The notes below the pieces were generated by a model, which saw nothing but the letters and a program-made list of their open reading frames with translations, had not been told where the DNA came from and ran no database searches. From assembly GCF_016597785.1 (NCBI RefSeq), contig NZ_JAENJG010000002.1:434001-498000 (forward strand): a stretch of DNA of 64,000 bases. The letters are read 5' to 3'. A program made the translations under genes and the position numbers. Each line of letters begins with the position of its first letter. Position 1 is the first letter of the stretch. The stretch is from Leucobacter sp. L43. Lineage in GTDB: Bacteria > Actinomycetota > Actinomycetes > Actinomycetales > Microbacteriaceae. Shown piece by piece: positions 1-64,000 of this stretch.

Positions 1-142
1 AGCGTCGGAAGAACGTGCTCCGGCTCATCCCGACCGCTGCGGCGAGAGCTTCAGCCGTCGTCGCTTCGTAGCCGCGTTCCGCGAGGTGGCGGATCGCCGC
101 GGTCGAGCTCTCCGGCGTCATTCCGGCTCCGTGCGGTGGCAT
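1..142 (-). CDS. TetR-family regulator, N-terminal fragment (cut by window edge)
   Basis: The reverse strand from an ATG at 142 reads MPPHGAGMTPESSTAAIRHL and continues through LAERGYEATTAEALAAAVGM and SRSTFFRRF to the edge. This is the helix-turn-helix start of a TetR repressor: first helix, then the turn AAAVGMSRSTFF. Only about 47 residues are present; the ligand domain lies outside. An internal Met eight codons in is an alternative start. It is divergent from the acyl-CoA dehydrogenase at 314, whose promoter carries a perfect palindrome, so it is probably the repressor of that gene. Family assignment rests on the HTH alone. Confidence 0.7.
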   Translation of the reverse strand, partial: MPPHGAGMTPESSTAAIRHLAERGYEATTAEALAAAVGMSRSTFFRR

Positions 143-241
143 GCCAAGAAACTAGCACACCGGTGACGCGGTGAAACCGAGTTCCACTCGTGAAGGCGTT
201 ACGAGCGCGGGGCGGTCGGGGTTTCGCTGTGAGGAATGGAC

Positions 242-270
242 TTGACTTGACACCGAGTGTCAGGCATGCT
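242..270 (+). promoter_or_regulatory. Promoter with embedded operator for acyl-CoA dehydrogenase
   Basis: TTGACT (242-247) and CATGCT (265-270) are 17 nt apart, a plausible sigma-70-type pair. The spacer holds the perfect 15-bp palindrome TGACACCGAGTGTCA (248-262). A dimeric repressor bound there would block polymerase. The divergent TetR-type gene at 1-142 is the natural candidate. Function is inferred from position and symmetry. Confidence 0.55.
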
Positions 271-313
271 CGACGGCGAACGCGTCGGCGCGCGCCGTCG
301 CAGGGAGGAACCC

Positions 314-1537
314 ATGCCGAACTCGAAGCCGGTCGTCAGCCAGGGTACCGCGGAGCCCGAATATGCGCTCTGGGAACCACTCGATCCCGATGTCGCCGGA
401 GTCTTCCGCGGCGTCTCGAGCGAGGATCTCGCATACCGGGATCGGGCTCGCGCGTTCGTGCAGGATGAGCTGCGGCCCGTCATCGCAGGCATCTGGGATC
501 GGGCCGAGTATCCGCTCGATCTCGCGCTTCGCCTCGGCGAACTCGACCTCATGCGCGACGGCATCGACGTTCCGGGTTATCCGGAGCAGAGCCTGCTGGC
601 CGCGAGCCTCACCATGATGGAGCTCGCGCGCGGAGATGGGTCGATCGCGACGATCGTCGGCGTGCAGGGCGGTCTCGCGCTGCGCTCGATCGCGTACTGC
701 GGCTCCGAAGCGCAGCGCGATCGTTGGTTCGAACCGCTCGCGAGGGGCACCGAGCTCGGAGCGTTCGCACTCACCGAGCCGACGCACGGTTCGGACTCCG
801 TCAGCTTGGAGACGAGCGCCGAAGCGGACGGAGACGAGTACGTCATCACGGGGCACAAGAAGTGGATCGGGTCGGGCAGCGTCGGTCAGGTGTCGGTGGT
901 CTGGGCCCGAGGCGATGACGGTCAGGTGCAGGGCTTCCTGGTGCCGCAAGACGCGGAAGGATATCGGGCGACGACGATCGAGGGGAAAGTCTCGTTGCGC
1001 GCCATCTGGCAGGCGCACATCGAGCTCGACGGTGTGCGGGTGCCGGCGAGCGCGAGGATGCCGGGCGCGAACAGCTTCAAGGACACGGCCCGCGTGCTGC
1101 AGGCGACGCGCCTCGGCGTCGCCTGGTCCGCGCTCGGGCACGCCGTCGCCGTCTACGAGTCGGCCGTGCACTACGCGAAGCAGCGCGTGCAGTTCGGAAG
1201 GCCGCTCGCCGCCTCGCAGATCGTCCAGTCCCGGCTCACCGAGATGCTGAGCGGCGTGACCTCGTTGCAGTCCCTCCTCATGCAGCTCACGCGCGCGGAG
1301 GAGCGGGGTGAGCTGTCGGGGCCCGGCGCCTCGCTCGGCAAGTACACCGCCACGCGCACGGCGCGGGATCTGGCGCGGAACGCTCGCGACCTGCTCGGCG
1401 GCAACGGCATTCTGCTCGAGAATCGGGTCGCTCGCCACTTCGCCGACATCGAAGCCTTGCACACGTACGAGGGCACGGAGACGGTGCAGGCGCTCATCAT
1501 CGGTCGCGACATCACGGGAATCTCCGCATTCGCCTGA
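314..1537 (+). CDS. Acyl-CoA dehydrogenase (glutaryl-CoA dehydrogenase-like)
   Basis: A 407-residue flavoprotein expected to make a 2,3-enoyl-CoA from an acyl-CoA and pass electrons to an electron-transfer flavoprotein. Visible family marks are FALTEPTHGSD (151-161), ITGHKKWIG (178-186), the dimer/FAD region QRVQFGRPLA (290-299), LLGGNGI (360-366) and the catalytic base Glu386 in HTYEGTET. The C-terminus QALIIGRDITGISAFA closely resembles glutaryl-CoA dehydrogenase. By eye, however, the substrate-carboxylate Arg of that enzyme aligns with a small residue near 110-116, so glutaryl-CoA need not be the substrate. I chose ATG 314 because GGAGG lies 5 nt upstream; an upstream GTG at 257 would fall inside the operator. 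Monocistronic; converges with pucR, 2 nt apart. Confidence 0.88.
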   Translation: MPNSKPVVSQGTAEPEYALWEPLDPDVAGVFRGVSSEDLAYRDRARAFVQDELRPVIAGIWDRAEYPLDLALRLGELDLMRDGIDVPGYPEQSLLAASLTMMELARGDGSIATIVGVQGGLALRSIAYCGSEAQRDRWFEPLARGTELGAFALTEPTHGSDSVSLETSAEADGDEYVITGHKKWIGSGSVGQVSVVWARGDDGQVQGFLVPQDAEGYRATTIEGKVSLRAIWQAHIELDGVRVPASARMPGANSFKDTARVLQATRLGVAWSALGHAVAVYESAVHYAKQRVQFGRPLAASQIVQSRLTEMLSGVTSLQSLLMQLTRAEERGELSGPGASLGKYTATRTARDLARNARDLLGGNGILLENRVARHFADIEALHTYEGTETVQALIIGRDITGISAFA

Positions 1538-1539
1538 GT

Positions 1540-3162
1540 TCAGTCCTCGAGCGGCGCTGCAACCCCGGCTGATCCCCGGGACCTCGGGGAACCGGTGGCC
1601 GGTGCGAGCGCTCCGGAGTCGAGTGCGAGCCAGAGGAGTGCGCGCTCGGTGGGGGCGTCGAGCCGCACGTCGAGATCGCGCTCGGCAGCGTGCAGGTGAC
1701 TGCGCAGCGTCTGCCGGTGCACCGCGATCTGAGCGGCCGCGCGTTCGATGGCTCCGTTGGCCGCGAGGTACGCGTGCAGTGCGACGCGCGTGCGCTCGGC
1801 GAGGGCGGGATCGAGCATCTCCAGGCGCCGTCGCCATTCCGCGAACACCGGGACGGTTCTGGAGGCGTCGATCGAGGCGCTCCAGGCCTCCCGACGGCTC
1901 AGCTCGGCGTACGACACCGCGACGACGTCGCGCTCCCGGGTGCCGAGGTGCGCCCGTGCCGCTTCGGCTCGCAAGTCGAGCAGCCCGCTCGCGGGCGCGG
2001 TGCGGCTGATACCGGCTCGCCAGCTCGCGAGGTTGCCGGTCTCGTTCGCGAGGAACTGGGTGACGAGCGGCTGCACCTCCTGATGATCGGCCCCCGGGAT
2101 CACGATGATGAACTCCGATCCGACGGCGCACAGCAGCGGAACCACGGTGAACTCCGCCTGATTCCACGCATTCGCGAGATGAGCCTTGAGGAGCAGGCCG
2201 GCAGCCGGCTCCTTCATGCTGGGGAGCCCCGGGTCGGGCGAGGGGCCGAGGTGCACGACCGTGCAGCGCGTGCTCGATCCGAGCAGCAGCTCGAACAACC
2301 GCGCATCGCCTTCGAGTCGCCCGGTGAGAGCCTCGGTGAGCACGCGTTCGCGGAACGAGGTCGCGGTGACGTCGCCTCGACTGCTCGTGCGCGAGTCATC
2401 GATGAAGAATGCGATCGAGCCGATCATGCCCTGCTCCAGCGGAGAGTATCGGCGCATTCGAGTGACGGCGATCGGTGCGCCTGCGGTACTCGCGATGTGC
2501 ACGAAGCGTGCGCCGAGGGAGACGCTCGTCGAGCGCCGTCCGGATGCCGCGTGCCGGGAGAGCTCGCCGGAGATGGCCCGCATTTCGCCGTCCCCCAGTA
2601 CCCGTCCTGCGGAGGCGGGGTCTCCGGCGGCGTCCCGCCAGACGACCGTCGCCTCGAGCTCGGCCGCAAGGGTCTCGAGTGCTTCAGTGCGCAGTCCGGG
2701 GCCCGGCGCGGCGGCAAGGCGCTGCTGCAGGTCGAGGAGACGCTGCACCTGGCTCATCTGAGCTTCCGCAATACGAGCGGAAACGTGCTCGGCGATGGCG
2801 ATGTAGGGGGTGGTGAGCGGGACGCGCAGAAGCGGAAGCTGATGCTTCACGGCTGCGCTGCGCCATTCCTGCGGGATCTCCTCCACGGTGAGTCCCACTC
2901 CGAACCCGACGCCGGCGACGCCGTGCTCGCGGAGACGCCGAAACAACTCGTCCAGCGACTCCGGCGTGCGCTCGATGAGGCCGGTGGTCAGCAGCAGCAC
3001 CCCTCGCGTCAGCCACGGGCTGGGATCGGTGACTTCCGCGACGTGCACCCAGGTGACCGACCGGCTCAACCAGTCGTGGCCGACGACGCAGGTGAGTGCC
3101 AACTCTTTCGCGCGGGTGAGATCGGCGAGTGTGGGGTAAGGAGCCGGTCGCGGTGCTGGCAT
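1540..3162 (-). CDS. PucR-family transcriptional regulator
   Basis: A 540-residue regulator with the two PucR-family parts: an N-terminal purine-catabolism-regulator-like domain (about 5-130, including VTWVHVAEVTDPSPWL and LLLTTGL) and a C-terminal helix-turn-helix of the PucR/CdaR type (about 470-530, with AIERAAAQIAVHRQTLRSHL). PucR proteins activate nitrogen-rich compound catabolism, for example purines and allantoin. ATG 3162 is preceded by AGGAGGAGCAC; a longer reading to 3228 lacks such a site. It is divergent from the ureohydrolase and transporter pair across a 141-nt region with inverted repeats, so it most likely controls them. It ends 2 nt from the convergent acyl-CoA dehydrogenase. 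Confidence 0.88.
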   Translation of the reverse strand: MPAPRPAPYPTLADLTRAKELALTCVVGHDWLSRSVTWVHVAEVTDPSPWLTRGVLLLTTGLIERTPESLDELFRRLREHGVAGVGFGVGLTVEEIPQEWRSAAVKHQLPLLRVPLTTPYIAIAEHVSARIAEAQMSQVQRLLDLQQRLAAAPGPGLRTEALETLAAELEATVVWRDAAGDPASAGRVLGDGEMRAISGELSRHAASGRRSTSVSLGARFVHIASTAGAPIAVTRMRRYSPLEQGMIGSIAFFIDDSRTSSRGDVTATSFRERVLTEALTGRLEGDARLFELLLGSSTRCTVVHLGPSPDPGLPSMKEPAAGLLLKAHLANAWNQAEFTVVPLLCAVGSEFIIVIPGADHQEVQPLVTQFLANETGNLASWRAGISRTAPASGLLDLRAEAARAHLGTRERDVVAVSYAELSRREAWSASIDASRTVPVFAEWRRRLEMLDPALAERTRVALHAYLAANGAIERAAAQIAVHRQTLRSHLHAAERDLDVRLDAPTERALLWLALDSGALAPATGSPRSRGSAGVAAPLED

Positions 3163-3193
3163 GTGCTCCTCCTGACTCCATGCGCAAGCGCGT

Positions 3194-3228
3194 TCACTGT
3201 ATGAGTGAGTGTATCTGCTGGTACTCAC
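3194..3228. promoter_or_regulatory. Inverted repeats in pucR/ureohydrolase divergent region
   Basis: TCACT-GTATG-AGTGA (3194-3208) is a perfect interrupted palindrome. An overlapping pair GTGAGT (3205-3210) and ACTCAC (3223-3228) repeats the same half-site. This clustering between two divergent genes suggests the binding region of the PucR-type regulator. Symmetry is seen directly; the binding protein is inferred. Confidence 0.4.
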
Positions 3229-3303
3229 CCTCAGCGCGATTGCGGACGATGCAGTGGCCGACGATGCTGGAATCTCAGCGCATCACGACAACCAGGAGGG
3301 GTC

Positions 3304-4191
3304 ATGCCAGCGACCGCGCGTCAGTTCGAGATCATCGGAGCGCCCTTCGACGGAGCGGCCACGCTCGGGTATCCCGGGTCCCGCTACGCACCGGATCGTA
3401 TTCGTCAGCAACTCGGCTGGATCACGCAGCGCGTGGAGGCTGGATCGGTGTTCTCGCTCGAAACCGGCGAGCTGCACGATGCTCCGCTGATCATCGACGG
3501 CGGCGACGCCGACATCGTGGCCCACGACGTGCTGACGACGCTCGAGCGCACGAGTGCGCGAATCGCGCGGAGCGTGCGGTCCGGGAACGTGCCCATTCTG
3601 CTCGGGGGCGACGACTGCTTCCTGTATGCGGGCACCAAGGGGCTTCATGATGCCACCGATGGAACGGTCGGCGTGATCCACTTCGATGCGCACCTCGACG
3701 TGATGGACCGAAACGAGCAGCAGGGCACCCACAGCCAGTCCAGTGGGATGCGGCGATCGCTCGAACTCGATCGGGCGCGGACTGAGCACAGCATTCAGGT
3801 GGGGCTCCGGCACTTCAACTTCCCGTCTTCGCGGGCCTACCTGGAGAGCGCCGGCCTGGCGCGCATCACCGCGGCGGAATTCGATAGGAGCGGCACCGCA
3901 GCCGTTGTCGAACGAATTCTCGAACGCACCGCAGGCGCCGACCATGTGCATCTGAGCTTCGACATCGACGCGATCGATCCGGCGCACGCGCCGGGCGCGG
4001 GAGCCCTCGAGCCGGGCGGGATCACGTCACGGCAGGCGATCGACACGATCATGGCGCTTGCACCGCACTGCGATTCGTTCGCAGTGACCGAGGTCAACCC
4101 GATGACGGATCACCAGGACATGACCGCGACCCTCGCGGCCTATCTCTGCTATTACTTCGCCGTGTTCGGGCAACGACACAGCGACGACTGA
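3304..4191 (+). CDS. Ureohydrolase (agmatinase/arginase superfamily) with atypical GGDD motif
   Basis: A 295-residue hydrolase of the arginase/agmatinase fold, which removes urea from a guanidino compound using two metal ions. Metal-ligand motifs are HFDAHLDVMD (DAHxD) and LSFDIDAIDPAHAPGAG (SxDxDxxDPxxAPG). The first ligand motif, normally GGDHS, reads GGDDC here: the His that binds the first metal is an Asp. That could change metal preference or substrate. ATG 3304 follows AGGAGGGGTC. The next gene encodes an MHS-type importer, and the divergent regulator is PucR, so catabolism of an imported guanidino or ureido nitrogen source is likely. The exact substrate (agmatine, guanidinobutyrate, others) cannot be read from sequence. 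Confidence 0.85.
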   Translation: MPATARQFEIIGAPFDGAATLGYPGSRYAPDRIRQQLGWITQRVEAGSVFSLETGELHDAPLIIDGGDADIVAHDVLTTLERTSARIARSVRSGNVPILLGGDDCFLYAGTKGLHDATDGTVGVIHFDAHLDVMDRNEQQGTHSQSSGMRRSLELDRARTEHSIQVGLRHFNFPSSRAYLESAGLARITAAEFDRSGTAAVVERILERTAGADHVHLSFDIDAIDPAHAPGAGALEPGGITSRQAIDTIMALAPHCDSFAVTEVNPMTDHQDMTATLAAYLCYYFAVFGQRHSDD

Positions 4192-4197
4192 CCCGAT

Positions 4198-4222
4198 CGA
4201 ACGCGTCGATGGAGCGCGTTCG
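4198..4222 (+). terminator. Hairpin between ureohydrolase and MFS genes
   Basis: CGAACGCG (4198-4205) pairs perfectly with CGCGTTCG (4215-4222), leaving a 9-nt loop, starting 7 nt after the ureohydrolase stop. No clear T-run follows. It may attenuate transcription into the transporter or protect the upstream message end. Confidence 0.4.
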
Positions 4223-4253
4223 GTTTCGCATGATGAAGTGAGGGAGTGGGACG

Positions 4254-5690
4254 ATGGCGGAACACCAAGAGCAGGTGAGCCCGGTGCTCGACACCGGGGC
4301 GGTGAACATCGTGCGCAAACGCGAGCTCGGCCGCGCGGTGCGCGGAACGTTCGTCGGCAATGTCATGGAGTGGTACGACGTCGGAGTCTTCGGCTACCTC
4401 GTCGTCACCCTCGGCCCCGTATTCCTCCCCGAGGCGAACCCTGCGACGCAGGTCATCTTCATGCTCGGCACCTTCGCGAGCACGTACCTGTTCCGACCGC
4501 TCGGCGGTCTCTTCTTCGGCTGGCTCGGGGACAAGATCGGACGCAAGCGCGTGCTGTTCATCACCCTGACCACCGTGGCGCTGGCGACGTTCCTCATCGG
4601 TCTGCTTCCCGGCTATGCCTCCATCGGCATCGCAGCGGCTGTGCTGCTGATCGTGCTGAAGATCGTGCAGGGGTTCTCCGCCGGCGGGGAGTTCACGAGC
4701 GCCGTGACCTTCATCAGTGAGTCGGCGCCCGACAAGAAGCGGGGGTTCTACGCCGCCTTCCTCGACGCGGGCAGCTATCTCGGCTTCGTGTTGGGCGCAG
4801 CGATCGTCACGGTGCTGCAGATCGCGTTCGGTCAGGAGGCGATGGTCGACGGGCTCTGGCGCGTCCCGTTCCTCATCGCTGGCCCGCTCGGCTTCGTCGC
4901 GATCTACCTCCGCATGCGCGTCGAAGAATCGCCGCACTTCACGGCGCTGCTCGCCGAGGCGGCGCCGCTCGCACGTCCGCGGGCGGATGGGCGCCCGACC
5001 CTGCGGGTGAATCCGGCGCGCGTATTCATCGCCAACTGGAAGCCGATGCTGGTGGTCGTGCTGCTCGTCGCGGCCGCGAACTCGGCCGGTTACGCGTTCA
5101 CCTCGTACATGCCGACGTATCTCTCGACGGTTCTCGAGCACGATGCTGTTCAGGGCAATCTCTTCTCCCTTCCGCTCATGCTGCTCATGGCGATCTGCAT
5201 GCCGTTCGTTGGAATGCTCTCCGATCGCGTGGGCCGCAAGCCTGTGCTGTTCGCAGCGTCCCTGTGGGTGATCGTTCTCAGCGTGCCGGCGTTCCACCTC
5301 ATCGGCGGTGCGCAGCCGGTGGGCATCGTCTGCGGCCTCGCGCTGATCGGGCTGCCGGTCGCGCTCTACATGGGAACCCTCGCCTCGACTTATCCGGCGC
5401 TCTTCACCACGCGCTCGCGCAACACGAGCCTGGGAGTCTCGTACAACGTGTCGATCGCGCTCTTCGGAGGCACGGCCCCACTCGTGATCGACTCGTTGAT
5501 CCGCGTGACCAACGACCCTCTCGCCGCGGCCTACTATCTCATCGGCATGTCCGTCGTCGGTTTCATCACCGTCTGCTTCCTGCGTGAGAGCGCCGGACAG
5601 CCGCTCGAAGGATCGGAGCCCAACGTCGAGACGGCGCTCGAGGCTCACCGCATCCATACGGCCCGAATCGCGCTGCTCGAGCGGCGCTGA
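4254..5690 (+). CDS. MHS-family MFS transporter (metabolite:proton symporter)
   Basis: A 478-residue membrane protein with about 12 hydrophobic segments. The N-terminal GTFVGNVMEWYDVGVFGYL is typical of metabolite:H+ symporters (ProP, ShiA, KgtP type), followed by the MFS loop 2-3 motif GWLGDKIGRKRVLF, repeated in the second half as GMLSDRVGRKPVLF. The stretch VQGFSAGGEFTSA is also MHS-typical. It probably imports the substrate of the ureohydrolase 62 nt upstream. Substrates in this family are organic acids, betaines and amino acids, so a charged guanidino acid is plausible but unproven. Confidence 0.87.
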   Translation: MAEHQEQVSPVLDTGAVNIVRKRELGRAVRGTFVGNVMEWYDVGVFGYLVVTLGPVFLPEANPATQVIFMLGTFASTYLFRPLGGLFFGWLGDKIGRKRVLFITLTTVALATFLIGLLPGYASIGIAAAVLLIVLKIVQGFSAGGEFTSAVTFISESAPDKKRGFYAAFLDAGSYLGFVLGAAIVTVLQIAFGQEAMVDGLWRVPFLIAGPLGFVAIYLRMRVEESPHFTALLAEAAPLARPRADGRPTLRVNPARVFIANWKPMLVVVLLVAAANSAGYAFTSYMPTYLSTVLEHDAVQGNLFSLPLMLLMAICMPFVGMLSDRVGRKPVLFAASLWVIVLSVPAFHLIGGAQPVGIVCGLALIGLPVALYMGTLASTYPALFTTRSRNTSLGVSYNVSIALFGGTAPLVIDSLIRVTNDPLAAAYYLIGMSVVGFITVCFLRESAGQPLEGSEPNVETALEAHRIHTARIALLERR

Positions 5691-5710
5691 CGTTCAGCGG
5701 CGGCCGCGAG

Positions 5711-6265
5711 CTAGACGGAGGCCTCGATACCCGGGAGCAGCCTGCCGAGGATCACGGCGAGCTGCTCCCGCTCCGCGGTGTCGAGCGGGGCGAGTACGAG
5801 CTCGCGAATCTGCGCGACATGGGCGGGAGCGGAGGCGCGAAGCGCGGCGAGACCGTCGTCGGTGAGCCGCGCCGTGCGCGTGCGGCCGTCGCCGCCGCAC
5901 GCGGAGCGCGCGACCCAGCCGCGCGCGACGAGCGCGTCGATGGCGTGACTCAGACGCGATCGGCTCAGCCCTGCGAGGCGGGCGATCTCGGACATCGGCG
6001 GTTGCTCGTCTCCCGGGCGGGCGAGCATGACGAGAATCGCGTAATGGGCGTGGTTGATCCCCGCGCCGTCGCGCAACGTTCGGTCGAGCGCTTGGGGGAG
6101 GAGCTGGGCGAACCTGATGGCGGGGAGCCAGGTGCGCATCTCGTCGTCGCCGAGGCGGCGGTCGGGAGCGGGTCGAGCATCGTCGCGCCCGGCTCCCCGG
6201 CCCGTCGCATCCTTCGCGGTCGCCACCGCGCTCGCCGCCGGTTCTTCCGGCTCCGGCTCCATCAC
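5711..6265 (-). CDS. MarR-family transcriptional regulator
   Basis: A 184-residue protein with a MarR winged helix: helices around MSEIARLAGLSRSRLSHAID and VARGWVARSACGGDGRTRT, the wing. The first 40 residues are low-complexity and acidic, so translation could instead begin at the internal Met of MRTWLPAIRFAQ. The ATG at 6265 overlaps the stop codon of ribA (GTGATG), which implies translational coupling. It lies convergent to the MFS gene. A MarR regulator coupled to GTP cyclohydrolase II is unusual; its ligand is unknown. Confidence 0.85.
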   Translation of the reverse strand: MMEPEPEEPAASAVATAKDATGRGAGRDDARPAPDRRLGDDEMRTWLPAIRFAQLLPQALDRTLRDGAGINHAHYAILVMLARPGDEQPPMSEIARLAGLSRSRLSHAIDALVARGWVARSACGGDGRTRTARLTDDGLAALRASAPAHVAQIRELVLAPLDTAEREQLAVILGRLLPGIEASV

Positions 6266-6963
6266 GCTGCCGAGAGATCGATCGTATGCGCCGTGTGGTC
6301 GCGCTTGGATTCGAGGTACTTCCGGTTGAAGCCGGAGAGGTGCACCGACGTCGCCACACGATCGACGACCTCGATGCCGAGGGCGCCGAGCTGCTCGGCC
6401 TTATCGGGATTGTTGCTCAACAGCCGGATTCGCTCAGCGGCGACTGCGCTCAGCATCTGGGCAGCGGCCGTGTAGTCGCGCTCATCCTCCCCGCGGCCCA
6501 GCGCGACGTTCGCAGCGTAGGTGTCGAGGCCGGCGTCTTGCAGCGCGTACGCGTCGAGCTTCGCGTAGAGCCCGATCCCTCGCCCTTCCTGCCGCAGGTA
6601 GAGCAGGAAGCCGCCTTCGGCCGCGATGCGTTCGACGGCTTCGCGGAGCTGCGGGCCGCAGTCGCAGCGCTCCGAGCCGAAGACGTCACCGGTGAGGCAC
6701 TCGCTGTGCAATCGCACGAGCGGTGCCGGCGGCGCGCTCGCCGCTCCGCTGACGGGCCCGGCGTCACCCGTCGGGAGGGCGCCCTGCCACTCTCCGAGGG
6801 CGAGGAGGAGGTGCTCCTTCCCGTCGACGAGCCCGTCGAAGGTGAACACGTCGGCTGCTGCGGTGTAGCCGTCGGGAAACCGGAGGGGGATGCGCACCTG
6901 GGTCCGCACCGTCGCAGCGGATGAGGCTCGATCACCCTCGCGAGTGCGTGAAATTTCAACCAT
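6262..6963 (-). CDS. ribA: GTP cyclohydrolase II
   Basis: A 233-residue stand-alone GTP cyclohydrolase II, the first committed enzyme of riboflavin synthesis, opening GTP to a diaminopyrimidine with loss of formate. The zinc site ECLTGDVFGSERCDCG contains three Cys, and LRQEGRGIGLYAKLDAY is the GTP/pyrophosphate-binding stretch. RLLSNNPDKAEQLGALGIEV is also diagnostic. No 3,4-dihydroxybutanone-phosphate synthase domain is fused and no other rib gene is nearby, so this is probably a second, non-operon copy or a specialised one. I see no FMN riboswitch in the 76 nt upstream. Downstream coupling to marR is discussed under that gene. Confidence 0.93.
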   Translation of the reverse strand: MVEISRTREGDRASSAATVRTQVRIPLRFPDGYTAAADVFTFDGLVDGKEHLLLALGEWQGALPTGDAGPVSGAASAPPAPLVRLHSECLTGDVFGSERCDCGPQLREAVERIAAEGGFLLYLRQEGRGIGLYAKLDAYALQDAGLDTYAANVALGRGEDERDYTAAAQMLSAVAAERIRLLSNNPDKAEQLGALGIEVVDRVATSVHLSGFNRKYLESKRDHTAHTIDLSAA

Positions 6964-6975
6964 GTGGGATGCAAC

Positions 6976-7008
6976 GCGAATGCCCGGGTCCTATTCCCGG
7001 GCATTCGC
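6976..7008 (-). terminator. Perfect 13-bp hairpin after the permease gene
   Basis: GCGAATGCCCGGG (6976-6988) and CCCGGGCATTCGC (6996-7008) form a perfect 13-bp stem with loop TCCTATT. It lies between the stop of the upstream permease (7040, minus) and the ribA start (6963), so it most likely terminates the permease transcript. No U-tract follows, as is common in high-GC actinobacteria. Confidence 0.6.
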
Positions 7009-7039
7009 AGGCGCGCGGCGCAGGAGCCGCGCCGGCGAT

Positions 7040-8512
7040 CTACTCGTCGTCGAGCGGGTGCGGCACCGTCGGAATGGCGCCCGTGAGCGGGCGGCCATCG
7101 CGAATCAAGCGGCGCTTCCGCAGCTGCCACAGCACTGCGAGGATCGCGAACCACGCGGGCGCCGCCAGGATCGAGGGCCGGGTGTCGTCGCCGTACAGGA
7201 GCGTGCCCGCGATGAAGACGAAGAACGCGAGCACGAGCCACGGCGCGATGCGCGAGAACGGCATCTTGAACCCGGAGGAGGCGTGCCGCTCCGGGTACCG
7301 CTTCCGGTACACGATGTAGCTCACGACGATGGAGCCCCATGTGAACAGAATCAGGGTTGCGCACATCGATGAGACGAAGGTGAAGGCCGCGATGACGCCG
7401 TCGCCCGCGAACAGCAGCGGGATCGCCGCGAAGAGGAAGACGCAGGTGAAGAAGACCGAGCGCTTCGGCACCCCTCGACTGTCGGTCATCGCGAATTTGG
7501 ACGGTGCGTGCCCGTCCTTCGCGAGGCCGAACAGCATTCGCGTGCCGGAGTAGAGCCCTGAGTTGGCACTCGAGGCGGCCGAGGTGAGCACGACCAGCTG
7601 GATCACCACCGCTGCGAGGCCGAATCCGGCGGTGGCGAGGGTCGCGACGAAGGGGCTCTTGTCAGGCGCGATCTCGTCCCACGGCGTGACCGCCATGATC
7701 ACGGCAAGCGCACCGATGTAGAAGATCAGAATGCGAATGACTATCGAGTTGATCGCCTTGGGGAGCGTCTTCCGCGGATTCTGGGTCTCCGCAGCGGCTG
7801 TGCCCACCAGCTCGACGCCGATGAACGAGAAGATGCCCATCTGGAACCCGAGCACGAAGCCGCTGATGCCCATGGGGAACATTCCGCCGTGCGTCCAGAG
7901 ATTCGTGATCGAAGCCGTCGTGCCGTCGGGGGACTGGAACTGCGTCGCCATGAGAATGACGCCGACGACGATGAGCCCGAGAATCGCGACGATCTTGATG
8001 ATCGCGAACCAGAACTCGGTCTCCCCGAAGAACTTCACCGGTTGCAGATTCAGCAGCGTCAGCACCGCGGCGGTGATCAACGCCGGCACCCACGCGGGGA
8101 CGTTCGGATTGAACCACTGCACGTACGCCGTGATCGCGACGATGTCGGCGACGCACGCGATCACCCAGGAGAACCAGTAGTTCCAGGAGACGAAGAACCC
8201 GGCCCACGGGCCGAGCATGTCCTTCGCGATGTCGCCGAAGGTCTTGTAGTGCAGGTTCGAGAGCAGCAGCTCGCCGAGAGCGCGCATGATGAAGAAGACG
8301 AAGAACCCGATCACCAGGTAGACGAAGATGATCGCGGGGCCCGAGACGCTGATGAGTTTGCCCGAACCGAGGAAGAGCCCGGTGCCGATCGAGCCGCCGA
8401 TGGCGATGAGCTGCAGGTGACGGTTCTTCAGGCCGCGCTGCATGCCGCCGTCGGGCGCTTCAGGGGGGACCTCGTCTGGATGCTGCGAAGATGCGGTTTC
8501 GGTGCTGGTCAT
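7040..8512 (-). CDS. Amino-acid permease (APC/AAT family, CycA-like)
   Basis: A 490-residue permease with about 12 membrane segments. The start of the core, LKNRHLQLIAIGGSIGTGLF, is the AAT-family signature, and GLYSGTRMLFGLAKDGHAP is the conserved loop near TM8. The overall pattern resembles D-serine/D-alanine/glycine transporters (CycA), which are proton symporters in the cytoplasmic membrane. ATG 8512 is preceded by AGGAGTGTC. It is followed by a strong hairpin and sits beside the Orn/Lys/Arg-decarboxylase-like gene (67 nt downstream of that gene's stop), suggesting uptake of an amino acid that the decarboxylase uses. Precise substrate unknown. Confidence 0.88.
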   Translation of the reverse strand: MTSTETASSQHPDEVPPEAPDGGMQRGLKNRHLQLIAIGGSIGTGLFLGSGKLISVSGPAIIFVYLVIGFFVFFIMRALGELLLSNLHYKTFGDIAKDMLGPWAGFFVSWNYWFSWVIACVADIVAITAYVQWFNPNVPAWVPALITAAVLTLLNLQPVKFFGETEFWFAIIKIVAILGLIVVGVILMATQFQSPDGTTASITNLWTHGGMFPMGISGFVLGFQMGIFSFIGVELVGTAAAETQNPRKTLPKAINSIVIRILIFYIGALAVIMAVTPWDEIAPDKSPFVATLATAGFGLAAVVIQLVVLTSAASSANSGLYSGTRMLFGLAKDGHAPSKFAMTDSRGVPKRSVFFTCVFLFAAIPLLFAGDGVIAAFTFVSSMCATLILFTWGSIVVSYIVYRKRYPERHASSGFKMPFSRIAPWLVLAFFVFIAGTLLYGDDTRPSILAAPAWFAILAVLWQLRKRRLIRDGRPLTGAIPTVPHPLDDE

Positions 8513-8579
8513 GACACTCCTGTGTGCAGTCCGCATTGAGATCCTCGATGCGGTGGGGTGGAAGCGGTCTGGATCGCCG

Positions 8580-10106
8580 TCAGGCTACGACGCGGAACGT
8601 GTCGAGCGCGGGATCGGCCGCGCCGCGCACGTACCCGGCCGGGCTGGCCGAGGTGGCGCGCAAGAAGGAAACGACCTCAGCAGAGAGTACCTCCCCTGGG
8701 AGCACGTTCGGCACACCGGGCGGATACGCCGCGAGCGCATCTGCGGAGACGCGGCCGACGGCATCCGTCGCCGAGACGACCTCGACGCCGCTGAAGAAGG
8801 CTTCGCCCAGACCCATGGCGCGCTCGCACTGCGACGGGAGGGCGATGGGCCGCTCCGGCTCGGCATCGGCCTCGGGAAGCGCTTGCAGCGCGGTGAGGAA
8901 GCGGTCGACGTCGATGGCAGACGTCGCTCCGACGAGTGCGAGCAGCGCTGAGGGGGTGGAGAGTTCGCAGTAGACGCGGTGGTCGCGCAACAGCAGGTGC
9001 TGCGCATCCCCGCCCGTGATCCCGGCGCCGCGGGTGTCGATGGCGATCTTGAGCGGATCGTTCGCGATGGCGTCCGGTCGTGCAAGCACGTCCGGCGTCG
9101 CATCGCGGTAGCGGCGATCGGCGCGCACGGCCGCGCGGATCGCTTGCGCGGAGTCGATCGCGCGTCCGACGAGATCGGGGCGTGTGGCGATGTGCATGCG
9201 CGCCTCGTCGAGCGAGGCGAGCAGGAGCGCGCTGCTCGACGTCGACTGGAAGGAGCGGACGACGCGATCGACGAGCGATTCGAGCGCCTGCGCGTGCGGA
9301 CCGTGGCCGAGGTGGAGCATCGCGGATTGCGTGAGCGATCCCGCCGCTTTGTGCGTGCTGGAGATCACGAGGTCGGCACCGAGGCGCGCGGCATTGGCCG
9401 GCAGATCGGGGTGCATGCCGAAGTGGGACCCCCACGCCTCATCGACGATGAGCGGGACGCCGTGGTCGTGCGCGACGCGAGCGATGGCGGAGATGTCGGC
9501 GACGGCACCGAAATAGCTCGGCGACACGATGTACACCGATGCGCTCTCCGGGTGCTCCGCGAGCGCCTCGGCGACCTGGTCCGCGGTGACGCCGTGCGAG
9601 GCGCCGAGCCCGGCGTCGACGGAACCCTGCACGAAGTGCGGGTCGAGTCCGACGTGCGTCGCGCCGTCGATGACGCTCGAGTGCACGCTCCGCTGCATGA
9701 CGACCTCGACGCCCAGGCCGCGCGCCACCGTCGTCGCCACATGGTTGCCCCCGGATGCGCCGTTCGTGACGAACCACGTGCGGCTGGCTCCCCATGCCTC
9801 GGCGGCGAGCTGCTGAGCACGCATCAGGGGGGTGACGCGGCCAGGGGTCGTGAGGTGCCAGGTCTCCTGATCGACACCGCTGAAGAGCACCGGGAAATCG
9901 ATGCGCATGGCATCGGCGCCGACGAGCGCTGCGACACCGGGGGCGTTCTCCACGACCCCGTGGTGCGCTGGCACGTGCAGACGCTGCCAGTCCTGCTGGG
10001 CGAGGGAGCGGAGCGCGTCGACGTACGGCGTCTCCTGCTGGCGGGCGGCAGCGGCGGTGGGGGCCGCGTCAACGCGGCGGAGAGAATCGAGCACGCCCCT
10101 CACCAT
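8580..10106 (-). CDS. Orn/Lys/Arg decarboxylase-like PLP enzyme
   Basis: A 508-residue fold-type I PLP enzyme resembling the major domain of Orn/Lys/Arg decarboxylases of the compact SpeA-type. Visible are FVTNGASGGNHV (phosphate-binding region), the cofactor-stacking His in QRSVHSSVIDGA, the pyridine-N Asp in LIVDEAWGSHFG, and the Schiff-base Lys in SSTHKAAGSLTQ. The C-terminal part with AAYPPGVPNVLPGE is typical of the group. It would make a diamine or agmatine from a basic amino acid. ATG 10106 is my choice; a TTG at 10136 is the longer alternative and neither has a strong ribosome site. The LysR gene is divergent 62 nt away and probably regulates it. Confidence 0.82.
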   Translation of the reverse strand: MVRGVLDSLRRVDAAPTAAAARQQETPYVDALRSLAQQDWQRLHVPAHHGVVENAPGVAALVGADAMRIDFPVLFSGVDQETWHLTTPGRVTPLMRAQQLAAEAWGASRTWFVTNGASGGNHVATTVARGLGVEVVMQRSVHSSVIDGATHVGLDPHFVQGSVDAGLGASHGVTADQVAEALAEHPESASVYIVSPSYFGAVADISAIARVAHDHGVPLIVDEAWGSHFGMHPDLPANAARLGADLVISSTHKAAGSLTQSAMLHLGHGPHAQALESLVDRVVRSFQSTSSSALLLASLDEARMHIATRPDLVGRAIDSAQAIRAAVRADRRYRDATPDVLARPDAIANDPLKIAIDTRGAGITGGDAQHLLLRDHRVYCELSTPSALLALVGATSAIDVDRFLTALQALPEADAEPERPIALPSQCERAMGLGEAFFSGVEVVSATDAVGRVSADALAAYPPGVPNVLPGEVLSAEVVSFLRATSASPAGYVRGAADPALDTFRVVA

Positions 10107-10168
10107 AGGCAACGCGGCACCCCTGCGGAATATCAAGTATTCACACTGCGTGACATAGTCTGTATCAG

Positions 10169-11068
10169 ATGATCACCCTGCAGCAGTTCCGAGTGCTCCT
10201 CGCCGTGCGCCAGCACGGGAGCCTGACGCGCGCCGCTGATGCACTTCGGTACGGCGTGCCGACGGTGACGCACCACCTGCGCGCGCTCGAGGCGCATCTC
10301 GGAGCGGATCTCGTCGTGCGCGACCGCAACGGTGCGCGGCTGACCGAGCTCGGCGAACTCTTCGCGGGCGAGGTCGCCCCGGTGCTCACCCGCATCGAGC
10401 GCGCCGAGCGCGCCGTGCACGAATTGCGTGACGCGGGCGCGGTGACCATCAGGGTCGGCACGTTCTCGTCGACCGGGTCGCGCCTCATTCCCGCGGCGAT
10501 CGCCGAACTGCGGCAGCGCAGCTCGGTGCGGGTCGAGGTGATCGAAGCGGAGCCCACGGAGGTCGTCGGCCTCGTGCGTGCGGGTGAGGTGCATGCCGGG
10601 CTCATCTACCACGTATCGACCGAGCCGGGATTCGTCGGCACCGACCTGGTGCAGCGCTCGCTGTTCTCCGAGCCGTACCGCGTGCTCGTGGCGAAGCGCA
10701 GCCCGCTCGCGGAACTCGACGCGCTCGACTTCGCTGATCTCGCCGAGGTCGCCTGGGTGTGCAGCCGCAGCGACGATGAAGCCTCCGACCGGGTGCTGCG
10801 ACGCGTCTACCAATCGCTCGGCGTGCCCATGCGCGAGCTGATGCGCACGGACGACCTGTACATGATCCACGGACTCGTCGCCGAGGGGCTGGGCTGCGCC
10901 CTCACGACCCGGGCGGCCGTCGACGCCGACTTCGACGTCGTGCTGCGACCCGCGAAGCAGGACCTGGGGGAGCGACGTGTCTCCTTCGTCACGCGGCGCG
11001 GGCCGATGCCGGCGGCAGTCGGGTGGTTGGGGGAGATCCTCGAGCGGCTCACCGCCGCACGGCGCTAG
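10169..11068 (+). CDS. LysR-family transcriptional regulator
   Basis: A 299-residue LysR regulator: N-terminal winged helix (QFRVLLAVRQHGSLTRAADA, then YGVPTVTHHLRALEAHLGAD) and a two-lobe periplasmic-binding-like effector domain from about residue 90. No ribosome-binding site precedes ATG 10169; a -10-like TAGTCT (10156-10161) ends 7 nt before it, so the message is probably leaderless. It is divergent from the decarboxylase-like gene and presumably controls it and itself. The C-terminus converges on a TetR gene 33 nt away. Confidence 0.88.
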   Translation: MITLQQFRVLLAVRQHGSLTRAADALRYGVPTVTHHLRALEAHLGADLVVRDRNGARLTELGELFAGEVAPVLTRIERAERAVHELRDAGAVTIRVGTFSSTGSRLIPAAIAELRQRSSVRVEVIEAEPTEVVGLVRAGEVHAGLIYHVSTEPGFVGTDLVQRSLFSEPYRVLVAKRSPLAELDALDFADLAEVAWVCSRSDDEASDRVLRRVYQSLGVPMRELMRTDDLYMIHGLVAEGLGCALTTRAAVDADFDVVLRPAKQDLGERRVSFVTRRGPMPAAVGWLGEILERLTAARR

Positions 11069-11101
11069 CCGCACGAATCGCGCTCTCGGCTTCCCGGGGA
11101 G

Positions 11102-11665
11102 TCAGAGTCCCAGCCCCCGGATCGCCTCGCGCACGGAGACCTGAGCCTCCTCCACCGTGACCTGACCGGTGAGCCACCGGCCGGAGAGCCCCTCGACGAG
11201 GGCGGTGAGGATCAGCGCTGCCGCGGCAGGGTCGAGATCGCCTCCGCGATCCTGCACCGCTTCGGCGATGAGCTCGTGCACCGTGCGCTGCCAGGCAGCC
11301 GTCGAACGGGCCACGGCGGCTGCCTGGGCCGGTTCGAACACCGCGAGCGCCCGCAATTCGTTCCAGGCGATGGAGCCGGCGCGGATCTCGGGATCCCGGC
11401 CGAACTCCGAGCAGAGCAGGGCCGCGAGACGCGTCGCGGCGGTCGTCGCATCAGCGGAGTGGGTGGCGCGATCCGCTGCGCGTTCCGTGACGTGGTCGAG
11501 GGCCGCCTGCAGCAATCCGTCTCGGTCGCCGAAATGGTAGGCCAGCAGGCCGATCGAGACCCCCGCGGTGCTCGCGACGTCCTGCATGCGGAAGCCGCGA
11601 ATCCCTGCGCGGGCGATCGTCTGCTCGCACGCGGTGAGGATGCGCTCGCGCGCGTCGTTCGTCAC
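11102..11665 (-). CDS. TetR-family regulator
   Basis: A 187-residue TetR protein beginning VTNDARERILTACEQTIARA, with the HTH MQDVASTAGVSIGLLAYHFG and recognition helix turning into GDRDGLLQAAL. The GTG start at 11665 has GAGGGAG 5 nt upstream; an ATG at 11713 would add a poorly conserved tail and overlap the operator. The C-terminal half is the usual helical ligand domain. It is divergent from the amidase at 11795, and a CTGAAA-N4-TTTCAG palindrome lies between them, so it likely represses the amidase and itself. Confidence 0.87.
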   Translation of the reverse strand: MTNDARERILTACEQTIARAGIRGFRMQDVASTAGVSIGLLAYHFGDRDGLLQAALDHVTERAADRATHSADATTAATRLAALLCSEFGRDPEIRAGSIAWNELRALAVFEPAQAAAVARSTAAWQRTVHELIAEAVQDRGGDLDPAAAALILTALVEGLSGRWLTGQVTVEEAQVSVREAIRGLGL

Positions 11666-11713
11666 GTCGACTCCCTCGGATCGCGCGTCCACTTGACAGG
11701 GGCGCTGCGGCAA

Positions 11714-11729
11714 CTGAAACTGTTTTCAG
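11714..11729. promoter_or_regulatory. Palindromic operator candidate (tetR/amidase)
   Basis: CTGAAA (11714-11719) and TTTCAG (11724-11729) are perfect inverted half-sites with a 4-nt spacer, located between the divergent tetR and amidase starts. Size and position fit a TetR dimer site. Binding is inferred. Confidence 0.45.
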
Positions 11730-11794
11730 GATAGGCGCTGCATGCGGCGCCGACAAGCGCGAGCTCCGCATTGCGGACGGAAACGAGGATGTTC

Positions 11795-13492
11795 ATGGAC
11801 GAAGCGACGACCCCCTTCGAACTCATCGAGGCATCGATCTCGGACGTGCTCGACGCGCTCTCGCGCGGCGAGATCACGAGCACCTGGCTCACCGAGCGCT
11901 ACCTGGCCCGCATCGAGGCCTACGATCGCGGGTCAGAGGGACTGAACTCGATCGTCGTGGCCAATCCGAATGCGTTGCGCGACGCCGCGGAGTCGGACCG
12001 TCGCTGGCGCGAGGGGCTCGCACGCCCGCTCGAAGGGGTGCCGTTCACGGTCAAGGACTCGTACATGGTCGAGGGGCTCAGCGTCGCAGCCGGGTCGCCG
12101 GCGTTCGAGCACCTCATCGCCCAGTGGGACGCCTTCACCGTGGCCCAGCTGCGGGAAGCCGGAGCGGTGCTGGTCGGCAAGACCAACATGCCTCCGATGG
12201 CGGACGGCGGAATGCAGCGCGGCGTCTACGGGAGGGCCGAGAGCCCCTACAACCCGGAGTACCTCGCAGCGGCGTACGCCTCAGGATCCTCGAACGGCTC
12301 CGGAGTGTCGACCGCAGCGAACCTCGCCGTGTTCGGCATGGGGGAGGAGACCGTCTCATCGGGCCGCAGCCCAGCGTCGAACAACGGTCTCTGCGCGTAC
12401 ACCCCCTCATGGGGCGTGCTCAGCATCCGGGGCAACTGGCCGCTCTTCCCGGCGAGAGACGTCGTCGTGCCGCACACGCGCTCCATGCCCGACATGCTGC
12501 GCGTGCTCGACGTGCTCGTGCGCGACGATGCCAACACTCGCGGCGACTTCTGGCGCAACCAGCAGGTCGTCGACCTGCCGAGCGCGAGTGAGCACCGGCC
12601 GGCGAGCTACCTCGACTTGAACGACCGCGAAGCGCTGCGCGGCAAGCGCTTCGCGGTGCCGGCGATGTATCTCGGCGAGGATCCCCGCTTTCCGATCGAG
12701 GTGCGCCCGTCCGTGCTCGCGCGTTTCGCAGAGGCCCGCGAGCGGCTCGAAGCGCTCGGCGCCGAGATCGTGGTCACCGATTTCCCCCTCATCGAGCAGT
12801 ACGAGGGCGACCGGCCGGGCCAGGAGAACGTCGGAGCGCTCGGCGTGCTGCCCGACGGCTGGATGGACACGGAGTTCAACCACTTCCTCGCATTCGGGTG
12901 GGACGACTTCCTGAGAGCCAATGGCGATCCGAACATCCCGAACCTCGGCGCCGTCGACCCCGACACGATCTTCCCCCAGCCACCCGGCGCGCTTCCCGAT
13001 CGATACGAAGAGGTCGAAGACTACGAGAACCGGTACCGCGCCACGGTGACGATGGCGCAGACGGGAATCTCCGATCCTCGAGACCGGGCCGATTTCGCCG
13101 ACGGATTGCGCGCTCTCGTTCGCCTCCGCGAGCAGCTCTTCGAGTCGTGGCTCCGCGACCAACACTTCGACGGCGTGGTCTTCCCGGCGAACGCCGACGT
13201 GGGCGCGTGGAACGCCGATGTCGATCAGACGGCGGCGGATCGCGCATGGGCGAACGGCGTCTTCTTCTCGAACGGCAACTACGCGCTGCGGCACCTCGGC
13301 ATTCCGACGGTGACGACGGCGATGGGCATGATGGACGACATCGGGATGCCCGTCGGCATCACGTTCGCCGGGCGTGCGTATTCGGATCCAGAACTGCTCA
13401 GGTACGCGGCGGCGTTCGAAGCGGGCGGCAGCGGCTCACTCCGGGTCGCGCCCGCGTCGACACCGGCGCTTCCCGAGGACCGCCTCGGGTAG
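11795..13492 (+). CDS. Amidase-signature family hydrolase, divergent active-site motif
   Basis: A 565-residue amidase-signature enzyme that should hydrolyse a carboxamide with a Ser-cisSer-Lys triad. The Lys lies in PLEGVPFTVKDSYMV, the cis-Ser in ASGSSNGSGVSTA and the nucleophile in GEETVSSGRSPASNN. The usual sequence at the nucleophile is GTDTGGSIRxPA, so Asp and two Gly are replaced while the Ser-x-Arg core remains. The protein is longer than the common 450-500 residues, with an insertion around residues 230-420. ATG 11795 follows GAGG by 6 nt. It stands alone, controlled probably by the divergent TetR. Substrate unknown. Confidence 0.85.
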   Translation: MDEATTPFELIEASISDVLDALSRGEITSTWLTERYLARIEAYDRGSEGLNSIVVANPNALRDAAESDRRWREGLARPLEGVPFTVKDSYMVEGLSVAAGSPAFEHLIAQWDAFTVAQLREAGAVLVGKTNMPPMADGGMQRGVYGRAESPYNPEYLAAAYASGSSNGSGVSTAANLAVFGMGEETVSSGRSPASNNGLCAYTPSWGVLSIRGNWPLFPARDVVVPHTRSMPDMLRVLDVLVRDDANTRGDFWRNQQVVDLPSASEHRPASYLDLNDREALRGKRFAVPAMYLGEDPRFPIEVRPSVLARFAEARERLEALGAEIVVTDFPLIEQYEGDRPGQENVGALGVLPDGWMDTEFNHFLAFGWDDFLRANGDPNIPNLGAVDPDTIFPQPPGALPDRYEEVEDYENRYRATVTMAQTGISDPRDRADFADGLRALVRLREQLFESWLRDQHFDGVVFPANADVGAWNADVDQTAADRAWANGVFFSNGNYALRHLGIPTVTTAMGMMDDIGMPVGITFAGRAYSDPELLRYAAAFEAGGSGSLRVAPASTPALPEDRLG

Positions 13493-13515
13493 CGCCGGTC
13501 GCGCGGGGCGTCAGC

Positions 13516-14058
13516 TCAGACGACGTCGCTCTCGGCCTCGCCGAGAGGCTCGGAGAGCGGGACGTACCGGTCCACGCTCAGGGCGAGCCGTCGCAGCAGT
13601 ACGCCGAGACGGTCTCGCTCGGATTTCGGGATCCCGCTCAGCAGGCGCTCCTCGGAGTCGGTGAGGCGTGTGATCGCGGCGTCGACGAGCGTGAGGCCCC
13701 TGGGCATCATCTCGACGAGCACTCCGCGGCCGTCGTTCGGGTCGGTGAGGCGACGCACGAGATCGCGCTCCGCCATGCGATCGATGCGGTTCGTCATGGT
13801 GCCGCTCGACACCATCGTCTGCTGCCCGAGCAGTTTGGGGCTCTGACGGAACGGTTCGCCGCTGCGCCGCAGCGCGGCGAGTACGTCGAACTCCCACGAC
13901 ATGAGGCCTGAACGCTCGAATGCCTGCGCGCGGGCGCGGTCGATGTGCTTCGTCACGCGCCACATGCGGGAGAAGATCGCGAGCGGAGCGAAATCGAGAT
14001 CCGGGCGCGCTGATTCCCAGTCCGCAATGATCCGGTCGACCTCGTCTTCGTGCTTCAT
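13516..14058 (-). CDS. MarR-family transcriptional regulator
   Basis: A 180-residue MarR protein. The DNA-binding winged helix includes PKLLGQQTMVSSGTMTNRID and the wing VRRLTDPNDGRGVLVEM; long helices at both ends form the dimer interface. MSWEFDVLAALRRSGEP is a family-typical start of the domain. It is convergent with the amidase, 23 nt apart, and lies upstream of the tRNA-Gln on the opposite strand. No target is evident in the window. Confidence 0.88.
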   Translation of the reverse strand: MKHEDEVDRIIADWESARPDLDFAPLAIFSRMWRVTKHIDRARAQAFERSGLMSWEFDVLAALRRSGEPFRQSPKLLGQQTMVSSGTMTNRIDRMAERDLVRRLTDPNDGRGVLVEMMPRGLTLVDAAITRLTDSEERLLSGIPKSERDRLGVLLRRLALSVDRYVPLSEPLGEAESDVV

Positions 14059-14158
14059 CCCTCCATTATCGAGCCAGGGAGGCGTTGTTCGCGACCTGGC
14101 GTGGTGCGATGGGGAGCGGAGCCGTGGCAGACTAGTACGCGTGCCGAAATCGGCGCGG

Positions 14159-14230
14159 TCCGCCTTGGTGTAATGGCAGCACGACAGCCTTTGGAGCTGT
14201 TAGGTCCAGGTTCGAGTCCTGGGGGCGGAG
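14159..14230 (+). tRNA. tRNA-Gln (anticodon TTG)
   Basis: Cloverleaf read by hand: acceptor TCCGCCT (14159-14165) pairs with GGGCGGA (14223-14229), with one G-U at the base of the stem. The D-arm includes GTGTAATGGCAGCAC. The anticodon stem ACAGC/GCTGT encloses loop CTTTGGA with anticodon TTG (14191-14193). The T-arm is CCAGG-TTCGAGT-CCTGG. The discriminator is G14230 and CCA is not encoded. A 36-bp repeat begins inside the 3' acceptor strand. Confidence 0.95.
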
Positions 14231-14262
14231 CGATGGAACGAAGCATCGCTTCGGGTCGTCGC
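14227..14262. repeat. 36-bp hairpin repeat, copy 1 (overlaps tRNA-Gln 3' end)
   Basis: A 36-bp sequence identical to 14322-14357. Inside it CGAAGC (14239-14244) and GCTTCG (14248-14253) form a stem around the 3-nt loop ATC. The loop and arm ends match the larger hairpin of the 16.8-kb tandem repeat. Behind tRNA-Gln it could help end or process the transcript. Confidence 0.75.
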
Positions 14263-14321
14263 TCCGCGCGGCGCTTACGAGCGCCGTCAATGTCGGGGTA
14301 GCGCAGCTACTCTGTGTGTGG

Positions 14322-14357
14322 GGAGCGATGGAACGAAGCATCGCTTCGGGTCGTCGC
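14322..14357. repeat. 36-bp hairpin repeat, copy 2 (glmU leader)
   Basis: Identical to 14227-14262, lying 16-51 nt upstream of the glmU start. Its CGAAGC-ATC-GCTTCG hairpin lies in the probable glmU leader, just ahead of the ribosome-binding site AAAGGA. Between the two copies is 59 nt of unique sequence. Confidence 0.75.
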
Positions 14358-14372
14358 CGAAGAAAGGACACC

Positions 14373-15803
14373 ATGGCAGAGCACCTCGCAGTCGTCATTC
14401 TCGCAGCGGGTCAGGGAACCCGCATGAAGTCGGCGTTGCCGAAGGTGCTGCACCGCATCGGGGGGCGCTCGCTGATCGCGCACGTTCTCGACGCCGCAGC
14501 TGGACTCAATCCCACGCAGGTGGTGGCCGTGGTGCGCCACGAGCGGGATCGCGTCTCGGCAGCCATCCTCGAGCACGCGCCTGACACGGTGATCGTCGAT
14601 CAGGATGAGGTGCCGGGCACGGGCCGCGCCGTGGAGCAGGCGCTCGCCGCACTCCCCGATGACTTCGATGGCTCGGTCGTCGTGCTCTCGGGCGACGCCC
14701 CACTCATCGACACCCCGACGCTCGAGGGGCTCGTCAAGGGTCACCTCGGCGGCGGTCGCGCGATGACGCTCCTCTCCGCCGTGTTCGACAACCCGACTGG
14801 CTTGGGGCGGATCCTGCGCGACGACAACGGCTCGGTGCTGGGCATCGTCGAGGAGAAGGACGCCGACGACGATCAGCGTCGGATCACCGAGATCAACGGT
14901 GGCATCTACGTCTTCTCGCGTCGGTCGCTGCAGACCGCGCTTGCGAGCATCGATACGAACAACGCGCAGGGTGAGAAGTACCTCACCGATGCGGCGGCCC
15001 GCATCCTCGTCACGGGCGGAGACGTCGAGGCCGTGGCGACCGATGATCCCTGGACGATCGCCGGCGTGAACGATCGAGCGCAACTCGCTGAGGCGGGGCG
15101 CGAGCTCAACGCGCGTATCGTGCGCGCGCATCAGCGGGCGGGCGTGACGATTCAGGATCCGACGACGACCTGGATAGACGCCGACGTCTCCATCGAACCC
15201 GACGTCGAGATCCTCCCCGGAACCTTTCTGCAGGGTGCGACATCGATCGCCACGGGCGCCGTCATCGGACCGGACTCGACGCTCGTCGACTGCGAAGTGG
15301 GCCCGGACGCCCGCATTCGCCGCAGTGAGGCAACGCTCGCGGTCTTCTCGGCCGGCGTGACCGTGGGGCCTTTCTCGTACATCCGCCCCGGCACGGAACT
15401 CGGTGCAGGCGGAAAGATCGGAGCGTTCGTCGAGACTAAGAACGCGAAGATCGGCGATGGCAGCAAGGTGCCTCACCTCAGTTACGTCGGTGATGCGACG
15501 ATCGGCACCGACAGCAACATCGGCGCCGGCAGCATCTTCGCGAACTACGACGGCGTGCAGAAGCACCAGACCGTGGTGGGCGATGGTGTGCGGGTCGGCT
15601 CGAAGAATGTGCTGATCGCACCCGTTACCATTGAGGACGGCACGTACACGGCGGCCGGCACGGTCGTGCGCAAGAACGTTCCGGCCGGTTCGTTGGCGAT
15701 GAACGTCTCCCCTCAGCGCAACATCGAGGGATGGGTCGCGCAGAATCGTCCCGGCACGAGCACCGCTGATGCGGCGCAGCGTGCTGCGGAGCAGGAGAAG
15801 TAA
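14373..15803 (+). CDS. glmU: Bifunctional UDP-GlcNAc pyrophosphorylase / GlcN-1-P acetyltransferase
   Basis: A 476-residue bifunctional enzyme that makes UDP-GlcNAc for peptidoglycan: the C-terminal domain acetylates glucosamine-1-phosphate, the N-terminal domain adds UMP. The pyrophosphorylase domain starts VVILAAGQGTRMKSALPKVL, with VLSGDAPLI and GRILRDDNG. From about residue 250 a left-handed parallel beta-helix is visible as hexapeptide repeats, including SYIRPGTELG, the acetyltransferase stretch VPHLSYVGDATIG and IFANYDGVQKHQT. ATG 14373 follows AAAGGA. The order tRNA-Gln, glmU, prs is shared by many actinobacteria and marks this as core chromosome. Confidence 0.97.
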   Translation: MAEHLAVVILAAGQGTRMKSALPKVLHRIGGRSLIAHVLDAAAGLNPTQVVAVVRHERDRVSAAILEHAPDTVIVDQDEVPGTGRAVEQALAALPDDFDGSVVVLSGDAPLIDTPTLEGLVKGHLGGGRAMTLLSAVFDNPTGLGRILRDDNGSVLGIVEEKDADDDQRRITEINGGIYVFSRRSLQTALASIDTNNAQGEKYLTDAAARILVTGGDVEAVATDDPWTIAGVNDRAQLAEAGRELNARIVRAHQRAGVTIQDPTTTWIDADVSIEPDVEILPGTFLQGATSIATGAVIGPDSTLVDCEVGPDARIRRSEATLAVFSAGVTVGPFSYIRPGTELGAGGKIGAFVETKNAKIGDGSKVPHLSYVGDATIGTDSNIGAGSIFANYDGVQKHQTVVGDGVRVGSKNVLIAPVTIEDGTYTAAGTVVRKNVPAGSLAMNVSPQRNIEGWVAQNRPGTSTADAAQRAAEQEK

Positions 15804-15848
15804 CCGAGGTTTGTTGGGTATGTCAGCACCGATGAGGAGCACGCAGGG

Positions 15849-16826
15849 ATGAGCACAATCGAGATGGCCGGGCAGAAGAAGCTCGTCCTGATCACGGGCC
15901 GGGCGTACCCCGAGCTCGCCGAGCAGGTCGCCGCGGAGCTCGGCGCCGAACTCGTGCCGACTGATTCGCGCACCTTCGCGAACGGGGAGCTCTACGCGCG
16001 CTTCGATGAGAGCGTGCGCGGGTCGGACGCATTCGTGCTGCAGTCGCACACGTTCCCCATCAACGAGTGGCTCATGGAGCAGCTCATCATGGTCGACGCG
16101 CTGAAGCGAGCCTCGGCGAAGCGCATCACCGTTGTGGCGCCCTTCTACCCGTATTCGCGTCAAGACAAGAAGGGGCGCGGTCGTGAGCCGATCTCCGCCC
16201 GCCTCGTCGCCGATCTCTTCAAGGCAGCCGGAGCCGACCGCATCATGTCGGTCGACCTCCACGCACCGCAGATTCAGGGTTTCTTCGACGGCCCCGTCGA
16301 CCACCTCTTCGCGATGCCCGTGCTGCTCGAGCACTTCCGCAAGACGATCGCCCGCGACGATCTGACGGTCGTCTCTCCCGACATGGGACGCGTGCGTGTC
16401 GCCGACGTGTGGAGCGACAAGCTCGATGCGCCCCTCGCGATCATTCACAAGCGGCGCGATCCGCTGGTGCCGAACCAGGTATCGGTGCACGAGATCGTCG
16501 GTACCGTGAAGGATCGCTGGTGCGTGGTCGTCGACGACATGATCGACACGGGTGGCACGATCGCGAAGGCAGCCGAGGCGCTGAAGGCGAATGGCGCTCG
16601 CGGTGTGACGATCGCCTGCACCCACGCCATCTTCTCCGGACGTGCGATCGAGCACCTGTCGCAGGAGTTCATCGACCAGGTCGTCGTGACCGACACGCTT
16701 CCGGTGCCTGCCGAGAAGCGCTTCGACAAGCTGACGGTGCTGTCGATCGCGCCGCTCCTCGCGAAGGCGATCCACGAGGTCTTCGAGGACGGCTCCGTCA
16801 CCTCCATGTTTGAGGGCGCGGCCTAG
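15849..16826 (+). CDS. prs: Ribose-phosphate pyrophosphokinase
   Basis: A 325-residue PRPP synthetase, making phosphoribosyl pyrophosphate from ribose-5-phosphate and ATP for nucleotide, His and Trp synthesis. Motifs: ATP-binding PFYPYSRQDKKGRGREPISA, the metal/catalytic VDLHAPQIQGFFDGPVDHL, and the ribose-phosphate loop VVVDDMIDTGGTIAKAAEAL. It follows glmU by 45 nt, probably co-transcribed. The stop codon TAG lies inside the first unit of the tandem repeat that starts at 16821, so the repeat was fused to the very end of the gene. Confidence 0.97.
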   Translation: MSTIEMAGQKKLVLITGRAYPELAEQVAAELGAELVPTDSRTFANGELYARFDESVRGSDAFVLQSHTFPINEWLMEQLIMVDALKRASAKRITVVAPFYPYSRQDKKGRGREPISARLVADLFKAAGADRIMSVDLHAPQIQGFFDGPVDHLFAMPVLLEHFRKTIARDDLTVVSPDMGRVRVADVWSDKLDAPLAIIHKRRDPLVPNQVSVHEIVGTVKDRWCVVVDDMIDTGGTIAKAAEALKANGARGVTIACTHAIFSGRAIEHLSQEFIDQVVVTDTLPVPAEKRFDKLTVLSIAPLLAKAIHEVFEDGSVTSMFEGAA

Positions 16827-17111
16827 CGAAAACGCATCGCGTTTTCGGTCGGCCGCGGCGGCGCTACAGCGCCGGCCCACGGAGCGCAGCGCGGGGTGGC
16901 GGCCTAGCGAAAACGCATCGCGTTTTCGGTCGGCCGCGGCGGCGCTACAGCGCCGGCCCACGGAGCGGAGCGCGGGGTGGCGGCCTAGCGAAAACGCATC
17001 GCGTTTTCGGTCGGCCGCGGTGGCGCTACGGCGCCGGCCGCGGTGGCGCGTAGCGCCAGCCCACGGAGCGCAGCGAGGGGCGGCGGCCTAGCGAAAACGC
17101 ATCGCGTTTTC
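16821..17111. repeat. 81-bp tandem repeat with nested hairpins, downstream of prs
   Basis: Units begin at 16821, 16902, 16983 and 17086 with GCCTAGCGAAAACGCATCGC; the first two periods are exactly 81 bp, the third is 103 bp through an inserted 22-bp variant, and the fourth is cut off at 17111. Each carries the perfect stem CGAAAACGC-ATC-GCGTTTTCG, and a second hairpin GGCGCT-AC-AGCGCC in the first two full units. The third unit is slightly diverged. The 333 nt between prs and the next gene hold this array and no gene. The first unit supplies the prs stop. It is REP-like and probably acts as terminator or message-end stabiliser. Confidence 0.88.
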
Positions 17112-17159
17112 GTGCGCGGAGTGGTGGAATGGGCGCATCACTGCACGGAGGAGGCCGCC

Positions 17160-17501
17160 ATGTCCAAGTACTTGATCTCGTTTCCGAGCGACGCGATGGT
17201 GGTGTCAGACGCTGAGTTCCCGCAGGTCGTCGCCGACTCTCACGCGGTCGTGCGTGAGGCCAAATCTGCCGGTGTGTGGGTGTTCGGCGGAGGCATCGAT
17301 GAAGCGGTCGCGCCTGTGAGCGTCGACGCAGACGGAACCGTGCTGCCGGGGGCCTCCCCCCAGACCCGCCCCCTCACCGGAGGGTTCACCGTGATTGAGG
17401 CTCCGTCTCGCGACGTCGCGCTCGAATGGGCGGCGCGTTTCGCTCGGGCGTGCCGATGCCCGCAGGAGGTCCGCCAGTTCGGCGACGACGCGGAGAGTTG
17501 A
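17160..17501 (+). CDS. YCII-related (DGPF/YCII) domain protein
   Basis: A 113-residue protein with the ferredoxin-like YCII pattern: MSKYLISFPSDAMVV strand, a helix ending in HAVVREAKSAGVWVFGGG, and GGFTVIEAPSRDVALEWAAR before the final strand. Members are small cytoplasmic proteins, sometimes linked to sigma factors or reductases; no catalytic role can be assigned. GGAGGAGGCCGCC precedes the ATG. It lies just after the repeat array and converges on the APC permease. Confidence 0.8.
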   Translation: MSKYLISFPSDAMVVSDAEFPQVVADSHAVVREAKSAGVWVFGGGIDEAVAPVSVDADGTVLPGASPQTRPLTGGFTVIEAPSRDVALEWAARFARACRCPQEVRQFGDDAES

Positions 17502-17520
17502 GACGGCGCCCACCGGCGCA

Positions 17521-17554
17521 CCGAACCCCTACCGGAGCGCCGGGAGGGGTTCGG
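17521..17554. terminator. Bidirectional terminator hairpin
   Basis: CCGAACCCCT (17521-17530) and AGGGGTTCGG (17545-17554) pair over 10 bp, with an inner CCGG/CCGG pair in the 14-nt loop. It sits between the convergent YCII-like and APC-permease genes, as expected for a two-way terminator. Confidence 0.65.
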
Positions 17555-17573
17555 TGACGAGTAGCGGGTTGGC

Positions 17574-19121
17574 CTATTCCGGTACGACGTCCACGAGCTT
17601 CGTGCCGTACGCGCCCGGCTCGGTGCCGTGGCCGATCTGCGCGTACTGCTGCGGCGAACGCGAGCGCATAACGAGCGCCCAGACGATCCCGATGATGGCG
17701 GCGGCGAAGACGATGCCGGGCAGGAGGAACGTCGTCGCATCGGGCTCGGTCTGACCGAGCATCAGCGGGAAGTTCTGCAGGATCATGATGAAGACCCACA
17801 GCAGCGCTGCGCCTGACACCGCTGGCGCGATGACGGTGACCCAGATGCTGAGCCCGCGCCGATCACGGGCGAAGTAGCCGATCACCGCGATGGCGGTGAT
17901 CGCCATGAGGAGCACGAGGCCCATGGCGCCCGTGTTCGTGAGCCACGTGAACATGGTGAGCACGGGGAAGAGGAACGCGGAGTCGCCGAGTCCTGCGGCT
18001 CCTCCGAAGACCTCGCCGCCGAGGACGAACGCGATGACGACGATGACGGCGATGACGGTCTGCGCGACGGAGCCGGCCCAGGGTGCGCCGGCTCGCGAGG
18101 TGCGTGCGAACCAGGCGGGCAGCACCCCTTCGCGGCCGAGCGAGAAGAAGTAGCGGGCGACCGCATTGTGGAAGGCCTGCAGTGAGGCGAAGAGGCTGGT
18201 CAGGAAGAGGAGCGTCATGATGTCGGAGACGATCACTCCGGTCTGATCCGTCATGAACACGAACATGAGGTCGGGGCCGAACTCCTGGGAAGAGCCGACG
18301 ATCGCCGAGGGGCCGATGCCGACCGAGAAAGCCCACGCGCTGAACGCGTAGAAGATGCCGATGATGGCGATCGCCGCGTAGGTCGCGCGGGGCACGGTGC
18401 GCTTCGGATCCTTCGCCTCTTCACCGTAGATCGCCGCGCCCTCGAAGCCCATGAAGGCGGCGACGCCGAAGACCAGGATGATGCCGAGCGCCGGACCGAA
18501 GAGCGCGGTGGGGTCGAGCGCGGCTGCGGAGGCGCCCTCCGGGGCAGCCCCGAACGAGACGATGTCGAAGAGGATGACGACGAGGAACTCGAGCCCGACG
18601 AGCACGCCGAGCACCTTCGCGGAGAGATCGACGCGGTTCACGCCGAGCACGCCGACGACCACGATGCAGAGCAGGATCCACAGCCACCAGGGCGACGCGA
18701 AGCCGAACTTCGCCTCGAGGAACATGGAGAGCTGGAACCCGAAGAGGCCGTAGATGCCGACCTGCATGGCGTTGTACGAGACGAGCGCGATGAGGGAGGC
18801 GCCGACACCGAGCGGGCGCGCGAGACCCTGAGAGATGTACGCGTAGAAGGCGCCGGCGTTGGTGATGTGGCGTCCCATGGCGGTGTACCCCACGGCAAAG
18901 ACGGTGAGAATCACGGCGATCAGCAGGAACCCGAGCGGCACTCCGAGCGACTCGGTAACCGCGAACGAGGTTGTGACGCCGCCGGCGATGACGGTGAGCG
19001 GCGCGGAGGCGGCGATGATCATGAGGGTGATCGCGGGGACGCCGAGTGTGCGGCGGCTCAGGCCTGGGTCGTGCTCGGCGGCGGTCGTCTCGGACCGGGG
19101 CGCGGTGCTCGGTGCGCTCAT
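17574..19121 (-). CDS. APC-family amino-acid/polyamine permease
   Basis: A 515-residue membrane protein with about 12-14 hydrophobic segments. Early residues LGVPAITLMIIAASAPLTVI and FMGFEGAAIYGEEAKDPKRT are typical of the APC superfamily (TM1 break and the TM6 region with Glu-Glu). NAVARYFFSLGREGVLP is the conserved loop after TM8. ATG 19121 has GAGAGGAAG upstream. It is transcribed away from the hpa operon and its substrate is not evident; the hpa cluster would need uptake of an aromatic acid, which is not a usual role for this family. Confidence 0.85.
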   Translation of the reverse strand: MSAPSTAPRSETTAAEHDPGLSRRTLGVPAITLMIIAASAPLTVIAGGVTTSFAVTESLGVPLGFLLIAVILTVFAVGYTAMGRHITNAGAFYAYISQGLARPLGVGASLIALVSYNAMQVGIYGLFGFQLSMFLEAKFGFASPWWLWILLCIVVVGVLGVNRVDLSAKVLGVLVGLEFLVVILFDIVSFGAAPEGASAAALDPTALFGPALGIILVFGVAAFMGFEGAAIYGEEAKDPKRTVPRATYAAIAIIGIFYAFSAWAFSVGIGPSAIVGSSQEFGPDLMFVFMTDQTGVIVSDIMTLLFLTSLFASLQAFHNAVARYFFSLGREGVLPAWFARTSRAGAPWAGSVAQTVIAVIVVIAFVLGGEVFGGAAGLGDSAFLFPVLTMFTWLTNTGAMGLVLLMAITAIAVIGYFARDRRGLSIWVTVIAPAVSGAALLWVFIMILQNFPLMLGQTEPDATTFLLPGIVFAAAIIGIVWALVMRSRSPQQYAQIGHGTEPGAYGTKLVDVVPE

Positions 19122-19307
19122 CGGGGTACTTCCTCTCACAAATGGCGGCGTTGCCGGTGCGGGGCGAGGTACGACAGCCCGCTGCGCTGACGAGTCTAAG
19201 AAGCGCGGGGCGAGAGGGGCTATGCGTGGAGCGCAGGGGACCTGGACATGCGCGCAAGGCTGTCCAGATGGATAGTCGGTGAGATGTGCGGGAGCGGGAA
19301 CGGCGAC

Positions 19308-19334
19308 GGGCCGGGGCGCACTGCGCCCCGGCCC
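19308..19334 (-). terminator. GC-rich hairpin after hpaD
   Basis: GGGCCGGGGCGCA (19308-19320) and TGCGCCCCGGCCC (19322-19334) are perfect inverted arms; the real loop would be a few nt wide. It begins 18 nt past the hpaD stop and probably ends the hpa operon transcript. Confidence 0.65.
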
Positions 19335-19351
19335 GGATCCTGCATCAGTAC

Positions 19352-20494
19352 TCAGAGGGTGTTGCCGAGCTTGAAGCCCTTCTCGCCCTCACTGTCGCGG
19401 GTGTACGAGAACCCGTCGGCGCCGATGGTCACGGCCATCTCGGAGCTGTCGGTGCGCGCGACGACCGGCTGCGGATTGCCGTCGAGATCGAGCACGAGCG
19501 ACCCGTCGGTGTACCACGACGGCACGACCGGGTTCCCCCACCAATCGCGGCGCTGATTGTCGTGCACATCCCAGGTGACGACGGGGTTGTCGGGATCCCC
19601 GGTGTAGTAGTCCTGGGTGTACACCTCGACCCGGTGGCCGTCGGGATCGCGCAGGTAGAGGTAGAACGCGTTCGAGACGCCGTGCCGGCCCGGGCCGCGC
19701 TCGATGCTGTCCGACTTGCGCAGCGCGCCGAGCTTGTCGCAGATCGCCAGGATGTTGTGCTTCTCGTGGGTCGCGAAGCAGACGTGGTGCATGCGCGGCC
19801 CGTCACCGCCCGTCATCGCCGTGTCGTGCACCGTCGGCTTGCGGCGCATCCATGCCGCGTACACGGTGCCCTCGTTGTCCTGGATGTCCTCGGTGACGCG
19901 GAAGCCGAGGTTCTGCATGAATCCCACCGCGCGCGGCACATCGGGCGTGATCTGGTTGAAGTGGTCGAGCCTCACGAGCTCGCCCGGCACGTGCAGGTCG
20001 TAGCGCCAGGACATGCGCTCCGTGTGCTCGGTCTGATGGAAGAACTCGTAGGGGAACCCGAGCGGATCCACCACGCGCACCGAGTCGCCGATGCCTCGTA
20101 CGAAGCCGTTCGGGTTGCGACGCACCTCGCAGCCGAGCTCCTCGTAGAAGGCGACGGCCAGGTCCAGATCCTCAGGAGTGCGCACGCGGTAGGAGAACGC
20201 GGCGACCGCGGCGACCGGTCCCTTGCGCAGCACGAGGTTGTGGTGGATGAACTCCTCGGTGGAACGGAGGTAGATCGCCTCGTCGTCCTCGGTCGTCACG
20301 TAGAGCCCGAGAACATCGACGTAGAATTCGCGCGATGCGGCGAGGTCGGTGACGATGAGCTCCATGTACGCGCAGCGCAGGATGTCGGGTGCGGGTGACG
20401 TCGGGGCGGCGATCGGATCGTCCGAGATGATCGGAGCCTCCTTCGTCACCCAGAATCCCGCGGACTGCTTGTCTTCTTCATTCAGTTTTGCCAT
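19352..20494 (-). CDS. hpaD: 3,4-dihydroxyphenylacetate (homoprotocatechuate) 2,3-dioxygenase
   Basis: A 380-residue extradiol ring-cleavage dioxygenase of the vicinal-oxygen-chelate type, opening homoprotocatechuate to 5-carboxymethyl-2-hydroxymuconate semialdehyde. The sequence strongly resembles the Mn-dependent MndD of Arthrobacter and the Brevibacterium HPCD: the metal triad is His178 (RLDHFNQIT), His237 (PRMHHVCF) and Glu290 (HRVEVYTQDYYTGD). The C-terminus with QRRDWWGNPVVPSWY and FSYTRDSEGEKGFKLG is shared with those enzymes. Its metal, Mn or Fe, cannot be told from sequence. It is the last gene of the operon, 36 nt after hpaE. Confidence 0.95.
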   Translation of the reverse strand: MAKLNEEDKQSAGFWVTKEAPIISDDPIAAPTSPAPDILRCAYMELIVTDLAASREFYVDVLGLYVTTEDDEAIYLRSTEEFIHHNLVLRKGPVAAVAAFSYRVRTPEDLDLAVAFYEELGCEVRRNPNGFVRGIGDSVRVVDPLGFPYEFFHQTEHTERMSWRYDLHVPGELVRLDHFNQITPDVPRAVGFMQNLGFRVTEDIQDNEGTVYAAWMRRKPTVHDTAMTGGDGPRMHHVCFATHEKHNILAICDKLGALRKSDSIERGPGRHGVSNAFYLYLRDPDGHRVEVYTQDYYTGDPDNPVVTWDVHDNQRRDWWGNPVVPSWYTDGSLVLDLDGNPQPVVARTDSSEMAVTIGADGFSYTRDSEGEKGFKLGNTL

Positions 20495-20530
20495 GGTGTG
20501 CCTCCTTGCGATTCCCTGACGACCGGCCGG

Positions 20531-22030
20531 TTACGGAGCGACGACGCCGAATTTGGGCGAGTGCGCTTCGTTGAGCGTGATGTGCACGGCCTGCTGATCG
20601 GTGTAGAAATCGATGGAGCGGTAGCCGCCCTCGTGCCCGAGACCCGAGGCCTTCACGCCGCCGAACGGGGTGCGCAGGTCGCGGACGTTGTTCGAGTTGA
20701 GCCACACCATTCCCGCGTCCACCGACTGCGAGAAGTTGTGCGCGCGCTTCAGGTTCGAGGTCCAGATGTACGCGGCGAGACCGTACTTCGTGTTGTTCGC
20801 GAGCTCGAGCGCCTCCTCGTCGGTGTCGAACGGCGTGATCGCGACGACGGGCCCGAAGATCTCCTCCTGGAAGATCCGCGCGTCGGGGGAGACGTCGGCG
20901 AACACCGTCGGCGCGACGTAATTGCCGGTGGGGAATCCCTCGGGGCGCCCGCCTCCGGCGACGAGCCGGGCCTCGCCCTTGCCGATCTCGACGTAGCTCA
21001 TCACCTTGTCGTAGTGCTCGGGGTGGACGAGCGCCCCGACCTCGGTCGCGGGGTCGGACGGCAGGCCGACGACCACGTTCTTGGCGCGCTCGGCGTAGCG
21101 CTCCACGAACTCGTCGTAGATATCCCGCTGCACGAGGATCCGACTGCCAGCGGTGCAGCGCTCGCCGTTCAGGCTGAAGACGCCGAACACGGTGGCGTCG
21201 AGCGCGGCTTCGAGATCGGCGTCGGCGAAGACGACCGCTGGGCTCTTCCCGCCGAGCTCCATGGAGAGGCCCTTGAGGAAGGGGGCTGCGTTGCCGAAGA
21301 TCAGCGATCCCGTGCTGCTCTCTCCGGTGAAGGAGATGAGCGGGACGTCGGGGTGCTTGACCAGCGCATCGCCGGCCTCCTCGCCGAGGCCGTTGACGAG
21401 GTTGAAGACGCCGTCGGGCACTCCGGCTTCGCGGAAGATCTCCGCCCAGAGCGATGCGGAGAGAGGCGTGAACTCGGCGGGCTTGAGGACCACGGTGTTC
21501 CCCGTCGCGAGCGCGGGGCCCAGCTTCCAGGATTCGAGCATGAACGGGGTGTTCCACGGCGTGATGAGTCCGGCGACGCCGATCGGCTTGCGGTTCACGT
21601 AGTTGATCTGGCGGCCGGGCACCTTGAAGGTGTCGTCGTGCTGAGCGACGATGAGGTCGGCGAAGAAGCGGAAGTTCTCGGCAGCGCGGCGCGCCTGGCC
21701 TTTCGCCTGCGTGATCGGCAGACCGGAGTCGAAGCTCTCGAGCTCGGCGAGCTGCGCGTCGCGGGATTCCACGATGTCGGCGATCTTGTGCAGAACGCGC
21801 GAGCGCTCGCGGGGCAGGAGCTTCGGCCAGGGGCCCTCCTGGAACGCGCGCTTCGCCGCGGCGACGGCACGGTCGACATCGGCCTGCTGGCCGGCGGCGG
21901 CCTGAATGTAGTTCTCGTTGGTGACGGGATCGAGCACGTCGAACGTCTCGCCTCCCACCGAGTCGACGAATTCGCCGTCGATGAAATGGCGGATGCGGTC
22001 TGGGAGCCCTGCGGGCTTCTGGTGCGTCAT
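20531..22030 (-). CDS. hpaE: 5-carboxymethyl-2-hydroxymuconate-semialdehyde dehydrogenase
   Basis: A 499-residue NAD-dependent aldehyde dehydrogenase that should oxidise the HpaD ring-opening product to 5-carboxymethyl-2-hydroxymuconate. Motifs: Asn in GLITPWNTPFMLE, NAD-binding LISFTGESSTGS, the general-base Glu in SMELGGKSPAVV and the nucleophile Cys in NGERCTAGSR. Context and close fit to the HpaE/HpcC group decide the function. It lies 25 nt downstream of the gntR gene and 36 nt before hpaD. Confidence 0.92.
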   Translation of the reverse strand: MTHQKPAGLPDRIRHFIDGEFVDSVGGETFDVLDPVTNENYIQAAAGQQADVDRAVAAAKRAFQEGPWPKLLPRERSRVLHKIADIVESRDAQLAELESFDSGLPITQAKGQARRAAENFRFFADLIVAQHDDTFKVPGRQINYVNRKPIGVAGLITPWNTPFMLESWKLGPALATGNTVVLKPAEFTPLSASLWAEIFREAGVPDGVFNLVNGLGEEAGDALVKHPDVPLISFTGESSTGSLIFGNAAPFLKGLSMELGGKSPAVVFADADLEAALDATVFGVFSLNGERCTAGSRILVQRDIYDEFVERYAERAKNVVVGLPSDPATEVGALVHPEHYDKVMSYVEIGKGEARLVAGGGRPEGFPTGNYVAPTVFADVSPDARIFQEEIFGPVVAITPFDTDEEALELANNTKYGLAAYIWTSNLKRAHNFSQSVDAGMVWLNSNNVRDLRTPFGGVKASGLGHEGGYRSIDFYTDQQAVHITLNEAHSPKFGVVAP

Positions 22031-22055
22031 GCGTTTTCCTCCAAGTGGGCCGCGG

Positions 22056-22733
22056 TCAGGCCGCGGGGTGCTGCTGGTGGTGATGTTCTTCGGTGTATGC
22101 GAGCACGGCGTCCAGCGTCGCCGTGCGGTGAGCGCGCGCTGCGAGTTCGATCTCGAGTGGTTCCGCTCGTCGCTCGATGAGGCGCAGGAGCTGCTCGTGC
22201 TCGTCGACGGATTCCGTTGCGCGGGCGGGAACGAAGCTGAACGACGAGTTGCGCAGTACGTTCATGCGGTTCCAGCCGCGGTGGACGAGGTCGAGGATGT
22301 GGGGGTTGGGGCACGCCTCGAAGAGCACGCTGTGGAACTCGAGATTGAGCGCGGTGAATCGCTGGGGATCGAACGCACCCGACAGCGACTCGCGCATGCG
22401 GTCGTTGATGGCGCGAGCGCGCGCGATCTGGTCGGCGGTGATGTCGGGAGCGGCGAGACCGGTCGCCGATCCTTCGACGAGCGCGAGAGTCTGCATGGTG
22501 TGCAGGTACTCCGTCTCCTTGATGAGTGCGACTTGCGCCCCCACGTTGCGCTCGAAGGTGACGAGCTGCTCCGCTTCCAGGCGCCGGATCGCCTCACGTA
22601 CGGGCACCACTGACATCTCCAGCTCGGCGGCGATCGGTGCGAGCACCAGTCGGTACCCGGGCACGTACTGACCGCTGTCGATGCGCGAGCGGATCAGCCG
22701 GTACGCCTGCTCCGACTTCGATTCGACTCCCAT
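22056..22733 (-). CDS. GntR-family (FCD) regulator of the hpa operon
   Basis: A 225-residue GntR regulator: winged helix (YRLIRSRIDSGQYVPGYRLV, then VPVREAIRRLEAEQLVTFER) followed by an all-helical FCD ligand domain with the metal-site style NLEFHSVLFEACPNP and DEHEQLLRLIERR. FCD regulators bind operators with a central GTATAC-like core, and two perfect ATCGTATACGAT palindromes lie in this operon (24300 and 25978). It is therefore probably a local, self-controlled repressor. Its start is 3 nt from the stop of the upstream fusion gene. Confidence 0.9.
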   Translation of the reverse strand: MGVESKSEQAYRLIRSRIDSGQYVPGYRLVLAPIAAELEMSVVPVREAIRRLEAEQLVTFERNVGAQVALIKETEYLHTMQTLALVEGSATGLAAPDITADQIARARAINDRMRESLSGAFDPQRFTALNLEFHSVLFEACPNPHILDLVHRGWNRMNVLRNSSFSFVPARATESVDEHEQLLRLIERRAEPLEIELAARAHRTATLDAVLAYTEEHHHQQHPAA

Positions 22734-22736
22734 GGG

Positions 22737-24272
22737 TCAGCGCTCCGCCTTCTGGGCGCGCGCGGCTTCGTACTTCGCGCGCCACTCGGCGTTCATGGGG
22801 AACAGCCCATCGACCGGGGCGCCGGCGGCGACCTGCTCGGCCACCCAGGCGTCGGCCTCCTCCTGGGCAGCGGCCTCGGCCGCGACCTCGGCGATCAGGG
22901 CCGGCGGAATCACGATGACACCGTCTCGGTCGCCCATGATGATGTCTCCCGGCTGCACCGCGGCGCCGCCGCAGCCGATGGTCACATCGACCTCCCAGGG
23001 CACATGCCTCCGGCCGAGCACGCTCGGGTGAGCGCCCTGCGAGAAGACGGGGATGTCGAACTGCTGCACCGCCGCGAAGTCGCGCACCCCGCCGTCGGTG
23101 ACGATTCCGGCCGCCCCGCGCACCTGCGCGCGCAGTGCGAGCACATCTCCGACGGTGCCGGTCTCGGGCACGCCGCGAGCCTCGACGACCAGCACCTCAC
23201 CCGGATTGACCGTGTCGAACGCGCGCTTCTGGGCATTGAACCCGCCCCCGTGCGCTGCGAAGAGGTCGGGGCGGAACGGGATGAAGCGGAGGGTCTTCGC
23301 GGTGCCGAGGATCGTGTCGCCCTCGTGGTTCGGGTGCACCCCGTCGATGAAGACGTCGACGTACCCGCGCTTGCGCAGGGCGGCCGAAACGGTGGCCACG
23401 GCGACGCCGTCGAGCTGGGCGCGAATGTCGTCGGTGAGAGGCGACTCCGGCCTGGACGCCTCGCCTTCGCTCTCGAGCGGAGCGGAGAGCGGTGTCGCTC
23501 GTCCGGCCTCGACGGCTGCAGCGTGCTCCTCCTCGCTGCCCCAGGCTTCGATGCGCTGCAAGTCGTCGACCTGAGGCTGGGAGCCGAAGTCTCCGAACGG
23601 GGTCGTGCCCTGGGTCACCGTGGTCACGAGCCGGCCGGTGCTCGGGGCGCCGGGAGCATTCGGGGCATCGACTTCGACCTCGACGACGTCGCCGGGCACG
23701 ACGACCGAGGAGCCAGCGGGTGTGCCGGTCAGGATCACGTCACCGGTTTCGAGCGTCAGGTGCTGGGAGAGATCGGCGACGAGCTGCCCGAACGGGAACG
23801 CCAGGGTTGCGCTCGAGTCGTCCTGCACGAGCTCGCCGTTGACCCAGGTGCGCACGCGCCAGGCGTCCGCACTGATTCCTTCAGTCGGAATGGCGCGCGG
23901 GCCGATCGGGGTGTAGCCGTCGCCGCCCTTGTTGCGCAGGTTCGAGCCCTTGTCGGCCGAGCGCAGATCGTAGAGACCGAGATCGTTCGCCGCGGTGACG
24001 GCGGCGACGTGCTTCCAGCCGTCTTCGGGAGAGACGCGGCGTGCCGGCGCACCGATGACGAGCGCGATCTCGCCCTCGAACGCGAGCAGCTCGGTGCCGG
24101 CCGGGCGTTCGACGGTGCCGCCGGTCGGTGCCAGCGACGACGCCGGCTTCAGGAAGTACGACGGGTGCTTCGGCGTGCGGCCGCGCTGTGCGATCCGCGA
24201 CGGGTAGTTGAGGTGCACGGCGATGATTTTTCCGGGCGTTTGGATGCCCATTTCTGCGATTCCGAATGTCAT
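22737..24272 (-). CDS. Fumarylacetoacetate-hydrolase domain fused to RraA-like domain (HpaG replacement)
   Basis: A 511-residue fusion. Residues 1-260 are a fumarylacetoacetate-hydrolase domain: metal-binding FEGEIALVIG, DLGLYDLRSAD, NKGGDGYTPIGP and TGTPAGSSVV. Residues about 290-490 are an RraA-like domain related to 4-hydroxy-4-methyl-2-oxoglutarate aldolase: GTAKTLRFIPF, GIVTDGGVRDFAAV with the Arg-Asp pair, and PGDIIMGDRDGVIVIP. In enteric bacteria HpaG is two FAH domains, one decarboxylase and one isomerase. Here the second is replaced by an RraA-like domain, and some of its relatives decarboxylate oxaloacetate. So the two activities may be split between unrelated domains (inference). 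GTGAGGTCACG precedes the ATG, and the promoter carries a GntR-type palindrome. Confidence 0.88.
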   Translation of the reverse strand: MTFGIAEMGIQTPGKIIAVHLNYPSRIAQRGRTPKHPSYFLKPASSLAPTGGTVERPAGTELLAFEGEIALVIGAPARRVSPEDGWKHVAAVTAANDLGLYDLRSADKGSNLRNKGGDGYTPIGPRAIPTEGISADAWRVRTWVNGELVQDDSSATLAFPFGQLVADLSQHLTLETGDVILTGTPAGSSVVVPGDVVEVEVDAPNAPGAPSTGRLVTTVTQGTTPFGDFGSQPQVDDLQRIEAWGSEEEHAAAVEAGRATPLSAPLESEGEASRPESPLTDDIRAQLDGVAVATVSAALRKRGYVDVFIDGVHPNHEGDTILGTAKTLRFIPFRPDLFAAHGGGFNAQKRAFDTVNPGEVLVVEARGVPETGTVGDVLALRAQVRGAAGIVTDGGVRDFAAVQQFDIPVFSQGAHPSVLGRRHVPWEVDVTIGCGGAAVQPGDIIMGDRDGVIVIPPALIAEVAAEAAAQEEADAWVAEQVAAGAPVDGLFPMNAEWRAKYEAARAQKAER

Positions 24273-24299
24273 CGTGACCTCACTTCTCGGTTATATCTG

Positions 24300-24330
24300 A
24301 AATCGTATACGATTTGCGCCGGTTTGCCAA
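24300..24330 (-). promoter_or_regulatory. Promoter and GntR operator before the FAH-RraA gene
   Basis: AAATCGTATACGATTT (24300-24315) is a perfect 16-bp palindrome. On the minus strand TTGGCA (24330-24325) and TACGAT (24307-24302) are exactly 17 nt apart, so the -10 hexamer lies inside the palindrome. A bound repressor would block the promoter. The same core occurs at 25978. The GntR/FCD protein of the operon is the likely binder. Confidence 0.75.
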
Positions 24331-24372
24331 GGGGCGGAGCCCCCGCCGGGGCCTGCGAGCGGCGCTCTCCAT

Positions 24373-25179
24373 TCAGTAGGAGGCGCGCTTCGACTCGTCA
24401 TCGCCTCTGAAGCGCGCGACGAGTGCCTCCGTCTGTCGCGCGAGGATGGCGACGTCGGCTCCGACGGCGACAAACGATGCGCCGGCCTCGACGTACCGCT
24501 CGGCGTCTTCGGGCACGAAGGCGTTGACGCCGGCCGGCTTGCCTGCCGCGATCGCCCGTCGGATCGTGCCGAGCACCGCCTCGACCACATCGGGATGATT
24601 CTGCTGTCCGAGCAGGCCCATGGAAGCTGCGAGGTCCGACGGGCCGATGAAGATCGCATCCACGCCGTCGACCGCGAGAATCCGGTCTGCGTCGGCGACC
24701 GCCGCGGCGGATTCGATCTGAACGGTGAGGCTGATCGTCTCGTCTGCGTGCTGCAGATACTCGTCGACGCGGTTCCACCTCGCGGAGCGGGCGAGAGCCG
24801 ACCCGACGCCGCGCACCCCGCGCGGCGGGTAGCGCACGGCGCGAACGATCTCCTCGGCCTGTGCCGCCGAGTCCACCATCGGAACGAGCAGGTTCTGCAC
24901 GCCGAGGTCGAGGAACTGCTTGATCGTCACCGTGTCGCCGTATGGGACGCGCACGAGCGGTGCGACCGGATACGCCGACATCGCGTGCAGCTGCGCGAGC
25001 ACCGACTCGAGCCCGTTGGGGGAGTGCTCGGCGTCGAGGAGCACCCAGTCGCAACCGCTGCCGGCGACGATCTCGGCCGTCACCGGGCTGCTCGCCGACG
25101 CCCAGAGGCCGATCAGGGCGCGGTCCGATGCGGCGAGTCGCTCGCGGAGCGTCTCGGGGAGACTCAGATGAAGCGGCAT
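24373..25179 (-). CDS. hpaI: 4-hydroxy-2-oxoheptane-1,7-dioate aldolase
   Basis: A 268-residue class II pyruvate aldolase of the HpcH/HpaI family, splitting 4-hydroxy-2-oxoheptanedioate into pyruvate and succinate semialdehyde. Landmarks: WVLLDAEHSPNG with the catalytic His, PLVRVPYGD, a metal Glu in TVQIESAAAV, and IFIGPSDLAASMG. The ATG at 25179 lies within the end of hpaH (16-nt overlap); the preceding GGGGTCGGTGAC can act as ribosome site. The gene ends 57 nt before the next operator, so the downstream genes may have their own promoter as well as read-through. Confidence 0.93.
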   Translation of the reverse strand: MPLHLSLPETLRERLAASDRALIGLWASASSPVTAEIVAGSGCDWVLLDAEHSPNGLESVLAQLHAMSAYPVAPLVRVPYGDTVTIKQFLDLGVQNLLVPMVDSAAQAEEIVRAVRYPPRGVRGVGSALARSARWNRVDEYLQHADETISLTVQIESAAAVADADRILAVDGVDAIFIGPSDLAASMGLLGQQNHPDVVEAVLGTIRRAIAAGKPAGVNAFVPEDAERYVEAGASFVAVGADVAILARQTEALVARFRGDDESKRASY

Positions 25180-25949
25180 GTCACCGACCCCAGCTCGTGG
25201 TAGTCGGCGTGCACGGTGTCCCCGCGCTCGACCCACATGGGCTTGGTGAACGACCCAGCGAGAATGATCTCGCCCGCGTCGAGCGTCTGGCCGTGCTGCG
25301 CGAGTTTGTTCGCAAGCCAGGCCACCCCGAGTGCCGGGTGCCCGAGTACGGCACCCGCGACCCCGGAATCCTCGATCGTCTCGTTGCGGTAGAGCAGTGC
25401 TTTCGCCCAGGTGAGGTCGACCTCGTCGACCTTCACCGGACGACCGCCGAGTACCATGGCGCCCATGGCGGCGTTGTCGCTGATCGTATCGACGATGGTG
25501 CGGCCCTCGAGTTCGAGATGGGAGTTGAGGATCTCAAGCGCGGGCACCACGTAGGCCGTCGCGTCGAGCACATCGAACAGGTTGACGTTCGGCCCCGTGA
25601 GGGGTTTCGCGAGTACGAATGCGAGTTCCACTTCGATGCGCACGTTCGAGAACCTGTCGAACTCGATGGCGGCCCCTGACTCGTGCACCATGTCGTCGTG
25701 GATGACTCCGTAGTCGGGCTCGCTGATGCCGGTGGCGACCTGCATCACCTTCGAGGTGAGGCCGATCTTGCGGCCGACGAGGCGGGCCCCGGCGGCGATG
25801 CGCCGATCCGACCACTCCTTCTGAATGGCGTACGAGTCCTCGATCACCATGTCGGGGTACCGGGTGGTCAGTCGGGGGAGGATCGCGCGATCCTTGTCCG
25901 CCTGCACCAGTTCGTCTGCAATGGCTGCAATCTGCGTCTGCTCGAGCAC
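25164..25949 (-). CDS. hpaH: 2-oxohept-4-ene-1,7-dioate hydratase
   Basis: A 261-residue hydratase of the fumarylacetoacetase-fold MhpD/HpaH group that adds water to 2-oxohept-4-enedioate. Typical are VGRKIGLTSKVMQVATGI, VRIEVELAFVLAKPL with the metal Glu pair, and LDAGEIILAGSFTKPM. I chose GTG 25949 (VLEQTQIAAIADEL) because GGAGG lies just upstream; longer readings run through the operator at 25978. This is the first gene of the operon hpaH-hpaI-FAH/RraA-gntR-hpaE-hpaD. Neither the isomerase hpaF nor the monooxygenase hpaBC is present in the window. Confidence 0.92.
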   Translation of the reverse strand: MLEQTQIAAIADELVQADKDRAILPRLTTRYPDMVIEDSYAIQKEWSDRRIAAGARLVGRKIGLTSKVMQVATGISEPDYGVIHDDMVHESGAAIEFDRFSNVRIEVELAFVLAKPLTGPNVNLFDVLDATAYVVPALEILNSHLELEGRTIVDTISDNAAMGAMVLGGRPVKVDEVDLTWAKALLYRNETIEDSGVAGAVLGHPALGVAWLANKLAQHGQTLDAGEIILAGSFTKPMWVERGDTVHADYHELGSVTCRFI

Positions 25950-25977
25950 GTGACCTCCGTTGTCTGGCGTGTGGTGT

Positions 25978-25993
25978 AAATCGTATACGATCT
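25978..25993 (-). promoter_or_regulatory. GntR operator before hpaH
   Basis: ATCGTATACGAT (25980-25991) is a perfect palindrome inside AAATCGTATACGATCT, matching 24300-24315 in 15 of 16 positions. It lies 29 nt upstream of the hpaH GTG and again contains a TACGAT -10-like hexamer on the minus strand. The -35 is weak (GGCGCG). It is the probable main control site of the hpa operon. Confidence 0.75.
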
Positions 25994-26143
25994 TCCGGTG
26001 CGCGCGCCAGGGTTCGCGGCGGGGCCGGGCCGCGGTGGGGCGCAGCGGTGAGCGCCGGTGCGAATCGGGTGAATCGGCGGTGGCGGTTCGGCGCCGGTTG
26101 CGTGTCGATATGACGGCGTCACTCCAGCGACGAGGAAACGCGG

Positions 26144-26149
26144 TAGAAT
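26144..26149 (+). promoter_or_regulatory. -10 element of the DEAD-box helicase gene (probable leaderless mRNA)
   Basis: TAGAAT at 26144-26149 would place the transcript start at about 26156, on the second of the two ATG codons (26153 and 26156). A GAGGAAA lies further upstream, outside such a transcript. The -35 is not recognisable. Confidence 0.4.
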
Positions 26150-26152
26150 AGT

Positions 26153-28282
26153 ATGATGACCTCTTCCGAAAACGCCGCCCCCACCGAATCCGAGGGCGAG
26201 CGCACGACCTTCGCCGACCTGGGCCTTGCGCCCGAGGTTCTCCGCGCAGTGACGGATGTGGGATACGAAACGCCCTCTGCAATCCAAGCCGCCACGATCC
26301 CCACGCTCCTCGAGGGAGCAGACGTGGTCGGCCTCGCGCAGACCGGCACCGGCAAGACCGCTGCCTTCGCACTTCCGATCCTCTCCCGTATCACCCCCGG
26401 CCAGGGCGTTCCCCAGGCCCTCGTACTCGCACCTACTCGTGAACTCGCGCTCCAGGTCTGCGAGGCGTTCGAGAGCTACGCCACGCACCTGCCCGAAGTC
26501 CACCTCCTCCCCGTCTACGGCGGCCAGGCCTACGGTCAGCAGCTCTCCGCGCTGCGTCGCGGCGTGGACATCGTCGTCGGCACCCCCGGCCGCATCATGG
26601 ATCACCTCAAGCGCGGTTCGCTCGACCTGACGCAGATCAAGTACCTCGTGCTCGATGAGGCCGACGAGATGCTCAAGATGGGCTTCGCAGAGGACGTCGA
26701 GACGATTCTCGCCGACACCCCGAAGGAGAAGCAGGTCGCCCTCTTCTCGGCGACCATGCCCGCCGCCATCCGTCGCATCTCGCAGCAGTACCTGAACGAC
26801 CCCCGCGAGATCAAGATCCAGGGCAAGACGCAGACGAGCTCCAGCATCACGCAGCGCTACAACGTCGTCTCGTACACGCAGAAGCTCGACGCGCTGACCC
26901 GCATTCTCGAGGTCGAGGACTTCGACGGCATGATCGTCTTCACCCGCACGCGCGGTGACTCCGAGCAGGTCGCCGAGAAGCTGCGCGCTCGCGGCTACTC
27001 CGCCGCCGCCATCAACGGCGACATCCAGCAGGCGCAGCGCGAACGCACGGTGCAGGCGTTGAAGGACGGCAAGCTCGACATCCTCGTCGCCACCGACGTC
27101 GCCGCTCGCGGCCTCGACGTCGAGCGCATCAGCCACGTCATCAACTACGATCTGCCGATCGACACCGAGTCGTACGTGCACCGCATCGGCCGCACCGGCC
27201 GCGCCGGTCGCACCGGCGATGCGATCAGCTTCGTCACCCCTCGGGAACAGCGCCTGCTGAAGGCGATCGAGAAGGCGACCAAGCAGCCGCTCACGCAGAT
27301 GCCGTTGCCGCAGATCGACGAGGTGAACGCAACGCGACTGTCTCGCTTCGACGACGCGATCACGTCGGCTCTCGGCGAGACCCGCCGAATCGATGCCTTC
27401 CGCGACATCATCTCCCACTACGTGCGCCACCACGACGTACCGGAGACCGACGTCGCAGCTGCGCTCGCGGTCGTCGCTCAGGGGAAGACCCCGCTGCTGC
27501 TGACCGAAGACGATGACCGCAAGTTCGAGCGCGACCGCAAGCAGGCCGCGAAGTTCCTCGAGGATTCGGGGAGCGGTCGAGGCGACCGTCCCGGCCGTGA
27601 AGATCGCGGACCGCGCGAGCGCCGCGACGACCTGCGCATGTACCGCATCGAGGTCGGGCGCCGCCAGAACGTGCAGCCCGGCCAGATCATCGGAGCGATC
27701 GCGAACGAGGGCGGGCTGACCCGCGATGACTTCGGACGCATCCAGGTGCGCGACGACTTCTCGCTCGTCGAGCTCCCGGCCAAGCTCTCCGCAGAAACGG
27801 TCGCGCGTCTCGAAGACACGCAGATCGGCGGCAAGTCGATCCAGCTCCGCGAAGACAACGGCCCGGGCCCGCGCGGCAAGGGGTTCGACGACCGCGGCGG
27901 TCGTGGAGGTCGCGATGATCGCGGCGGACGCGGCGGGTACGACCGCGGCGCGCGCGGCGGCTACGACCGCGATGACCGGGGTGGCCGTTCCGGTGGCGGC
28001 TACGGCGGAAACCGCGATGATCGCGGCGGACGCTCGGGCGGCGGCTACGGTGGCAACCGTGACGATCGCGGCGGACGCGATGGCGGGTACGGCGGAAGCC
28101 GTGACGACCGGGGCGGCCGTTCCGGTGGCGGCTACGGCGGAAACCGCGATGATCGCGGCGGACGCTCGGGCGGCGGCTACGGTGGCAGCCGTGACGATCG
28201 CGGCGGACGCGATGGCGGGTACGGTGGAAACCGTGACGGCGGCGCAGGTCGCGCCGACGGCAAGCGCAAGCCGCGCTGGTAA
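26153..28282 (+). CDS. DEAD-box RNA helicase with RGG-rich tail (DeaD/CsdA-like)
   Basis: A 709-residue ATP-dependent RNA helicase. Core (about 20-375): Q motif GYETPSAIQ, Walker A AQTGTGKT, motif Ib TPGR, DEAD in LVLDEADEML, SAT in LFSATMP, and motif VI HRIGRTGRAGR. Residues about 495-570 form a DbpA-type RNA-binding domain (MYRIEVGRRQNVQPGQIIGA). The last 130 residues are Gly, Arg, Asp-rich RGG repeats with an internal duplication. Proteins of this type unwind structured RNA in ribosome assembly and at low temperature. Monocistronic, ended by a strong terminator; the start is probably leaderless. Confidence 0.95.
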   Translation: MMTSSENAAPTESEGERTTFADLGLAPEVLRAVTDVGYETPSAIQAATIPTLLEGADVVGLAQTGTGKTAAFALPILSRITPGQGVPQALVLAPTRELALQVCEAFESYATHLPEVHLLPVYGGQAYGQQLSALRRGVDIVVGTPGRIMDHLKRGSLDLTQIKYLVLDEADEMLKMGFAEDVETILADTPKEKQVALFSATMPAAIRRISQQYLNDPREIKIQGKTQTSSSITQRYNVVSYTQKLDALTRILEVEDFDGMIVFTRTRGDSEQVAEKLRARGYSAAAINGDIQQAQRERTVQALKDGKLDILVATDVAARGLDVERISHVINYDLPIDTESYVHRIGRTGRAGRTGDAISFVTPREQRLLKAIEKATKQPLTQMPLPQIDEVNATRLSRFDDAITSALGETRRIDAFRDIISHYVRHHDVPETDVAAALAVVAQGKTPLLLTEDDDRKFERDRKQAAKFLEDSGSGRGDRPGREDRGPRERRDDLRMYRIEVGRRQNVQPGQIIGAIANEGGLTRDDFGRIQVRDDFSLVELPAKLSAETVARLEDTQIGGKSIQLREDNGPGPRGKGFDDRGGRGGRDDRGGRGGYDRGARGGYDRDDRGGRSGGGYGGNRDDRGGRSGGGYGGNRDDRGGRDGGYGGSRDDRGGRSGGGYGGNRDDRGGRSGGGYGGSRDDRGGRDGGYGGNRDGGAGRADGKRKPRW
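27983..28246 (+). repeat. 132-bp in-frame duplication in the helicase RGG tail
   Basis: The segments 27983-28114 and 28115-28246 are two near-identical 132-bp (44-codon) copies, each built from three smaller GGYGG-NRDDRGGR-type units. Copies differ mainly near their 3' ends. Codon-level identity rather than only protein similarity points to a recent duplication. Confidence 0.85.
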
Positions 28283-28298
28283 CTGAGAAACCTGACGA

Positions 28299-28361
28299 CA
28301 GCACCCCTGCCGCTCCACTGCACACGCGTTCTGCGCGTGCGCCGGAGCGGCAGGGGTGCTG
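28299..28361. terminator. Strong composite terminator (helicase / aldehyde dehydrogenase)
   Basis: CAGCACCCCTGCCGCTCC (28299-28316) and GGAGCGGCAGGGGTGCTG (28344-28361) form a perfect 18-bp stem. Its loop holds a second hairpin CACGCG/CGCGTG (28323-28339). It lies between two convergent genes, so it can serve both directions. Confidence 0.85.
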
Positions 28362-28387
28362 TGCTGTGACCGGGGGCGCAGCCGGCC

Positions 28388-29800
28388 TCAGCCGCTGATG
28401 ACGTGCGGCTCGGCGACGGCCTTCAGGCCGGCGACGCCGAACTCGCGCCCGTACCCCGACTGCTTCGCACCACCGAATGGGATCATGGGATGCAGCCCTC
28501 CGTGCGAGTTGATCCACGTGGTGCCGGCCTGCATGCGTGCGGCGACCTCGAGCGCCCGTGCGCGATCCGACGACCACACCGATGAACCCAGACCGAACTC
28601 GAGCTCATTCGCCAGCTTCACGACCTCGTCGAGATCTGAGTATCGGATGATGGGAAGGGCCGGGCCGAACTGCTCCTCCACGACCAGGTCGTTGTGCGGA
28701 TCGATGTCCGCGACGAGCGTGGTCGGATAGAAGTTGCCGACCGCGTCGCGATCCGGCTCCCCGCCGAGCACGACCCGAGCCCCCGACGCCTTCGCCGACT
28801 CGACCAGGCGGTCGACTTCGTCGAACTGCGCACGGTTCTGCAGCGGGCCGAGCACGTTCTGCTCGTCGAGCCCGACGCCCATGGGCACGTTCGCCGCGAA
28901 CTTCGCGAGCTCGTCCACCACCGCGTCGTAGACGGAGTCGTGCACGTAGAGCCGCTTCAGTGCGGCGCACGTCTGGCCCGTGTTGATGAAGGCCCCCCAG
29001 AAGAGATCTTCTGCGATGGCAGCGGGATCCACGTCGGGCAGCACGATGCCCGCGTCGTTGCCGCCGAGCTCGAGCGTGAGGCGCGCGACATTCGCAGCGG
29101 AGGCTTCGATGATCCGCTTGCCCACCGGGGTCGAGCCGGTGAACATGATCTTGCTGATCTTCGGGCTCCGCGTGAGCGCGTCGCCCACGGTGCGCCCGGG
29201 GCCGGCCACAATATTCAGCACGCCCTCCGGCAGGACCTGATTCATGACCGCGACCAGTGCGAGCACCGAGAGCGACGTCGTCTCGGCAGGCTTGATGACC
29301 ACCGTGTTGCCCATGCGCAGCGACGGGGCGATCTGCCAGATCGAGATCATCATCGGCCAGTTCCAGGGGGAGATGGCGCCGACGACACCGAGCGGCCGGT
29401 AGTGCATCTCGGCATAGCCGGACTCGTCGTCGATGATGACCTCGACGGGGAGCGGCGTATCGGCAGCGGCGCGCGTCCACGCAACGCAGCCGCCGACCTC
29501 GAACCGGGCATTCGGGCCGTTGAGCGGCTTGCCCTGTTCCCGCGAGAGCAGCTCGGCGAGCGCCTCCGAAGCGGCTTCGATGGCGTCGGCGGCACGGTGC
29601 AGGATCGCCTGGCGCTCCGCATCGGGGAGCGCGGCCCAGGCAGGTTGCGCCGCTTCCGCGCGATCGATCGCGGCATGCAGGTCGTCGAGCCCCTCAACGG
29701 GAGCGGTGCCGATGCGTTCTCCCGTCGCCGGGTCGAAGACCTCGCGCGTCTCGCCGCCAGCAGGTGTGATGGCAGCAAGCAGGCTGTCGTAGGTGTTCAT
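28388..29800 (-). CDS. Aldehyde dehydrogenase family protein
   Basis: A 470-residue NAD(P)-dependent aldehyde dehydrogenase. Motifs: Asn in GAISPWNWPMMIS, Lys in VVIKPAETTSL, KIMFTGSTPVGKR, the Glu in TLELGGNDAGIV and the nucleophile Cys in NTGQTCAALKRLYV. It falls among broad-range dehydrogenases near succinate-semialdehyde and aromatic-aldehyde enzymes; the substrate is not set by sequence. ATG 29800 follows GGAGGATCC. The divergent gene encodes a GMC alcohol oxidoreductase, so the two probably oxidise an alcohol to an acid via the aldehyde. Confidence 0.9.
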   Translation of the reverse strand: MNTYDSLLAAITPAGGETREVFDPATGERIGTAPVEGLDDLHAAIDRAEAAQPAWAALPDAERQAILHRAADAIEAASEALAELLSREQGKPLNGPNARFEVGGCVAWTRAAADTPLPVEVIIDDESGYAEMHYRPLGVVGAISPWNWPMMISIWQIAPSLRMGNTVVIKPAETTSLSVLALVAVMNQVLPEGVLNIVAGPGRTVGDALTRSPKISKIMFTGSTPVGKRIIEASAANVARLTLELGGNDAGIVLPDVDPAAIAEDLFWGAFINTGQTCAALKRLYVHDSVYDAVVDELAKFAANVPMGVGLDEQNVLGPLQNRAQFDEVDRLVESAKASGARVVLGGEPDRDAVGNFYPTTLVADIDPHNDLVVEEQFGPALPIIRYSDLDEVVKLANELEFGLGSSVWSSDRARALEVAARMQAGTTWINSHGGLHPMIPFGGAKQSGYGREFGVAGLKAVAEPHVISG

Positions 29801-29989
29801 GGATCCTCCACTTCGAGTCCGGTCAGTGGCTCCAGGGTATGCGGGGGCGGGGGCCGCTGCTTGTCTGGCGAAGCAGTGCCGTTGACGATCGCGGCACACC
29901 GTCGCGCTCAAGCTCGACGCCGCGCCCCAGGGCTGGAACGCTCGAATCGTCGGTGCGGCAACGCCGCCGCGCCGTGAGAGGAGTGAACG

Positions 29990-31576
29990 ATGTCGGCTCG
30001 GTCTACTGGAGGCGCACCGCCTCGCAGCGTCATCGTGGTGGGAGCCGGCTCCGCCGGGTCCGTAGTGGCGCGCCGTCTCGCAGACGCCGGTGTCTCGGTC
30101 ACCGTGCTCGAAGCGGGCGGGGAAGACGGGAATCCAGCGATCCACGACCCTATGCGGATGGGCGAGCTCTGGCACAGCGCCGACGATTGGAACTACTACA
30201 CGGTGCCGCAGCCCGGGGCGAACGGTCATCGTCTGCATCTGCCGCGCGGCAAGGTGCTCGGCGGGTCGCACTCGCTCAACGCGATGATCTGGGTGCGCTG
30301 CTCACCGCTCGACTTCGATCACTGGGCGTCTCTCGGGAACGACGGATGGGGCTGGGAGGACGTGCTGCCGGTCTATCGCGCGATCGAGAACTTCCACGGC
30401 GCAGGTGACGGCTCCGACGGGCTGCGCGGCACCGACGGGCTGCTCGACGTGACCGACGCGTATGCGCTCGCGCCGATCCAGCAGGCCATCATCGACGCGT
30501 CGGTGCAGGAAGGGCTCCCGCACAATCCCGACTACAACGGGGCCTCGCTCGACGGGGTGTCGCAGCAGCAGATCACCGTGCGCGACGGAAGACGATTCAA
30601 CACGTACATGGCGTATCTCAAGCCGGTGCGGGATCGCGTGAACGTTGAAGTGGGATGCCACGTCCACGAGTTGCTCTTCGCGGACGACGACGCCGATGCG
30701 ACCGGGGATCGGGCGGCGCGGCCCCGTGTCACCGGGGTCCGCTTCTCGCAGGGCGGCGAGCTGCGCGAGTTGCACGCAGACGAAGTGGTGCTCGCGGCGG
30801 GCGCGCTGGACTCGCCGCGCGTGCTGCTGCGCTCCGGAATCGGGCCCGCCGACGAGTTGGCCGAGGTCGGCATCGAGGCGCGCGTAGACCTCCCCGGAGT
30901 CGGGAAGAACCTGCACGATCATTACCTCGCGCCCGTGATCTTCGAAACCGAGCAGCCCGTCGGACCCCCGGAGGCCGGCCGATCGGTCACGCAGACCCAT
31001 ATCTTCTGGAAAAGCCGTGCCGAGCTCGACCGGCCCGACACGCAGCCGATCAATTTCTCAGTACCCATGTACGGAGACTTCCTCGAACCGCGCTCCGCCG
31101 ACGGGTTCACGTTCATGGCAGGGCTCGTCACCCCGAAGTCCCGCGGTTCGCTCGCGCTGTCGGGGCCCGACCCCGAAGACCCGGTGATCATCGACCTGGG
31201 CGCGCTCTCCCACGACGATGACGTCGCCTCGCTCGTCGCCTCGGTGCAGCAGTGCCGACGCATCGGCCGGCAGCAGGCTCTGGCGGAGGAGTGGGGCGCC
31301 ACGGAGGTCTATCCCGGGCCGGAGATCGGAGATGGGGACGACCTCGTCGACTACGTGCGCGACACGGTCGCGACGTATCACCACCAGGTCGGCACCTGCA
31401 AGATGGGGGTGGACGAGCTCGCCGTCGTCTCCCCCCGACTCGCAGTGCACGGCGTCGACGGGCTGCGCGTGATCGACGCATCGATCATGCCGCGGGTGAC
31501 GACCGGCAACACGAATGCGCCGGCCGTGCTGATCGGCGAACTCGGTGCGCGGTTCCTGCTGAGCGGAGAGCGCTGA
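29990..31576 (+). CDS. GMC-family oxidoreductase (choline dehydrogenase-like)
   Basis: A 528-residue FAD enzyme oxidising an alcohol to an aldehyde or ketone. The FAD dinucleotide fold is SVIVVGAGSAGSVVARRLAD with VTVLEAGG; GMC signature 1 appears as LPRGKVLGGSHSLNAMIW and signature 2 as VVLAAGALDSPRVLLRSGIG. The catalytic His region lies in YHHQVGTCKMG and the end is IMPRVTTGNTNAPAVLIGE. GAGGAGTGAACG precedes the ATG. It pairs with the divergent aldehyde dehydrogenase across 189 nt in which I found no clear operator. It resembles BetA, but choline specificity is not proven. Confidence 0.9.
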   Translation: MSARSTGGAPPRSVIVVGAGSAGSVVARRLADAGVSVTVLEAGGEDGNPAIHDPMRMGELWHSADDWNYYTVPQPGANGHRLHLPRGKVLGGSHSLNAMIWVRCSPLDFDHWASLGNDGWGWEDVLPVYRAIENFHGAGDGSDGLRGTDGLLDVTDAYALAPIQQAIIDASVQEGLPHNPDYNGASLDGVSQQQITVRDGRRFNTYMAYLKPVRDRVNVEVGCHVHELLFADDDADATGDRAARPRVTGVRFSQGGELRELHADEVVLAAGALDSPRVLLRSGIGPADELAEVGIEARVDLPGVGKNLHDHYLAPVIFETEQPVGPPEAGRSVTQTHIFWKSRAELDRPDTQPINFSVPMYGDFLEPRSADGFTFMAGLVTPKSRGSLALSGPDPEDPVIIDLGALSHDDDVASLVASVQQCRRIGRQQALAEEWGATEVYPGPEIGDGDDLVDYVRDTVATYHHQVGTCKMGVDELAVVSPRLAVHGVDGLRVIDASIMPRVTTGNTNAPAVLIGELGARFLLSGER

Positions 31577-31597
31577 ATCAGCCGGTCTCCGATTCAG
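31573..31597. terminator. Inverted repeat spanning two convergent stop codons
   Basis: CTGAATC (31573-31579) and GATTCAG (31591-31597) pair over 7 bp and include the TGA stops of the GMC gene (31574-31576) and of the opposite FGE gene (31594-31596). It could act as a weak two-way terminator, or reflect shared stop contexts only. Confidence 0.3.
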
Positions 31598-32616
31598 GGG
31601 AGCGAACGCGCGGTGCGGAAGCCCGCGTTGCCCATCGAGGACTCTGGGGTATTCGAGGAGCGCGCCGAGTTGCGGTACCGATTGCAGTAGGAGGGGTGGC
31701 ATAGGTAGCTGCCACCCCTCAGGGTGCGTCGCGTGCCGTGGTCAGGCCCGCGCGGATCGACCAGGGGTGATTCCGCATAGGTGGCGGCCGAGAATCGGTC
31801 ATCGCACCATTCCCACACATTGCCCACCGTCTGCCAGAGGCCGAAACGATTCGGGGTGTAGCTGCGCACGGGAGCCGTGGCGATCCACCCATCCGCGGCC
31901 GTGTTGTGCGCCGGGAAGGTGCCCTGCCAGACATTGGCGCGCCACGTCCCGTCGCTCCCGTCGATGGGGTCGTCTCCCCATGGAAAGCGCGCCCCTGCGA
32001 GACCGCCGCGCGACGCGTACTCCCATTCGGCTTCGGAAGGCAGCCGCCTCCCCGCCCATGCGCAGTACGCCTGCGCATCATTCCAGCTGACGTGGACCAC
32101 GGGGTGATCGTCGAGCCCGAGCAGCGATGATGCACGCCCTCCCGGTGTGCGCCAGGCGGCGCCGCGAACGTCGATCCACCACGGGGTGCCGGCGATCCTG
32201 CCGACGATGTCCTCGGTCGGCGCGGAGACCAGCAGATGAAAGACCGACGAGGATCCGAGCCGCTCGGCGTCCGTGATGAAGCCCGTGTCGCGCACGAAGT
32301 GCGCGAACTCCTCGTTGGTGACCGGAGTCGCGTCGATCTCGAACGCGGAGAGGCGAACGTCGTGAGTCGGTCGTTCGCCGTCTGCGGCGATCCCGTCGCC
32401 GCTGGCGTCACCCATCACGAAACGACCCGCGGGTAGCGCGCACTGTTCGATGCCGTGCGGCGTGGAGCGCGAATCGAGTGCCCCTGGCGCGCTGAGCGAA
32501 ACGCCGGGCGCGCGGCTCGACGCAGCGCCTCCCGGTCCGCCGAGGGGATCTGCGCCGGCTCGCGCAGGTGCGCAGCAGCTTCGGGGTGTTGCGGGGTCAG
32601 AGGCGTCGACGCTCAC
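31594..32616 (-). CDS. Formylglycine-generating enzyme (sulfatase-modifying factor)
   Basis: A 340-residue FGE that converts the active-site Cys of type I sulfatases to formylglycine. The diagnostic segment GGSYLCHPSYCNRYRNSARS has the two copper-binding Cys, Cys306 and Cys311, with the same 5-residue spacing as in human SUMF1, then NTPESSMGNAGFR. Other marks: PAGRFVMG, VSWNDAQAYCAWAGRRLPSE, EWEYASRGG and GNVWEWCDD. I chose GTG 32616, which overlaps the TetR stop (GTGA) and removes a 35-residue basic tail of another reading. It is co-translated with the TetR gene, and its client is almost surely the sulfatase at 36839. Confidence 0.95.
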   Translation of the reverse strand: MSVDASDPATPRSCCAPARAGADPLGGPGGAASSRAPGVSLSAPGALDSRSTPHGIEQCALPAGRFVMGDASGDGIAADGERPTHDVRLSAFEIDATPVTNEEFAHFVRDTGFITDAERLGSSSVFHLLVSAPTEDIVGRIAGTPWWIDVRGAAWRTPGGRASSLLGLDDHPVVHVSWNDAQAYCAWAGRRLPSEAEWEYASRGGLAGARFPWGDDPIDGSDGTWRANVWQGTFPAHNTAADGWIATAPVRSYTPNRFGLWQTVGNVWEWCDDRFSAATYAESPLVDPRGPDHGTRRTLRGGSYLCHPSYCNRYRNSARSSNTPESSMGNAGFRTARSLP

Positions 32617-33218
32617 GCGTTGACCTCGGCTCGCGCGAGGCCGGCGATGAGCGCGTCGAGGCTTGCTTCGAGCTTCGAATCGGTGGTCGCCTCTGGCACG
32701 AGCACCGCGAGCATCTGCCAACCGGCGTTGCGCGCCGAGATCTCCTCGACCGCGACGTCGATGTCGACGCCCGCAGCGAGCTCGCCGTCGGTCTCGGCTT
32801 CCGTGAGGAACCTGCGGATGAGGGCGCGACGCCGCATGATGTTCTCGTGGTGGATCTCCCAGAGCGCCGGATCCTGCGAGGCGAGATTCCAGAAGGAGAG
32901 GACGATCCTGGATTTCTGCGGGCCGACCTCCGTGAACGGGAGCAGTACGCGAGACATGCGTCGCAGCGCCTCGAGCCCTCGCACATGCTCGACGCGCTCG
33001 AGCGTGCGCGCGTGGGATCCGTTGAAGACGTGGAGGAACGCGGCCGTGAGCAGACTCTGCTTGTCGGGGAAGTAGCGCGAGATGGCGCCGTGCGCATATC
33101 CGGCTTCAGCGGCGATCTCGCGCATCGTGACGCGGTCGAATCCATCGCGCATGATGATCTGGGTGACAGCCTCGACGATGTGCGTGCGGCGTTCGTCGTG
33201 GTCGACGATCTTCGGCAT
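32613..33218 (-). CDS. TetR-family regulator of the sulfate-ester module
   Basis: A 201-residue TetR protein with HTH TMREIAAEAGYAHGAISRYF followed by PDKQSLLTAAFLHVF. The C-terminal domain resembles BetI-like TetR_C. The stop overlaps the FGE start. It is divergent from the ABC importer and sulfatase genes; the palindrome TTGATCACCGCTTGGTGATTAA-like site at 33349 lies between. It probably represses both arms in the absence of the sulfate ester or of its product. Confidence 0.88.
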   Translation of the reverse strand: MPKIVDHDERRTHIVEAVTQIIMRDGFDRVTMREIAAEAGYAHGAISRYFPDKQSLLTAAFLHVFNGSHARTLERVEHVRGLEALRRMSRVLLPFTEVGPQKSRIVLSFWNLASQDPALWEIHHENIMRRRALIRRFLTEAETDGELAAGVDIDVAVEEISARNAGWQMLAVLVPEATTDSKLEASLDALIAGLARAEVNA

Positions 33219-33348
33219 GCGACTCCCTTCGTTGAGTCGATCCTAGGGATGCATCGCCGCTTTCTGCAGGGACCGGTCTCGGAAAAACACCATATGGAGA
33301 CAAACGTTACCCGGTCGTTACTTTTCGTGAACAGCTGGAGATTATGCT

Positions 33349-33370
33349 TTGATCACCGCTTGGTGATTAA
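33349..33370. promoter_or_regulatory. TetR operator candidate before the ABC importer
   Basis: ATCACC (33352-33357) and GGTGAT (33362-33367) are perfect arms around GCTT, extended by TT and AA at the ends (33349-33370). It lies 45 nt upstream of the binding-protein ATG. TATGCT at 33343-33348 just before it could be a -10. The divergent TetR is the likely ligand-controlled binder. Confidence 0.5.
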
Positions 33371-33414
33371 AACGTTCCGGTTCTCGTTCCGGCGTCGACG
33401 AAGGAGTCGTGCAC

Positions 33415-34422
33415 ATGAAGAAACTCAGAAGGTCCCTGACCGCAGTCGCGCTGCTGCCGGCCGCGGCACTCGTCCTCTCCGCGTGCTCGGGCGACGGCGC
33501 TGCAGGCGGGAGTTCCGAGGAACCTGGAGGAGTCACCACCCTGAAAGTGGCGACGATCGGCCTGACGTCAGACGGAAGCCTGCTTGCCGGCATGGAACAG
33601 GGGTTCTTCGAGGAGGAGGGGCTGCAGATCGAAACCTCCATCGTGGCGAACCCGCCAGCCGGCCTCGCTGCCGTGCAGGGGGGTCAAGTGGACGTGGCAT
33701 ACGCCCCGAGCATCCCCATCTTGAACGCGCTCAGCCAGGGGGTGCCGATCACCGTGATCGCTGCCGCCGACGGCTACCCGGAGGACGGGGTTCCGGCAGC
33801 GGAGGCGGAGAACGTCGACGACACCGGCCTGTACGCCAGCTCATCGAGCGGCGTCACCTCGGTGGCGGACCTCGAGGGAAAGACGATCGCGATCCCTGCG
33901 CGAAAGGCGCAGCTCGAAGTCGTGATCGCAGGTGAACTCGAGAAGGCGGGCATCGATCCGGCGACCGGCGTGAACTGGGTCGTGCTGGACTTCACCTCGG
34001 CGGTCGCCGGGCTGCAGAACGGCACCGTCGACGCCGCGGGGCTGGTCAGCCCGTTCACGACCGAAGCCGCTGAAGCGGGCAACGAGCTCATCGCATCGCC
34101 CTCGGTCGGGTTCTTCGAATCAGGGGCCACGGGCCTCTGGACGGCTGGTACGGACACCGTGGAGAAGAAGTCGGATGCGATCGCCGCGTTTCAGCGGGCC
34201 GTCGTCAAGTCGAACGCGTACGCCACCGAGCATCCTGAAGAAGTCATCCAGGCCGGTCTCGACTACACCGATTCCGAGCTGAGCATCGACGACGTGAAAA
34301 CTCCGATCTGGCCGAGCGAAGTGCTTCCCGAGGACCTCGAGCGACCCAACGAGAAGATGGTGCAGCTCGGCTTTCTTCCGACGCCCGTCGATCTCGACGG
34401 CGTGATCCTGCCGATCGGTTGA
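33415..34422 (+). CDS. ABC importer lipoprotein (SsuA/TauA/AtsR-like)
   Basis: A 335-residue binding lipoprotein. The signal peptide ends in VLSAC with lipid-anchored Cys24, so it sits outside the membrane. The mature part is a NMT1/SsuA-type fold: VATIGLTSDGSLLAGMEQGF at the start of the ligand domain, and LAAVQGGQVDVAYAP. Relatives bind sulfonates, taurine or sulfate esters. ATG 33415 follows AAGGAG by 8 nt. It heads the five-gene run ssuA-like, two permeases, ATPase, sulfatase. Confidence 0.88.
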   Translation: MKKLRRSLTAVALLPAAALVLSACSGDGAAGGSSEEPGGVTTLKVATIGLTSDGSLLAGMEQGFFEEEGLQIETSIVANPPAGLAAVQGGQVDVAYAPSIPILNALSQGVPITVIAAADGYPEDGVPAAEAENVDDTGLYASSSSGVTSVADLEGKTIAIPARKAQLEVVIAGELEKAGIDPATGVNWVVLDFTSAVAGLQNGTVDAAGLVSPFTTEAAEAGNELIASPSVGFFESGATGLWTAGTDTVEKKSDAIAAFQRAVVKSNAYATEHPEEVIQAGLDYTDSELSIDDVKTPIWPSEVLPEDLERPNEKMVQLGFLPTPVDLDGVILPIG

Positions 34423-34424
34423 TC

Positions 34425-35204
34425 GTGCGCGCTTCTCGTACCCTGCAGCTGGTCATCGGCGCCGGCGGCGTGCTCGCCGCGCTCACCGTGTGGCAGGCCG
34501 CGGCGAGCATCGGCCCGCTCGCCGATGCTCCGCTTCCGAGCGCGAGCGAAGCGCTTGCAGCGCTGGGTGCCCTGGTACGCACCCCGGAGGTCTGGGTCGC
34601 GACGGGCGACACGCTTGTCATGGCGCTCACGGGCCTGGCCCTCGCCACCGTAGCCGGGGTGGTGCTCGGCATCGGCATCGGCGTATCACCCCTTGCCCTG
34701 CACGCGACGAGAGTGCCGCTCGAATTCCTCAAGCCCATCCCGCCGATCGTCATCCTGCCCATCGTGGTGCTGGTGCTGGGGCCGACAGCGGGGATGGGGA
34801 TCTTCCTCGTCTTCATCGGGTGCTGCGTATCGATCGTCGTGCAGACTTCTGCCGGCGTCTTCGATACCGATCCGGTCGCGCGGGCGACCGGTCGTTCCTA
34901 CGGGCTTCGCCCGACCGAGATCCTCGGTCGGATCGTGCTCCCGAGCGCCCTGCCGTACATCGGCACTGCGGTGCGCGTCGCCGCCCCGACCGCGCTCATC
35001 GTCGCCGTCGTCGCCGGGCTGCTCGGCGGAGGCCCCGGCCTCGGCCAGAGTCTCCTGCTCGCCCAGATCACGGGAAACCAGGCGCAGCTGTTCGCGTACG
35101 TGCTCATCCTCGGCGTGCTCGGCCTCCTGGTGCAGGGCCTCAGCCAGTGGGCGGAGCGCAGGCTGCTGCACTGGCACCCCCAGTATCGGAAGCAGGTCGT
35201 GTGA
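34425..35204 (+). CDS. ABC importer permease 1 (SsuC-like)
   Basis: A 259-residue BPD-type permease with about six membrane segments. The EAA loop appears as ARATGRSYGLRPTEILGRIV with LPSALPYIG. Start is uncertain: a TTG at 34419 overlaps the previous stop, and GTG 34425 follows 2 nt later; both lack a clear ribosome site, so coupling is likely. Its stop overlaps the ATG of permease 2 (TGATG). Two different permeases imply a heterodimeric channel, whereas SsuC usually works as a homodimer. Confidence 0.86.
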   Translation: MRASRTLQLVIGAGGVLAALTVWQAAASIGPLADAPLPSASEALAALGALVRTPEVWVATGDTLVMALTGLALATVAGVVLGIGIGVSPLALHATRVPLEFLKPIPPIVILPIVVLVLGPTAGMGIFLVFIGCCVSIVVQTSAGVFDTDPVARATGRSYGLRPTEILGRIVLPSALPYIGTAVRVAAPTALIVAVVAGLLGGGPGLGQSLLLAQITGNQAQLFAYVLILGVLGLLVQGLSQWAERRLLHWHPQYRKQVV

Positions 35205-36040
35205 TGTCGATCACGTCAACAATTCTCATCCGCACGCGAGAAGCACGCCGTCAGCGGCGGAGCGGCGTGCCGCGGTGGGTGCTCATCTCCGCGGAGGTGC
35301 TCGTCCCCGTGGTGCTGCTCGCCTGGTGGTGGATCGCGTCGTCAGGATCAACGAACACGTTCTTCCCGCCGCTGCGGGTCATCTTGGAACGCTTCGCCGC
35401 CTCCGCAGCCACCGGCGTCTTCTGGGGGGACGTCGCCTCGTCGGTCGGCAATCTCATCCTCTCGTTCGTGCTCGCGAGCGTGATCGGCGTGCTGCTCGGC
35501 GTGCTGCTGGGATCGGTCAACTGGTTGTCGTGGCTCGTCGAACCGACGATCCACTTCTTCAGAGCCATCCCTCCAGTCGCGCTGGTGCCGATCTTCGTGT
35601 CGATGATCGGGTTCGGCAACGAGACCAGGATCCTCTCCATCACCTTGTCGGCGCTGTTCCCCGTGCTCATCTCCACGATCGACGGCATCCGCTCCACGGA
35701 TGCGGAGCGGCGCGCCGTCACACGCAGCTATCGTCTGGGGCGCTGGGACCGGGTGATGCGCGTCGCATTGCCGGAAGCGAGCCCTCGCATCCTCTCGGGA
35801 ATGCAAGTCGCGCTGATCACGGCCTTCGTCGTCATGATCGCGAGCGAAATGCTCGGCTCATCGCAGGGACTCGGATCTCGAACGCTGCTCGCGCAGCAGT
35901 CCTTCATGATCGCCGACATGTGGGTCGGCATCCTCGTGCTGGGCGTGCTGGGATACCTCGCGACGGCGCTCCTCTCACTCTTCCGTCGGCGCGTGCTGCG
36001 CTGGTACATCGCAATTCGACAGCAGGAGAAGAACCTATGA
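35204..36040 (+). CDS. ABC importer permease 2 (SsuC-like)
   Basis: A 278-residue permease of the same BPD family with about six membrane segments and EAA loop AVTRSYRLGRWDRVMRVALP. The first 35 residues are a basic cytoplasmic tail (RTREARRQRRSG). ATG 35204 overlaps the upstream stop. It is only distantly like permease 1, so the pair is ancient rather than a recent duplication. Its stop overlaps the ATPase start (ATGA). Confidence 0.88.
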   Translation: MSITSTILIRTREARRQRRSGVPRWVLISAEVLVPVVLLAWWWIASSGSTNTFFPPLRVILERFAASAATGVFWGDVASSVGNLILSFVLASVIGVLLGVLLGSVNWLSWLVEPTIHFFRAIPPVALVPIFVSMIGFGNETRILSITLSALFPVLISTIDGIRSTDAERRAVTRSYRLGRWDRVMRVALPEASPRILSGMQVALITAFVVMIASEMLGSSQGLGSRTLLAQQSFMIADMWVGILVLGVLGYLATALLSLFRRRVLRWYIAIRQQEKNL

Positions 36041-36837
36041 CGTCCACCGCATCCGCCTTCGCCGACGCCCCCGTCCGACTGAGCGTCGTGGGGCTTGCGA
36101 AGACGTACGAGACGAAGCAGGGGCCGGTGGAGGTGATCGCCGACCTCACCTTCGATGTCCGTGCTGCCGAGATCGCGTGCATCGTCGGCCCGTCGGGCAT
36201 CGGCAAGACCACCCTGTTGAAGTGCTTGACCGGGCTCCAATCCATCACCTCGGGCTCCGCCCGCATCGACGGCGAGCCGATCGACGGACCCCCGAAGGAG
36301 ATGGCGCTCGTCTTCCAGGAGTACACGCGATCCCTGATGCCGTGGTTGACGGTCGAGCGCAATGTGCTCCTTCCGCTGCGCCACCTGCGATTGTCGAAGC
36401 CAGAGCAGTCGGAGCGCATCACCTCTGCGCTCGCCGCAGTCGGTCTGGCGGGAGCGGAGTCGAAGTACCCGTGGCAGCTCTCGGGAGGCATGCAGCAGCG
36501 CGTCGCGATCGCCAGGGCGATCGCCTATCGCCCGGAAGTGCTGATTATGGATGAGCCGTTCGCGTCCGTCGACGCGCAGACGCGTTTCGAGCTCGAGGAT
36601 CTCTGCATCCGCATTCGCGACGAGTTCGGCATGACCATCGTCGTGGTCACGCACGATATCGACGAGGCGGTCTACCTCTCGGACCGCGTCGTCGTCCTCG
36701 GGGAACGGCCGGCTCGCGTCACCGAGATCATCGATGTCGAGCTCGGCGCCGACCGCGATCAGATCACTACGCGCTCCCGTCCGGAGTTCGCAGCGCTGCG
36801 AACCCGCGTCTTCGAGCACATCCGAAAGGCGGGGTGA
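36037..36837 (+). CDS. ABC importer ATPase (SsuB/TauB-like)
   Basis: A 266-residue ATPase: Walker A GPSGIGKTTLLKCL, Q-loop LVFQEYTRSLMPW, signature LSGGMQQRVAIARAI, Walker B VLIMDEPF, D-loop SVDAQTR and switch His VVTHDIDEAVYLSDR. This pattern is typical of SsuB/TauB. It energises the two permeases. Start overlaps the previous stop (ATGA). The sulfatase gene follows with only 1 nt between stop and start. Confidence 0.93.
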   Translation: MTSTASAFADAPVRLSVVGLAKTYETKQGPVEVIADLTFDVRAAEIACIVGPSGIGKTTLLKCLTGLQSITSGSARIDGEPIDGPPKEMALVFQEYTRSLMPWLTVERNVLLPLRHLRLSKPEQSERITSALAAVGLAGAESKYPWQLSGGMQQRVAIARAIAYRPEVLIMDEPFASVDAQTRFELEDLCIRIRDEFGMTIVVVTHDIDEAVYLSDRVVVLGERPARVTEIIDVELGADRDQITTRSRPEFAALRTRVFEHIRKAG

Positions 36838-36838
36838 C

Positions 36839-39166
36839 GTGGAGCACGAGCGCCGCGGGTACGAGGGGTTCGCCGGCATCGCCGCGGAGTTCGCCTCGCA
36901 GTCGACTCCGGCCTGGTCGCCGGGACGCGTCGCGCCTGGGACCGCGCCGAACGTCATCGTCATGCTCGTCGACGATTTGGGATTCAGTGATCTGGGACCG
37001 TTCGGCAGCGAGATCCCCACGCCCAACATCGACCGCGTCTCCGACCGCGGGTGGGTCTTCTCCAACTACCGCACGGCGCCCATGTGCTCCCCAGCGCGCG
37101 CGTCCTTGCTGACGGGGCTGAATCCGCATCGCGCGGGGTTCGGATTCGTCGCGCACATCGATCCGGGGTACCCGGGGTACACCTGCGAGATGCCGGCAGC
37201 AGCGCCGACGCTGGCCGAATCGCTGCGCGCGGGAGGATATGCCACGTTCATGGTCGGCAAGTGGCACCTCACGCTGGAGTCGCGACTGCACGACGCCGCT
37301 GACCGCTCCTCGTGGCCGCTGCAGCGCGGCTTCGATCGGTACTTCGGCAGTATGGACGGCTTCACCTCGCTGCATCATCCGCATCGGCTGATCCGCGACA
37401 ACTCCGTCGTGGACCGCCCCGAGTTCCCACCCGGGTACTTCCTCACCGACGAACTGGTCGACGAATCGATCGCGATGATCGATGAGCTCCGGGTGAACGA
37501 CACGGACAAGCCGTTCTTCCTCTACTTCGCGCACACCTCGGTGCACGGTCCCATCCAGGCGAAGCCGGCGGATATCGCCCGTCATCGTGGTCGATACGCC
37601 GCCGGGTGGAATGCGATGCGGAAGGAGCGCTTCGAACGTCAGCGGGAACTCGGCATCATTCCCGAGCACGCGGAGCTCCCAGCAGATGCGATTGCCGACG
37701 GAGACCGTATTCCGGCGTGGGACGATCTCGCCGAAACGGATCAGGCGCTGTTCGCGGCGCACATGGAGGTGTACGCCGCGGCCGTGGACGAGGTGGACCA
37801 GAGTGTGGGGCGTCTCGTCGCTCGATTGGACGAGCTGGGTGAACGCGAGAACACGATCATCGTCATCGCGAGCGACAACGGCGGCACCGCGGAAGGCGGA
37901 CCGAACGGCACGCGCAGCTATTTCGCGCAGTTCGGGCAGGCGACCTCGCTTCCCACTGATTGGGTGACGGATGTGCCGCGGGATCCCGCCGAAATCGGTG
38001 GTCCGAAACTGTTCAACCAGTATCCGACGGGGTGGGCACGCGTGTCGAACACCCCGTTCCGCTCCTTCAAGTCCTCCACCTACGAGGGCGGGGTGCACGC
38101 GCCGCTGATCGTGTCGTGGCCTGCACAGTCATCTGCGGTGCGCGAACTCCGCGACCAGTTCGTGTTCGTGTCGGACCTCGCTCCCACGATTCTGGAATTG
38201 GTGGGAGTGCCCCCGCTCGCGGAGCGCAATGGCGTCGCCGCACTCGAGCCTGACGGTCGCAGCGTCGCAGAACTCCTCACGCACCGGGATGCGCCGGGAC
38301 GCGAAGCGCAGTACTTCGAGTGCGTGGGGCGCCGGGCCATGGTCGATGGTGAGTGGAAGGCGCTCTCGCGCGTTCCGCCGACTCGCGACGAGGGGGCTGC
38401 AGGCGGCGCCTGGGAGCTCTACCACCTCGGCGACGATCCGACGGAGACGCGCGACCTCGCATCCCAGCGGCCGACGCAGACCGCTCAGCTCGCCGAACGC
38501 TGGCGCGCTGAGGCATGGCGGAATACGGTGTTTCCCCTCGACGACGACGGCACGTTGCAATCGGTGCGTCCGGAGACCGAGGCGCGGCTATCATCGCCGG
38601 TCTCGCTCATCCCGTTTCGTCCGCCGTTGGAGCGATTCCGCTCTGCGCGCCTCACGAACCTTCGCTCCTTCACGGTGAACGCGACCCTGCGCATCGAGGG
38701 CGACGCGGAGACGCCCGAAGCTGCCGGTGTGATCGTTGCGCACGGAGACCAGGGAGGCGGATATCTGGTCGCCATCGACCGCGATACGGTACGACTCGCC
38801 TACAACGCGTATGGAGTGATGCATCGCGCCAGCGGTCCCGGGCTCGGCCGCGGTGCCCATGAACTCGAGTTGCGCGTCGAAGAGCTCGAAGGACTGCGCT
38901 GGCGTCTCGTGGTCTCGCTCGACGGAGCCGACATCGCCGAGATTCCGAGCGTGCCGATGCTCATCGGCATGGCCCCCTTCACCGGCATCAGCGTGGGGTA
39001 CGACTACGGAGGTCCGGTCGATTGGGAGCTGCATGAGCGGTGGGGCGCCTTCCGCTTCCACGGCGGGACGATCCAGCGACTGGTCTATACGCCGGGCCCT
39101 CGTTCAGCGCACGATCCGACCGAGTTGCGGCGCATCGGCGAAGCAGTCGCCGAGCTCGCCGACTGA
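36839..39166 (+). CDS. Large Cys-type sulfatase, apparently cytoplasmic
   Basis: A 775-residue type I sulfatase. The signature PMCSPARASLLTG places the formylglycine Cys at 83. The metal-site motif VIVMLVDDLGFSD, GKWHL, and IVIASDNGG are the other conserved parts of the alkaline-phosphatase-like core (1-560). The last 200 residues are beta-rich, as in long actinobacterial arylsulfatases. No signal peptide is present: it starts VEHERRGYEGFAG. GTG 36839 has a GGCGGGGTGAC just before it. It is the last gene of the importer operon, so the sulfate ester is probably imported and cut inside the cell, with the FGE at 31594 as activator. Substrate unknown. Confidence 0.93.
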   Translation: MEHERRGYEGFAGIAAEFASQSTPAWSPGRVAPGTAPNVIVMLVDDLGFSDLGPFGSEIPTPNIDRVSDRGWVFSNYRTAPMCSPARASLLTGLNPHRAGFGFVAHIDPGYPGYTCEMPAAAPTLAESLRAGGYATFMVGKWHLTLESRLHDAADRSSWPLQRGFDRYFGSMDGFTSLHHPHRLIRDNSVVDRPEFPPGYFLTDELVDESIAMIDELRVNDTDKPFFLYFAHTSVHGPIQAKPADIARHRGRYAAGWNAMRKERFERQRELGIIPEHAELPADAIADGDRIPAWDDLAETDQALFAAHMEVYAAAVDEVDQSVGRLVARLDELGERENTIIVIASDNGGTAEGGPNGTRSYFAQFGQATSLPTDWVTDVPRDPAEIGGPKLFNQYPTGWARVSNTPFRSFKSSTYEGGVHAPLIVSWPAQSSAVRELRDQFVFVSDLAPTILELVGVPPLAERNGVAALEPDGRSVAELLTHRDAPGREAQYFECVGRRAMVDGEWKALSRVPPTRDEGAAGGAWELYHLGDDPTETRDLASQRPTQTAQLAERWRAEAWRNTVFPLDDDGTLQSVRPETEARLSSPVSLIPFRPPLERFRSARLTNLRSFTVNATLRIEGDAETPEAAGVIVAHGDQGGGYLVAIDRDTVRLAYNAYGVMHRASGPGLGRGAHELELRVEELEGLRWRLVVSLDGADIAEIPSVPMLIGMAPFTGISVGYDYGGPVDWELHERWGAFRFHGGTIQRLVYTPGPRSAHDPTELRRIGEAVAELAD

Positions 39167-39178
39167 GCGCGGTCCGTG

Positions 39179-39538
39179 ATGCGCAGAAGATTTCCCGCAA
39201 CGGTGTTCGCCGTCGGCTCTGAACCGGACGGGAGATTCTCTCTCGCGAACGAGCGCACGTTCCTGGCTTGGGTGCGCACAGCGCTCGCACTGCTCGCCGG
39301 TGGTGTGGCTCTCGACGTGCTCGGAACAGGCATGCACCCTGGGGCCCGTCTCGCGGCATCGGTCCTGCTGATTCTCGGCGGAGCGATGGTCGCGCTGCAG
39401 GCCTGGTTCGGATGGGCGCGCACCGAGCGCGCCCTGCGACTGGGCGCCGCGCTGCCCCCGGCCCTGGGCTCGCTTCCCCTGGTCGCGATCGTCGTCGCAG
39501 CGGCGCTGCTGGTGCTCGGCGGCGTGCTCCTCGCATGA
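39179..39538 (+). CDS. DUF202 membrane protein 1 (YidH-like)
   Basis: A 119-residue protein with the DUF202 beginning RFSLANERTFLAWVRTALAL and three hydrophobic segments. Function of the family is unknown; proteins are small inner-membrane proteins, often paired. A GTG at 39176 immediately before the ATG is equivalent. It sits 12 nt after the sulfatase stop, so it may be read from that operon. The next gene encodes a second DUF202 protein. Confidence 0.85.
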   Translation: MRRRFPATVFAVGSEPDGRFSLANERTFLAWVRTALALLAGGVALDVLGTGMHPGARLAASVLLILGGAMVALQAWFGWARTERALRLGAALPPALGSLPLVAIVVAAALLVLGGVLLA

Positions 39539-39849
39539 CGGAGCCGGCCCGCGATCCCGGCCTGCAACCCGAGCGCACCTCGCTCGCCTGGCGGCGCACG
39601 GCGTTAGCCTGCGCGACTGCGGGAATCGTCTCCATGCGCTTGCTGCAGGCGGTATTCGGAACGTGGTCGTTCGCCCTCGGCGTCACCGGGGTGGTGCTCG
39701 CCCTCGCGATCGGGATGTGGGATCGCAGACGCTGGGCGCGATCCGTGCTCGCAAGCCGGGCGCGCGCGAGCGGCGGGCCTCCCGCTGCCGTCACGCTGCT
39801 CGTGCTGGGTGCCGGCGCGGCGAGCCTCGTCTTCGTGCTCTTCGACTGA
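39535..39849 (+). CDS. DUF202 membrane protein 2 (YidG-like)
   Basis: A 104-residue protein with DUF202 motif LQPERTSLAWRRTALACATA and about three membrane segments. Its ATG overlaps the stop of the first DUF202 gene (ATGA). Tandem DUF202 genes are a common arrangement (yidH-yidG); the two proteins probably form one complex. No function can be given. Confidence 0.86.
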   Translation: MTEPARDPGLQPERTSLAWRRTALACATAGIVSMRLLQAVFGTWSFALGVTGVVLALAIGMWDRRRWARSVLASRARASGGPPAAVTLLVLGAGAASLVFVLFD

Positions 39850-39919
39850 CGCAGCTGCGCATCGGAACCGCCGCCATCCGCCCCACCCGATGCTGCCCGT
39901 CGCTGCGCCCGTGATCAGC

Positions 39920-40228
39920 TCACTCCAACGGGAACGGCTCTGCTGCGAAGGTGATCACGGTCGCGCCGCCGGTCGCGTACCGGGGCACGTCGGCGGCGAC
40001 GGTCTGCCCCTCGGGCGATTCGAGCGCGGCCCGCAGGGCGTCGGCGTCGGCGAAGGTCGCTTCGAAGACCGCGAAATACGGCGATTCGGGGATCGCCAGC
40101 GAGAAGTCGATGCTGAGCACGCCGGGCAGCTGCGCACAGAGCGGCAGGTGGACGTCGCGGTAGTAGCGTTCGAATTCGGCTCGATCGGCCGGTTCGGGGT
40201 ACAGCACGAGTAGTCGGTGCGTCATCAT
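39920..40228 (-). CDS. EthD-domain protein
   Basis: A 102-residue ferredoxin-like protein of the EthD family: LLVLYPEPADRAEFERYYRD and HLPLCAQLPGV are typical, as is the dimeric alpha-beta barrel pattern. EthD-type proteins occur in catabolic operons, mostly with unclear roles. It is 16 nt downstream of the amidohydrolase gene and likely in the same transcript. Start may be either of two adjacent ATGs (40228 or 40225). Confidence 0.8.
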   Translation of the reverse strand: MMTHRLLVLYPEPADRAEFERYYRDVHLPLCAQLPGVLSIDFSLAIPESPYFAVFEATFADADALRAALESPEGQTVAADVPRYATGGATVITFAAEPFPLE

Positions 40229-40244
40229 CTGCTCCAGTCCGCGG

Positions 40245-41903
40245 TCACGCTGCTGCGGGCCGGTGCTCGTAGACCCGACGGCCGGCGAACCATGTCTCGG
40301 TCACGGTGGTCTGGACGAGCGAGCGCGCGTCATGCGCGAACGGGTCGCGATCCAGCAGGACGAAGTCAGCGGACTTGCCCGGGGTCAGCGAGCCGGTCTC
40401 GTGCGCGAGCCCCATCGCCTCCGCCCCGTTGATCGTGAAGGCGGCGATCGCCTCCGCGAGCGAGATCGCCTGCTCGGGCCAGAGGGCACCGGGGTACGCG
40501 CCGCTCGGATCCTCGCGGGTGACGAGGCCGTGGATCCCCTCCCACGCGTTCGGAGACGGGGAGACCGGCCAGTCTGATCCGCCGGCGACGACCGCTCCCG
40601 CATCGATGAGCGCACGATTCGGTTGGATGCGATCGGCGCGGTCGCGGGGGAGCACCTCGCGAATCGCCTCCACGATGGGGCCGGGAACCCAGATGAACGG
40701 TGAGATGTCGGCGGACACACCGAGTGCCGCGAACCGCGGGATGTCGTCGGGATGCACGAACTGGCCGTGCGCGATCTGATACCGCGGCTCGGTGATTCCC
40801 TCGCCGCGCAGCACTTCGACAGCATTGAGCACCTCGTGCACCGAGGCGTCGCCGGTGCAGTGGATCTTCGCGGAGAGCCCCGCTCGAGCGACCCGGCGCA
40901 GCCAGTCGGTGAGCTCGGCAGGGTCGAGGAGGGTTTCGCCGTGGAAGTGATCGCCGTGCGCATCGTCGGGCAAGTACGGCTCGAGGAACGCGCCCGTGCG
41001 GGTCGGCGGTACGCCGTCGAGGAAGATCTTGACGAAGTCCGGGCGATGGTGCTCGGTGCGGAAGCGCTCGCCGCCGAAGACGAGGTCGTCTCCCACTTCG
41101 GCGAAGCCGAAGATCTCATCGTTGATGAGCAGGGAGCTCACGACCCAGGCGTCGAGGTCGCCGGATGCGTCGAGCGAGCGGAGCGCCTCGAGGATATGGG
41201 TGGAGACGCCAGCGTCCTGAAATGCGGTGACGCCGTACGAGTTGAGGATCTCCACTCCGCGCTGAGCCGCAGCTCGCTCTTGCTCGGCGGTGAGAGCGCC
41301 CGCAGCGGCGTGCGCTCGGGCCACGGGGAGCCCGGCAGCCTCGAGCAGCACGCCGGTCGCCCGATCGCCCGCGTTCAGGTCGGTGAGCACGCCTGCTGAG
41401 CCGGGCTCCACCCCCGCGAGTTCGAGCGCGCGAGACGATGCCCATCGGTTGTGATGCGAGTCGTCGGAGAGCATGACGGGGCGGCCGCCGGCCGCTGCAT
41501 CGAGACGCTCCAGCGCCGCCGCCGTGTTCACGTCGCCGAGACGATCGCTCGCCCACGGTCCACCGACGATCCAGGCTCCGTCGGGCAGCGTTGCCGCGTG
41601 CGCGGCAACGGCTTCCAGAATGCCGTCGAGACTCGCGCCGATGGGAACGCGCAATTCGAAGAGCTCCTCTTTTCCCGCGAGGAAGTGGTGATTGTGCACA
41701 TCGACCAGCCCGGGCATCACGAACGCCCCGGCGAGATCGCGGATCTCGGTGTCAGGGCCCGCCAGCGGAAGCAGATCGTCCGAGTCGCCGACCGCGACCA
41801 AGCGACCGCCCGCGACCGCGATGGCCTCGGCCCACGCCTGCTCGGGATCCACGGTGTAGACGCGGCCTCCGGTGAGAATGAGATCGGGGGGCGACAGGGT
41901 CAT
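40245..41903 (-). CDS. Amidohydrolase (YtcJ-like, amidohydrolase 3 family)
   Basis: A 552-residue metal-dependent amidohydrolase. The N-terminal metal motif VMPGLVDVHNHHFL (HxH), the carboxylated-Lys region FVKIFLDGVPPTR, IHCTGDASVHEVLNA, IAHGQFVHPDDI and Asp in VAGGSDWPVSPSPNAW complete the set. The end TPGKSADFVLLDRDPF is family-typical. YtcJ-like enzymes often hydrolyse N-acyl or exocyclic amide bonds; substrate unknown. ATG 41903 follows GGAGTCGCCG. It forms a small operon with the EthD gene. A distant second homolog lies at 61755. Confidence 0.9.
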   Translation of the reverse strand: MTLSPPDLILTGGRVYTVDPEQAWAEAIAVAGGRLVAVGDSDDLLPLAGPDTEIRDLAGAFVMPGLVDVHNHHFLAGKEELFELRVPIGASLDGILEAVAAHAATLPDGAWIVGGPWASDRLGDVNTAAALERLDAAAGGRPVMLSDDSHHNRWASSRALELAGVEPGSAGVLTDLNAGDRATGVLLEAAGLPVARAHAAAGALTAEQERAAAQRGVEILNSYGVTAFQDAGVSTHILEALRSLDASGDLDAWVVSSLLINDEIFGFAEVGDDLVFGGERFRTEHHRPDFVKIFLDGVPPTRTGAFLEPYLPDDAHGDHFHGETLLDPAELTDWLRRVARAGLSAKIHCTGDASVHEVLNAVEVLRGEGITEPRYQIAHGQFVHPDDIPRFAALGVSADISPFIWVPGPIVEAIREVLPRDRADRIQPNRALIDAGAVVAGGSDWPVSPSPNAWEGIHGLVTREDPSGAYPGALWPEQAISLAEAIAAFTINGAEAMGLAHETGSLTPGKSADFVLLDRDPFAHDARSLVQTTVTETWFAGRRVYEHRPAAA

Positions 41904-42126
41904 CGGCGACTCCGTTTCGTGAGCGTGCTGGGCCCGCAAGCCGGGGGCATCGGGCGGTCTGCCGTCAGTATCGCAGCCGTCGCCCTCACGCCGTTGACCC
42001 AGCGCGCGGCGCTCTTGACGGTGCGGGATCGATCGCCCCGGCGGTCACGATGCCGCAGCAGGATGGTCGGAAACGGGCAGCGGATCTTCCGCCGCCCAGC
42101 ACTCATCGGCGACAGGGAGACCCCAC

Positions 42127-42954
42127 ATGAGCGACCAGGCACCAGCATCGCAGCGCGTCATCGTGATCACGGGCGGAGGCACCGGCATCGGAGCTGCGAT
42201 CGCGAAGCGCTACGCGGACGAGGGAGCGGCGGTGGCGGTGGTCGGGCGACGCGCCGAACCGCTCGCAGAGGTCGCCGCTGCCACCGGAGCGCTCGCAGTG
42301 GTGGCCGACGCCGCCGACCGAGTCTCGGCCAGTGCAGCGATCGCGCGGATCCTCGAGCGTTTCGGCCGTATCGATGTGCTCGTCGCCAATGCGGGGGGCC
42401 ACGGCTTCGCCTCCGTGGGCGAGACGAGTGACGCGGACTGGAACGCTGCGCTCACGGCGAATCTCACCACAGCGTTCGTGATGGCGCGCGAGGCGCTGCC
42501 GGCACTGACCGAGAGCGCGGCGCGGCGCGGCGGGAGCGAGATCGTCGTCGTCTCGTCGCTCGCGGGCCTCTTCGCCGGCCCGTCGGTCGCCGGCTACACC
42601 GTCGGCAAGCACGCGCTGATCGGATTGACGCGCAGCCTGGCGCGCGATTACGGGCGGGTCGGCATTCGGGTGAACGCCGTCTGCCCTGGCTGGGTGCGCA
42701 CACCCATGGCCGATGCCGAGATGGATGAGTTCGCCGCCCATGCCGCGCGGATCGCGGATCGTGACGCAGGCTACGCGGCGGTCACGCGCGACGTGCCGCT
42801 CGGACGGGCCGCTGAACCGTCCGAGATCGCGTCGATCGTGCGATTCCTGGGTTCTGAAGAGTCGTCGTACATGACCGGATCCGTGCTGGTCGCCGACGGG
42901 GGCGCGCACATCGTCGATCTGCCGACTGTCGCGTTCGAGCACGCCGGAATGTAG
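42127..42954 (+). CDS. Short-chain dehydrogenase/reductase
   Basis: A 275-residue classical SDR: nucleotide fold IVITGGGTGIGAAIAKRYAD, VANAGGHG, catalytic Ser in VVVSSLAGLFAG, YTVGK as the Tyr-x3-Lys pair, and VNAVCPGWVRTPMAD. RR in GRRAEPL after the second strand suggests NADP(H), weakly. It would oxidise a hydroxyl or reduce a carbonyl group. It is divergent from the amidohydrolase (223 nt, no clear site found) and is followed by a terminator against livF. Confidence 0.9.
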   Translation: MSDQAPASQRVIVITGGGTGIGAAIAKRYADEGAAVAVVGRRAEPLAEVAAATGALAVVADAADRVSASAAIARILERFGRIDVLVANAGGHGFASVGETSDADWNAALTANLTTAFVMAREALPALTESAARRGGSEIVVVSSLAGLFAGPSVAGYTVGKHALIGLTRSLARDYGRVGIRVNAVCPGWVRTPMADAEMDEFAAHAARIADRDAGYAAVTRDVPLGRAAEPSEIASIVRFLGSEESSYMTGSVLVADGGAHIVDLPTVAFEHAGM

Positions 42955-42976
42955 TAGCCGCGCTGGAGCCGCGGGT

Positions 42977-43009
42977 CGGGCCGGGAGCGCATTGCGCGCG
43001 ACCGGCCCG
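42977..43009. terminator. Bidirectional terminator (SDR / livF)
   Basis: CGGGCCGG (42977-42984) and CCGGCCCG (43002-43009) form an 8-bp stem; a second hairpin GCGCA-T-TGCGC (42987-42997) lies in the loop. It is placed between convergent genes. Confidence 0.55.
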
Positions 43010-43017
43010 TCCGTCGG

Positions 43018-43713
43018 TCAGCCCCCCAGGTACGCGGCGCGCAGGAGCCGCGGATCCTGCTCGAGCGTTGCCGCTGGCCCCTGTGCGTGGCTGACGCGAC
43101 CACTGGCGATGACCATCGCCTCATCCGCGATGCCCAGTGCGAGGTGGGTGAACTGCTCGACGAGCAGCACACCGACACCCGATTCGGCGATCTGCTGGAT
43201 CACGGGGAGCAGCCGCATGAAGACGACCGGCGCCAAACCGAGCGACATCTCGTCGATGAGCAGGAATCGCGGTTTCGCGGCGAAGGCGCGAGCCAGCACC
43301 ACCATCTGCTGCTCGCCGCCGGAGAGCAGCACGGACTGCGCGTCGATGCGCTTCTCGAGCTCGGGGAACGACTGCAGCACCTCTGCGAGCGCTGTTTCCG
43401 TCTTCGCCGTGAGGAGGATGTTCTCGCGCACCGTCAGTGAGGGGAAGATCGCCCGCCCCTGCTCGATGTGCGCGATGCCCGCCCGCGCTCGCTGCACCCT
43501 GCTGCGCTTCGCGATCGAGCTCCCGTCGAGTGCGATGTCTCCGGCCGAGTGCGGAATCACGCCGGAGACGGATTCGAGGAGGCTCGACTTGCCGGCACCG
43601 TTCGGGCCGACGAGCGCGAGGATCTCTCCCGAGCGCACCACGAGGTCGACATCGGAGACGACCGGGCCGGCGCCGCGGCTCACGGTCACTCCGGAAAGTC
43701 GCAGTTCGGTCAT
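43018..43713 (-). CDS. livF: Branched-chain-type ABC ATPase
   Basis: A 231-residue LivF-type ATPase: Walker A VGPNGAGKSSLLE, signature LLSGGEQQMVVLARAF, Walker B FLLIDEMSLGLAP and VLLVEQFTHLALGIADE. One of two ATPases energising the LivHM channel. The ATG at 43713 overlaps the stop of the LivM-LivG gene (ATGA). Last gene of the operon. The substrate need not be an amino acid: Liv-type importers in soil actinobacteria often carry amides, urea or aromatic acids. Confidence 0.92.
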   Translation of the reverse strand: MTELRLSGVTVSRGAGPVVSDVDLVVRSGEILALVGPNGAGKSSLLESVSGVIPHSAGDIALDGSSIAKRSRVQRARAGIAHIEQGRAIFPSLTVRENILLTAKTETALAEVLQSFPELEKRIDAQSVLLSGGEQQMVVLARAFAAKPRFLLIDEMSLGLAPVVFMRLLPVIQQIAESGVGVLLVEQFTHLALGIADEAMVIASGRVSHAQGPAATLEQDPRLLRAAYLGG

Positions 43714-45479
43714 GAGCTGATCTCCGCATCTCCCATATAGGCGGCTATGACGTCGGGGGTGTCGAGCACCTCGGCAGTCGGGCCCTGCGCGATCACGCGC
43801 CCGAAGTCGAGCACGGTGAGTTCCGTGCAGACGGAGCGCACCAGATCGAGGTCGTGCTCGATCAACACGATCGCGGTGTCGAACCGCGAGGGGATCCGTG
43901 TGAGTCGGTGCCCGAACTGCACATGCTCGTCGTGCGAGAGGCCCGCCGCGGGTTCATCGAGGATCAGCACGCGCGGCCCCGCCAGCACCGCGGCGGCGAC
44001 CTCGACGAGGCGCCGCGTGCCGACGTCCACGGTGGTGAGGGGCGTTTCGGGGGAGGGGCATCCGAGAAAGGCGAGCGCATCGGCAAGCTCGTCGTGATCC
44101 AGTCGGCGGCGTCCCACGAAACGCACGTACGCCTCGACCGTCAGCTGCGGGGGAACGCGATCCTGCTGGAACGTGCGGCGGAGACCGCGCCGGGCGCGCT
44201 GCGTGGGCGACAACCGGCTGATGTCGGCCCCGTCGAGGAGGGTGAGCCCCGCGTGCTGGGGAAGGAAGCCGCTGACCGCGTCGACGAACGTCGACTTCCC
44301 CGCACCGTTCGGACCGATGAGGCCCATGATGGATCGCTGGCGCACGGTGACGGCGACGTCGTCGAGCGCTTTCAGTGCGCCGAACTGCACGCCGAGGCCC
44401 GAGACCTCGAGCACCGGAGGAGCATCCGCGGGGATCGGCTGGGCGGCTTCGGGGACGGCGAACACGTCGAGCACGCTCGTTCCGACCTCCGTGACGCTTG
44501 CATGCTCGGAGTCGCGTGCTGCTCCTCGTGCGGCCGAACGACGGCGGAGCAGCCCGCGAATCCCCTCGCCGAGATTCGAGCCGCTCGTGAGGGCCTGGAT
44601 GCCGAGGAGTCCGAATACAACGAACCCCCAGTCCTGCGGCACGCCCCATTTCTTCAGCAACTCGGGGACCACGACCCAGAGGATGCCGCCGAAGATGGCC
44701 ATATCGATGAGGTATGCGCCGCTCATCACCGCGAGGATGTAGAGCGCCAACGACTGGAGTGGGGCGAAGCTCGAGGCGAATGGCAGCTGGACCTGCCCTG
44801 CGAGCAACCCGCCGGAGATACCGGCCAGTGCGGCACTCACGGCGAATGCTGAGAGCTTCGCTGCAGACACGCTCTGGCCGACCGCGGCGGTGCCTCGCTC
44901 TGAGAACGCCACCGCCTTCCAGCCGCTCCCCATGCGGCTGCGCTGCAGCGCGGACACGATGAGCGCGCAGATCACCATGACGACGGCGGCGAAGAAGAAG
45001 TACTCGCGATCGCTCGTGAACCCGTTCGGGCGGGCGACGGCGATGCCGTCAGATGCGCCGGGAAACTGGATCTGCACCAGCATCACATCGAACGCGGCCG
45101 CGAAGCCGAGGGTGACGACGGCGAGGTTGACACCGCGCAGTCGCAGCGCCGGGAGGCCGATCACGATGCCGGCGACGGCGCCGGCGGCTCCGCCCGCGAT
45201 GAGCCACACGATGAATCCGCCCGGGGCGTCGAGGGTGTTCAGCCAGGCGACGACCCACGCGCCGATCGCGGCGAATGTGAGCTGCGACAGTGCGATGATT
45301 CCGGCCGATCCGGTGACGACGCCGAGGCCGAGCACGGCGATGATCGCGGTGAGTGCACTGATGCCGAGGAACACGTAGTACCCGGAGAGACCGACGCTGA
45401 GCGCCCAGGCGACGCCGACGCCGGCGACCGCGACGACGATGGGCAGGATCACGCGGAAGCGGTGGTTAGCGAGCCACAT
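43710..45479 (-). CDS. LivM-LivG fusion (permease and ATPase in one chain)
   Basis: A 589-residue fusion. Residues 1-325 are a LivM permease with about ten hydrophobic segments, including GLVTGSAGIIALSQ-like LGVVTGSAGIIALSQLTFAA. After a linker (about 325-350) residues 355-589 are a LivG ATPase: VSGLGVQFGALKALDDV, GLIGPNGAGKSTFVD, Q-loop RTFQQDRV, Walker B RVLILDEPAAGLSHDE and VLIEHDLDLVRSVC. The ABC signature is degenerate (VDVGTRRLVEVAAAV). Fusion fixes permease and ATPase 1:1. Start overlaps livH by 14 nt. Confidence 0.9.
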   Translation of the reverse strand: MWLANHRFRVILPIVVAVAGVGVAWALSVGLSGYYVFLGISALTAIIAVLGLGVVTGSAGIIALSQLTFAAIGAWVVAWLNTLDAPGGFIVWLIAGGAAGAVAGIVIGLPALRLRGVNLAVVTLGFAAAFDVMLVQIQFPGASDGIAVARPNGFTSDREYFFFAAVVMVICALIVSALQRSRMGSGWKAVAFSERGTAAVGQSVSAAKLSAFAVSAALAGISGGLLAGQVQLPFASSFAPLQSLALYILAVMSGAYLIDMAIFGGILWVVVPELLKKWGVPQDWGFVVFGLLGIQALTSGSNLGEGIRGLLRRRSAARGAARDSEHASVTEVGTSVLDVFAVPEAAQPIPADAPPVLEVSGLGVQFGALKALDDVAVTVRQRSIMGLIGPNGAGKSTFVDAVSGFLPQHAGLTLLDGADISRLSPTQRARRGLRRTFQQDRVPPQLTVEAYVRFVGRRRLDHDELADALAFLGCPSPETPLTTVDVGTRRLVEVAAAVLAGPRVLILDEPAAGLSHDEHVQFGHRLTRIPSRFDTAIVLIEHDLDLVRSVCTELTVLDFGRVIAQGPTAEVLDTPDVIAAYMGDAEISS

Positions 45480-46341
45480 CCCACACCTCCTTCCGCTGCG
45501 ACCACAGGAGCAGCACGACGATGAACAGGAACGGGATGAAATTGCGGACGAACGACACGGCTGGGACCTGCGCGACGATGCCGGAGATGATGCCGAGGAG
45601 CAACCCGCCCGCGACTGCGAAGTCGAGGCGTCGGAAGCCTCCGAGCAGGGCGGCGGCGGAGGCGGGGATGATCAGCATCGACAGGCTGATGGCATCGTTC
45701 GACTGGGAGGGTGCGATCACGAGGATGGTGACAGCGGAGATCGCCCCCGTCACCGCCCAGACGCCGATCGAAAGCGGTTTCGCCGCGATGCCGATGAGCT
45801 CGGCCGTCGTCGGTCGCTCAGAGAGTGCTCGGAGTTGCGTGCCGATCGTGGTGCGGGTGAGGAGCAGCGCGCAGCCGGCAGCGACGACCACGGCGATGAC
45901 GACCATCACGATCGTGACCCAGCTGACGACGACGCCCGCAACGGTGAACGCCGGACCGGAGAGGATCGGCTCGAACGGCTGCGGCTTGTTGCCGAAGATG
46001 ATGAACGACAGTGAGATCAGCATGAGGAGCGGAGCGACGGTCATCGCAGAGCGGAGGGTGACGGTCGCCTCCGAGAGCCAGGTCGCGGCGATCCAGCCGA
46101 TCGCGCCGTTCAACGCTGCGCCGACCAGGATGCCGACGAGCGTCGCCGCCCAGACCGGGAGGCCGAGCTCGGTGGCGAACCACACCGCCGAGAACGCGGC
46201 GAACATGCCGGTCGCGGCCTGTGCGAAGTTGACGACGCGAACCAGGCGGCTCATGAGCGTGAGGGTGACCGCGAGCACGGCGTAGAGTCCACCGGACGCG
46301 AGTCCGGCCAGGGCGCCCTGCACGAGCGCGCCGCTGTTCAT
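45466..46341 (-). CDS. livH: Branched-chain-type ABC permease
   Basis: A 291-residue LivH permease with about eight to nine membrane segments; GLASGGLYAVLAVTLTLMSR and VVNFAQAATGMFAAFSAV are family-typical. ATG 46341 has GGGGTCGGCGC upstream; another ATG six codons earlier is possible. It overlaps the LivM-LivG gene. A hairpin at 46472 separates it from livK, so it is probably made at lower level than the binding protein. Confidence 0.9.
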   Translation of the reverse strand: MNSGALVQGALAGLASGGLYAVLAVTLTLMSRLVRVVNFAQAATGMFAAFSAVWFATELGLPVWAATLVGILVGAALNGAIGWIAATWLSEATVTLRSAMTVAPLLMLISLSFIIFGNKPQPFEPILSGPAFTVAGVVVSWVTIVMVVIAVVVAAGCALLLTRTTIGTQLRALSERPTTAELIGIAAKPLSIGVWAVTGAISAVTILVIAPSQSNDAISLSMLIIPASAAALLGGFRRLDFAVAGGLLLGIISGIVAQVPAVSFVRNFIPFLFIVVLLLWSQRKEVWDVAR

Positions 46342-46471
46342 GCGCCGACCCCGGCGCATGAAGTGTCGAGAGTGGGGTGACGCATGTGGCTCCTTCACCG
46401 AAGTGCATTCGGAATGGTGGATCGGGAGCCCGGCGCACGAGCGGGCTCGCGCCGGACTCCCGTGATGTGCG

Positions 46472-46502
46472 CCGGCCGGTCCGCCGTTCGGGGACCGGCC
46501 GG
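46472..46502 (-). terminator. Attenuator hairpin between livK and livH
   Basis: CCGGCCGGTCC (46472-46482) and GGACCGGCCGG (46492-46502) pair over 11 bp, 3 nt after the livK stop. It should reduce read-through or protect the livK message, a usual way to make more binding protein than permease. Confidence 0.65.
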
Positions 46503-46505
46503 TCG

Positions 46506-47687
46506 TCAGTTCGCCGGGAGCAGCCAATCGTCGGCCGACTTCTCCCAGGCGCGGGTGCCCGATTCGAGTACGACCGGCCACCCGCCGGGCGTGTACTCCT
46601 GCTCCGCGATCCGGTCGAACTGGTACGGGAAGGCGACCATCGGGTTCTCGATGGGCTCCATGTCGTGGAGCGCCGCGGAAACGGACTCGCGCGTGAACTC
46701 GCCGTCCATGTTCGAGAGCACCTCGACGAAGTTCATCGCCGCGAGATACCCGCCCTGGCTGAACGAGGTGAGTGCGATGTCGTTCTCCTCCATCAGCGAC
46801 TTCCAGTCGGCGTTGATCTCGCTGTCCTCCGTGAACGGGTAGAACTCGGCGGGCACGTGCACGCCCTTGCCCGTCCAATCGAGCGCCGACGCGAAGTTCT
46901 CGCTGTACACGCTGGTCAGGAACAGGAAGGTGACGTCGTCCCAGCCCTGGGCCTGCGCGGCCTTCACCTGGCCGATCGCATCGGGCTCGATGCCGTTCAC
47001 CGCGATCGCCGAGCAACCGGCATTCTTCGCCTTCACGATGTAGGGCGTGTAGTCCGAGCCGCCGTACGGCAGGCTGTCGTCGACGAGCAGGGGCTCCTTG
47101 CCGGTGATCTCGGTCCACTTCTCCACCCCGGCGAGATACGAGGGCTTCGTCGAACCCGCGATCTCGAGGAGCACGCAGATGTCGTCGAGACCGAGGTTCT
47201 CCGAGCCGTTGAGCAACGTGAGCGTCATGTCGTTGAACGGACCGAGATTCGCAGGCGCGATATTCGGGGAGTTGAAGCAGCCGGTGTCGACGCCGATGCC
47301 GGGCATGGACAGGACGCTCTCCTGCGCGTAGTAGTCCTGGTTCACCTCGCACTCGATGAGCGACGCGCCGCCGACGAGCGCCACGACCTCGTCACTGCCG
47401 ACGAGTTCGCGTGCGGCGGCGGTCGCAGACGCCGGATCTCCCTTGTCGTCGACGGTGTTGTACTCGATCATGCGCCCGTCGATGCCGCCATCGGCGTTGA
47501 CGCGATCGAAGACCGCCTGCGCCGCGGCGCTCGCCTCGGGGAAGGTCGCGGCGCCGCTGAGCGTGTTGACGGATCCGAGCTTGATCGGGGCGCCTTCGCC
47601 CCCGTCTCCTCCGCCTCCGGCGCAGCCGGAGAGCGCGAGAGCGGATGCCGCCGCGATGGCGGCGACACCGGTGATGCGTCTCTTCAT
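46506..47687 (-). CDS. livK: Branched-chain-type ABC binding lipoprotein
   Basis: A 393-residue periplasmic-binding-type lipoprotein: signal peptide MKRRITG...ALALSGC with lipid Cys22, Gly-rich linker, then IKLGSVNTLSGAATFPEAS, LVGSDEVVALVGG and the two-lobe LivJ/AmiC fold. Ligand-binding residues cannot be assigned. ATG 47687 follows GAGAGGACATGAC. Its upstream region carries a run of 13 G (C on the coding strand) 41 nt before the ATG and the end of the MoaF-like gene. Confidence 0.88.
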   Translation of the reverse strand: MKRRITGVAAIAAASALALSGCAGGGGDGGEGAPIKLGSVNTLSGAATFPEASAAAQAVFDRVNADGGIDGRMIEYNTVDDKGDPASATAAARELVGSDEVVALVGGASLIECEVNQDYYAQESVLSMPGIGVDTGCFNSPNIAPANLGPFNDMTLTLLNGSENLGLDDICVLLEIAGSTKPSYLAGVEKWTEITGKEPLLVDDSLPYGGSDYTPYIVKAKNAGCSAIAVNGIEPDAIGQVKAAQAQGWDDVTFLFLTSVYSENFASALDWTGKGVHVPAEFYPFTEDSEINADWKSLMEENDIALTSFSQGGYLAAMNFVEVLSNMDGEFTRESVSAALHDMEPIENPMVAFPYQFDRIAEQEYTPGGWPVVLESGTRAWEKSADDWLLPAN

Positions 47688-47727
47688 GTCATGTCCTCTC
47701 GAATGGATCGTGATGCGGGAAGTGCGT

Positions 47728-47740
47728 GGGGGGGGGGGGG
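47728..47740. repeat. Homopolymer run G13
   Basis: Thirteen consecutive G (47728-47740) lie in the 76-nt gap between the MoaF-like gene and livK, 41-53 nt upstream of the livK ATG. Such runs change length by slipped-strand replication and would shift promoter spacing if a livK promoter spans it. It could also be a base-calling artefact. Confidence 0.95.
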
Positions 47741-47763
47741 CTGGCGTCTGCTCTGCAGAGCGC

Positions 47764-48570
47764 TCAGACCGGCTGGACATCGGGATACGCGACGGACCCG
47801 ATGGGGTAGATGTGGCCGCCGGCTCGGGAGTGCTCGGCGTCGCCGGTGCCCGTGAGCCCGAGGAAGACGCCCGTCGTGCGCAACTGGTATCCGAGATCGT
47901 GCAGCCACACGCTGGCGACCGCGATCCGGAACTCGCGGAAGCAGAAGAGGTAGAGGCCGTCGGAGAACTTCCACACGGTCGAGAGATCCATGTCTCCGTG
48001 CCCGCGCTGCACCCCTTCGACGCACTGCCATGCGTACCGCTCGCTGGAGATGTAGACGTGCTCGTACAGGTGGTGCGGGCTGTAGCGGTACAGGTTGCGC
48101 TTTCCGATCAGATCGCGTGAGGGCCCGGGTGCTTCGCCCGACGGCTCGCCGCCGTCCGTGACCGCCGCCCAGAAGGTCTGGCCCACGCGCGGCTCTCCGG
48201 CGTGATCCTCCGAACCGATGGTGGAGCGCACCACGAGCGCCCGATGCGTCGATTCGGAGAAGATCACCGTGAGTGATTCCCGCTCGAGTGATTCGAGGGG
48301 GAGGTTCACGAACACGGTGTCGGAGCGCACCCGCACCGCGTCGTACGGGTCGCGGTGCTCGTCGCCGGCGGGGAGCGAACCGTCGGCCCACCACGTCACC
48401 TGCTCGGTGCCGAAGGACAGGCGAAGCGAGGATCCGTCATCGAGTGTCAGGGCGAGCGCCGTGCCCGCGAGGCTGGCATTCGGAAGCCGGAAGGCGTCGA
48501 TGCCGGCGGCGAACTCGTCGTAGCTGCGCCACTCGTTCGGATCTGCTGCGGTGATGTCGTGCGTGGTCAT
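47764..48570 (-). CDS. MoaF-like protein
   Basis: A 268-residue protein resembling MoaF-family proteins, predicted lipocalin-like beta barrels. The second half carries the conserved pattern HHLYEHVYISSERYAWQCVE, DMDLSTVWKFSDGLYLFCFR and GYQLRTTGVFLG. MoaF is named after molybdopterin genes but many homologs sit in catabolic operons; no molybdenum gene is near. AAGGAG lies about 10 nt upstream of the ATG. It lies between an AraC regulator and the Liv importer in the same orientation, so may act on the imported compound. Function not known. Confidence 0.7.
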   Translation of the reverse strand: MTTHDITAADPNEWRSYDEFAAGIDAFRLPNASLAGTALALTLDDGSSLRLSFGTEQVTWWADGSLPAGDEHRDPYDAVRVRSDTVFVNLPLESLERESLTVIFSESTHRALVVRSTIGSEDHAGEPRVGQTFWAAVTDGGEPSGEAPGPSRDLIGKRNLYRYSPHHLYEHVYISSERYAWQCVEGVQRGHGDMDLSTVWKFSDGLYLFCFREFRIAVASVWLHDLGYQLRTTGVFLGLTGTGDAEHSRAGGHIYPIGSVAYPDVQPV

Positions 48571-48791
48571 GGTGCCGTCACTCCTTCGTGCGCGGAGAGC
48601 GGCGAAGAGGCGGTGAGCAACGCCGAGGGCGGATGCCACCGGGCTTCGTCGCCCGTCAGGTGGCATTCACTGTACGCAGCGTCAGGGGCGTGCGGAGGCG
48701 GCTGCAGGCGGCTCGTCTGTCTCAGTCAACCGTCGTTCGCTGCGCGACAACAACGGTCACGAAACGGCCTCGAACCAGCCGGGAGTCCGGG

Positions 48792-49754
48792 CTAGGCGCG
48801 TCGCAGCTCGCTCGGCGAGGCGTTGAACGCCGCCTTGAACACGCGGCTGAAATGCGCGGCGTCGGTGAAGCCCCAGCGCGCGGCGATGGTCGAGACGGTC
48901 CGATCCTGCAGCACCGGATCCAGCAGATCGGCACGGCACCGCTCGAGTCGACGCTCGCGTATCCAGGTCGACACCGTGGTGTCGGCTTCGCGGAAGAGGG
49001 AATGGAGGTGTCGCGTCGAGATGTAGTGCGCGGCGGCGATGGTGCTGGGGGAGAGAGCGGTGTCGCCGAGATGCGACTCGATGTACGCCGTGATCTTCTG
49101 CAGGAGGAGCTGATGCGGATCGCGCTGCGCTGGGTCGGCGTCGAGAATGCTCGAGAACAGGGTTCCCATGAGATCGAGACTCGTGTGCGCGAGCTTGGCG
49201 CGCACGCGCCCGTCGAGGTTCGCGAGCTGCGCGGGGAACTGTGAGAGGAACGCTGTGACGACAGGCGCGAGACCGCTGTGCTCGCGTCCCAGCGACACCG
49301 CTGTGAGCTGCTCCGTGAACGGGATGGGGAGGTCGACGCGATCCTTCGGGAACATCATGATGAGGTTCCGGAACTCCTCGCCGAAGAGCAGCGAGTACGG
49401 GCGCGACGTGTCGTAGACGGAGAGGTCTCCGGGGCGCATGACGACCTCGCGCCCGTCCTGCACGAGAATGCTGCTCCCAGACAGCAGCAGGCTCACCTTG
49501 TAGTAACCGCTTCCGCCATCAGCGATGGTCTCCGGCGTGCGCTCGACGAGGTGCGGGCGTGCGACGACTTCCGTGAAGACCACGTCATCGGCGTCGGCCG
49601 ACACCATCCGTGCGGAGAAGCGCCCGGCGTACTCCGTGGACACGCGCAGTGGCACGAAGGACGACGCGACCATCTGCCGGAACGCTCCGAGGTCGTCGGC
49701 ACGGGTGCGCTGGGCGTTCGCAAGGGCTTCGCTCTGCGTCATTGCAGTGTTCAT
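48792..49754 (-). CDS. AraC-family regulator (FeaR-like)
   Basis: A 320-residue regulator with an N-terminal AraC-binding-like domain (FSARMVSADADDVVFTEV, LVQDGREVVMRPGDLSVYD) and a C-terminal double HTH (LSPSTIAAAHYISTRHLHSL, then VSTIAARWGFTDAAHFSRVF). FeaR-type proteins activate amine or aromatic catabolism. AAGGGATCC precedes the ATG. It lies directly upstream of the MoaF-like gene and the Liv operon on the same strand and is the likely regulator of both. Confidence 0.9.
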   Translation of the reverse strand: MNTAMTQSEALANAQRTRADDLGAFRQMVASSFVPLRVSTEYAGRFSARMVSADADDVVFTEVVARPHLVERTPETIADGGSGYYKVSLLLSGSSILVQDGREVVMRPGDLSVYDTSRPYSLLFGEEFRNLIMMFPKDRVDLPIPFTEQLTAVSLGREHSGLAPVVTAFLSQFPAQLANLDGRVRAKLAHTSLDLMGTLFSSILDADPAQRDPHQLLLQKITAYIESHLGDTALSPSTIAAAHYISTRHLHSLFREADTTVSTWIRERRLERCRADLLDPVLQDRTVSTIAARWGFTDAAHFSRVFKAAFNASPSELRRA

Positions 49755-49866
49755 TCCAGGATCCCTTCGGCATCTCTGACGTTCGTGCTCGGGTTGGCGC
49801 ACCCGCACCGGAGGGGTCACTGCGATGCGCACCGCTCACGGCGTGTCACTTCGAGAGGATACACCT

Positions 49867-51141
49867 TCAGGCTCGAACGCTCGCGAGCGATGCGTCCAAG
49901 GCGTCGAGGAGGATCGGGAGCTCCGCTTCACCGAACGCGAGCGGTGGGCGCACCTTCAGAACGCTCTGGTCCCGGCCGATCCGCGAGATCAGCACCTTGC
50001 GCGCCTTCATCTCCTCGACGACCCGCGCCGCCAGTTCGGGCGCCGGCGCTCCGTCGATCGCGAAGTCGAGACCGAGGAACATGCCCGTGCCCTTCGCGGC
50101 TCGCACGAAGTCGTAGCTGTCCGCCACACCGTCCAAGTGGGCGCGTGCGGTGCGACCGAGGGATCGGGCCCTCGCCATCATCCCGTGCTCCTCCATTTCG
50201 AGCAGCACGGCCTCGCCCACCGCGGCCGAGACCGGGTTGCCGGCGAAGGTGTTGAAGAACTCGTTGCGCGAGCCGAAGGCGTCGAGCACCGGCTCGCTCG
50301 TGACCACGGCCGACATGGGGTGGCCGTTGCCCATCGGCTTCCCCATCGTGACGAGATCGGGGGAGAGGGCCGCGAGCTCGTGGCCCCACATGTAGGATCC
50401 GGTGCGGCCGAATCCGCTCTGCACCTCGTCCGCGATGACGAGTCCGCCGGCGACGCGCACGCGCGATGCGATCTCGGGCAGGAGACCCTCGGGCACGCGG
50501 GGCATGCCCTCCGTCGAGAAGAGCGGATCGAAGAGGCACGCCGCGACTCCGAACCCCGCCTCCTGCAGCGATGCGATCGCTGCGTCCACTTCGCTCAGGG
50601 TCGCGGCGAGCACATCGGCCTCCGGCCGGGAATCCCGATCGAGGTCGGGAATGCGGATCGCGCGCACGTGGGCTCCGAGCGGCTCGCGAGTCTCCAGGCC
50701 CGTCGTCATCTCGGCGAGCGCGATGGTCGTGCCGTGGTAGCTGTAATCGGAGACGATGACTCCGGTTGCGCCGGTGAGCTGGCGCGAGATGCGCAGTGCG
50801 AGTTCGTTCGCCTCCGAACCCGAGTTGCCGAAGAAGACGCGGTCCAGGTCGTCGGCGAAGGTTGCGAGCAGACGCTCGGAGTAGTCGATCACGCGGTCGT
50901 TGAGGTACCGGGTGTGCACGTTGAGCGTCGCGGCTTGATCCGCGAGCGCGCGGACCACCCGCTCGTTCGCGTGGCCGACGTGCGGCACGTTGTTGTAGCC
51001 GTCGAGGTACCGGTCGCCCGAGGCCTCGGTGAACCAGACGCCCTTGGCGGCGACGAATTGGAGCGGTTCGCGGTAGAAGAGCGGGGAGTAGGGGCCGATG
51101 GTGCGATTGCGGCGGGCGAGCAGGTCTGCGGTGGAGGACAT
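49867..51141 (-). CDS. Class III aminotransferase-fold enzyme, probable amino-alcohol-phosphate phospho-lyase
   Basis: A 424-residue PLP enzyme of aminotransferase class III: phosphate-binding FFGNSGSEANELALR, SDYSYHGTTIALAEM, the Asp in LVIADEVQSGFGRTGS, and the Schiff-base Lys in LVTMGKPMGNGHP. Its features (N-terminal RNRTIGPYSPLFYREPLQFV, and DGYNNVPHVGHANERVV) match the ethanolamine-phosphate / hydroxylysine-phosphate phospho-lyase subgroup. The kinase gene 47 nt upstream supports phospho-lyase rather than transamination. Phospho-lyases release an aldehyde, ammonia and phosphate. ATG 51141 follows ACAGGAACCC. Confidence 0.87.
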   Translation of the reverse strand: MSSTADLLARRNRTIGPYSPLFYREPLQFVAAKGVWFTEASGDRYLDGYNNVPHVGHANERVVRALADQAATLNVHTRYLNDRVIDYSERLLATFADDLDRVFFGNSGSEANELALRISRQLTGATGVIVSDYSYHGTTIALAEMTTGLETREPLGAHVRAIRIPDLDRDSRPEADVLAATLSEVDAAIASLQEAGFGVAACLFDPLFSTEGMPRVPEGLLPEIASRVRVAGGLVIADEVQSGFGRTGSYMWGHELAALSPDLVTMGKPMGNGHPMSAVVTSEPVLDAFGSRNEFFNTFAGNPVSAAVGEAVLLEMEEHGMMARARSLGRTARAHLDGVADSYDFVRAAKGTGMFLGLDFAIDGAPAPELAARVVEEMKARKVLISRIGRDQSVLKVRPPLAFGEAELPILLDALDASLASVRA

Positions 51142-51188
51142 GGGTTCCTGTCTGTGTGTGAGCGGCGGAGGCGATGCGGGTGCGGCCG

Positions 51189-52190
51189 TCAATCGGCGAT
51201 GAGGTCCTCGGCGAGCCGCACCACGTGCGGCAGCACGGTGCGCGCGTGCCATTCGGCAGTCGGTTCGCCGCGACGATCCGCCGACCAGCCGAGGTAGGTG
51301 AGTCCGCGAGCGAGGAGGATCGCCGGGAACACCTCGTGGTCGGCCTCGTCGAGTGGACGCACGGCCTCGTAGCCGGCGAACAGCGCGGAACGGTAGTCGG
51401 CGGCGCGCGGGTGCGGCGTGTAGAAGTAGAGCGCGGTGGCGAGGTCGAACAGGTGCCAGCCGGCCGCGAAGTCGTCGAAGTCGATGACCACCAGACCAGT
51501 CTCCGTCCGCAGCACGTTCTCGGGGGTGAGGTCGGCGTGGATCGGGCCGAATCGATGCGGAGGGGTGCCGTAGGCGGTGATCTGCTCGCGTACGCGTTCG
51601 ATCGCGCGAGAGACGGTCGCGCGCTCGTCTCCCACCAGCTCGGTGAGCCCGAGAGGATCGCCCCAGGCCGGTTCGCTGCCGATCAGGCCCTCGAGGTCCC
51701 AGTCGTCGCGAGACACGGCCATCGCGTAGCCGGAGCGCTCGGTGGCGGCGTGGAGCTCCCCGATCAGGCGTCCCAGTGCGGTGAAATCGGAGGGCTCGAG
51801 ATCTGCGGTGCCGGCGACCGCGGTGCGCTCGTCGCCGAACATGCCCCGGTTCGGGATCAGGCGCTGCACGTCGACCTGATGCGGCCCCACTGCGCTCTCG
51901 GCGCCGACCACGACGAAGCCGCTCCCGTCTGGCGCGGCGATGAACTCGGGCACCGCGACGCCTTCAGCGTGCAATGCGCGGACGAAGTCGAGTTCGCACC
52001 CGAGCTCCGCGTCGGAGTGGTAGCCCTGCCGGTGCACGCGCACCACGTACGGCCGATGATCGGAGTCGAATCGGTAGACGAAGTTCTCACGGTTCTTCAA
52101 GAGCTCCAGGTGCGTGGCGGCGTCGAAACCCCAGACGGTGATGGCTTCGCGGGCGAGGCCCTCGGCGATCTCGAGCGTCACGGTGGTCAT
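51189..52190 (-). CDS. APH-fold kinase (amino-alcohol or hydroxylysine-type)
   Basis: A 333-residue kinase of the aminoglycoside phosphotransferase / choline kinase fold: YVVRVHRQGYHSDAELGCEL (Lys/Arg lobe), the catalytic loop FGPIHADLTPENVL and metal Asp in VVIDFDDFAAGWHLFDLA. Hydroxylysine kinase and homoserine kinase type II are its closest style. It would phosphorylate the hydroxyl of an imported amino alcohol, for the phospho-lyase encoded immediately downstream. ATG 52190 follows GAGAGGA. A clear promoter and palindrome lie upstream. Confidence 0.87.
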   Translation of the reverse strand: MTTVTLEIAEGLAREAITVWGFDAATHLELLKNRENFVYRFDSDHRPYVVRVHRQGYHSDAELGCELDFVRALHAEGVAVPEFIAAPDGSGFVVVGAESAVGPHQVDVQRLIPNRGMFGDERTAVAGTADLEPSDFTALGRLIGELHAATERSGYAMAVSRDDWDLEGLIGSEPAWGDPLGLTELVGDERATVSRAIERVREQITAYGTPPHRFGPIHADLTPENVLRTETGLVVIDFDDFAAGWHLFDLATALYFYTPHPRAADYRSALFAGYEAVRPLDEADHEVFPAILLARGLTYLGWSADRRGEPTAEWHARTVLPHVVRLAEDLIAD

Positions 52191-52240
52191 CGGGGTCCTC
52201 TCGTCCGGGCGGGCCGGAATCGACGGACCACCGCAATCTG

Positions 52241-52276
52241 TACTCCGAGTATAGAAACTGAACGCTGCGTCCACAA
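52241..52276 (-). promoter_or_regulatory. Promoter and operator of the kinase/phospho-lyase pair
   Basis: On the minus strand TTGTGG (52276-52271) and TATACT (52253-52248) are 17 nt apart, a good sigma-70-type promoter. The palindrome TACTC-C-GAGTA (52241-52251) overlaps its -10. The divergent TetR gene at 52308 is the probable repressor. Confidence 0.65.
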
Positions 52277-52294
52277 GACTCGCCGGCGCCTTTG

Positions 52295-52300
52295 TAGACT
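52295..52300 (+). promoter_or_regulatory. -10 element of divergent tetR (probable leaderless start)
   Basis: TAGACT at 52295-52300 ends 7 nt before the GTG at 52308, so the transcript would begin at about the start codon. No ribosome-binding site is seen. Confidence 0.4.
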
Positions 52301-52307
52301 GGTCTCC

Positions 52308-52943
52308 GTGAGCACAGCACCATCCGCCTCGAACGCCCCTGAGCAGTCGCCTGATCGCCGCAGCCTTCGCGAGCGGAGACAGGAGCGCACCCGCCACGAG
52401 CTCGTCGATGCGGTACTCGAGATCATCGCCGAGGGCGGCCTCCCCGACGCTACGATCGAGCGGGTGTCAGAGGTGTCGGGCATCTCCAGGGGAACCGTGT
52501 ACGCGCATTATCCCGGCGGGAGGGACGCGCTGCTCCGCGATGCCTACGCCAGGCTGGGGCGCGAGCTCGTGGAGCGGACGCGCGCCGCCGCCGCCGCTGC
52601 GAACGACTGGCGGGAGAGCCTCTTGGCGCACGCGAGCGCCATGTTCGATCTCGCCGCCGATGCGCGGCTCGGGCACTTCTACAACGTGTCCGGACCGACG
52701 CTCGTCGTCGATGGGGCCGAGCGCGGCATCGGCTCGGGTGCGAGCGCGGCGATGATCGGCGACACCCTCCTCGCGGCGCAGCGCGGCGGAGCCGTCAGCG
52801 CGGAGGTCGACGCGCGGGCGACGGCGGTACTGCTCGTCGGCGCCCTCCGGGAATCGGCGATCGGCATCGCGTCGACACCGTCGGGGTCGACGACGTACTT
52901 CGCCGCGTTCACGCGCCTCATCGACGGCCTGGCCGCCGGCTGA
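52308..52943 (+). CDS. TetR-family regulator
   Basis: A 211-residue TetR protein. After a 30-residue basic tail the HTH reads ATIERVSEVSGISRGTVYAH, followed by YPGGRDALLRDAYARL. The GTG at 52308 is chosen because no ATG in frame precedes the conserved domain and a -10 lies 7 nt upstream. It is divergent from the kinase/phospho-lyase operon and likely represses it. It converges on a second, unrelated TetR gene, 14 nt apart. Confidence 0.87.
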   Translation: MSTAPSASNAPEQSPDRRSLRERRQERTRHELVDAVLEIIAEGGLPDATIERVSEVSGISRGTVYAHYPGGRDALLRDAYARLGRELVERTRAAAAAANDWRESLLAHASAMFDLAADARLGHFYNVSGPTLVVDGAERGIGSGASAAMIGDTLLAAQRGGAVSAEVDARATAVLLVGALRESAIGIASTPSGSTTYFAAFTRLIDGLAAG

Positions 52944-52957
52944 CCCTCGCCCCTCGC

Positions 52958-53521
52958 TCACCCCCGCAGTGAGCTGAGCAGTGCGTCGACCGCTTTGCGG
53001 GAGCGCGCTGTGCGCTTGGGCTCTCGGTCGAAATCGCCGATGAAGACATTGCCGAGTGCGGTGGAGATCACCCCCTGTGCGGCGACCTCGTGCTGCGCGG
53101 GGGTGGAACCGGGGTACGCGGCGGCGATGAAGGCGAGCAGTCGCTCCCGGGCGGACCCGTAGGCCTCGGCGAGCACCGCTGCGATGTCCTCCGATGATCG
53201 GGCGAGCTCGACGAAGGCGAGCACGATCGCGTTGTCGGAGCTCGAGCTCGCGAACTCCTCGCCGAAGAGGTAGTCGAGGGCGGGCTCGAGGGAGTCGACC
53301 CCTGGTGGGATGACGGCCGGCGCGACGTAGAAGGCGCGTGCGGCGTCGAGCAGCAGGCGATCCCGATTGCCGACGAAATGGCGTACGTGCCCGCGGGACA
53401 TGCCGGCGGCGTCGGCGATGCGATCGAGCGTGGTGCCGCTGATTCCGTGGTGCGCCATCGTCGTGAGGGTCGCTTCGATGATCTGCTCGCGGCGGGCGTC
53501 GGCGACTGAGGGGCGTGCCAT
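52958..53521 (-). CDS. TetR-family regulator (BetI-like C-domain)
   Basis: A 187-residue TetR protein: HTH TTLDRIADAAGMSRGHVRHF and VGNRDRLLLDAARAFY, then a helical ligand domain with YLFGEEFASSSSDNAIVLAF. It is divergent from the CocE-led operon at 53713. A TAGTCA-GACT-TGACTA palindrome overlapping the operon's -35 marks it as the likely repressor of that whole pathway. Confidence 0.88.
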   Translation of the reverse strand: MARPSVADARREQIIEATLTTMAHHGISGTTLDRIADAAGMSRGHVRHFVGNRDRLLLDAARAFYVAPAVIPPGVDSLEPALDYLFGEEFASSSSDNAIVLAFVELARSSEDIAAVLAEAYGSARERLLAFIAAAYPGSTPAQHEVAAQGVISTALGNVFIGDFDREPKRTARSRKAVDALLSSLRG

Positions 53522-53598
53522 GCGGGGTTCCTCTCCGGGGGACGGGGCGAGTCGTATCCCCGAAGACTAACGAGTATTTCACGGAGGTAAAAATTGTC

Positions 53599-53637
53599 TA
53601 GTCAGACTTGACTATTTACTGGGCTCACTCGTACATT
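53599..53637 (+). promoter_or_regulatory. Promoter and operator of the CocE/Dpp operon
   Basis: TAGTCA-GACT-TGACTA (53599-53614) is a perfect 16-bp palindrome. It includes the -35 TTGACT (53608-53613); TACATT (53632-53637), 18 nt further, is a fitting -10. The start codon is 75 nt downstream with AAAGGAG before it. The divergent TetR is the likely binder. Confidence 0.65.
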
Positions 53638-53712
53638 GTTCTCACCGGCACCCGCCGCAACTCGAATTCGCTCGTGCGAGAGCAGATTTCGACCCCGTCT
53701 CAAAGGAGTGAC

Positions 53713-55386
53713 ATGGCCGACTACTACCGCCTGGGCGCGGCGCCCGTGAGCGAACTCGCTCGAGAGCAGCGCGTGCGCACCCGCGACGGCGTGCACCTCG
53801 CCACAGACGTGTATCTGCCGTCCGCTGCCGACGGCACGAGAGACGACTCGCCGGGCGACACGATCCTCATCCGCCTGCCATACGACAAGAGCGGCGAGTA
53901 CACCTTCATCCCGCTCGTCGCGGAGTACCTGCTGCAGCACGGCTACCGCGTCGTCGCCCAAGACGTTCGCGGCAAGTTCCGCTCCGAAGGGGTGGCCCAG
54001 CTCTTCGTCAACGAGGTGCGCGACGGCGAGGACACACTCGACTGGATCATCGCGCAGCCGTGGTCGAACGGTCGCGTCGCCATGTGGGGCGACAGCTATT
54101 ACGGGTACACGCAGTGGGCCGCGGCCGCGAGCGGGCACCCCGCTCTGAAGGCGATCGCCCCGCGCGTCACGGGGACCGGCCTGGGCGAACCGGTGCACCG
54201 CGACCCCGGCGCCCGCGTGCGAGCCGTCGAGATGGGCATCACGAATCTGTACCCCCTCACGCACTTCCACGGCAACGACACCTTCCTCTGGGAGCCCGAC
54301 TGGTCGCGTCGCGATTTCGAGGCGCAGGCGGAGGCCTTCCAGCAGTGGGCGGGCACCCGGTCGCGCTCCTACGACCAATGGGTGCCGCACCCGGTGACCC
54401 TGCCTCGATTCCCGAACGGCAGCGCGTTCGCGGGGCGCTCGGTGCCAGTGCTGCACACGATCGGGTGGTGGGACAACTGCGCTCCGCTCTCTTGGGAGGA
54501 CGTCGCAGAGATGCAGCAGCACCCGGCGTGGGAAGCGCACCACTACCTCCGCATCGAGGCGATCGATCATGAGAGCTACCAGCTCGTCGAGGCCGAGGGC
54601 GACCGCGTGGCCGATCGCACCGAGCAGCAGATCCGAGCCATCCTGCCGCGCACGCTCGATCCCGCGTTGGAGTTCTTCGAGGTGTTCGTGCGGGGCTCCG
54701 GCACCGTCGCCGACATCCCGCGAGTCGTCTGGCAGCTGGCGGGAACGGATGAGGAGCGGATCGATCCCGTCTGGCCTCCTGCAGCATCGCGAACCGTCAC
54801 ACGCTACGCGACCGCCGAGGGCGGGCTCTCGCCCGAGCGCCCCGCCGCGAGCCGCGAGCGCACGTGGGTGCACGATCCGCAGGACCTCGTGCCCTCGACC
54901 GCTCCCGACGCCTTCTCATATCTGCTGCATCTGCCGGATGAGGCACCGCTCGGCGAGCGCGGAGACGTGATCGTCTTCACCGGCCCACAGCAGACGGAGG
55001 ACATCGATCTCGCCGGGCAGGTGCGCACCCGCGTACGCGTGCGTTCGACGGGGCCGGTCATGGACTGCTTCGTGCGCCTGCTCGATGTCGCTCCAGACGG
55101 CACCGCGGTGCGCTTCGCGCGCGGTCAGCAGCAGCTGCTCGATGCGACCGAGGCCGAGACGCTCGACATCGATCTCGGTCAGATCGGCTATCGATTGCGG
55201 GCGGGCCACCGGCTTCGGGTGCACGTATCGAGCAGCGACTACCCCGAGTTCCTCCCGCAGCCGGGCACCGGCCGCGATCCGTGGACGGACGGTCTCGAGA
55301 CCGAGCCGAACACGCAGACACTGATCATCGGGGGAGCCGACGCACTCGCGCTCGACCTCCCCGTACTGCAAGGAGCATTCGCATGA
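53713..55386 (+). CDS. CocE/NonD-family hydrolase (X-Pro dipeptidyl-peptidase S15 fold)
   Basis: A 557-residue hydrolase with the alpha/beta-hydrolase core of CocE and a C-terminal jelly-roll (about 340-557). The catalytic triad is visible: Ser128 in MWGDSYYGYTQW, Asp254 in IGWWDNCAP and His286 in IDHESYQL, numbers close to those of rhodococcal cocaine esterase. RVVAQDVRGKFRSEG is also typical. Members cut esters, amides or acylated beta-lactams. No signal peptide, so it works on an imported substrate. AAAGGAG precedes the ATG. First gene of the long operon; overlaps the DUF3237 gene (ATGA). Confidence 0.92.
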   Translation: MADYYRLGAAPVSELAREQRVRTRDGVHLATDVYLPSAADGTRDDSPGDTILIRLPYDKSGEYTFIPLVAEYLLQHGYRVVAQDVRGKFRSEGVAQLFVNEVRDGEDTLDWIIAQPWSNGRVAMWGDSYYGYTQWAAAASGHPALKAIAPRVTGTGLGEPVHRDPGARVRAVEMGITNLYPLTHFHGNDTFLWEPDWSRRDFEAQAEAFQQWAGTRSRSYDQWVPHPVTLPRFPNGSAFAGRSVPVLHTIGWWDNCAPLSWEDVAEMQQHPAWEAHHYLRIEAIDHESYQLVEAEGDRVADRTEQQIRAILPRTLDPALEFFEVFVRGSGTVADIPRVVWQLAGTDEERIDPVWPPAASRTVTRYATAEGGLSPERPAASRERTWVHDPQDLVPSTAPDAFSYLLHLPDEAPLGERGDVIVFTGPQQTEDIDLAGQVRTRVRVRSTGPVMDCFVRLLDVAPDGTAVRFARGQQQLLDATEAETLDIDLGQIGYRLRAGHRLRVHVSSSDYPEFLPQPGTGRDPWTDGLETEPNTQTLIIGGADALALDLPVLQGAFA

Positions 55387-55898
55387 GCACCTCACCTCCC
55401 GCTTCACGCATCACACCGGCGGAAGAGCTGGCGGCGCTGCCGGCTCCCCGGCTCGAATTCGTCTTCGAGATCCGGGCGACGATCGGACCCGATCTTCACA
55501 TCGGGCGCGGCGCCGACGAGCAGCTGAGCTTCACACCGGTGACCGGAGGCAGCGTGCACGGGCCAGAGTTCACCGGAGAGGTGCTGCCGGGCGGCGGGGA
55601 CTGGGCCGTGGGGCGATCCGCCACCGCCCAGCTCGAGGCGCGCTACCTGATCCGCGCCGACGACGGCTCGGTCATCGACGTGCTGAACCGCGGGTACTTC
55701 AGAGCGACTCCCGACCTGATCGCGCGCATGGAGGCCGGGGAAGACCTGCCGGAGACGACGGCCGGGCTCTACTTCCGCACCGCCCCGGTGTTTCAGACGG
55801 ACGCTCCCGCACACCGCTGGCTCGCGGAACACCAGTTCATCGGGCTCGCTCGCGACGACGCCGGGCAGGTCTGTATCCGCGTGTTCGTCGTTCGCTAG
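55383..55898 (+). CDS. DUF3237 protein 1
   Basis: A 171-residue protein of the DUF3237 family: LEFVFEIRATIG, GGSVHGPEFTGEVLPGGGDW, a long beta-hairpin region, VLNRGYFRA, YFRTAPVFQT and HQFIGLAR. The fold is a predicted beta barrel; no biochemical role is established that I can name. A paralog with the same blocks is encoded at 61214 in the same operon. ATGA overlap with the hydrolase implies coupled production, so it probably acts at a neighbouring step. Confidence 0.85.
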   Translation: MSTSPPASRITPAEELAALPAPRLEFVFEIRATIGPDLHIGRGADEQLSFTPVTGGSVHGPEFTGEVLPGGGDWAVGRSATAQLEARYLIRADDGSVIDVLNRGYFRATPDLIARMEAGEDLPETTAGLYFRTAPVFQTDAPAHRWLAEHQFIGLARDDAGQVCIRVFVVR

Positions 55899-55923
55899 AC
55901 CGCACCGCTCTCCTCAGCACACC

Positions 55924-55954
55924 CGCGGCCGGATCACCGACGATCAGGGCCGCG
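55924..55954 (+). other. Intercistronic hairpin before the Dpp binding-protein gene
   Basis: CGCGGCC (55924-55930) and GGCCGCG (55948-55954) pair over 7 bp with a 17-nt loop, 18 nt before the binding-protein ATG. It may stabilise the downstream message or reduce read-through. Confidence 0.35.
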
Positions 55955-55972
55955 CCATCGAAAGGACCCACC

Positions 55973-57616
55973 ATGTTTCGTTCCCGTGTGATCTCAGGCG
56001 CCGCGATCGGCGCCGTGGCGCTGCTCGCGCTGACCGCGTGCGCTCCGCGCGACGGCTCGTCCGGCGACACCCGCGCCAGCGTCGCGACAGCGGATCTCGT
56101 CGCGTCCACCCCGGCGGCCACGTCGCCGGTCGACGAAGTGACCTGGTCGATCGTCGAGGGCGAGCCGGCCACCCTGGATCCGGCCTCCTCAGCGAATCTC
56201 ATCATTCCGAACCTGTGCGACAACCTGCTCGCACTGCAGCCGGACTTCTCGGTCGAGCCCGGAGTCGCGACGCGAGCCGAGTGGACCGATCCGACCACCT
56301 TCGTCATCGAACTGCGCGACGATGTGACGTTCTGGGACGGCACGCCGCTCACCGCGGCAGACGTCGTCTACAGCCTCGAGCGCAATCGCTCGCCCGAGTC
56401 GCAGTGGTTCGCGGCCTTCGCGCTCGTCAGCGGCATCGAGGCGACGGGGGATCGCGAGGTCACGGTCACCTTCAACGCGCCCGACTCCACATTCCGCGAC
56501 GCGCTCGCCGGTGGCGGAGGAGCAGTGATGAGCGCCGCGTTCGGCGCTGAAGCCGGAGCCGATCTCGGCACGTCCGGCGGCGGACTGATGTGCACCGGCC
56601 CCTACGAGCTCGCAGACGGGGGGTGGACGCCCGGCGGCGAGATCGTCACGACGGCCAACCCCGACTACTGGAACGGTGCGCCGCTCGTCTCGACGCTCAC
56701 CTACGTGTTCGTCTCCGACGCATCGACGCTCGCCACCGCGCTCACGCAGGGCGAGATCGACGGCGCCCTGAACGTGTCGCCGAGCTCCCGTGCCGCCTTC
56801 GAGGGCGACGGGGCTGGCAGTCTGATCGTCGGGCCGTCGACGGCGTCCTACAGCTTCGGGCCCGCAACGTCGGAGGGGCCCGCGGCCAATCCAGCGATCC
56901 GACGCGCGCTGAGCCTGTCGATCGACCGGGAGCAGTACATCGACACCGTGCTGAACGGGTTCGGCGAACCGCAGCGCACGATCGTGCCGCCGTTCACGTT
57001 CCACGAGCTCGCGACCGCAGACGTGTATCAGGCCGGGTACGACGCGCTCCCCGCTCCGGATGTCGACCTCGACGCGGCGAAGAAGCTCGTCGACGAGAGC
57101 GGCGAAGACCTGAGTGCGCCGCTGGTGCTGGCCGTGCCGGCAGGCGCGACGGAGTTCAAGAACACGGCGCAGATCGTGCAGAGCGCCGCGAAGCAGATCG
57201 GCGTCGACATCGAGATCAACGAGATGCAGGCCTCCGACTTCGGGGCGATGTTCTACGACCCGGCCGCTCGTGAGGGAATCGACTTCGTCGCGACCCAGGG
57301 CTACCTCGAGACCCCCGGAGTGCTCGGCTACCCGTCGCTGTTCATGCTGCCGGAGGAACTCGGCGGCGTGTTCAACTGGAGCGGCTACGCCAACGAAGAG
57401 GTCACCGCGCACATGCAGGCGGCGCGCACGGCGGCTGACGAGCAGACCGCGGCCGAGGAGTTCGTCGCGGCGCAGGAGATCTTCGCGCCCGACATGCTCC
57501 AGATCACCCTCTCGGGCGCCTACCAGTTGAGCTACGTGAACGACGATCTCACCGGCATCACCACTTCGGTCGCGGTGTACAGCAGCCCCTGGGCGCTGCA
57601 CCTCGGCGGGCAGTAG
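55973..57616 (+). CDS. ABC importer binding lipoprotein, peptide/nickel family 5
   Basis: A 547-residue lipoprotein: signal peptide ending LLALTAC with lipid Cys23, then a DppA/OppA-type binding domain (VTWSIVEGEPATLDPASSAN, FVIELRDDVTFWDGTPLTAA, DYWNGAPLV, AIRRALSLSIDREQYIDTVL). A stretch rich in Ala, Ser and Thr links the anchor. Family members bind peptides but also glycosides, opines and other amides. CGAAAGGACCCACC precedes the ATG. It opens the transporter part of the operon. Confidence 0.92.
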   Translation: MFRSRVISGAAIGAVALLALTACAPRDGSSGDTRASVATADLVASTPAATSPVDEVTWSIVEGEPATLDPASSANLIIPNLCDNLLALQPDFSVEPGVATRAEWTDPTTFVIELRDDVTFWDGTPLTAADVVYSLERNRSPESQWFAAFALVSGIEATGDREVTVTFNAPDSTFRDALAGGGGAVMSAAFGAEAGADLGTSGGGLMCTGPYELADGGWTPGGEIVTTANPDYWNGAPLVSTLTYVFVSDASTLATALTQGEIDGALNVSPSSRAAFEGDGAGSLIVGPSTASYSFGPATSEGPAANPAIRRALSLSIDREQYIDTVLNGFGEPQRTIVPPFTFHELATADVYQAGYDALPAPDVDLDAAKKLVDESGEDLSAPLVLAVPAGATEFKNTAQIVQSAAKQIGVDIEINEMQASDFGAMFYDPAAREGIDFVATQGYLETPGVLGYPSLFMLPEELGGVFNWSGYANEEVTAHMQAARTAADEQTAAEEFVAAQEIFAPDMLQITLSGAYQLSYVNDDLTGITTSVAVYSSPWALHLGGQ

Positions 57617-57643
57617 TCGGCGGAGCTGCGCGGAAGGACCGAC

Positions 57644-58603
57644 GTGAACTCTCTCCTCATACGCACCCTCGTTGGCCGGCTCGGCGGATTGCTGCTGACG
57701 CTCTTCCTGGCGAGCGTCGTGATCTACGCCGCGCTGCTCCTGACGCCAGGCGACCCCATCGCCGCGCTCGCCGGCGGCGCGAAGCCCACGCCGGAGCTCA
57801 TCGTGCAGATCCGCGCCGAGTACCACCTCGACGATCCGATCTGGTCGCGCTACCTGCAATGGCTCGGAGGGGTCTTCTCGGGCGACTTCGGGCGATCCTT
57901 CGTCTACAAGACCGACGTGATGAACCTGGTGGCTCCTCGGTTCGGAGTGACGCTGCAACTCGTGCTGCTCACCGTCGTCATCATTCTCATCGCGGGCGTT
58001 GGCTCGGGCATTCTCGCCGCGACCAGGGGCCCGCGGATCGACCGGGCGGTCGGGCTGCTCACCGCACTGGGCATGGCGCTTCCGACGTTCGTGGTCGCGA
58101 TCCTGCTCATCTGGATCTTCGCGAAGACGCTGGGCTGGTTCCCGGTGTACGGCGAAGGATCGGGGGGCCTCGATCGTCTCTGGCACCTGACCCTGCCCGC
58201 CTGCTCCCTCGCGGTGCTGTTCATCGCGTACATCAGCCGAGTCACGCGCAGCTCGCTGGTGGCCCAGATCCACTCGGAGCACGTCGAGACCGCGCGCGTG
58301 CGGGGCATCCCACGCGGCCGCATCTTCCGCGTCCACGTGTTCCGCAACGCGGCACCGCAGATCCTCGCGATCTCGGGCACGACCGTCGCCGGTCTGTTCG
58401 CGGCCTCGGCGATCGCGGAGCAGGCCTTCGGGCTCGGGGGCGTCGGCTCCCTGCTCACCGAGGCCGCTGCTCGCAAAGATCTTCCCGTCGTGCAGCTGGT
58501 CTCATTGCTGCTCGTGACGATCTTCGTCGTGCTCAACGCCGTCGCCGACATCGTGAGCGCACTCATCGACCCCGACAGCATCAATGCCGGGAGGGCAGCA
58601 TGA
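57644..58603 (+). CDS. ABC importer permease, DppB type
   Basis: A 319-residue permease with about six membrane segments: RLGGLLLTLFLASVVIYAAL at the start, TPGDPIAALAGG, the EAA loop ARVRGIPRGRIFRVHVFRNA, and SAIAEQAFGLGGVGSLL. GTG 57644 follows GGAAGG. The stop overlaps the next gene (ATGA). It forms the channel with the DppC-type protein. Confidence 0.92.
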   Translation: MNSLLIRTLVGRLGGLLLTLFLASVVIYAALLLTPGDPIAALAGGAKPTPELIVQIRAEYHLDDPIWSRYLQWLGGVFSGDFGRSFVYKTDVMNLVAPRFGVTLQLVLLTVVIILIAGVGSGILAATRGPRIDRAVGLLTALGMALPTFVVAILLIWIFAKTLGWFPVYGEGSGGLDRLWHLTLPACSLAVLFIAYISRVTRSSLVAQIHSEHVETARVRGIPRGRIFRVHVFRNAAPQILAISGTTVAGLFAASAIAEQAFGLGGVGSLLTEAAARKDLPVVQLVSLLLVTIFVVLNAVADIVSALIDPDSINAGRAA

Positions 58604-59463
58604 GCGTCGCACAACTCGCGGGGGGCAGATCCCCGCAAGCCATCACCCGGGTCGCGCGCAAGGACTGGCTCTTCAGGAGCGCGCTCGTCGTCTTCGGCGT
58701 GGTCGCGCTCGCAGCGCTGGCCGGTCCGTGGATCGCACCGTACGATCCCGCCGAACTCTACACCGGCGACGTCAACGGCATCGGTTCGCTCGCCCACCCG
58801 TTCGGCACCGACGACGTGGGTCGTGACATCCTCTCTCGGGTGCTGGCGGGAGCCCGCACGAGCGTCATCGCGCCCATCGCGGTGGTCGCGCTCTCGACCG
58901 TGCTCGGCTCGGCGCTCGCCATCATCGCCGCGTGGTTCGGAGGAGCGGTGCGGGGCGTCATCGCACGCATCGTCGACGTGATCTTCGCGATCCCCGGCCT
59001 GGTGCTCGCCGTGCTCGCCGTGGCGATGTTCGGCAAAGGAGTCCTGGCGCCCGTCATCGCGCTGTCCATCGCGTACATTCCCGTGGTGGCTCGGCTGACC
59101 CAGACCGCGGCGTCCCGAGAACTCGGCAAGCCCTACATCGCCGCCTTGCGAGTACAGGGCGTCTCCGCCGCGGCCATCTGCTTCCGGCACCTCGTTCCCG
59201 CGCTGATCCCGGTGATCGCCGCGCAGGTGGCGGTCGGTTTCGGCTACGCGATGCTCGACCTCGCGGCGATCTCATTCCTCGGGCTCGGCGAGCAGCCTCC
59301 GGCCGCCGATTGGGGCTCCATGATCGCCGGCGGGCAAGCCGGCATCCTCGCGGGAGCCCCGGAGCAGGCGCTCTACCCGGCGGTCTTCGTCGTCGTCACC
59401 GTACTCTCCGTCAGCGTCATCGGCGCACGAATCACCACCTGGGCAGAGGAGAAGGAACGATGA
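58600..59463 (+). CDS. ABC importer permease, DppC type
   Basis: A 287-residue permease: short basic N-terminus, first membrane helix SALVVFGVVALAALAGPWIA, the DppC signature HPFGTDDVGRDILSRVLAGA, EAA region AALRVQGVSAAAICFRHLVP, then SFLGLGEQPPAADWGSM. ATGA overlap at both ends. Partner of the DppB-type protein. Confidence 0.93.
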   Translation: MSVAQLAGGRSPQAITRVARKDWLFRSALVVFGVVALAALAGPWIAPYDPAELYTGDVNGIGSLAHPFGTDDVGRDILSRVLAGARTSVIAPIAVVALSTVLGSALAIIAAWFGGAVRGVIARIVDVIFAIPGLVLAVLAVAMFGKGVLAPVIALSIAYIPVVARLTQTAASRELGKPYIAALRVQGVSAAAICFRHLVPALIPVIAAQVAVGFGYAMLDLAAISFLGLGEQPPAADWGSMIAGGQAGILAGAPEQALYPAVFVVVTVLSVSVIGARITTWAEEKER

Positions 59464-61217
59464 CTGCTCCCGTACTCGAACTCGACGCGCTCTCCATCGC
59501 GACCGCCGACCGCACGCTCGTGCACGACTGCACGCTGACCATCAGCGCAGGCGAGGCCGTCGGACTCGTCGGCGAATCCGGATCGGGGAAGACGCTCTCG
59601 GTGCGGGCCGTCGCAGGCCTGCTTCCCGGGCATTTCACCACTGGCGGAACGATCCGCCTCCTGGGCCACGACATCTCTGCGACGCCGCCGGCCGTGCTCC
59701 GAGACCTGCGGGCGAGGCGCGTCGGCATGATCTTCCAGACGCCGCGCGCCCACCTCAACCCGCTGCGCACCATCGGCGACTTCCTCACCGAAGCCCAGAT
59801 CACCGTGGACGGCGTGCCCCCCGAAGCGGCGACACGCCGCGCAAGGGAGCTGCTCGACGAAGTCGGCATCACCGACGCCGGACGGCGGCTCAAGCAGTAC
59901 CCCGCAGAGCTGTCGGGCGGGCTGCTGCAACGCGTCATGATCGCGGCGACGCTCGCGATGGATCCGGAGATCCTGCTCGCCGACGAGATCACGACGGCCC
60001 TCGACGTCACCACGCAGGAGGAAGTCATGGCCCTGATCGGCGACCTGCGCCGCGAACGGCAGCTGTCACTCCTGTTCATCACGCACGATCTCGCCCTCGC
60101 GGGAGCCGTGTGCGATCGAGTCGCGGTGATGCAGCGGGGCCGAACGGTCGAGACGCTCGATGCCGCGACCATGCGTCGCGACGCGCGAGAGGACTACACC
60201 CGCGTGCTCATGTCGGCCTCGCTCGGCGACACGCCGTCGCCTCCGTCCGTGAACGAGACCACCGATCCCGACGGGCTGCGGGCGGACGAGTCGGCGGTGC
60301 GCGAGGAACGCGCGGCTCCGATCCTGTCGGTGACGGGACTGCGGAAGACGTTTCGCGTGCGCAGTGCGACGGGGGGAGCTCGAGAGGAATTCGTCGCCGT
60401 CGACGATGTCGCCTTCGAACTCGCCCCGGGAGGCTGCCTCGGAATCGTCGGCGAATCAGGGTCGGGCAAATCGACGACCGCGCGCATCATCTGCGGCCTG
60501 GAGCATGCTGACGCCGGCGCGGTAACGGTCGGCGGAGCCGACTGGAGTCGGCCGGCCCGCGGCGGCGCTGAACGTCGATCTCGAGCGAAGACGGTGCAGA
60601 TGGTCTTCCAGGATCCCTACCAATCGCTCGATCGCAGGCAGACCGTTCGCCAGTGCCTCGCCGAGGCGATCCGCGTGCACCGGAAGCGCGCGCCGCAATC
60701 GGAGATCGCTGCGCGCATCGGCGAGCTGGTCGACCAGGCGAGGCTCGAACCCGCGCTCCTCGACGTCAGGCCCCGGTCCCTCTCCGGAGGGCAGCGGCAA
60801 CGCGTCGCCATCGCACGCGCGCTCGCCGCAGACCCCGAGATTCTCGTGCTCGATGAAGCGGTATCCGCACTCGACGTCACGACGCAGGTCGAGATACTGA
60901 CGCTGCTCGACACGATCCGTCGAGAGACCGGCGTCGCGCTGCTCATGATCACGCACGATCTCACCGTGATCCGCAGGCTCTGCGACAGTGTCGTGGTGAT
61001 GCGCTCGGGGCGCGTCGAGGAAGCGGGGCCGACCGGTGAGCTTCTGGACGCGCCGCGCGCCGAGTACACTCGGCTGCTGCTCGACTCCATCCCTCGCGAA
61101 GGATGGACGCCGCGGCGTCGTAGGCTCGGACGCACGTCAGCACTCCCGACCATCACCGGACCCATCGCCGCACCGGCATCGACCGGCGCGCGCTTCGAAT
61201 CGAAAGGCCGTTCATGA
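59460..61217 (+). CDS. Fused ABC ATPase, DppD-DppF type
   Basis: A 585-residue chain with two complete ATPase domains. Domain 1 (about 1-255): Walker A GLVGESGSGKT ending at residue 45, signature ELSGGLLQRVMIAATLA, Walker B ILLADEITTALD, His in LFITHDLALAGAV. Domain 2 (about 290-560): Walker A GIVGESGSGKSTTARI, signature SLSGGQRQRVAIARALA, Walker B ILVLDEAVSALD, MITHDLTVIRRL. Both look active. The oligopeptide tail (Cys4 iron-sulfur type) of DppD is not seen. Overlaps both neighbours (ATGA). Confidence 0.93.
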   Translation: MTAPVLELDALSIATADRTLVHDCTLTISAGEAVGLVGESGSGKTLSVRAVAGLLPGHFTTGGTIRLLGHDISATPPAVLRDLRARRVGMIFQTPRAHLNPLRTIGDFLTEAQITVDGVPPEAATRRARELLDEVGITDAGRRLKQYPAELSGGLLQRVMIAATLAMDPEILLADEITTALDVTTQEEVMALIGDLRRERQLSLLFITHDLALAGAVCDRVAVMQRGRTVETLDAATMRRDAREDYTRVLMSASLGDTPSPPSVNETTDPDGLRADESAVREERAAPILSVTGLRKTFRVRSATGGAREEFVAVDDVAFELAPGGCLGIVGESGSGKSTTARIICGLEHADAGAVTVGGADWSRPARGGAERRSRAKTVQMVFQDPYQSLDRRQTVRQCLAEAIRVHRKRAPQSEIAARIGELVDQARLEPALLDVRPRSLSGGQRQRVAIARALAADPEILVLDEAVSALDVTTQVEILTLLDTIRRETGVALLMITHDLTVIRRLCDSVVVMRSGRVEEAGPTGELLDAPRAEYTRLLLDSIPREGWTPRRRRLGRTSALPTITGPIAAPASTGARFESKGRS

Positions 61218-61696
61218 CCTCCGCACTCCTCAGCCCCGACTTCGAGTACTGCTTCGAATTGCGCGTCGCCGTCGACGACGCCGTTCCGATCGGCGGCTCC
61301 GCCCCAGGGGAGGGCCTGCACTTCGCGCCGATCTCGGGCGGCAGCTTCGCCGGGCCCCGGCTGCGCGGCGCGATCCTTCCGGGCGGCGGCGACTGGTGGA
61401 CCGGGCACGGGCTCACGGTGCGCCTCGATGCCCGGTACATCATCGAAGCTGAGCTCGACGGCGGCGCTACCGCGGCCGTCGACGTCGTGAACCGCGGCAT
61501 CTGGCGCACGGACGAGGCCGGTTTGGCGCGACTCGAATCGGGCGAGGACCTCGACGAGCGCGACCTCTACTACCGCACCGCGTTCGTGTTCCACACCGAG
61601 CACCCCGAACTCGAATGGCTGACGTCATCGCAGTTCATCGGATACGCGCGGCCAGAACCCGGGCACGTGGTGATCCGCGTGTTCCGACTCATCTGA
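61214..61696 (+). CDS. DUF3237 protein 2
   Basis: A 160-residue DUF3237 protein: FEYCFELRVAVD, ISGGSFAGPRLRGAILPGGG, then DWWTGHGLTVRLDARYIIEA, VVNRGIWRTDE, LYYRTAFVFHTEHPELEW and SQFIGYARPEPG. It shares all blocks with the protein at 55383 but overall identity is moderate, so the two are old paralogs with possibly different roles, or parts of one complex. ATGA-coupled to the ATPase. Function unknown. Confidence 0.85.
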   Translation: MTSALLSPDFEYCFELRVAVDDAVPIGGSAPGEGLHFAPISGGSFAGPRLRGAILPGGGDWWTGHGLTVRLDARYIIEAELDGGATAAVDVVNRGIWRTDEAGLARLESGEDLDERDLYYRTAFVFHTEHPELEWLTSSQFIGYARPEPGHVVIRVFRLI

Positions 61697-61754
61697 GCCG
61701 CCATGAACCCCCGCAGGCCGCACCCCGCGGCGTGCCGATCAGAGACGAGATGAT

Positions 61755-63428
61755 ATGACCGACTTCGCCGACCTCTGCCTGGTATCGGGCCGCATCTTCG
61801 ATGGCCGAGTGCGAACCGATCGCACCGCACTCGCGGTGCGGGGCGACCGCATCGTCGCCGTCGGCGACGATGCCAGCGTTCTCGCCCTGCGCGGGCCAGG
61901 CACCCGCATCGTGGATGCGCGAGGCGGCCTGATCACTCCGGGGTTCGTCGATGCGCACGTGCACGCCGCATTCGCAGGTGTCGAGCGGCTGAGCTGCGAC
62001 TTGTCGAGCGCGCGGAATGCGGACGAGACCTTCGCGCTCATACGCGCGGCCGTCGAGGGGGCCGACGCAGCCGGAGCCGATCCCGATTCCTGGATCACCG
62101 GGGGCGGCTGGAGCCACGAGATCTTCCCGCACCCGACGCGGCACCTCCTCGACGAGATCGTCGCGGACCGTCCGGTCGCGCTCTCAGATGCCGGCCATCA
62201 CACGCTCTGGGCGAACTCACGAGCGCTGGCACTCGCCGGGGTCACGCGCAACACCCCGCAACCCGCAAACGGGCGCATCGCGGTCGACGGCGATGGCGAG
62301 CCGACGGGGTACCTGAACGAGACGGCCGCCGAACTCGTCGGCCGCGTGATCCCCCCGGCCACGGACGACGAAATCGCCGCCGGGCTCCTCGACGCGCAGC
62401 AGTACCTGTGGTCCCTCGGCATCACTGGCTGGCACGAGGCCATCCTCGGGGAGTACAACGGCAAGGCCGATTGCACCGCAGCCTACCGGCGCGTGATTCA
62501 CGACGGAACCCTGCCCAGCCGTGTCTCCGGCGCCCTCTGGATCGCGCCCGGACTCGAGGAGGCGGATGTGCCCGCCCTCGTCGAGCGCTTCGTGCGCCTG
62601 CGCGCCGAGAACGCTGCGGCCGGATTCGCCACGTCGACCGCCAAAGCGATGATCGACGGGGTGCCCCACGGGGGCACCGCGGCACTGCTCGAACCGTACT
62701 GCTCCCACGGCGATGGCACGGGCGACGCCGGTGCGGGCGAGCTGCACTTCAGCGAAGCCGCGGTGCATGCGTTCGTGGAGCAGCTCGATGCCGCGGGGTT
62801 CGCCCTGCATCTCCACATCATGGGGGACCGAGGCATCCGGGTCGCCCTCGACGCGGTGGAAGCGGCGCGCGCCGCGAACGGGAGCGGGCCGAGGCATCAC
62901 GTCGCGCACCTGTCGATGATCCACCCCGACGACGCGAGCCGATTCGGCCCGCTCGGGCTGACCGCGAACATGCAAGCGCTCTGGGCCGCACCCGACCCGT
63001 ACGTGGTGCCGATGATCGGCGAGGAGCGCATGCGCCGCGGGTACCCGTTCCGCTCCCTCGCCGACGGGGGAGCGGATCTGGCGATGGGTTCCGACTGGCC
63101 GGTATCGCCCCCGGACCCCTGGCTCGCAATGCACGTCGCGGTCAACCGGTCGCTCCCGGCCCCACCCGATGCCCATGCTGCGACTGGCGGGAGCCCGGAC
63201 GTGCTCGACGCGGCTCAGGCCCTGACCCTTGCGGAGAGCCTCGCGGCGTACACGAGCGGTTCCGCGTCCCTGGTGCTCGACGCTCCCGGACGCATCCGCG
63301 TGGGCGAGCGCGCCGACATCGCCGTGGCGACGTGCGATCCGTTCACCGGGCCGATGGAGGCCGTGATCGCGACCCGCACCGCCCTCACGGTGGTAGCCGG
63401 CGAGGTCGTCTTCGCGCTCGCGCCGTAG
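61755..63428 (+). CDS. Amidohydrolase (YtcJ-like, amidohydrolase 3 family)
   Basis: A 557-residue metal-dependent amidohydrolase: LITPGFVDAHVHAAFAG (HxH), the Lys region FATSTAKAMIDGVPHG, LHLHIMGDRGIRVALDAVE, HVAHLSMIHPDDAS, and Asp in LAMGSDWPVSPPDPW. RVGERADIAVATCDPF ends the composite domain. It follows the second DUF3237 gene by 58 nt and is probably the last enzyme of the operon, releasing an acid or amine from the imported compound. It is only distantly like the enzyme at 40245. Confidence 0.9.
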   Translation: MTDFADLCLVSGRIFDGRVRTDRTALAVRGDRIVAVGDDASVLALRGPGTRIVDARGGLITPGFVDAHVHAAFAGVERLSCDLSSARNADETFALIRAAVEGADAAGADPDSWITGGGWSHEIFPHPTRHLLDEIVADRPVALSDAGHHTLWANSRALALAGVTRNTPQPANGRIAVDGDGEPTGYLNETAAELVGRVIPPATDDEIAAGLLDAQQYLWSLGITGWHEAILGEYNGKADCTAAYRRVIHDGTLPSRVSGALWIAPGLEEADVPALVERFVRLRAENAAAGFATSTAKAMIDGVPHGGTAALLEPYCSHGDGTGDAGAGELHFSEAAVHAFVEQLDAAGFALHLHIMGDRGIRVALDAVEAARAANGSGPRHHVAHLSMIHPDDASRFGPLGLTANMQALWAAPDPYVVPMIGEERMRRGYPFRSLADGGADLAMGSDWPVSPPDPWLAMHVAVNRSLPAPPDAHAATGGSPDVLDAAQALTLAESLAAYTSGSASLVLDAPGRIRVGERADIAVATCDPFTGPMEAVIATRTALTVVAGEVVFALAP

Positions 63429-63431
63429 TCG

Positions 63432-63463
63432 ACGCACGGGGGCCGCGGTCGGCCCCCGTGCGT
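63432..63463. terminator. Bidirectional terminator ending the CocE/Dpp operon
   Basis: ACGCACGGGGGCC (63432-63444) and GGCCCCCGTGCGT (63451-63463) are perfect 13-bp arms with loop GCGGTC. It lies 3 nt after the amidohydrolase stop and faces the convergent ThDP-enzyme gene. Confidence 0.75.
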
Positions 63464-63475
63464 CCGGCGTCCGAC

Positions 63476-64000
63476 CTATTCGGTCTCAGCCGGAACGTCG
63501 ATGCCGTTCACGCGCTGAATCTCCCGCTGATACTCGGCGACAACGCTGCGCGAGACGCGGCAGTCGAGCAGGATCGTTCCATAGGCGCCCGCTTCGGTCC
63601 ACGTGCGCAGAGCGTCGAGGTCCGCCAGCGTGCGCACCCGAACCCCTGTCGCGCCGAGCGCGGAGGCGACACCCGCGAAGTCCACGTCGGGGATCAGCAT
63701 CGGTTCCTGATCGAGGCCTAGCTCGCCGTAGAGATGCACCTCCGCTCCGTACGCGCCGTCGTTCCACACCACGATGATGCAGCTGGACGAGGTGCGGATC
63801 GCGGTTTCGAGATCGGCGAGGGCCATGAGCCCGCCGCCGTCGCCGGTGCTGAGCACGGTCGTCGTGCCGGGGACCGCCGCAGCGACGCCCGCGACCGTCG
63901 AGAAGCCGAGGCCGATGGTCTGATAGGCGGTGCCGACCATGATCATGCGCTCCGGAGCGGCGACCGGCCAGTACATGTTCGCCCAGCCGAGGAAGTGACC
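63476..64000 (-). CDS. ThDP-dependent enzyme, C-terminal part (cut by window edge)
   Basis: About 174 C-terminal residues of a thiamine-diphosphate enzyme of the acetolactate synthase / benzoylformate decarboxylase superfamily. The PP-domain motif is complete: STGDGGGLMALADLETAIRT and, 25 residues on, VVWNDGAYGAEVHLY (GDG...ND binding Mg and diphosphate). AYQTIGLGFSTVAGVAAAVP precedes it. The TAG stop is at 63476. The N-terminal and middle domains lie beyond position 64000, so the reaction (decarboxylation, carboligation or C-C hydrolysis) cannot be decided. Confidence 0.88.
   Translation of the reverse strand, partial: GHFLGWANMYWPVAAPERMIMVGTAYQTIGLGFSTVAGVAAAVPGTTTVLSTGDGGGLMALADLETAIRTSSSCIIVVWNDGAYGAEVHLYGELGLDQEPMLIPDVDFAGVASALGATGVRVRTLADLDALRTWTEAGAYGTILLDCRVSRSVVAEYQREIQRVNGIDVPAETE

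Follow-up and report, generated by a model that had tools for sequence, protein, structure and literature searches.

The window analysed here, 64,000 nucleotides of the genome of Leucobacter sp. L43 (NZ_JAENJG010000002.1, positions 434,001 to 498,000), was found to carry an actinobacterial operon that is conserved beyond its own genus and comprises eight genes on the same (+) strand, encoding a CocE-type hydrolase, a DUF3237 protein (DUF3237-A), the binding protein, two permeases and fused ATPase of an importer, a second DUF3237 protein (DUF3237-B) and an amidohydrolase (Table 1). With a probability of about 0.5, this operon serves to take up and hydrolyse a phenolic conjugate of hydroxycinnamoyl type, the DUF3237 proteins performing cofactor-free chemistry on the product. 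Conservation in relatives together with a conserved operator argues that the arrangement is more than chance, and conservation likewise bears out the importer-plus-hydrolase operon with two DUF3237 members that had been proposed for this DNA. All genes named in that original prediction were located at their places, although they had been counted as seven, and its four ATGA junctions were read in the sequence at 55383, 58600, 59460 and 61214. Start codons are predicted positions, and the frame of DUF3237-A stays open further upstream.

Table 1 Features of the operon and its promoter region (positions in the window).
Feature	Position	Strand	Basis
TetR-family regulator, probable repressor	52958..53521	-	Pfam TetR_N 3.6e-8; divergent tetR-cocE pair retained in relatives
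Candidate TetR operator TAGTCAGACTTGACTA	53599..53614	.	Palindrome spanning divergent promoters; -35-like hexamers; recurrence in relatives
CocE/NonD (S15) serine hydrolase	53713..55386	+	TIGR00976, Pfam S15 and PepX_C, 1ju3, triad motifs
DUF3237-A, beta-barrel protein	55383..55898	+	PF11578 1.6e-37; ATGA overlap with cocE
SBP_bac_5 solute-binding protein, probable lipoprotein	55973..57616	+	PF00496 231 bits
Dpp/Opp permease B	57644..58603	+	BPD_transp_1 122.7 bits
Dpp/Opp permease C	58600..59463	+	BPD_transp_1 92.6 bits; ATGA overlap at both ends
Fused ATPase, two nucleotide-binding domains	59460..61217	+	Two ABC_tran stretches
DUF3237-B, paralogue of DUF3237-A	61214..61696	+	PF11578 1.7e-31; ATGA overlap with ATPase gene
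Amidohydro_3 metal-dependent hydrolase	61755..63428	+	PF07969 286 bits

DUF3237-A was the query used to assemble a sample of relatives, 80 loci in named genomes. CocE and Dpp permease B occur together within 10 kb at 60 of these loci, and an amidase or amidohydrolase is present at 57 of the 59 that have CocE, the permease (at a stricter cut) and the binding protein; in many relatives a signature amidase stands in place of Amidohydro_3. Gene order, on which the original prediction had staked itself, is conserved, with the order of the window recurring in 16/80 loci. Its other stake, that DUF3237 genes should not mostly occur apart from the transporter and hydrolases, held for the closest relatives of DUF3237-A, as the 60 loci show, and failed for the family in the broad sense: in a Microbacteriaceae sample DUF3237 was detected in 33/299 genomes and the binding protein of the operon in 5/299, so that most DUF3237 genes lack this transporter. 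From the sequence comparisons, rows L118, L016 and L070 were dropped (stop codon in range), and L003, L025, L076, L101, L102, L104, L112, L122, L127 and L135 were also left out, in one comparison along with L075 and L080; in alignment A2 row L031 was out of frame, and A2 was not used for folding. A literature search, judged mostly from titles and abstract openings apart from PMC12607616, found no paper on this gene set.

The palindrome noted earlier at the promoter (TAGTCA-N4-TGACTA) does lie beside the divergent TetR gene. It overlaps -35-like hexamers on both strands, two promoter-like sites being found in the region against 0.6 expected from shuffled sequences (sd 0.8), and recurs with at most one mismatch in all 35 tetR-cocE intergenic regions measured. 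The TetR protein is the probable repressor of the operon. The exact site is the only one in the genome. A wider TetR regulon, which would take in one other site with one mismatch, was rejected, as the genome scan at this stringency gave three matches (two being the same site on both strands) and did not exceed the reversed-pattern control with six.

The CocE protein belongs to the CocE/NonD (S15) family, scoring 269 bits with TIGR00976 and containing S15 and PepX_C domains. The predicted triad of Ser128, Asp254 and His286 fits the motifs GDSYYG (Ser128), GWWDN (251-255) and DHESY (His286). The Rhodococcus cocaine esterase (1ju3) shares the family, the order of the triad and the PepX_C domain, but is distant from CocE of the window (143 bits, in two stretches). 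Alpha-amino acid ester hydrolases are also among the relatives of CocE. The product of the last gene is an Amidohydro_3 protein with an HxH metal motif at residue 68, and its nearest PDB entry, 3icj, is uncharacterised.

The importer has the components of Dpp/Opp/Nik ABC systems, namely an SBP_bac_5 binding protein, two permeases and two ATPase domains, and differs in that the two ATPases are fused, so that the Walker A and signature motifs each occur twice in one protein. The N-terminus of the binding protein includes a lipobox-like LTAC. The nearest PDB relatives of this protein are named as peptide-, murein-peptide- or nickel-type, among others. Neither the binding protein nor the permeases reached any substrate-specific NCBIfam cut-off; with the DppA equivalog model, whose cut-off is 1005, the binding protein gave 44 bits, a score that does not settle its ligand. 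For the ATPase, among the 25 of 189 NCBIfam matches listed, the NikD and NikE models alone reached their cut-offs, with both domains summed.

Both DUF3237 proteins are clear members of the DUF3237/UPF0311 family, with PF11578 scores of 129 (A) and 109 bits (B) against a curated cut-off of 24. AlphaFold models had mean pLDDT values of 92.6 and 92.8, and both matched 3c5o, 3g7g, 4pux and 6jjs in Foldseek. The original prediction had described them as paralogues of unknown function; they are paralogous (47% identity), but the family includes published enzymes. According to passages of PMC12607616, PinX contains DUF3237 and is 42% identical to PhcG and 38% to PhcF, on which ground PhcF and PhcG, a pair of enantiospecific decarboxylases, are counted in the family, and deletion of pinX raised lariciresinoate. 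These sphingomonad proteins resemble those of the window in that PhcF and PhcG are two paralogues side by side, whereas their gene neighbours differ. Both A and B are retained in many loci, as seen in a tree from which rows with internal stops had been dropped.

The cou hydroxycinnamate pathway of Rhodococcus jostii RHA1 is, with phd of Corynebacterium glutamicum, a close known system, and genes like those of cou adjoin the operon in some relatives. The neighbours concerned are genes of a cou-like, CoA-dependent hydroxycinnamate pathway encoding an SDR, a CouO-like Amidohydro_2 protein, MaoC and a feruloyl-CoA-synthetase-like ligase. At least two of them lie within 10 kb in 18/80 loci, 16 of which also carry CocE and the permease; all four were found in 15, and 62 loci have fewer than two. 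In a separate genome (L042) the SDR, CouO-like, MaoC, ligase, CocE and DUF3237 genes follow on one strand, and the CocE-DUF3237 junction is ATGA. The neighbouring operon of a Leifsonia locus (L068) can be assigned to the cou type by its predicted CouR, box, CoA ligase, hydratase, dehydrogenase and CouO-type amidohydrolase, an assignment for which CouR sequences were the only cou proteins to compare and families were read in the Streptomyces counterparts. Its ligase scored 500 bits over 502 residues with feruloyl-CoA synthetase 8wev. Its divergent MarR protein matched best 3fm5 and 5cyv (90 bits), which are CouR according to passages of PMC4737184, followed by 6c28 (44 bits), also named CouR. 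The MarR protein of a Streptomyces locus (L116) is not clearly CouR (best 5hsm, 49.7 bits; 6c28, 39.7 bits). CouR-box matches were exact at L077:7151 and with one mismatch at L068:7048; the whole scan at up to one mismatch was noisy and gave 16 matches in 12/80 loci, mostly outside cou promoters, versus 3 in shuffles. None fell in the tetR-cocE gaps of the loci scanned, and control of the cocE operon by CouR was rejected on this ground. The window operon differs from these cases in having no adjacent cou genes, and passages of the published cou work name no CocE, Dpp or DUF3237.

At the level of genomes, DUF3237 was present in 19/36 Microbacteriaceae with a CouO-like gene, defined by a cut of at least 55% identity chosen after the list had been seen, against 14/263 others (p 6e-12). 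With all CouO matches the figures were 23/42 against 10/257 genomes, and by genus 13/21 against 8/64 (p 2e-5). The control families gave odds ratios of 3.0 (PaaA, p 0.007) and 0.64 (KduI, p 0.35), and because PaaA reaches this level part of the co-occurrence may be due to general aromatic catabolism. The query that finds CouO-like genes in 42/299 genomes of the family gave no match in the Leucobacter genome, where the best-scoring ligase match is 36% identical (43% over a short stretch). Of the five operon-bearing Microbacteriaceae genomes, one (G041) reaches 55% identity with its CouO-like gene, two have matches of 38-39% and two none.

From this evidence we infer the substrate, the direction and order of the reactions and catalysis by DUF3237. 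The TetR protein would control a catabolic operon whose Dpp-type importer takes up an aromatic, probably hydroxycinnamoyl-type, conjugate, perhaps of plant origin. CocE and the Amidohydro_3 protein, or the signature amidase of many relatives, would cleave its ester or amide bonds intracellularly. The original prediction had CocE act first and the amidohydrolase second, an order that is conjectural. The small beta-barrel proteins DUF3237-A and -B would be enzymes that convert the released phenolic moiety in a cofactor-free, quinone-methide-type step, for example a decarboxylation, a ring opening or an isomerisation; the two may be specialised by stereochemistry or according to the hydrolase that each serves. 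In loci with a cou operon, the released acid would enter CoA-dependent side-chain shortening. Against this reading stand the missing CouO-like match in the Leucobacter genome, the scarcity of such genes among the operon-bearing genomes, the many loci with fewer than two neighbouring cou genes, the noisy box scan and the peptide- or nickel-type relatives of the binding protein. Among plant phenolics, hydroxycinnamoyl esters and amides are abundant, and bacterial esterases are known that release the acids from conjugates such as chlorogenate. Import followed by intracellular cleavage would, if true, represent a distinct way of entry for actinobacteria of soil or associated with plants, and DUF3237, a mostly uncharacterised family, would gain a directly testable substrate class. 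Rather unlikely is the broader proposal that uptake of plant hydroxycinnamoyl esters and amides of this type is widespread in actinobacteria, with CocE and DUF3237-A serving one linkage, amidase or amidohydrolase and DUF3237-B the other, and the barrel proteins performing a new cofactor-free reaction on the released phenylpropanoid.

The operon might instead scavenge a conjugate that has no aromatic part, for example a small peptide or an amino acid in esterified or N-acyl form, cou genes being merely frequent neighbours in catabolic islands. The peptide/nickel class of the binding protein and permeases, the amino acid ester hydrolases related to CocE, the missing CouO-like gene and the many loci with fewer than two adjacent cou genes all agree with this. 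It appears doubtful, as the co-occurrence of DUF3237 is stronger with CouO-like genes than with either of the two control families, its characterised relatives act on phenolic compounds, and in L042 CocE and DUF3237 lie within the cou-like run.

An improbable reading takes PhcF/PhcG or PinX as the model for a pathway acting on dimers. Once the ester or amide is cleaved, the two DUF3237 proteins, as stereo-complementary decarboxylases, would open the resulting phenylcoumaran or lignan acid. The enantiospecific PhcF/PhcG pair and the retention of both paralogues would suit it, as would a GMC oxidoreductase gene at 29990-31576, of the family to which published passages assign PhcC and PhcD; this gene, however, is more than 20 kb from the operon. 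The estimate was lowered because the Leucobacter genome has no match to RPE65 (lignostilbene dioxygenase, PF03055), a profile that matched in 2/14 control genomes. In addition, Streptomyces, Actinomadura and Actinoplanes loci have a single DUF3237 of the clade in the stretch examined, and the likeness to PhcF/PhcG comes through the published identities of PinX, not from direct comparison. Least probable is a non-catalytic role for the DUF3237 proteins, in which they would serve the hydrolases or the transporter as binding partners or chaperones, each being coupled to its neighbour gene. Close starts (within 25 bases) would fit, being found after CocE in 25/38 pairs, after the amidase in 12/14 and after the ATPase in 20/24, counts that use the closest start codon available and so favour short gaps. 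The pinX phenotype and the description of PhcF/PhcG as decarboxylases in published passages speak against it, as do DUF3237 genes with no annotated CocE or amidase nearby in the gene tables, which are incomplete.

DUF3237 genes were also seen on plasmids, in varied contexts, some of them aromatic (feruloyl-CoA synthase, gentisate genes) and some not.

The operon lies in a genome of 3.15 Mb whose closest named relative found was Leucobacter musarum, with 79% identity in DUF3237-A. Four junctions are ATGA overlaps (cocE/DUF3237-A, permease/permease, permease/ATPase and ATPase/DUF3237-B), the two DUF3237 proteins are 47% identical to each other, and the catalytic triad positions originally assigned to CocE agree with the sequence.

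Operon and adjoining regulatory features in the window
Feature	Position	Strand or orientation	Content
Operon, eight genes	53713-63428	+	cocE, DUF3237-A, SBP_bac_5 binding protein, two permeases, fused two-domain ATPase, DUF3237-B, Amidohydro_3
TetR gene	52958-53521	divergent from operon	
Palindrome TAGTCA-N4-TGACTA	53599-53614		overlapping -35-like hexamers of both strands

Named genomes were scanned with a five-row DUF3237-A alignment via two peptide patterns, giving 222 stretches and 129 relatives; the best 80 of the 129 formed the locus set, which is thus selected for DUF3237-A likeness. CocE lies within 10 kb in 62/80 loci, permease B in 62/80 and both together in 60/80; over the same distance, 62/80 have an amidase or Amidohydro_3 and 33/80 have two or more DUF3237 genes, a few of these copies belonging to another DUF3237 clade. 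Neither CocE nor permease was present in 16/80 loci, 5 of them shortened by a contig end and 11 of full length. The gene order of the window recurs in 16/80 loci from Leucobacter, Agromyces, Microbacterium, Leifsonia and Arthrobacter, including three with an extra TetR gene inserted. In fifteen other loci the ATPase is followed by a signature amidase and the second DUF3237, replacing the Amidohydro_3 behind that DUF3237, and in four of these the first DUF3237 precedes an Amidohydro_3 that is more distant (39-41% identical). Rearranged versions occur in Streptomyces, Actinoplanes, Nonomuraea and Planomonospora. The operon binding protein was found in only 5/33 DUF3237-bearing Microbacteriaceae genomes. 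Twenty regions covering 25/49 DUF3237 places of the family sample were considered; of the 15 places examined there that lie outside the operon, 4 have a CocE-like gene adjoining or near.

The genome of the window has a third DUF3237 in a unit with an FAD monooxygenase and MarR (L038:6854-9075, at ~1.545 Mb of G000:C1), found again in relatives and joined by a CocE-like gene in L040 and L047. DUF3237 of this third type lies near an FAD monooxygenase, Amidohydro_3 and a more distant Dpp-type importer in L043:1-9130 and L035:7625-17583. On a Sagittula stellata plasmid (L136:2333-9444), an ABC importer, amidase, DUF3237 and agmatinase stand in a row, a proteobacterial importer-amidase-DUF3237 set that is perhaps for amine conjugates.

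In a tree of 135 DUF3237 rows, with 46/132 inner branches open, the operon proteins fall in one 114-row clade (support 100/100) that also includes rows without operon. The DUF3237-B group (32 rows, 99/95) sits inside a 36-row clade, the DUF3237-A group (41 rows) has weak support (88/60), and both are mostly Micrococcales. The original description of DUF3237 as a protein of unknown function is not wholly correct: according to PMC12607616, the sphingomonad protein PinX contains DUF3237 and is 42% identical to PhcG and 38% to PhcF. Lariciresinoate built up to higher levels when pinX was deleted, and its authors predicted a decarboxylation on that ground. PMC12997858 and PMC11323797 describe PhcF and PhcG as a pair of decarboxylases that convert a phenylcoumaran acid stereoselectively, probably by way of a quinone methide. 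AlphaFold models of the two window proteins are confident (mean pLDDT 92.6 and 92.8) and match DUF3237 structures, including PhnH of Penicillium herquei (6jjs/6jjt); the weaker matches (E >0.01), among them PloI4, a cyclase, and a dirigent protein, are taken as no more than a hint. A GMC oxidoreductase, of the family of PhcC/PhcD, lies at 29990-31576, >20 kb from the operon.

Genes resembling cou, the CoA-dependent hydroxycinnamate pathway of Rhodococcus jostii RHA1, adjoin part of the locus set. At least two of SDR, Amidohydro_2, MaoC and AMP-ligase lie within 10 kb in 18/80 loci, and all four in 15/80; CocE and permease are present in 16 of the 18, the exceptions being L109 (cut short) and L116. 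Against feruloyl-CoA synthetase 8wev, the ligase of Leifsonia L068 scored 500 bits over 502 residues and that of Streptomyces L116 650 bits. The divergent MarR of L068 matched 3fm5/5cyv best (90 bits), followed by 6c28, also named CouR (44 bits); according to PMC4737184, 3FM5 and 5CYV are CouR, and CouO is an amidohydrolase superfamily member. CouR-box matches numbered 16 in 12 loci, vs 3 in shuffles, none of those exact; the match at the SDR start in L077 is exact, and that between SDR and MarR in L068 has one mismatch. The placement of the cou-like genes varies by genus: they occupy the opposite strand, upstream in Leifsonia and Microcella and downstream in Microbacterium and Demequina, or the operon strand, in Actinoplanes and Streptomyces. 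The linkage therefore probably has more than one origin. In G228 (locus L042), SDR, CouO-like, MaoC, ligase, CocE and DUF3237 share one strand, and ATGA joins CocE to DUF3237, here of another clade.

Co-occurrence was assessed in 299 Microbacteriaceae genomes, counting DUF3237 of any clade and accounting for kinship at genus level only. DUF3237 was present in 19/36 genomes with a CouO-like protein of at least 55% identity vs 14/263 without (p 6e-12), in 23/42 vs 10/257 using all 42 CouO-like matches, and in 13/21 vs 8/64 by genus (p 2e-5). With the five operon genomes removed, the counts were 18/35 vs 10/259 (p 1e-12). The control families gave odds ratios of 3.0 (PaaA, p 0.007) and 0.64 (KduI, p 0.35).

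The operon itself cannot depend on cou, because a CouO-like match is absent from the window's own genome and scarce among operon-bearing ones: of the five in the Microbacteriaceae sample, one has a CouO-like protein that reaches 55% identity or more, two show matches of 38-39%, and the other two show none. The top-scoring ligase match in the own genome is 36% identical, and RPE65, the lignostilbene dioxygenase family, gave no match there. We infer a phenolic substrate. A conjugate would be taken up by the binding protein and importer and cleaved inside the cell by CocE and the amidohydrolase, the DUF3237 proteins would act on the freed phenolic product, and the acid would enter cou where present and another route elsewhere. 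PaaA is present in this genome, and an FAD hydroxylase with a phenol-hydroxylase dimerisation domain, just beyond the window, is one possible sink. We give this reading as a whole about an even chance, substrate class being its weakest step.

The palindrome, with at most one mismatch, was found in 35/35 relatives with a measurable tetR-cocE gap (<400 bases, tetR >38% and cocE >50% identical). Its refined form TAGTCN4TTGACTA has a single exact copy in each of those 35 loci, from Microbacteriaceae, Arthrobacter and Demequina, and none in the remaining 46 of the 81 loci scanned; among these, the candidate is missing where TetR is less similar, as in Actinoplanes. Allowing one mismatch gave 45 matches vs 1 in shuffles (one mononucleotide shuffle per locus), and the window's own genome holds one exact site. 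The simplest reading of these sequences is a putative dedicated local operator.

The neighbouring block at 46506-52943 encodes a Peripla_BP_6 binding protein, MoaF, AraC, a class III aminotransferase, an APH kinase and TetR, and is also kept at L053, L054 and L062, three further loci from Leucobacter; its kinase and aminotransferase pair is reminiscent of hydroxylysine or ethanolamine-phosphate lyase systems. At 40245-41939 there is another Amidohydro_3 gene, which shares 33% identity with that of the operon. Downstream of the operon, just beyond the window end (L039:11476-17690), are genes for a TPP enzyme, an IclR regulator, an aromatic FAD hydroxylase and an amino-acid permease.
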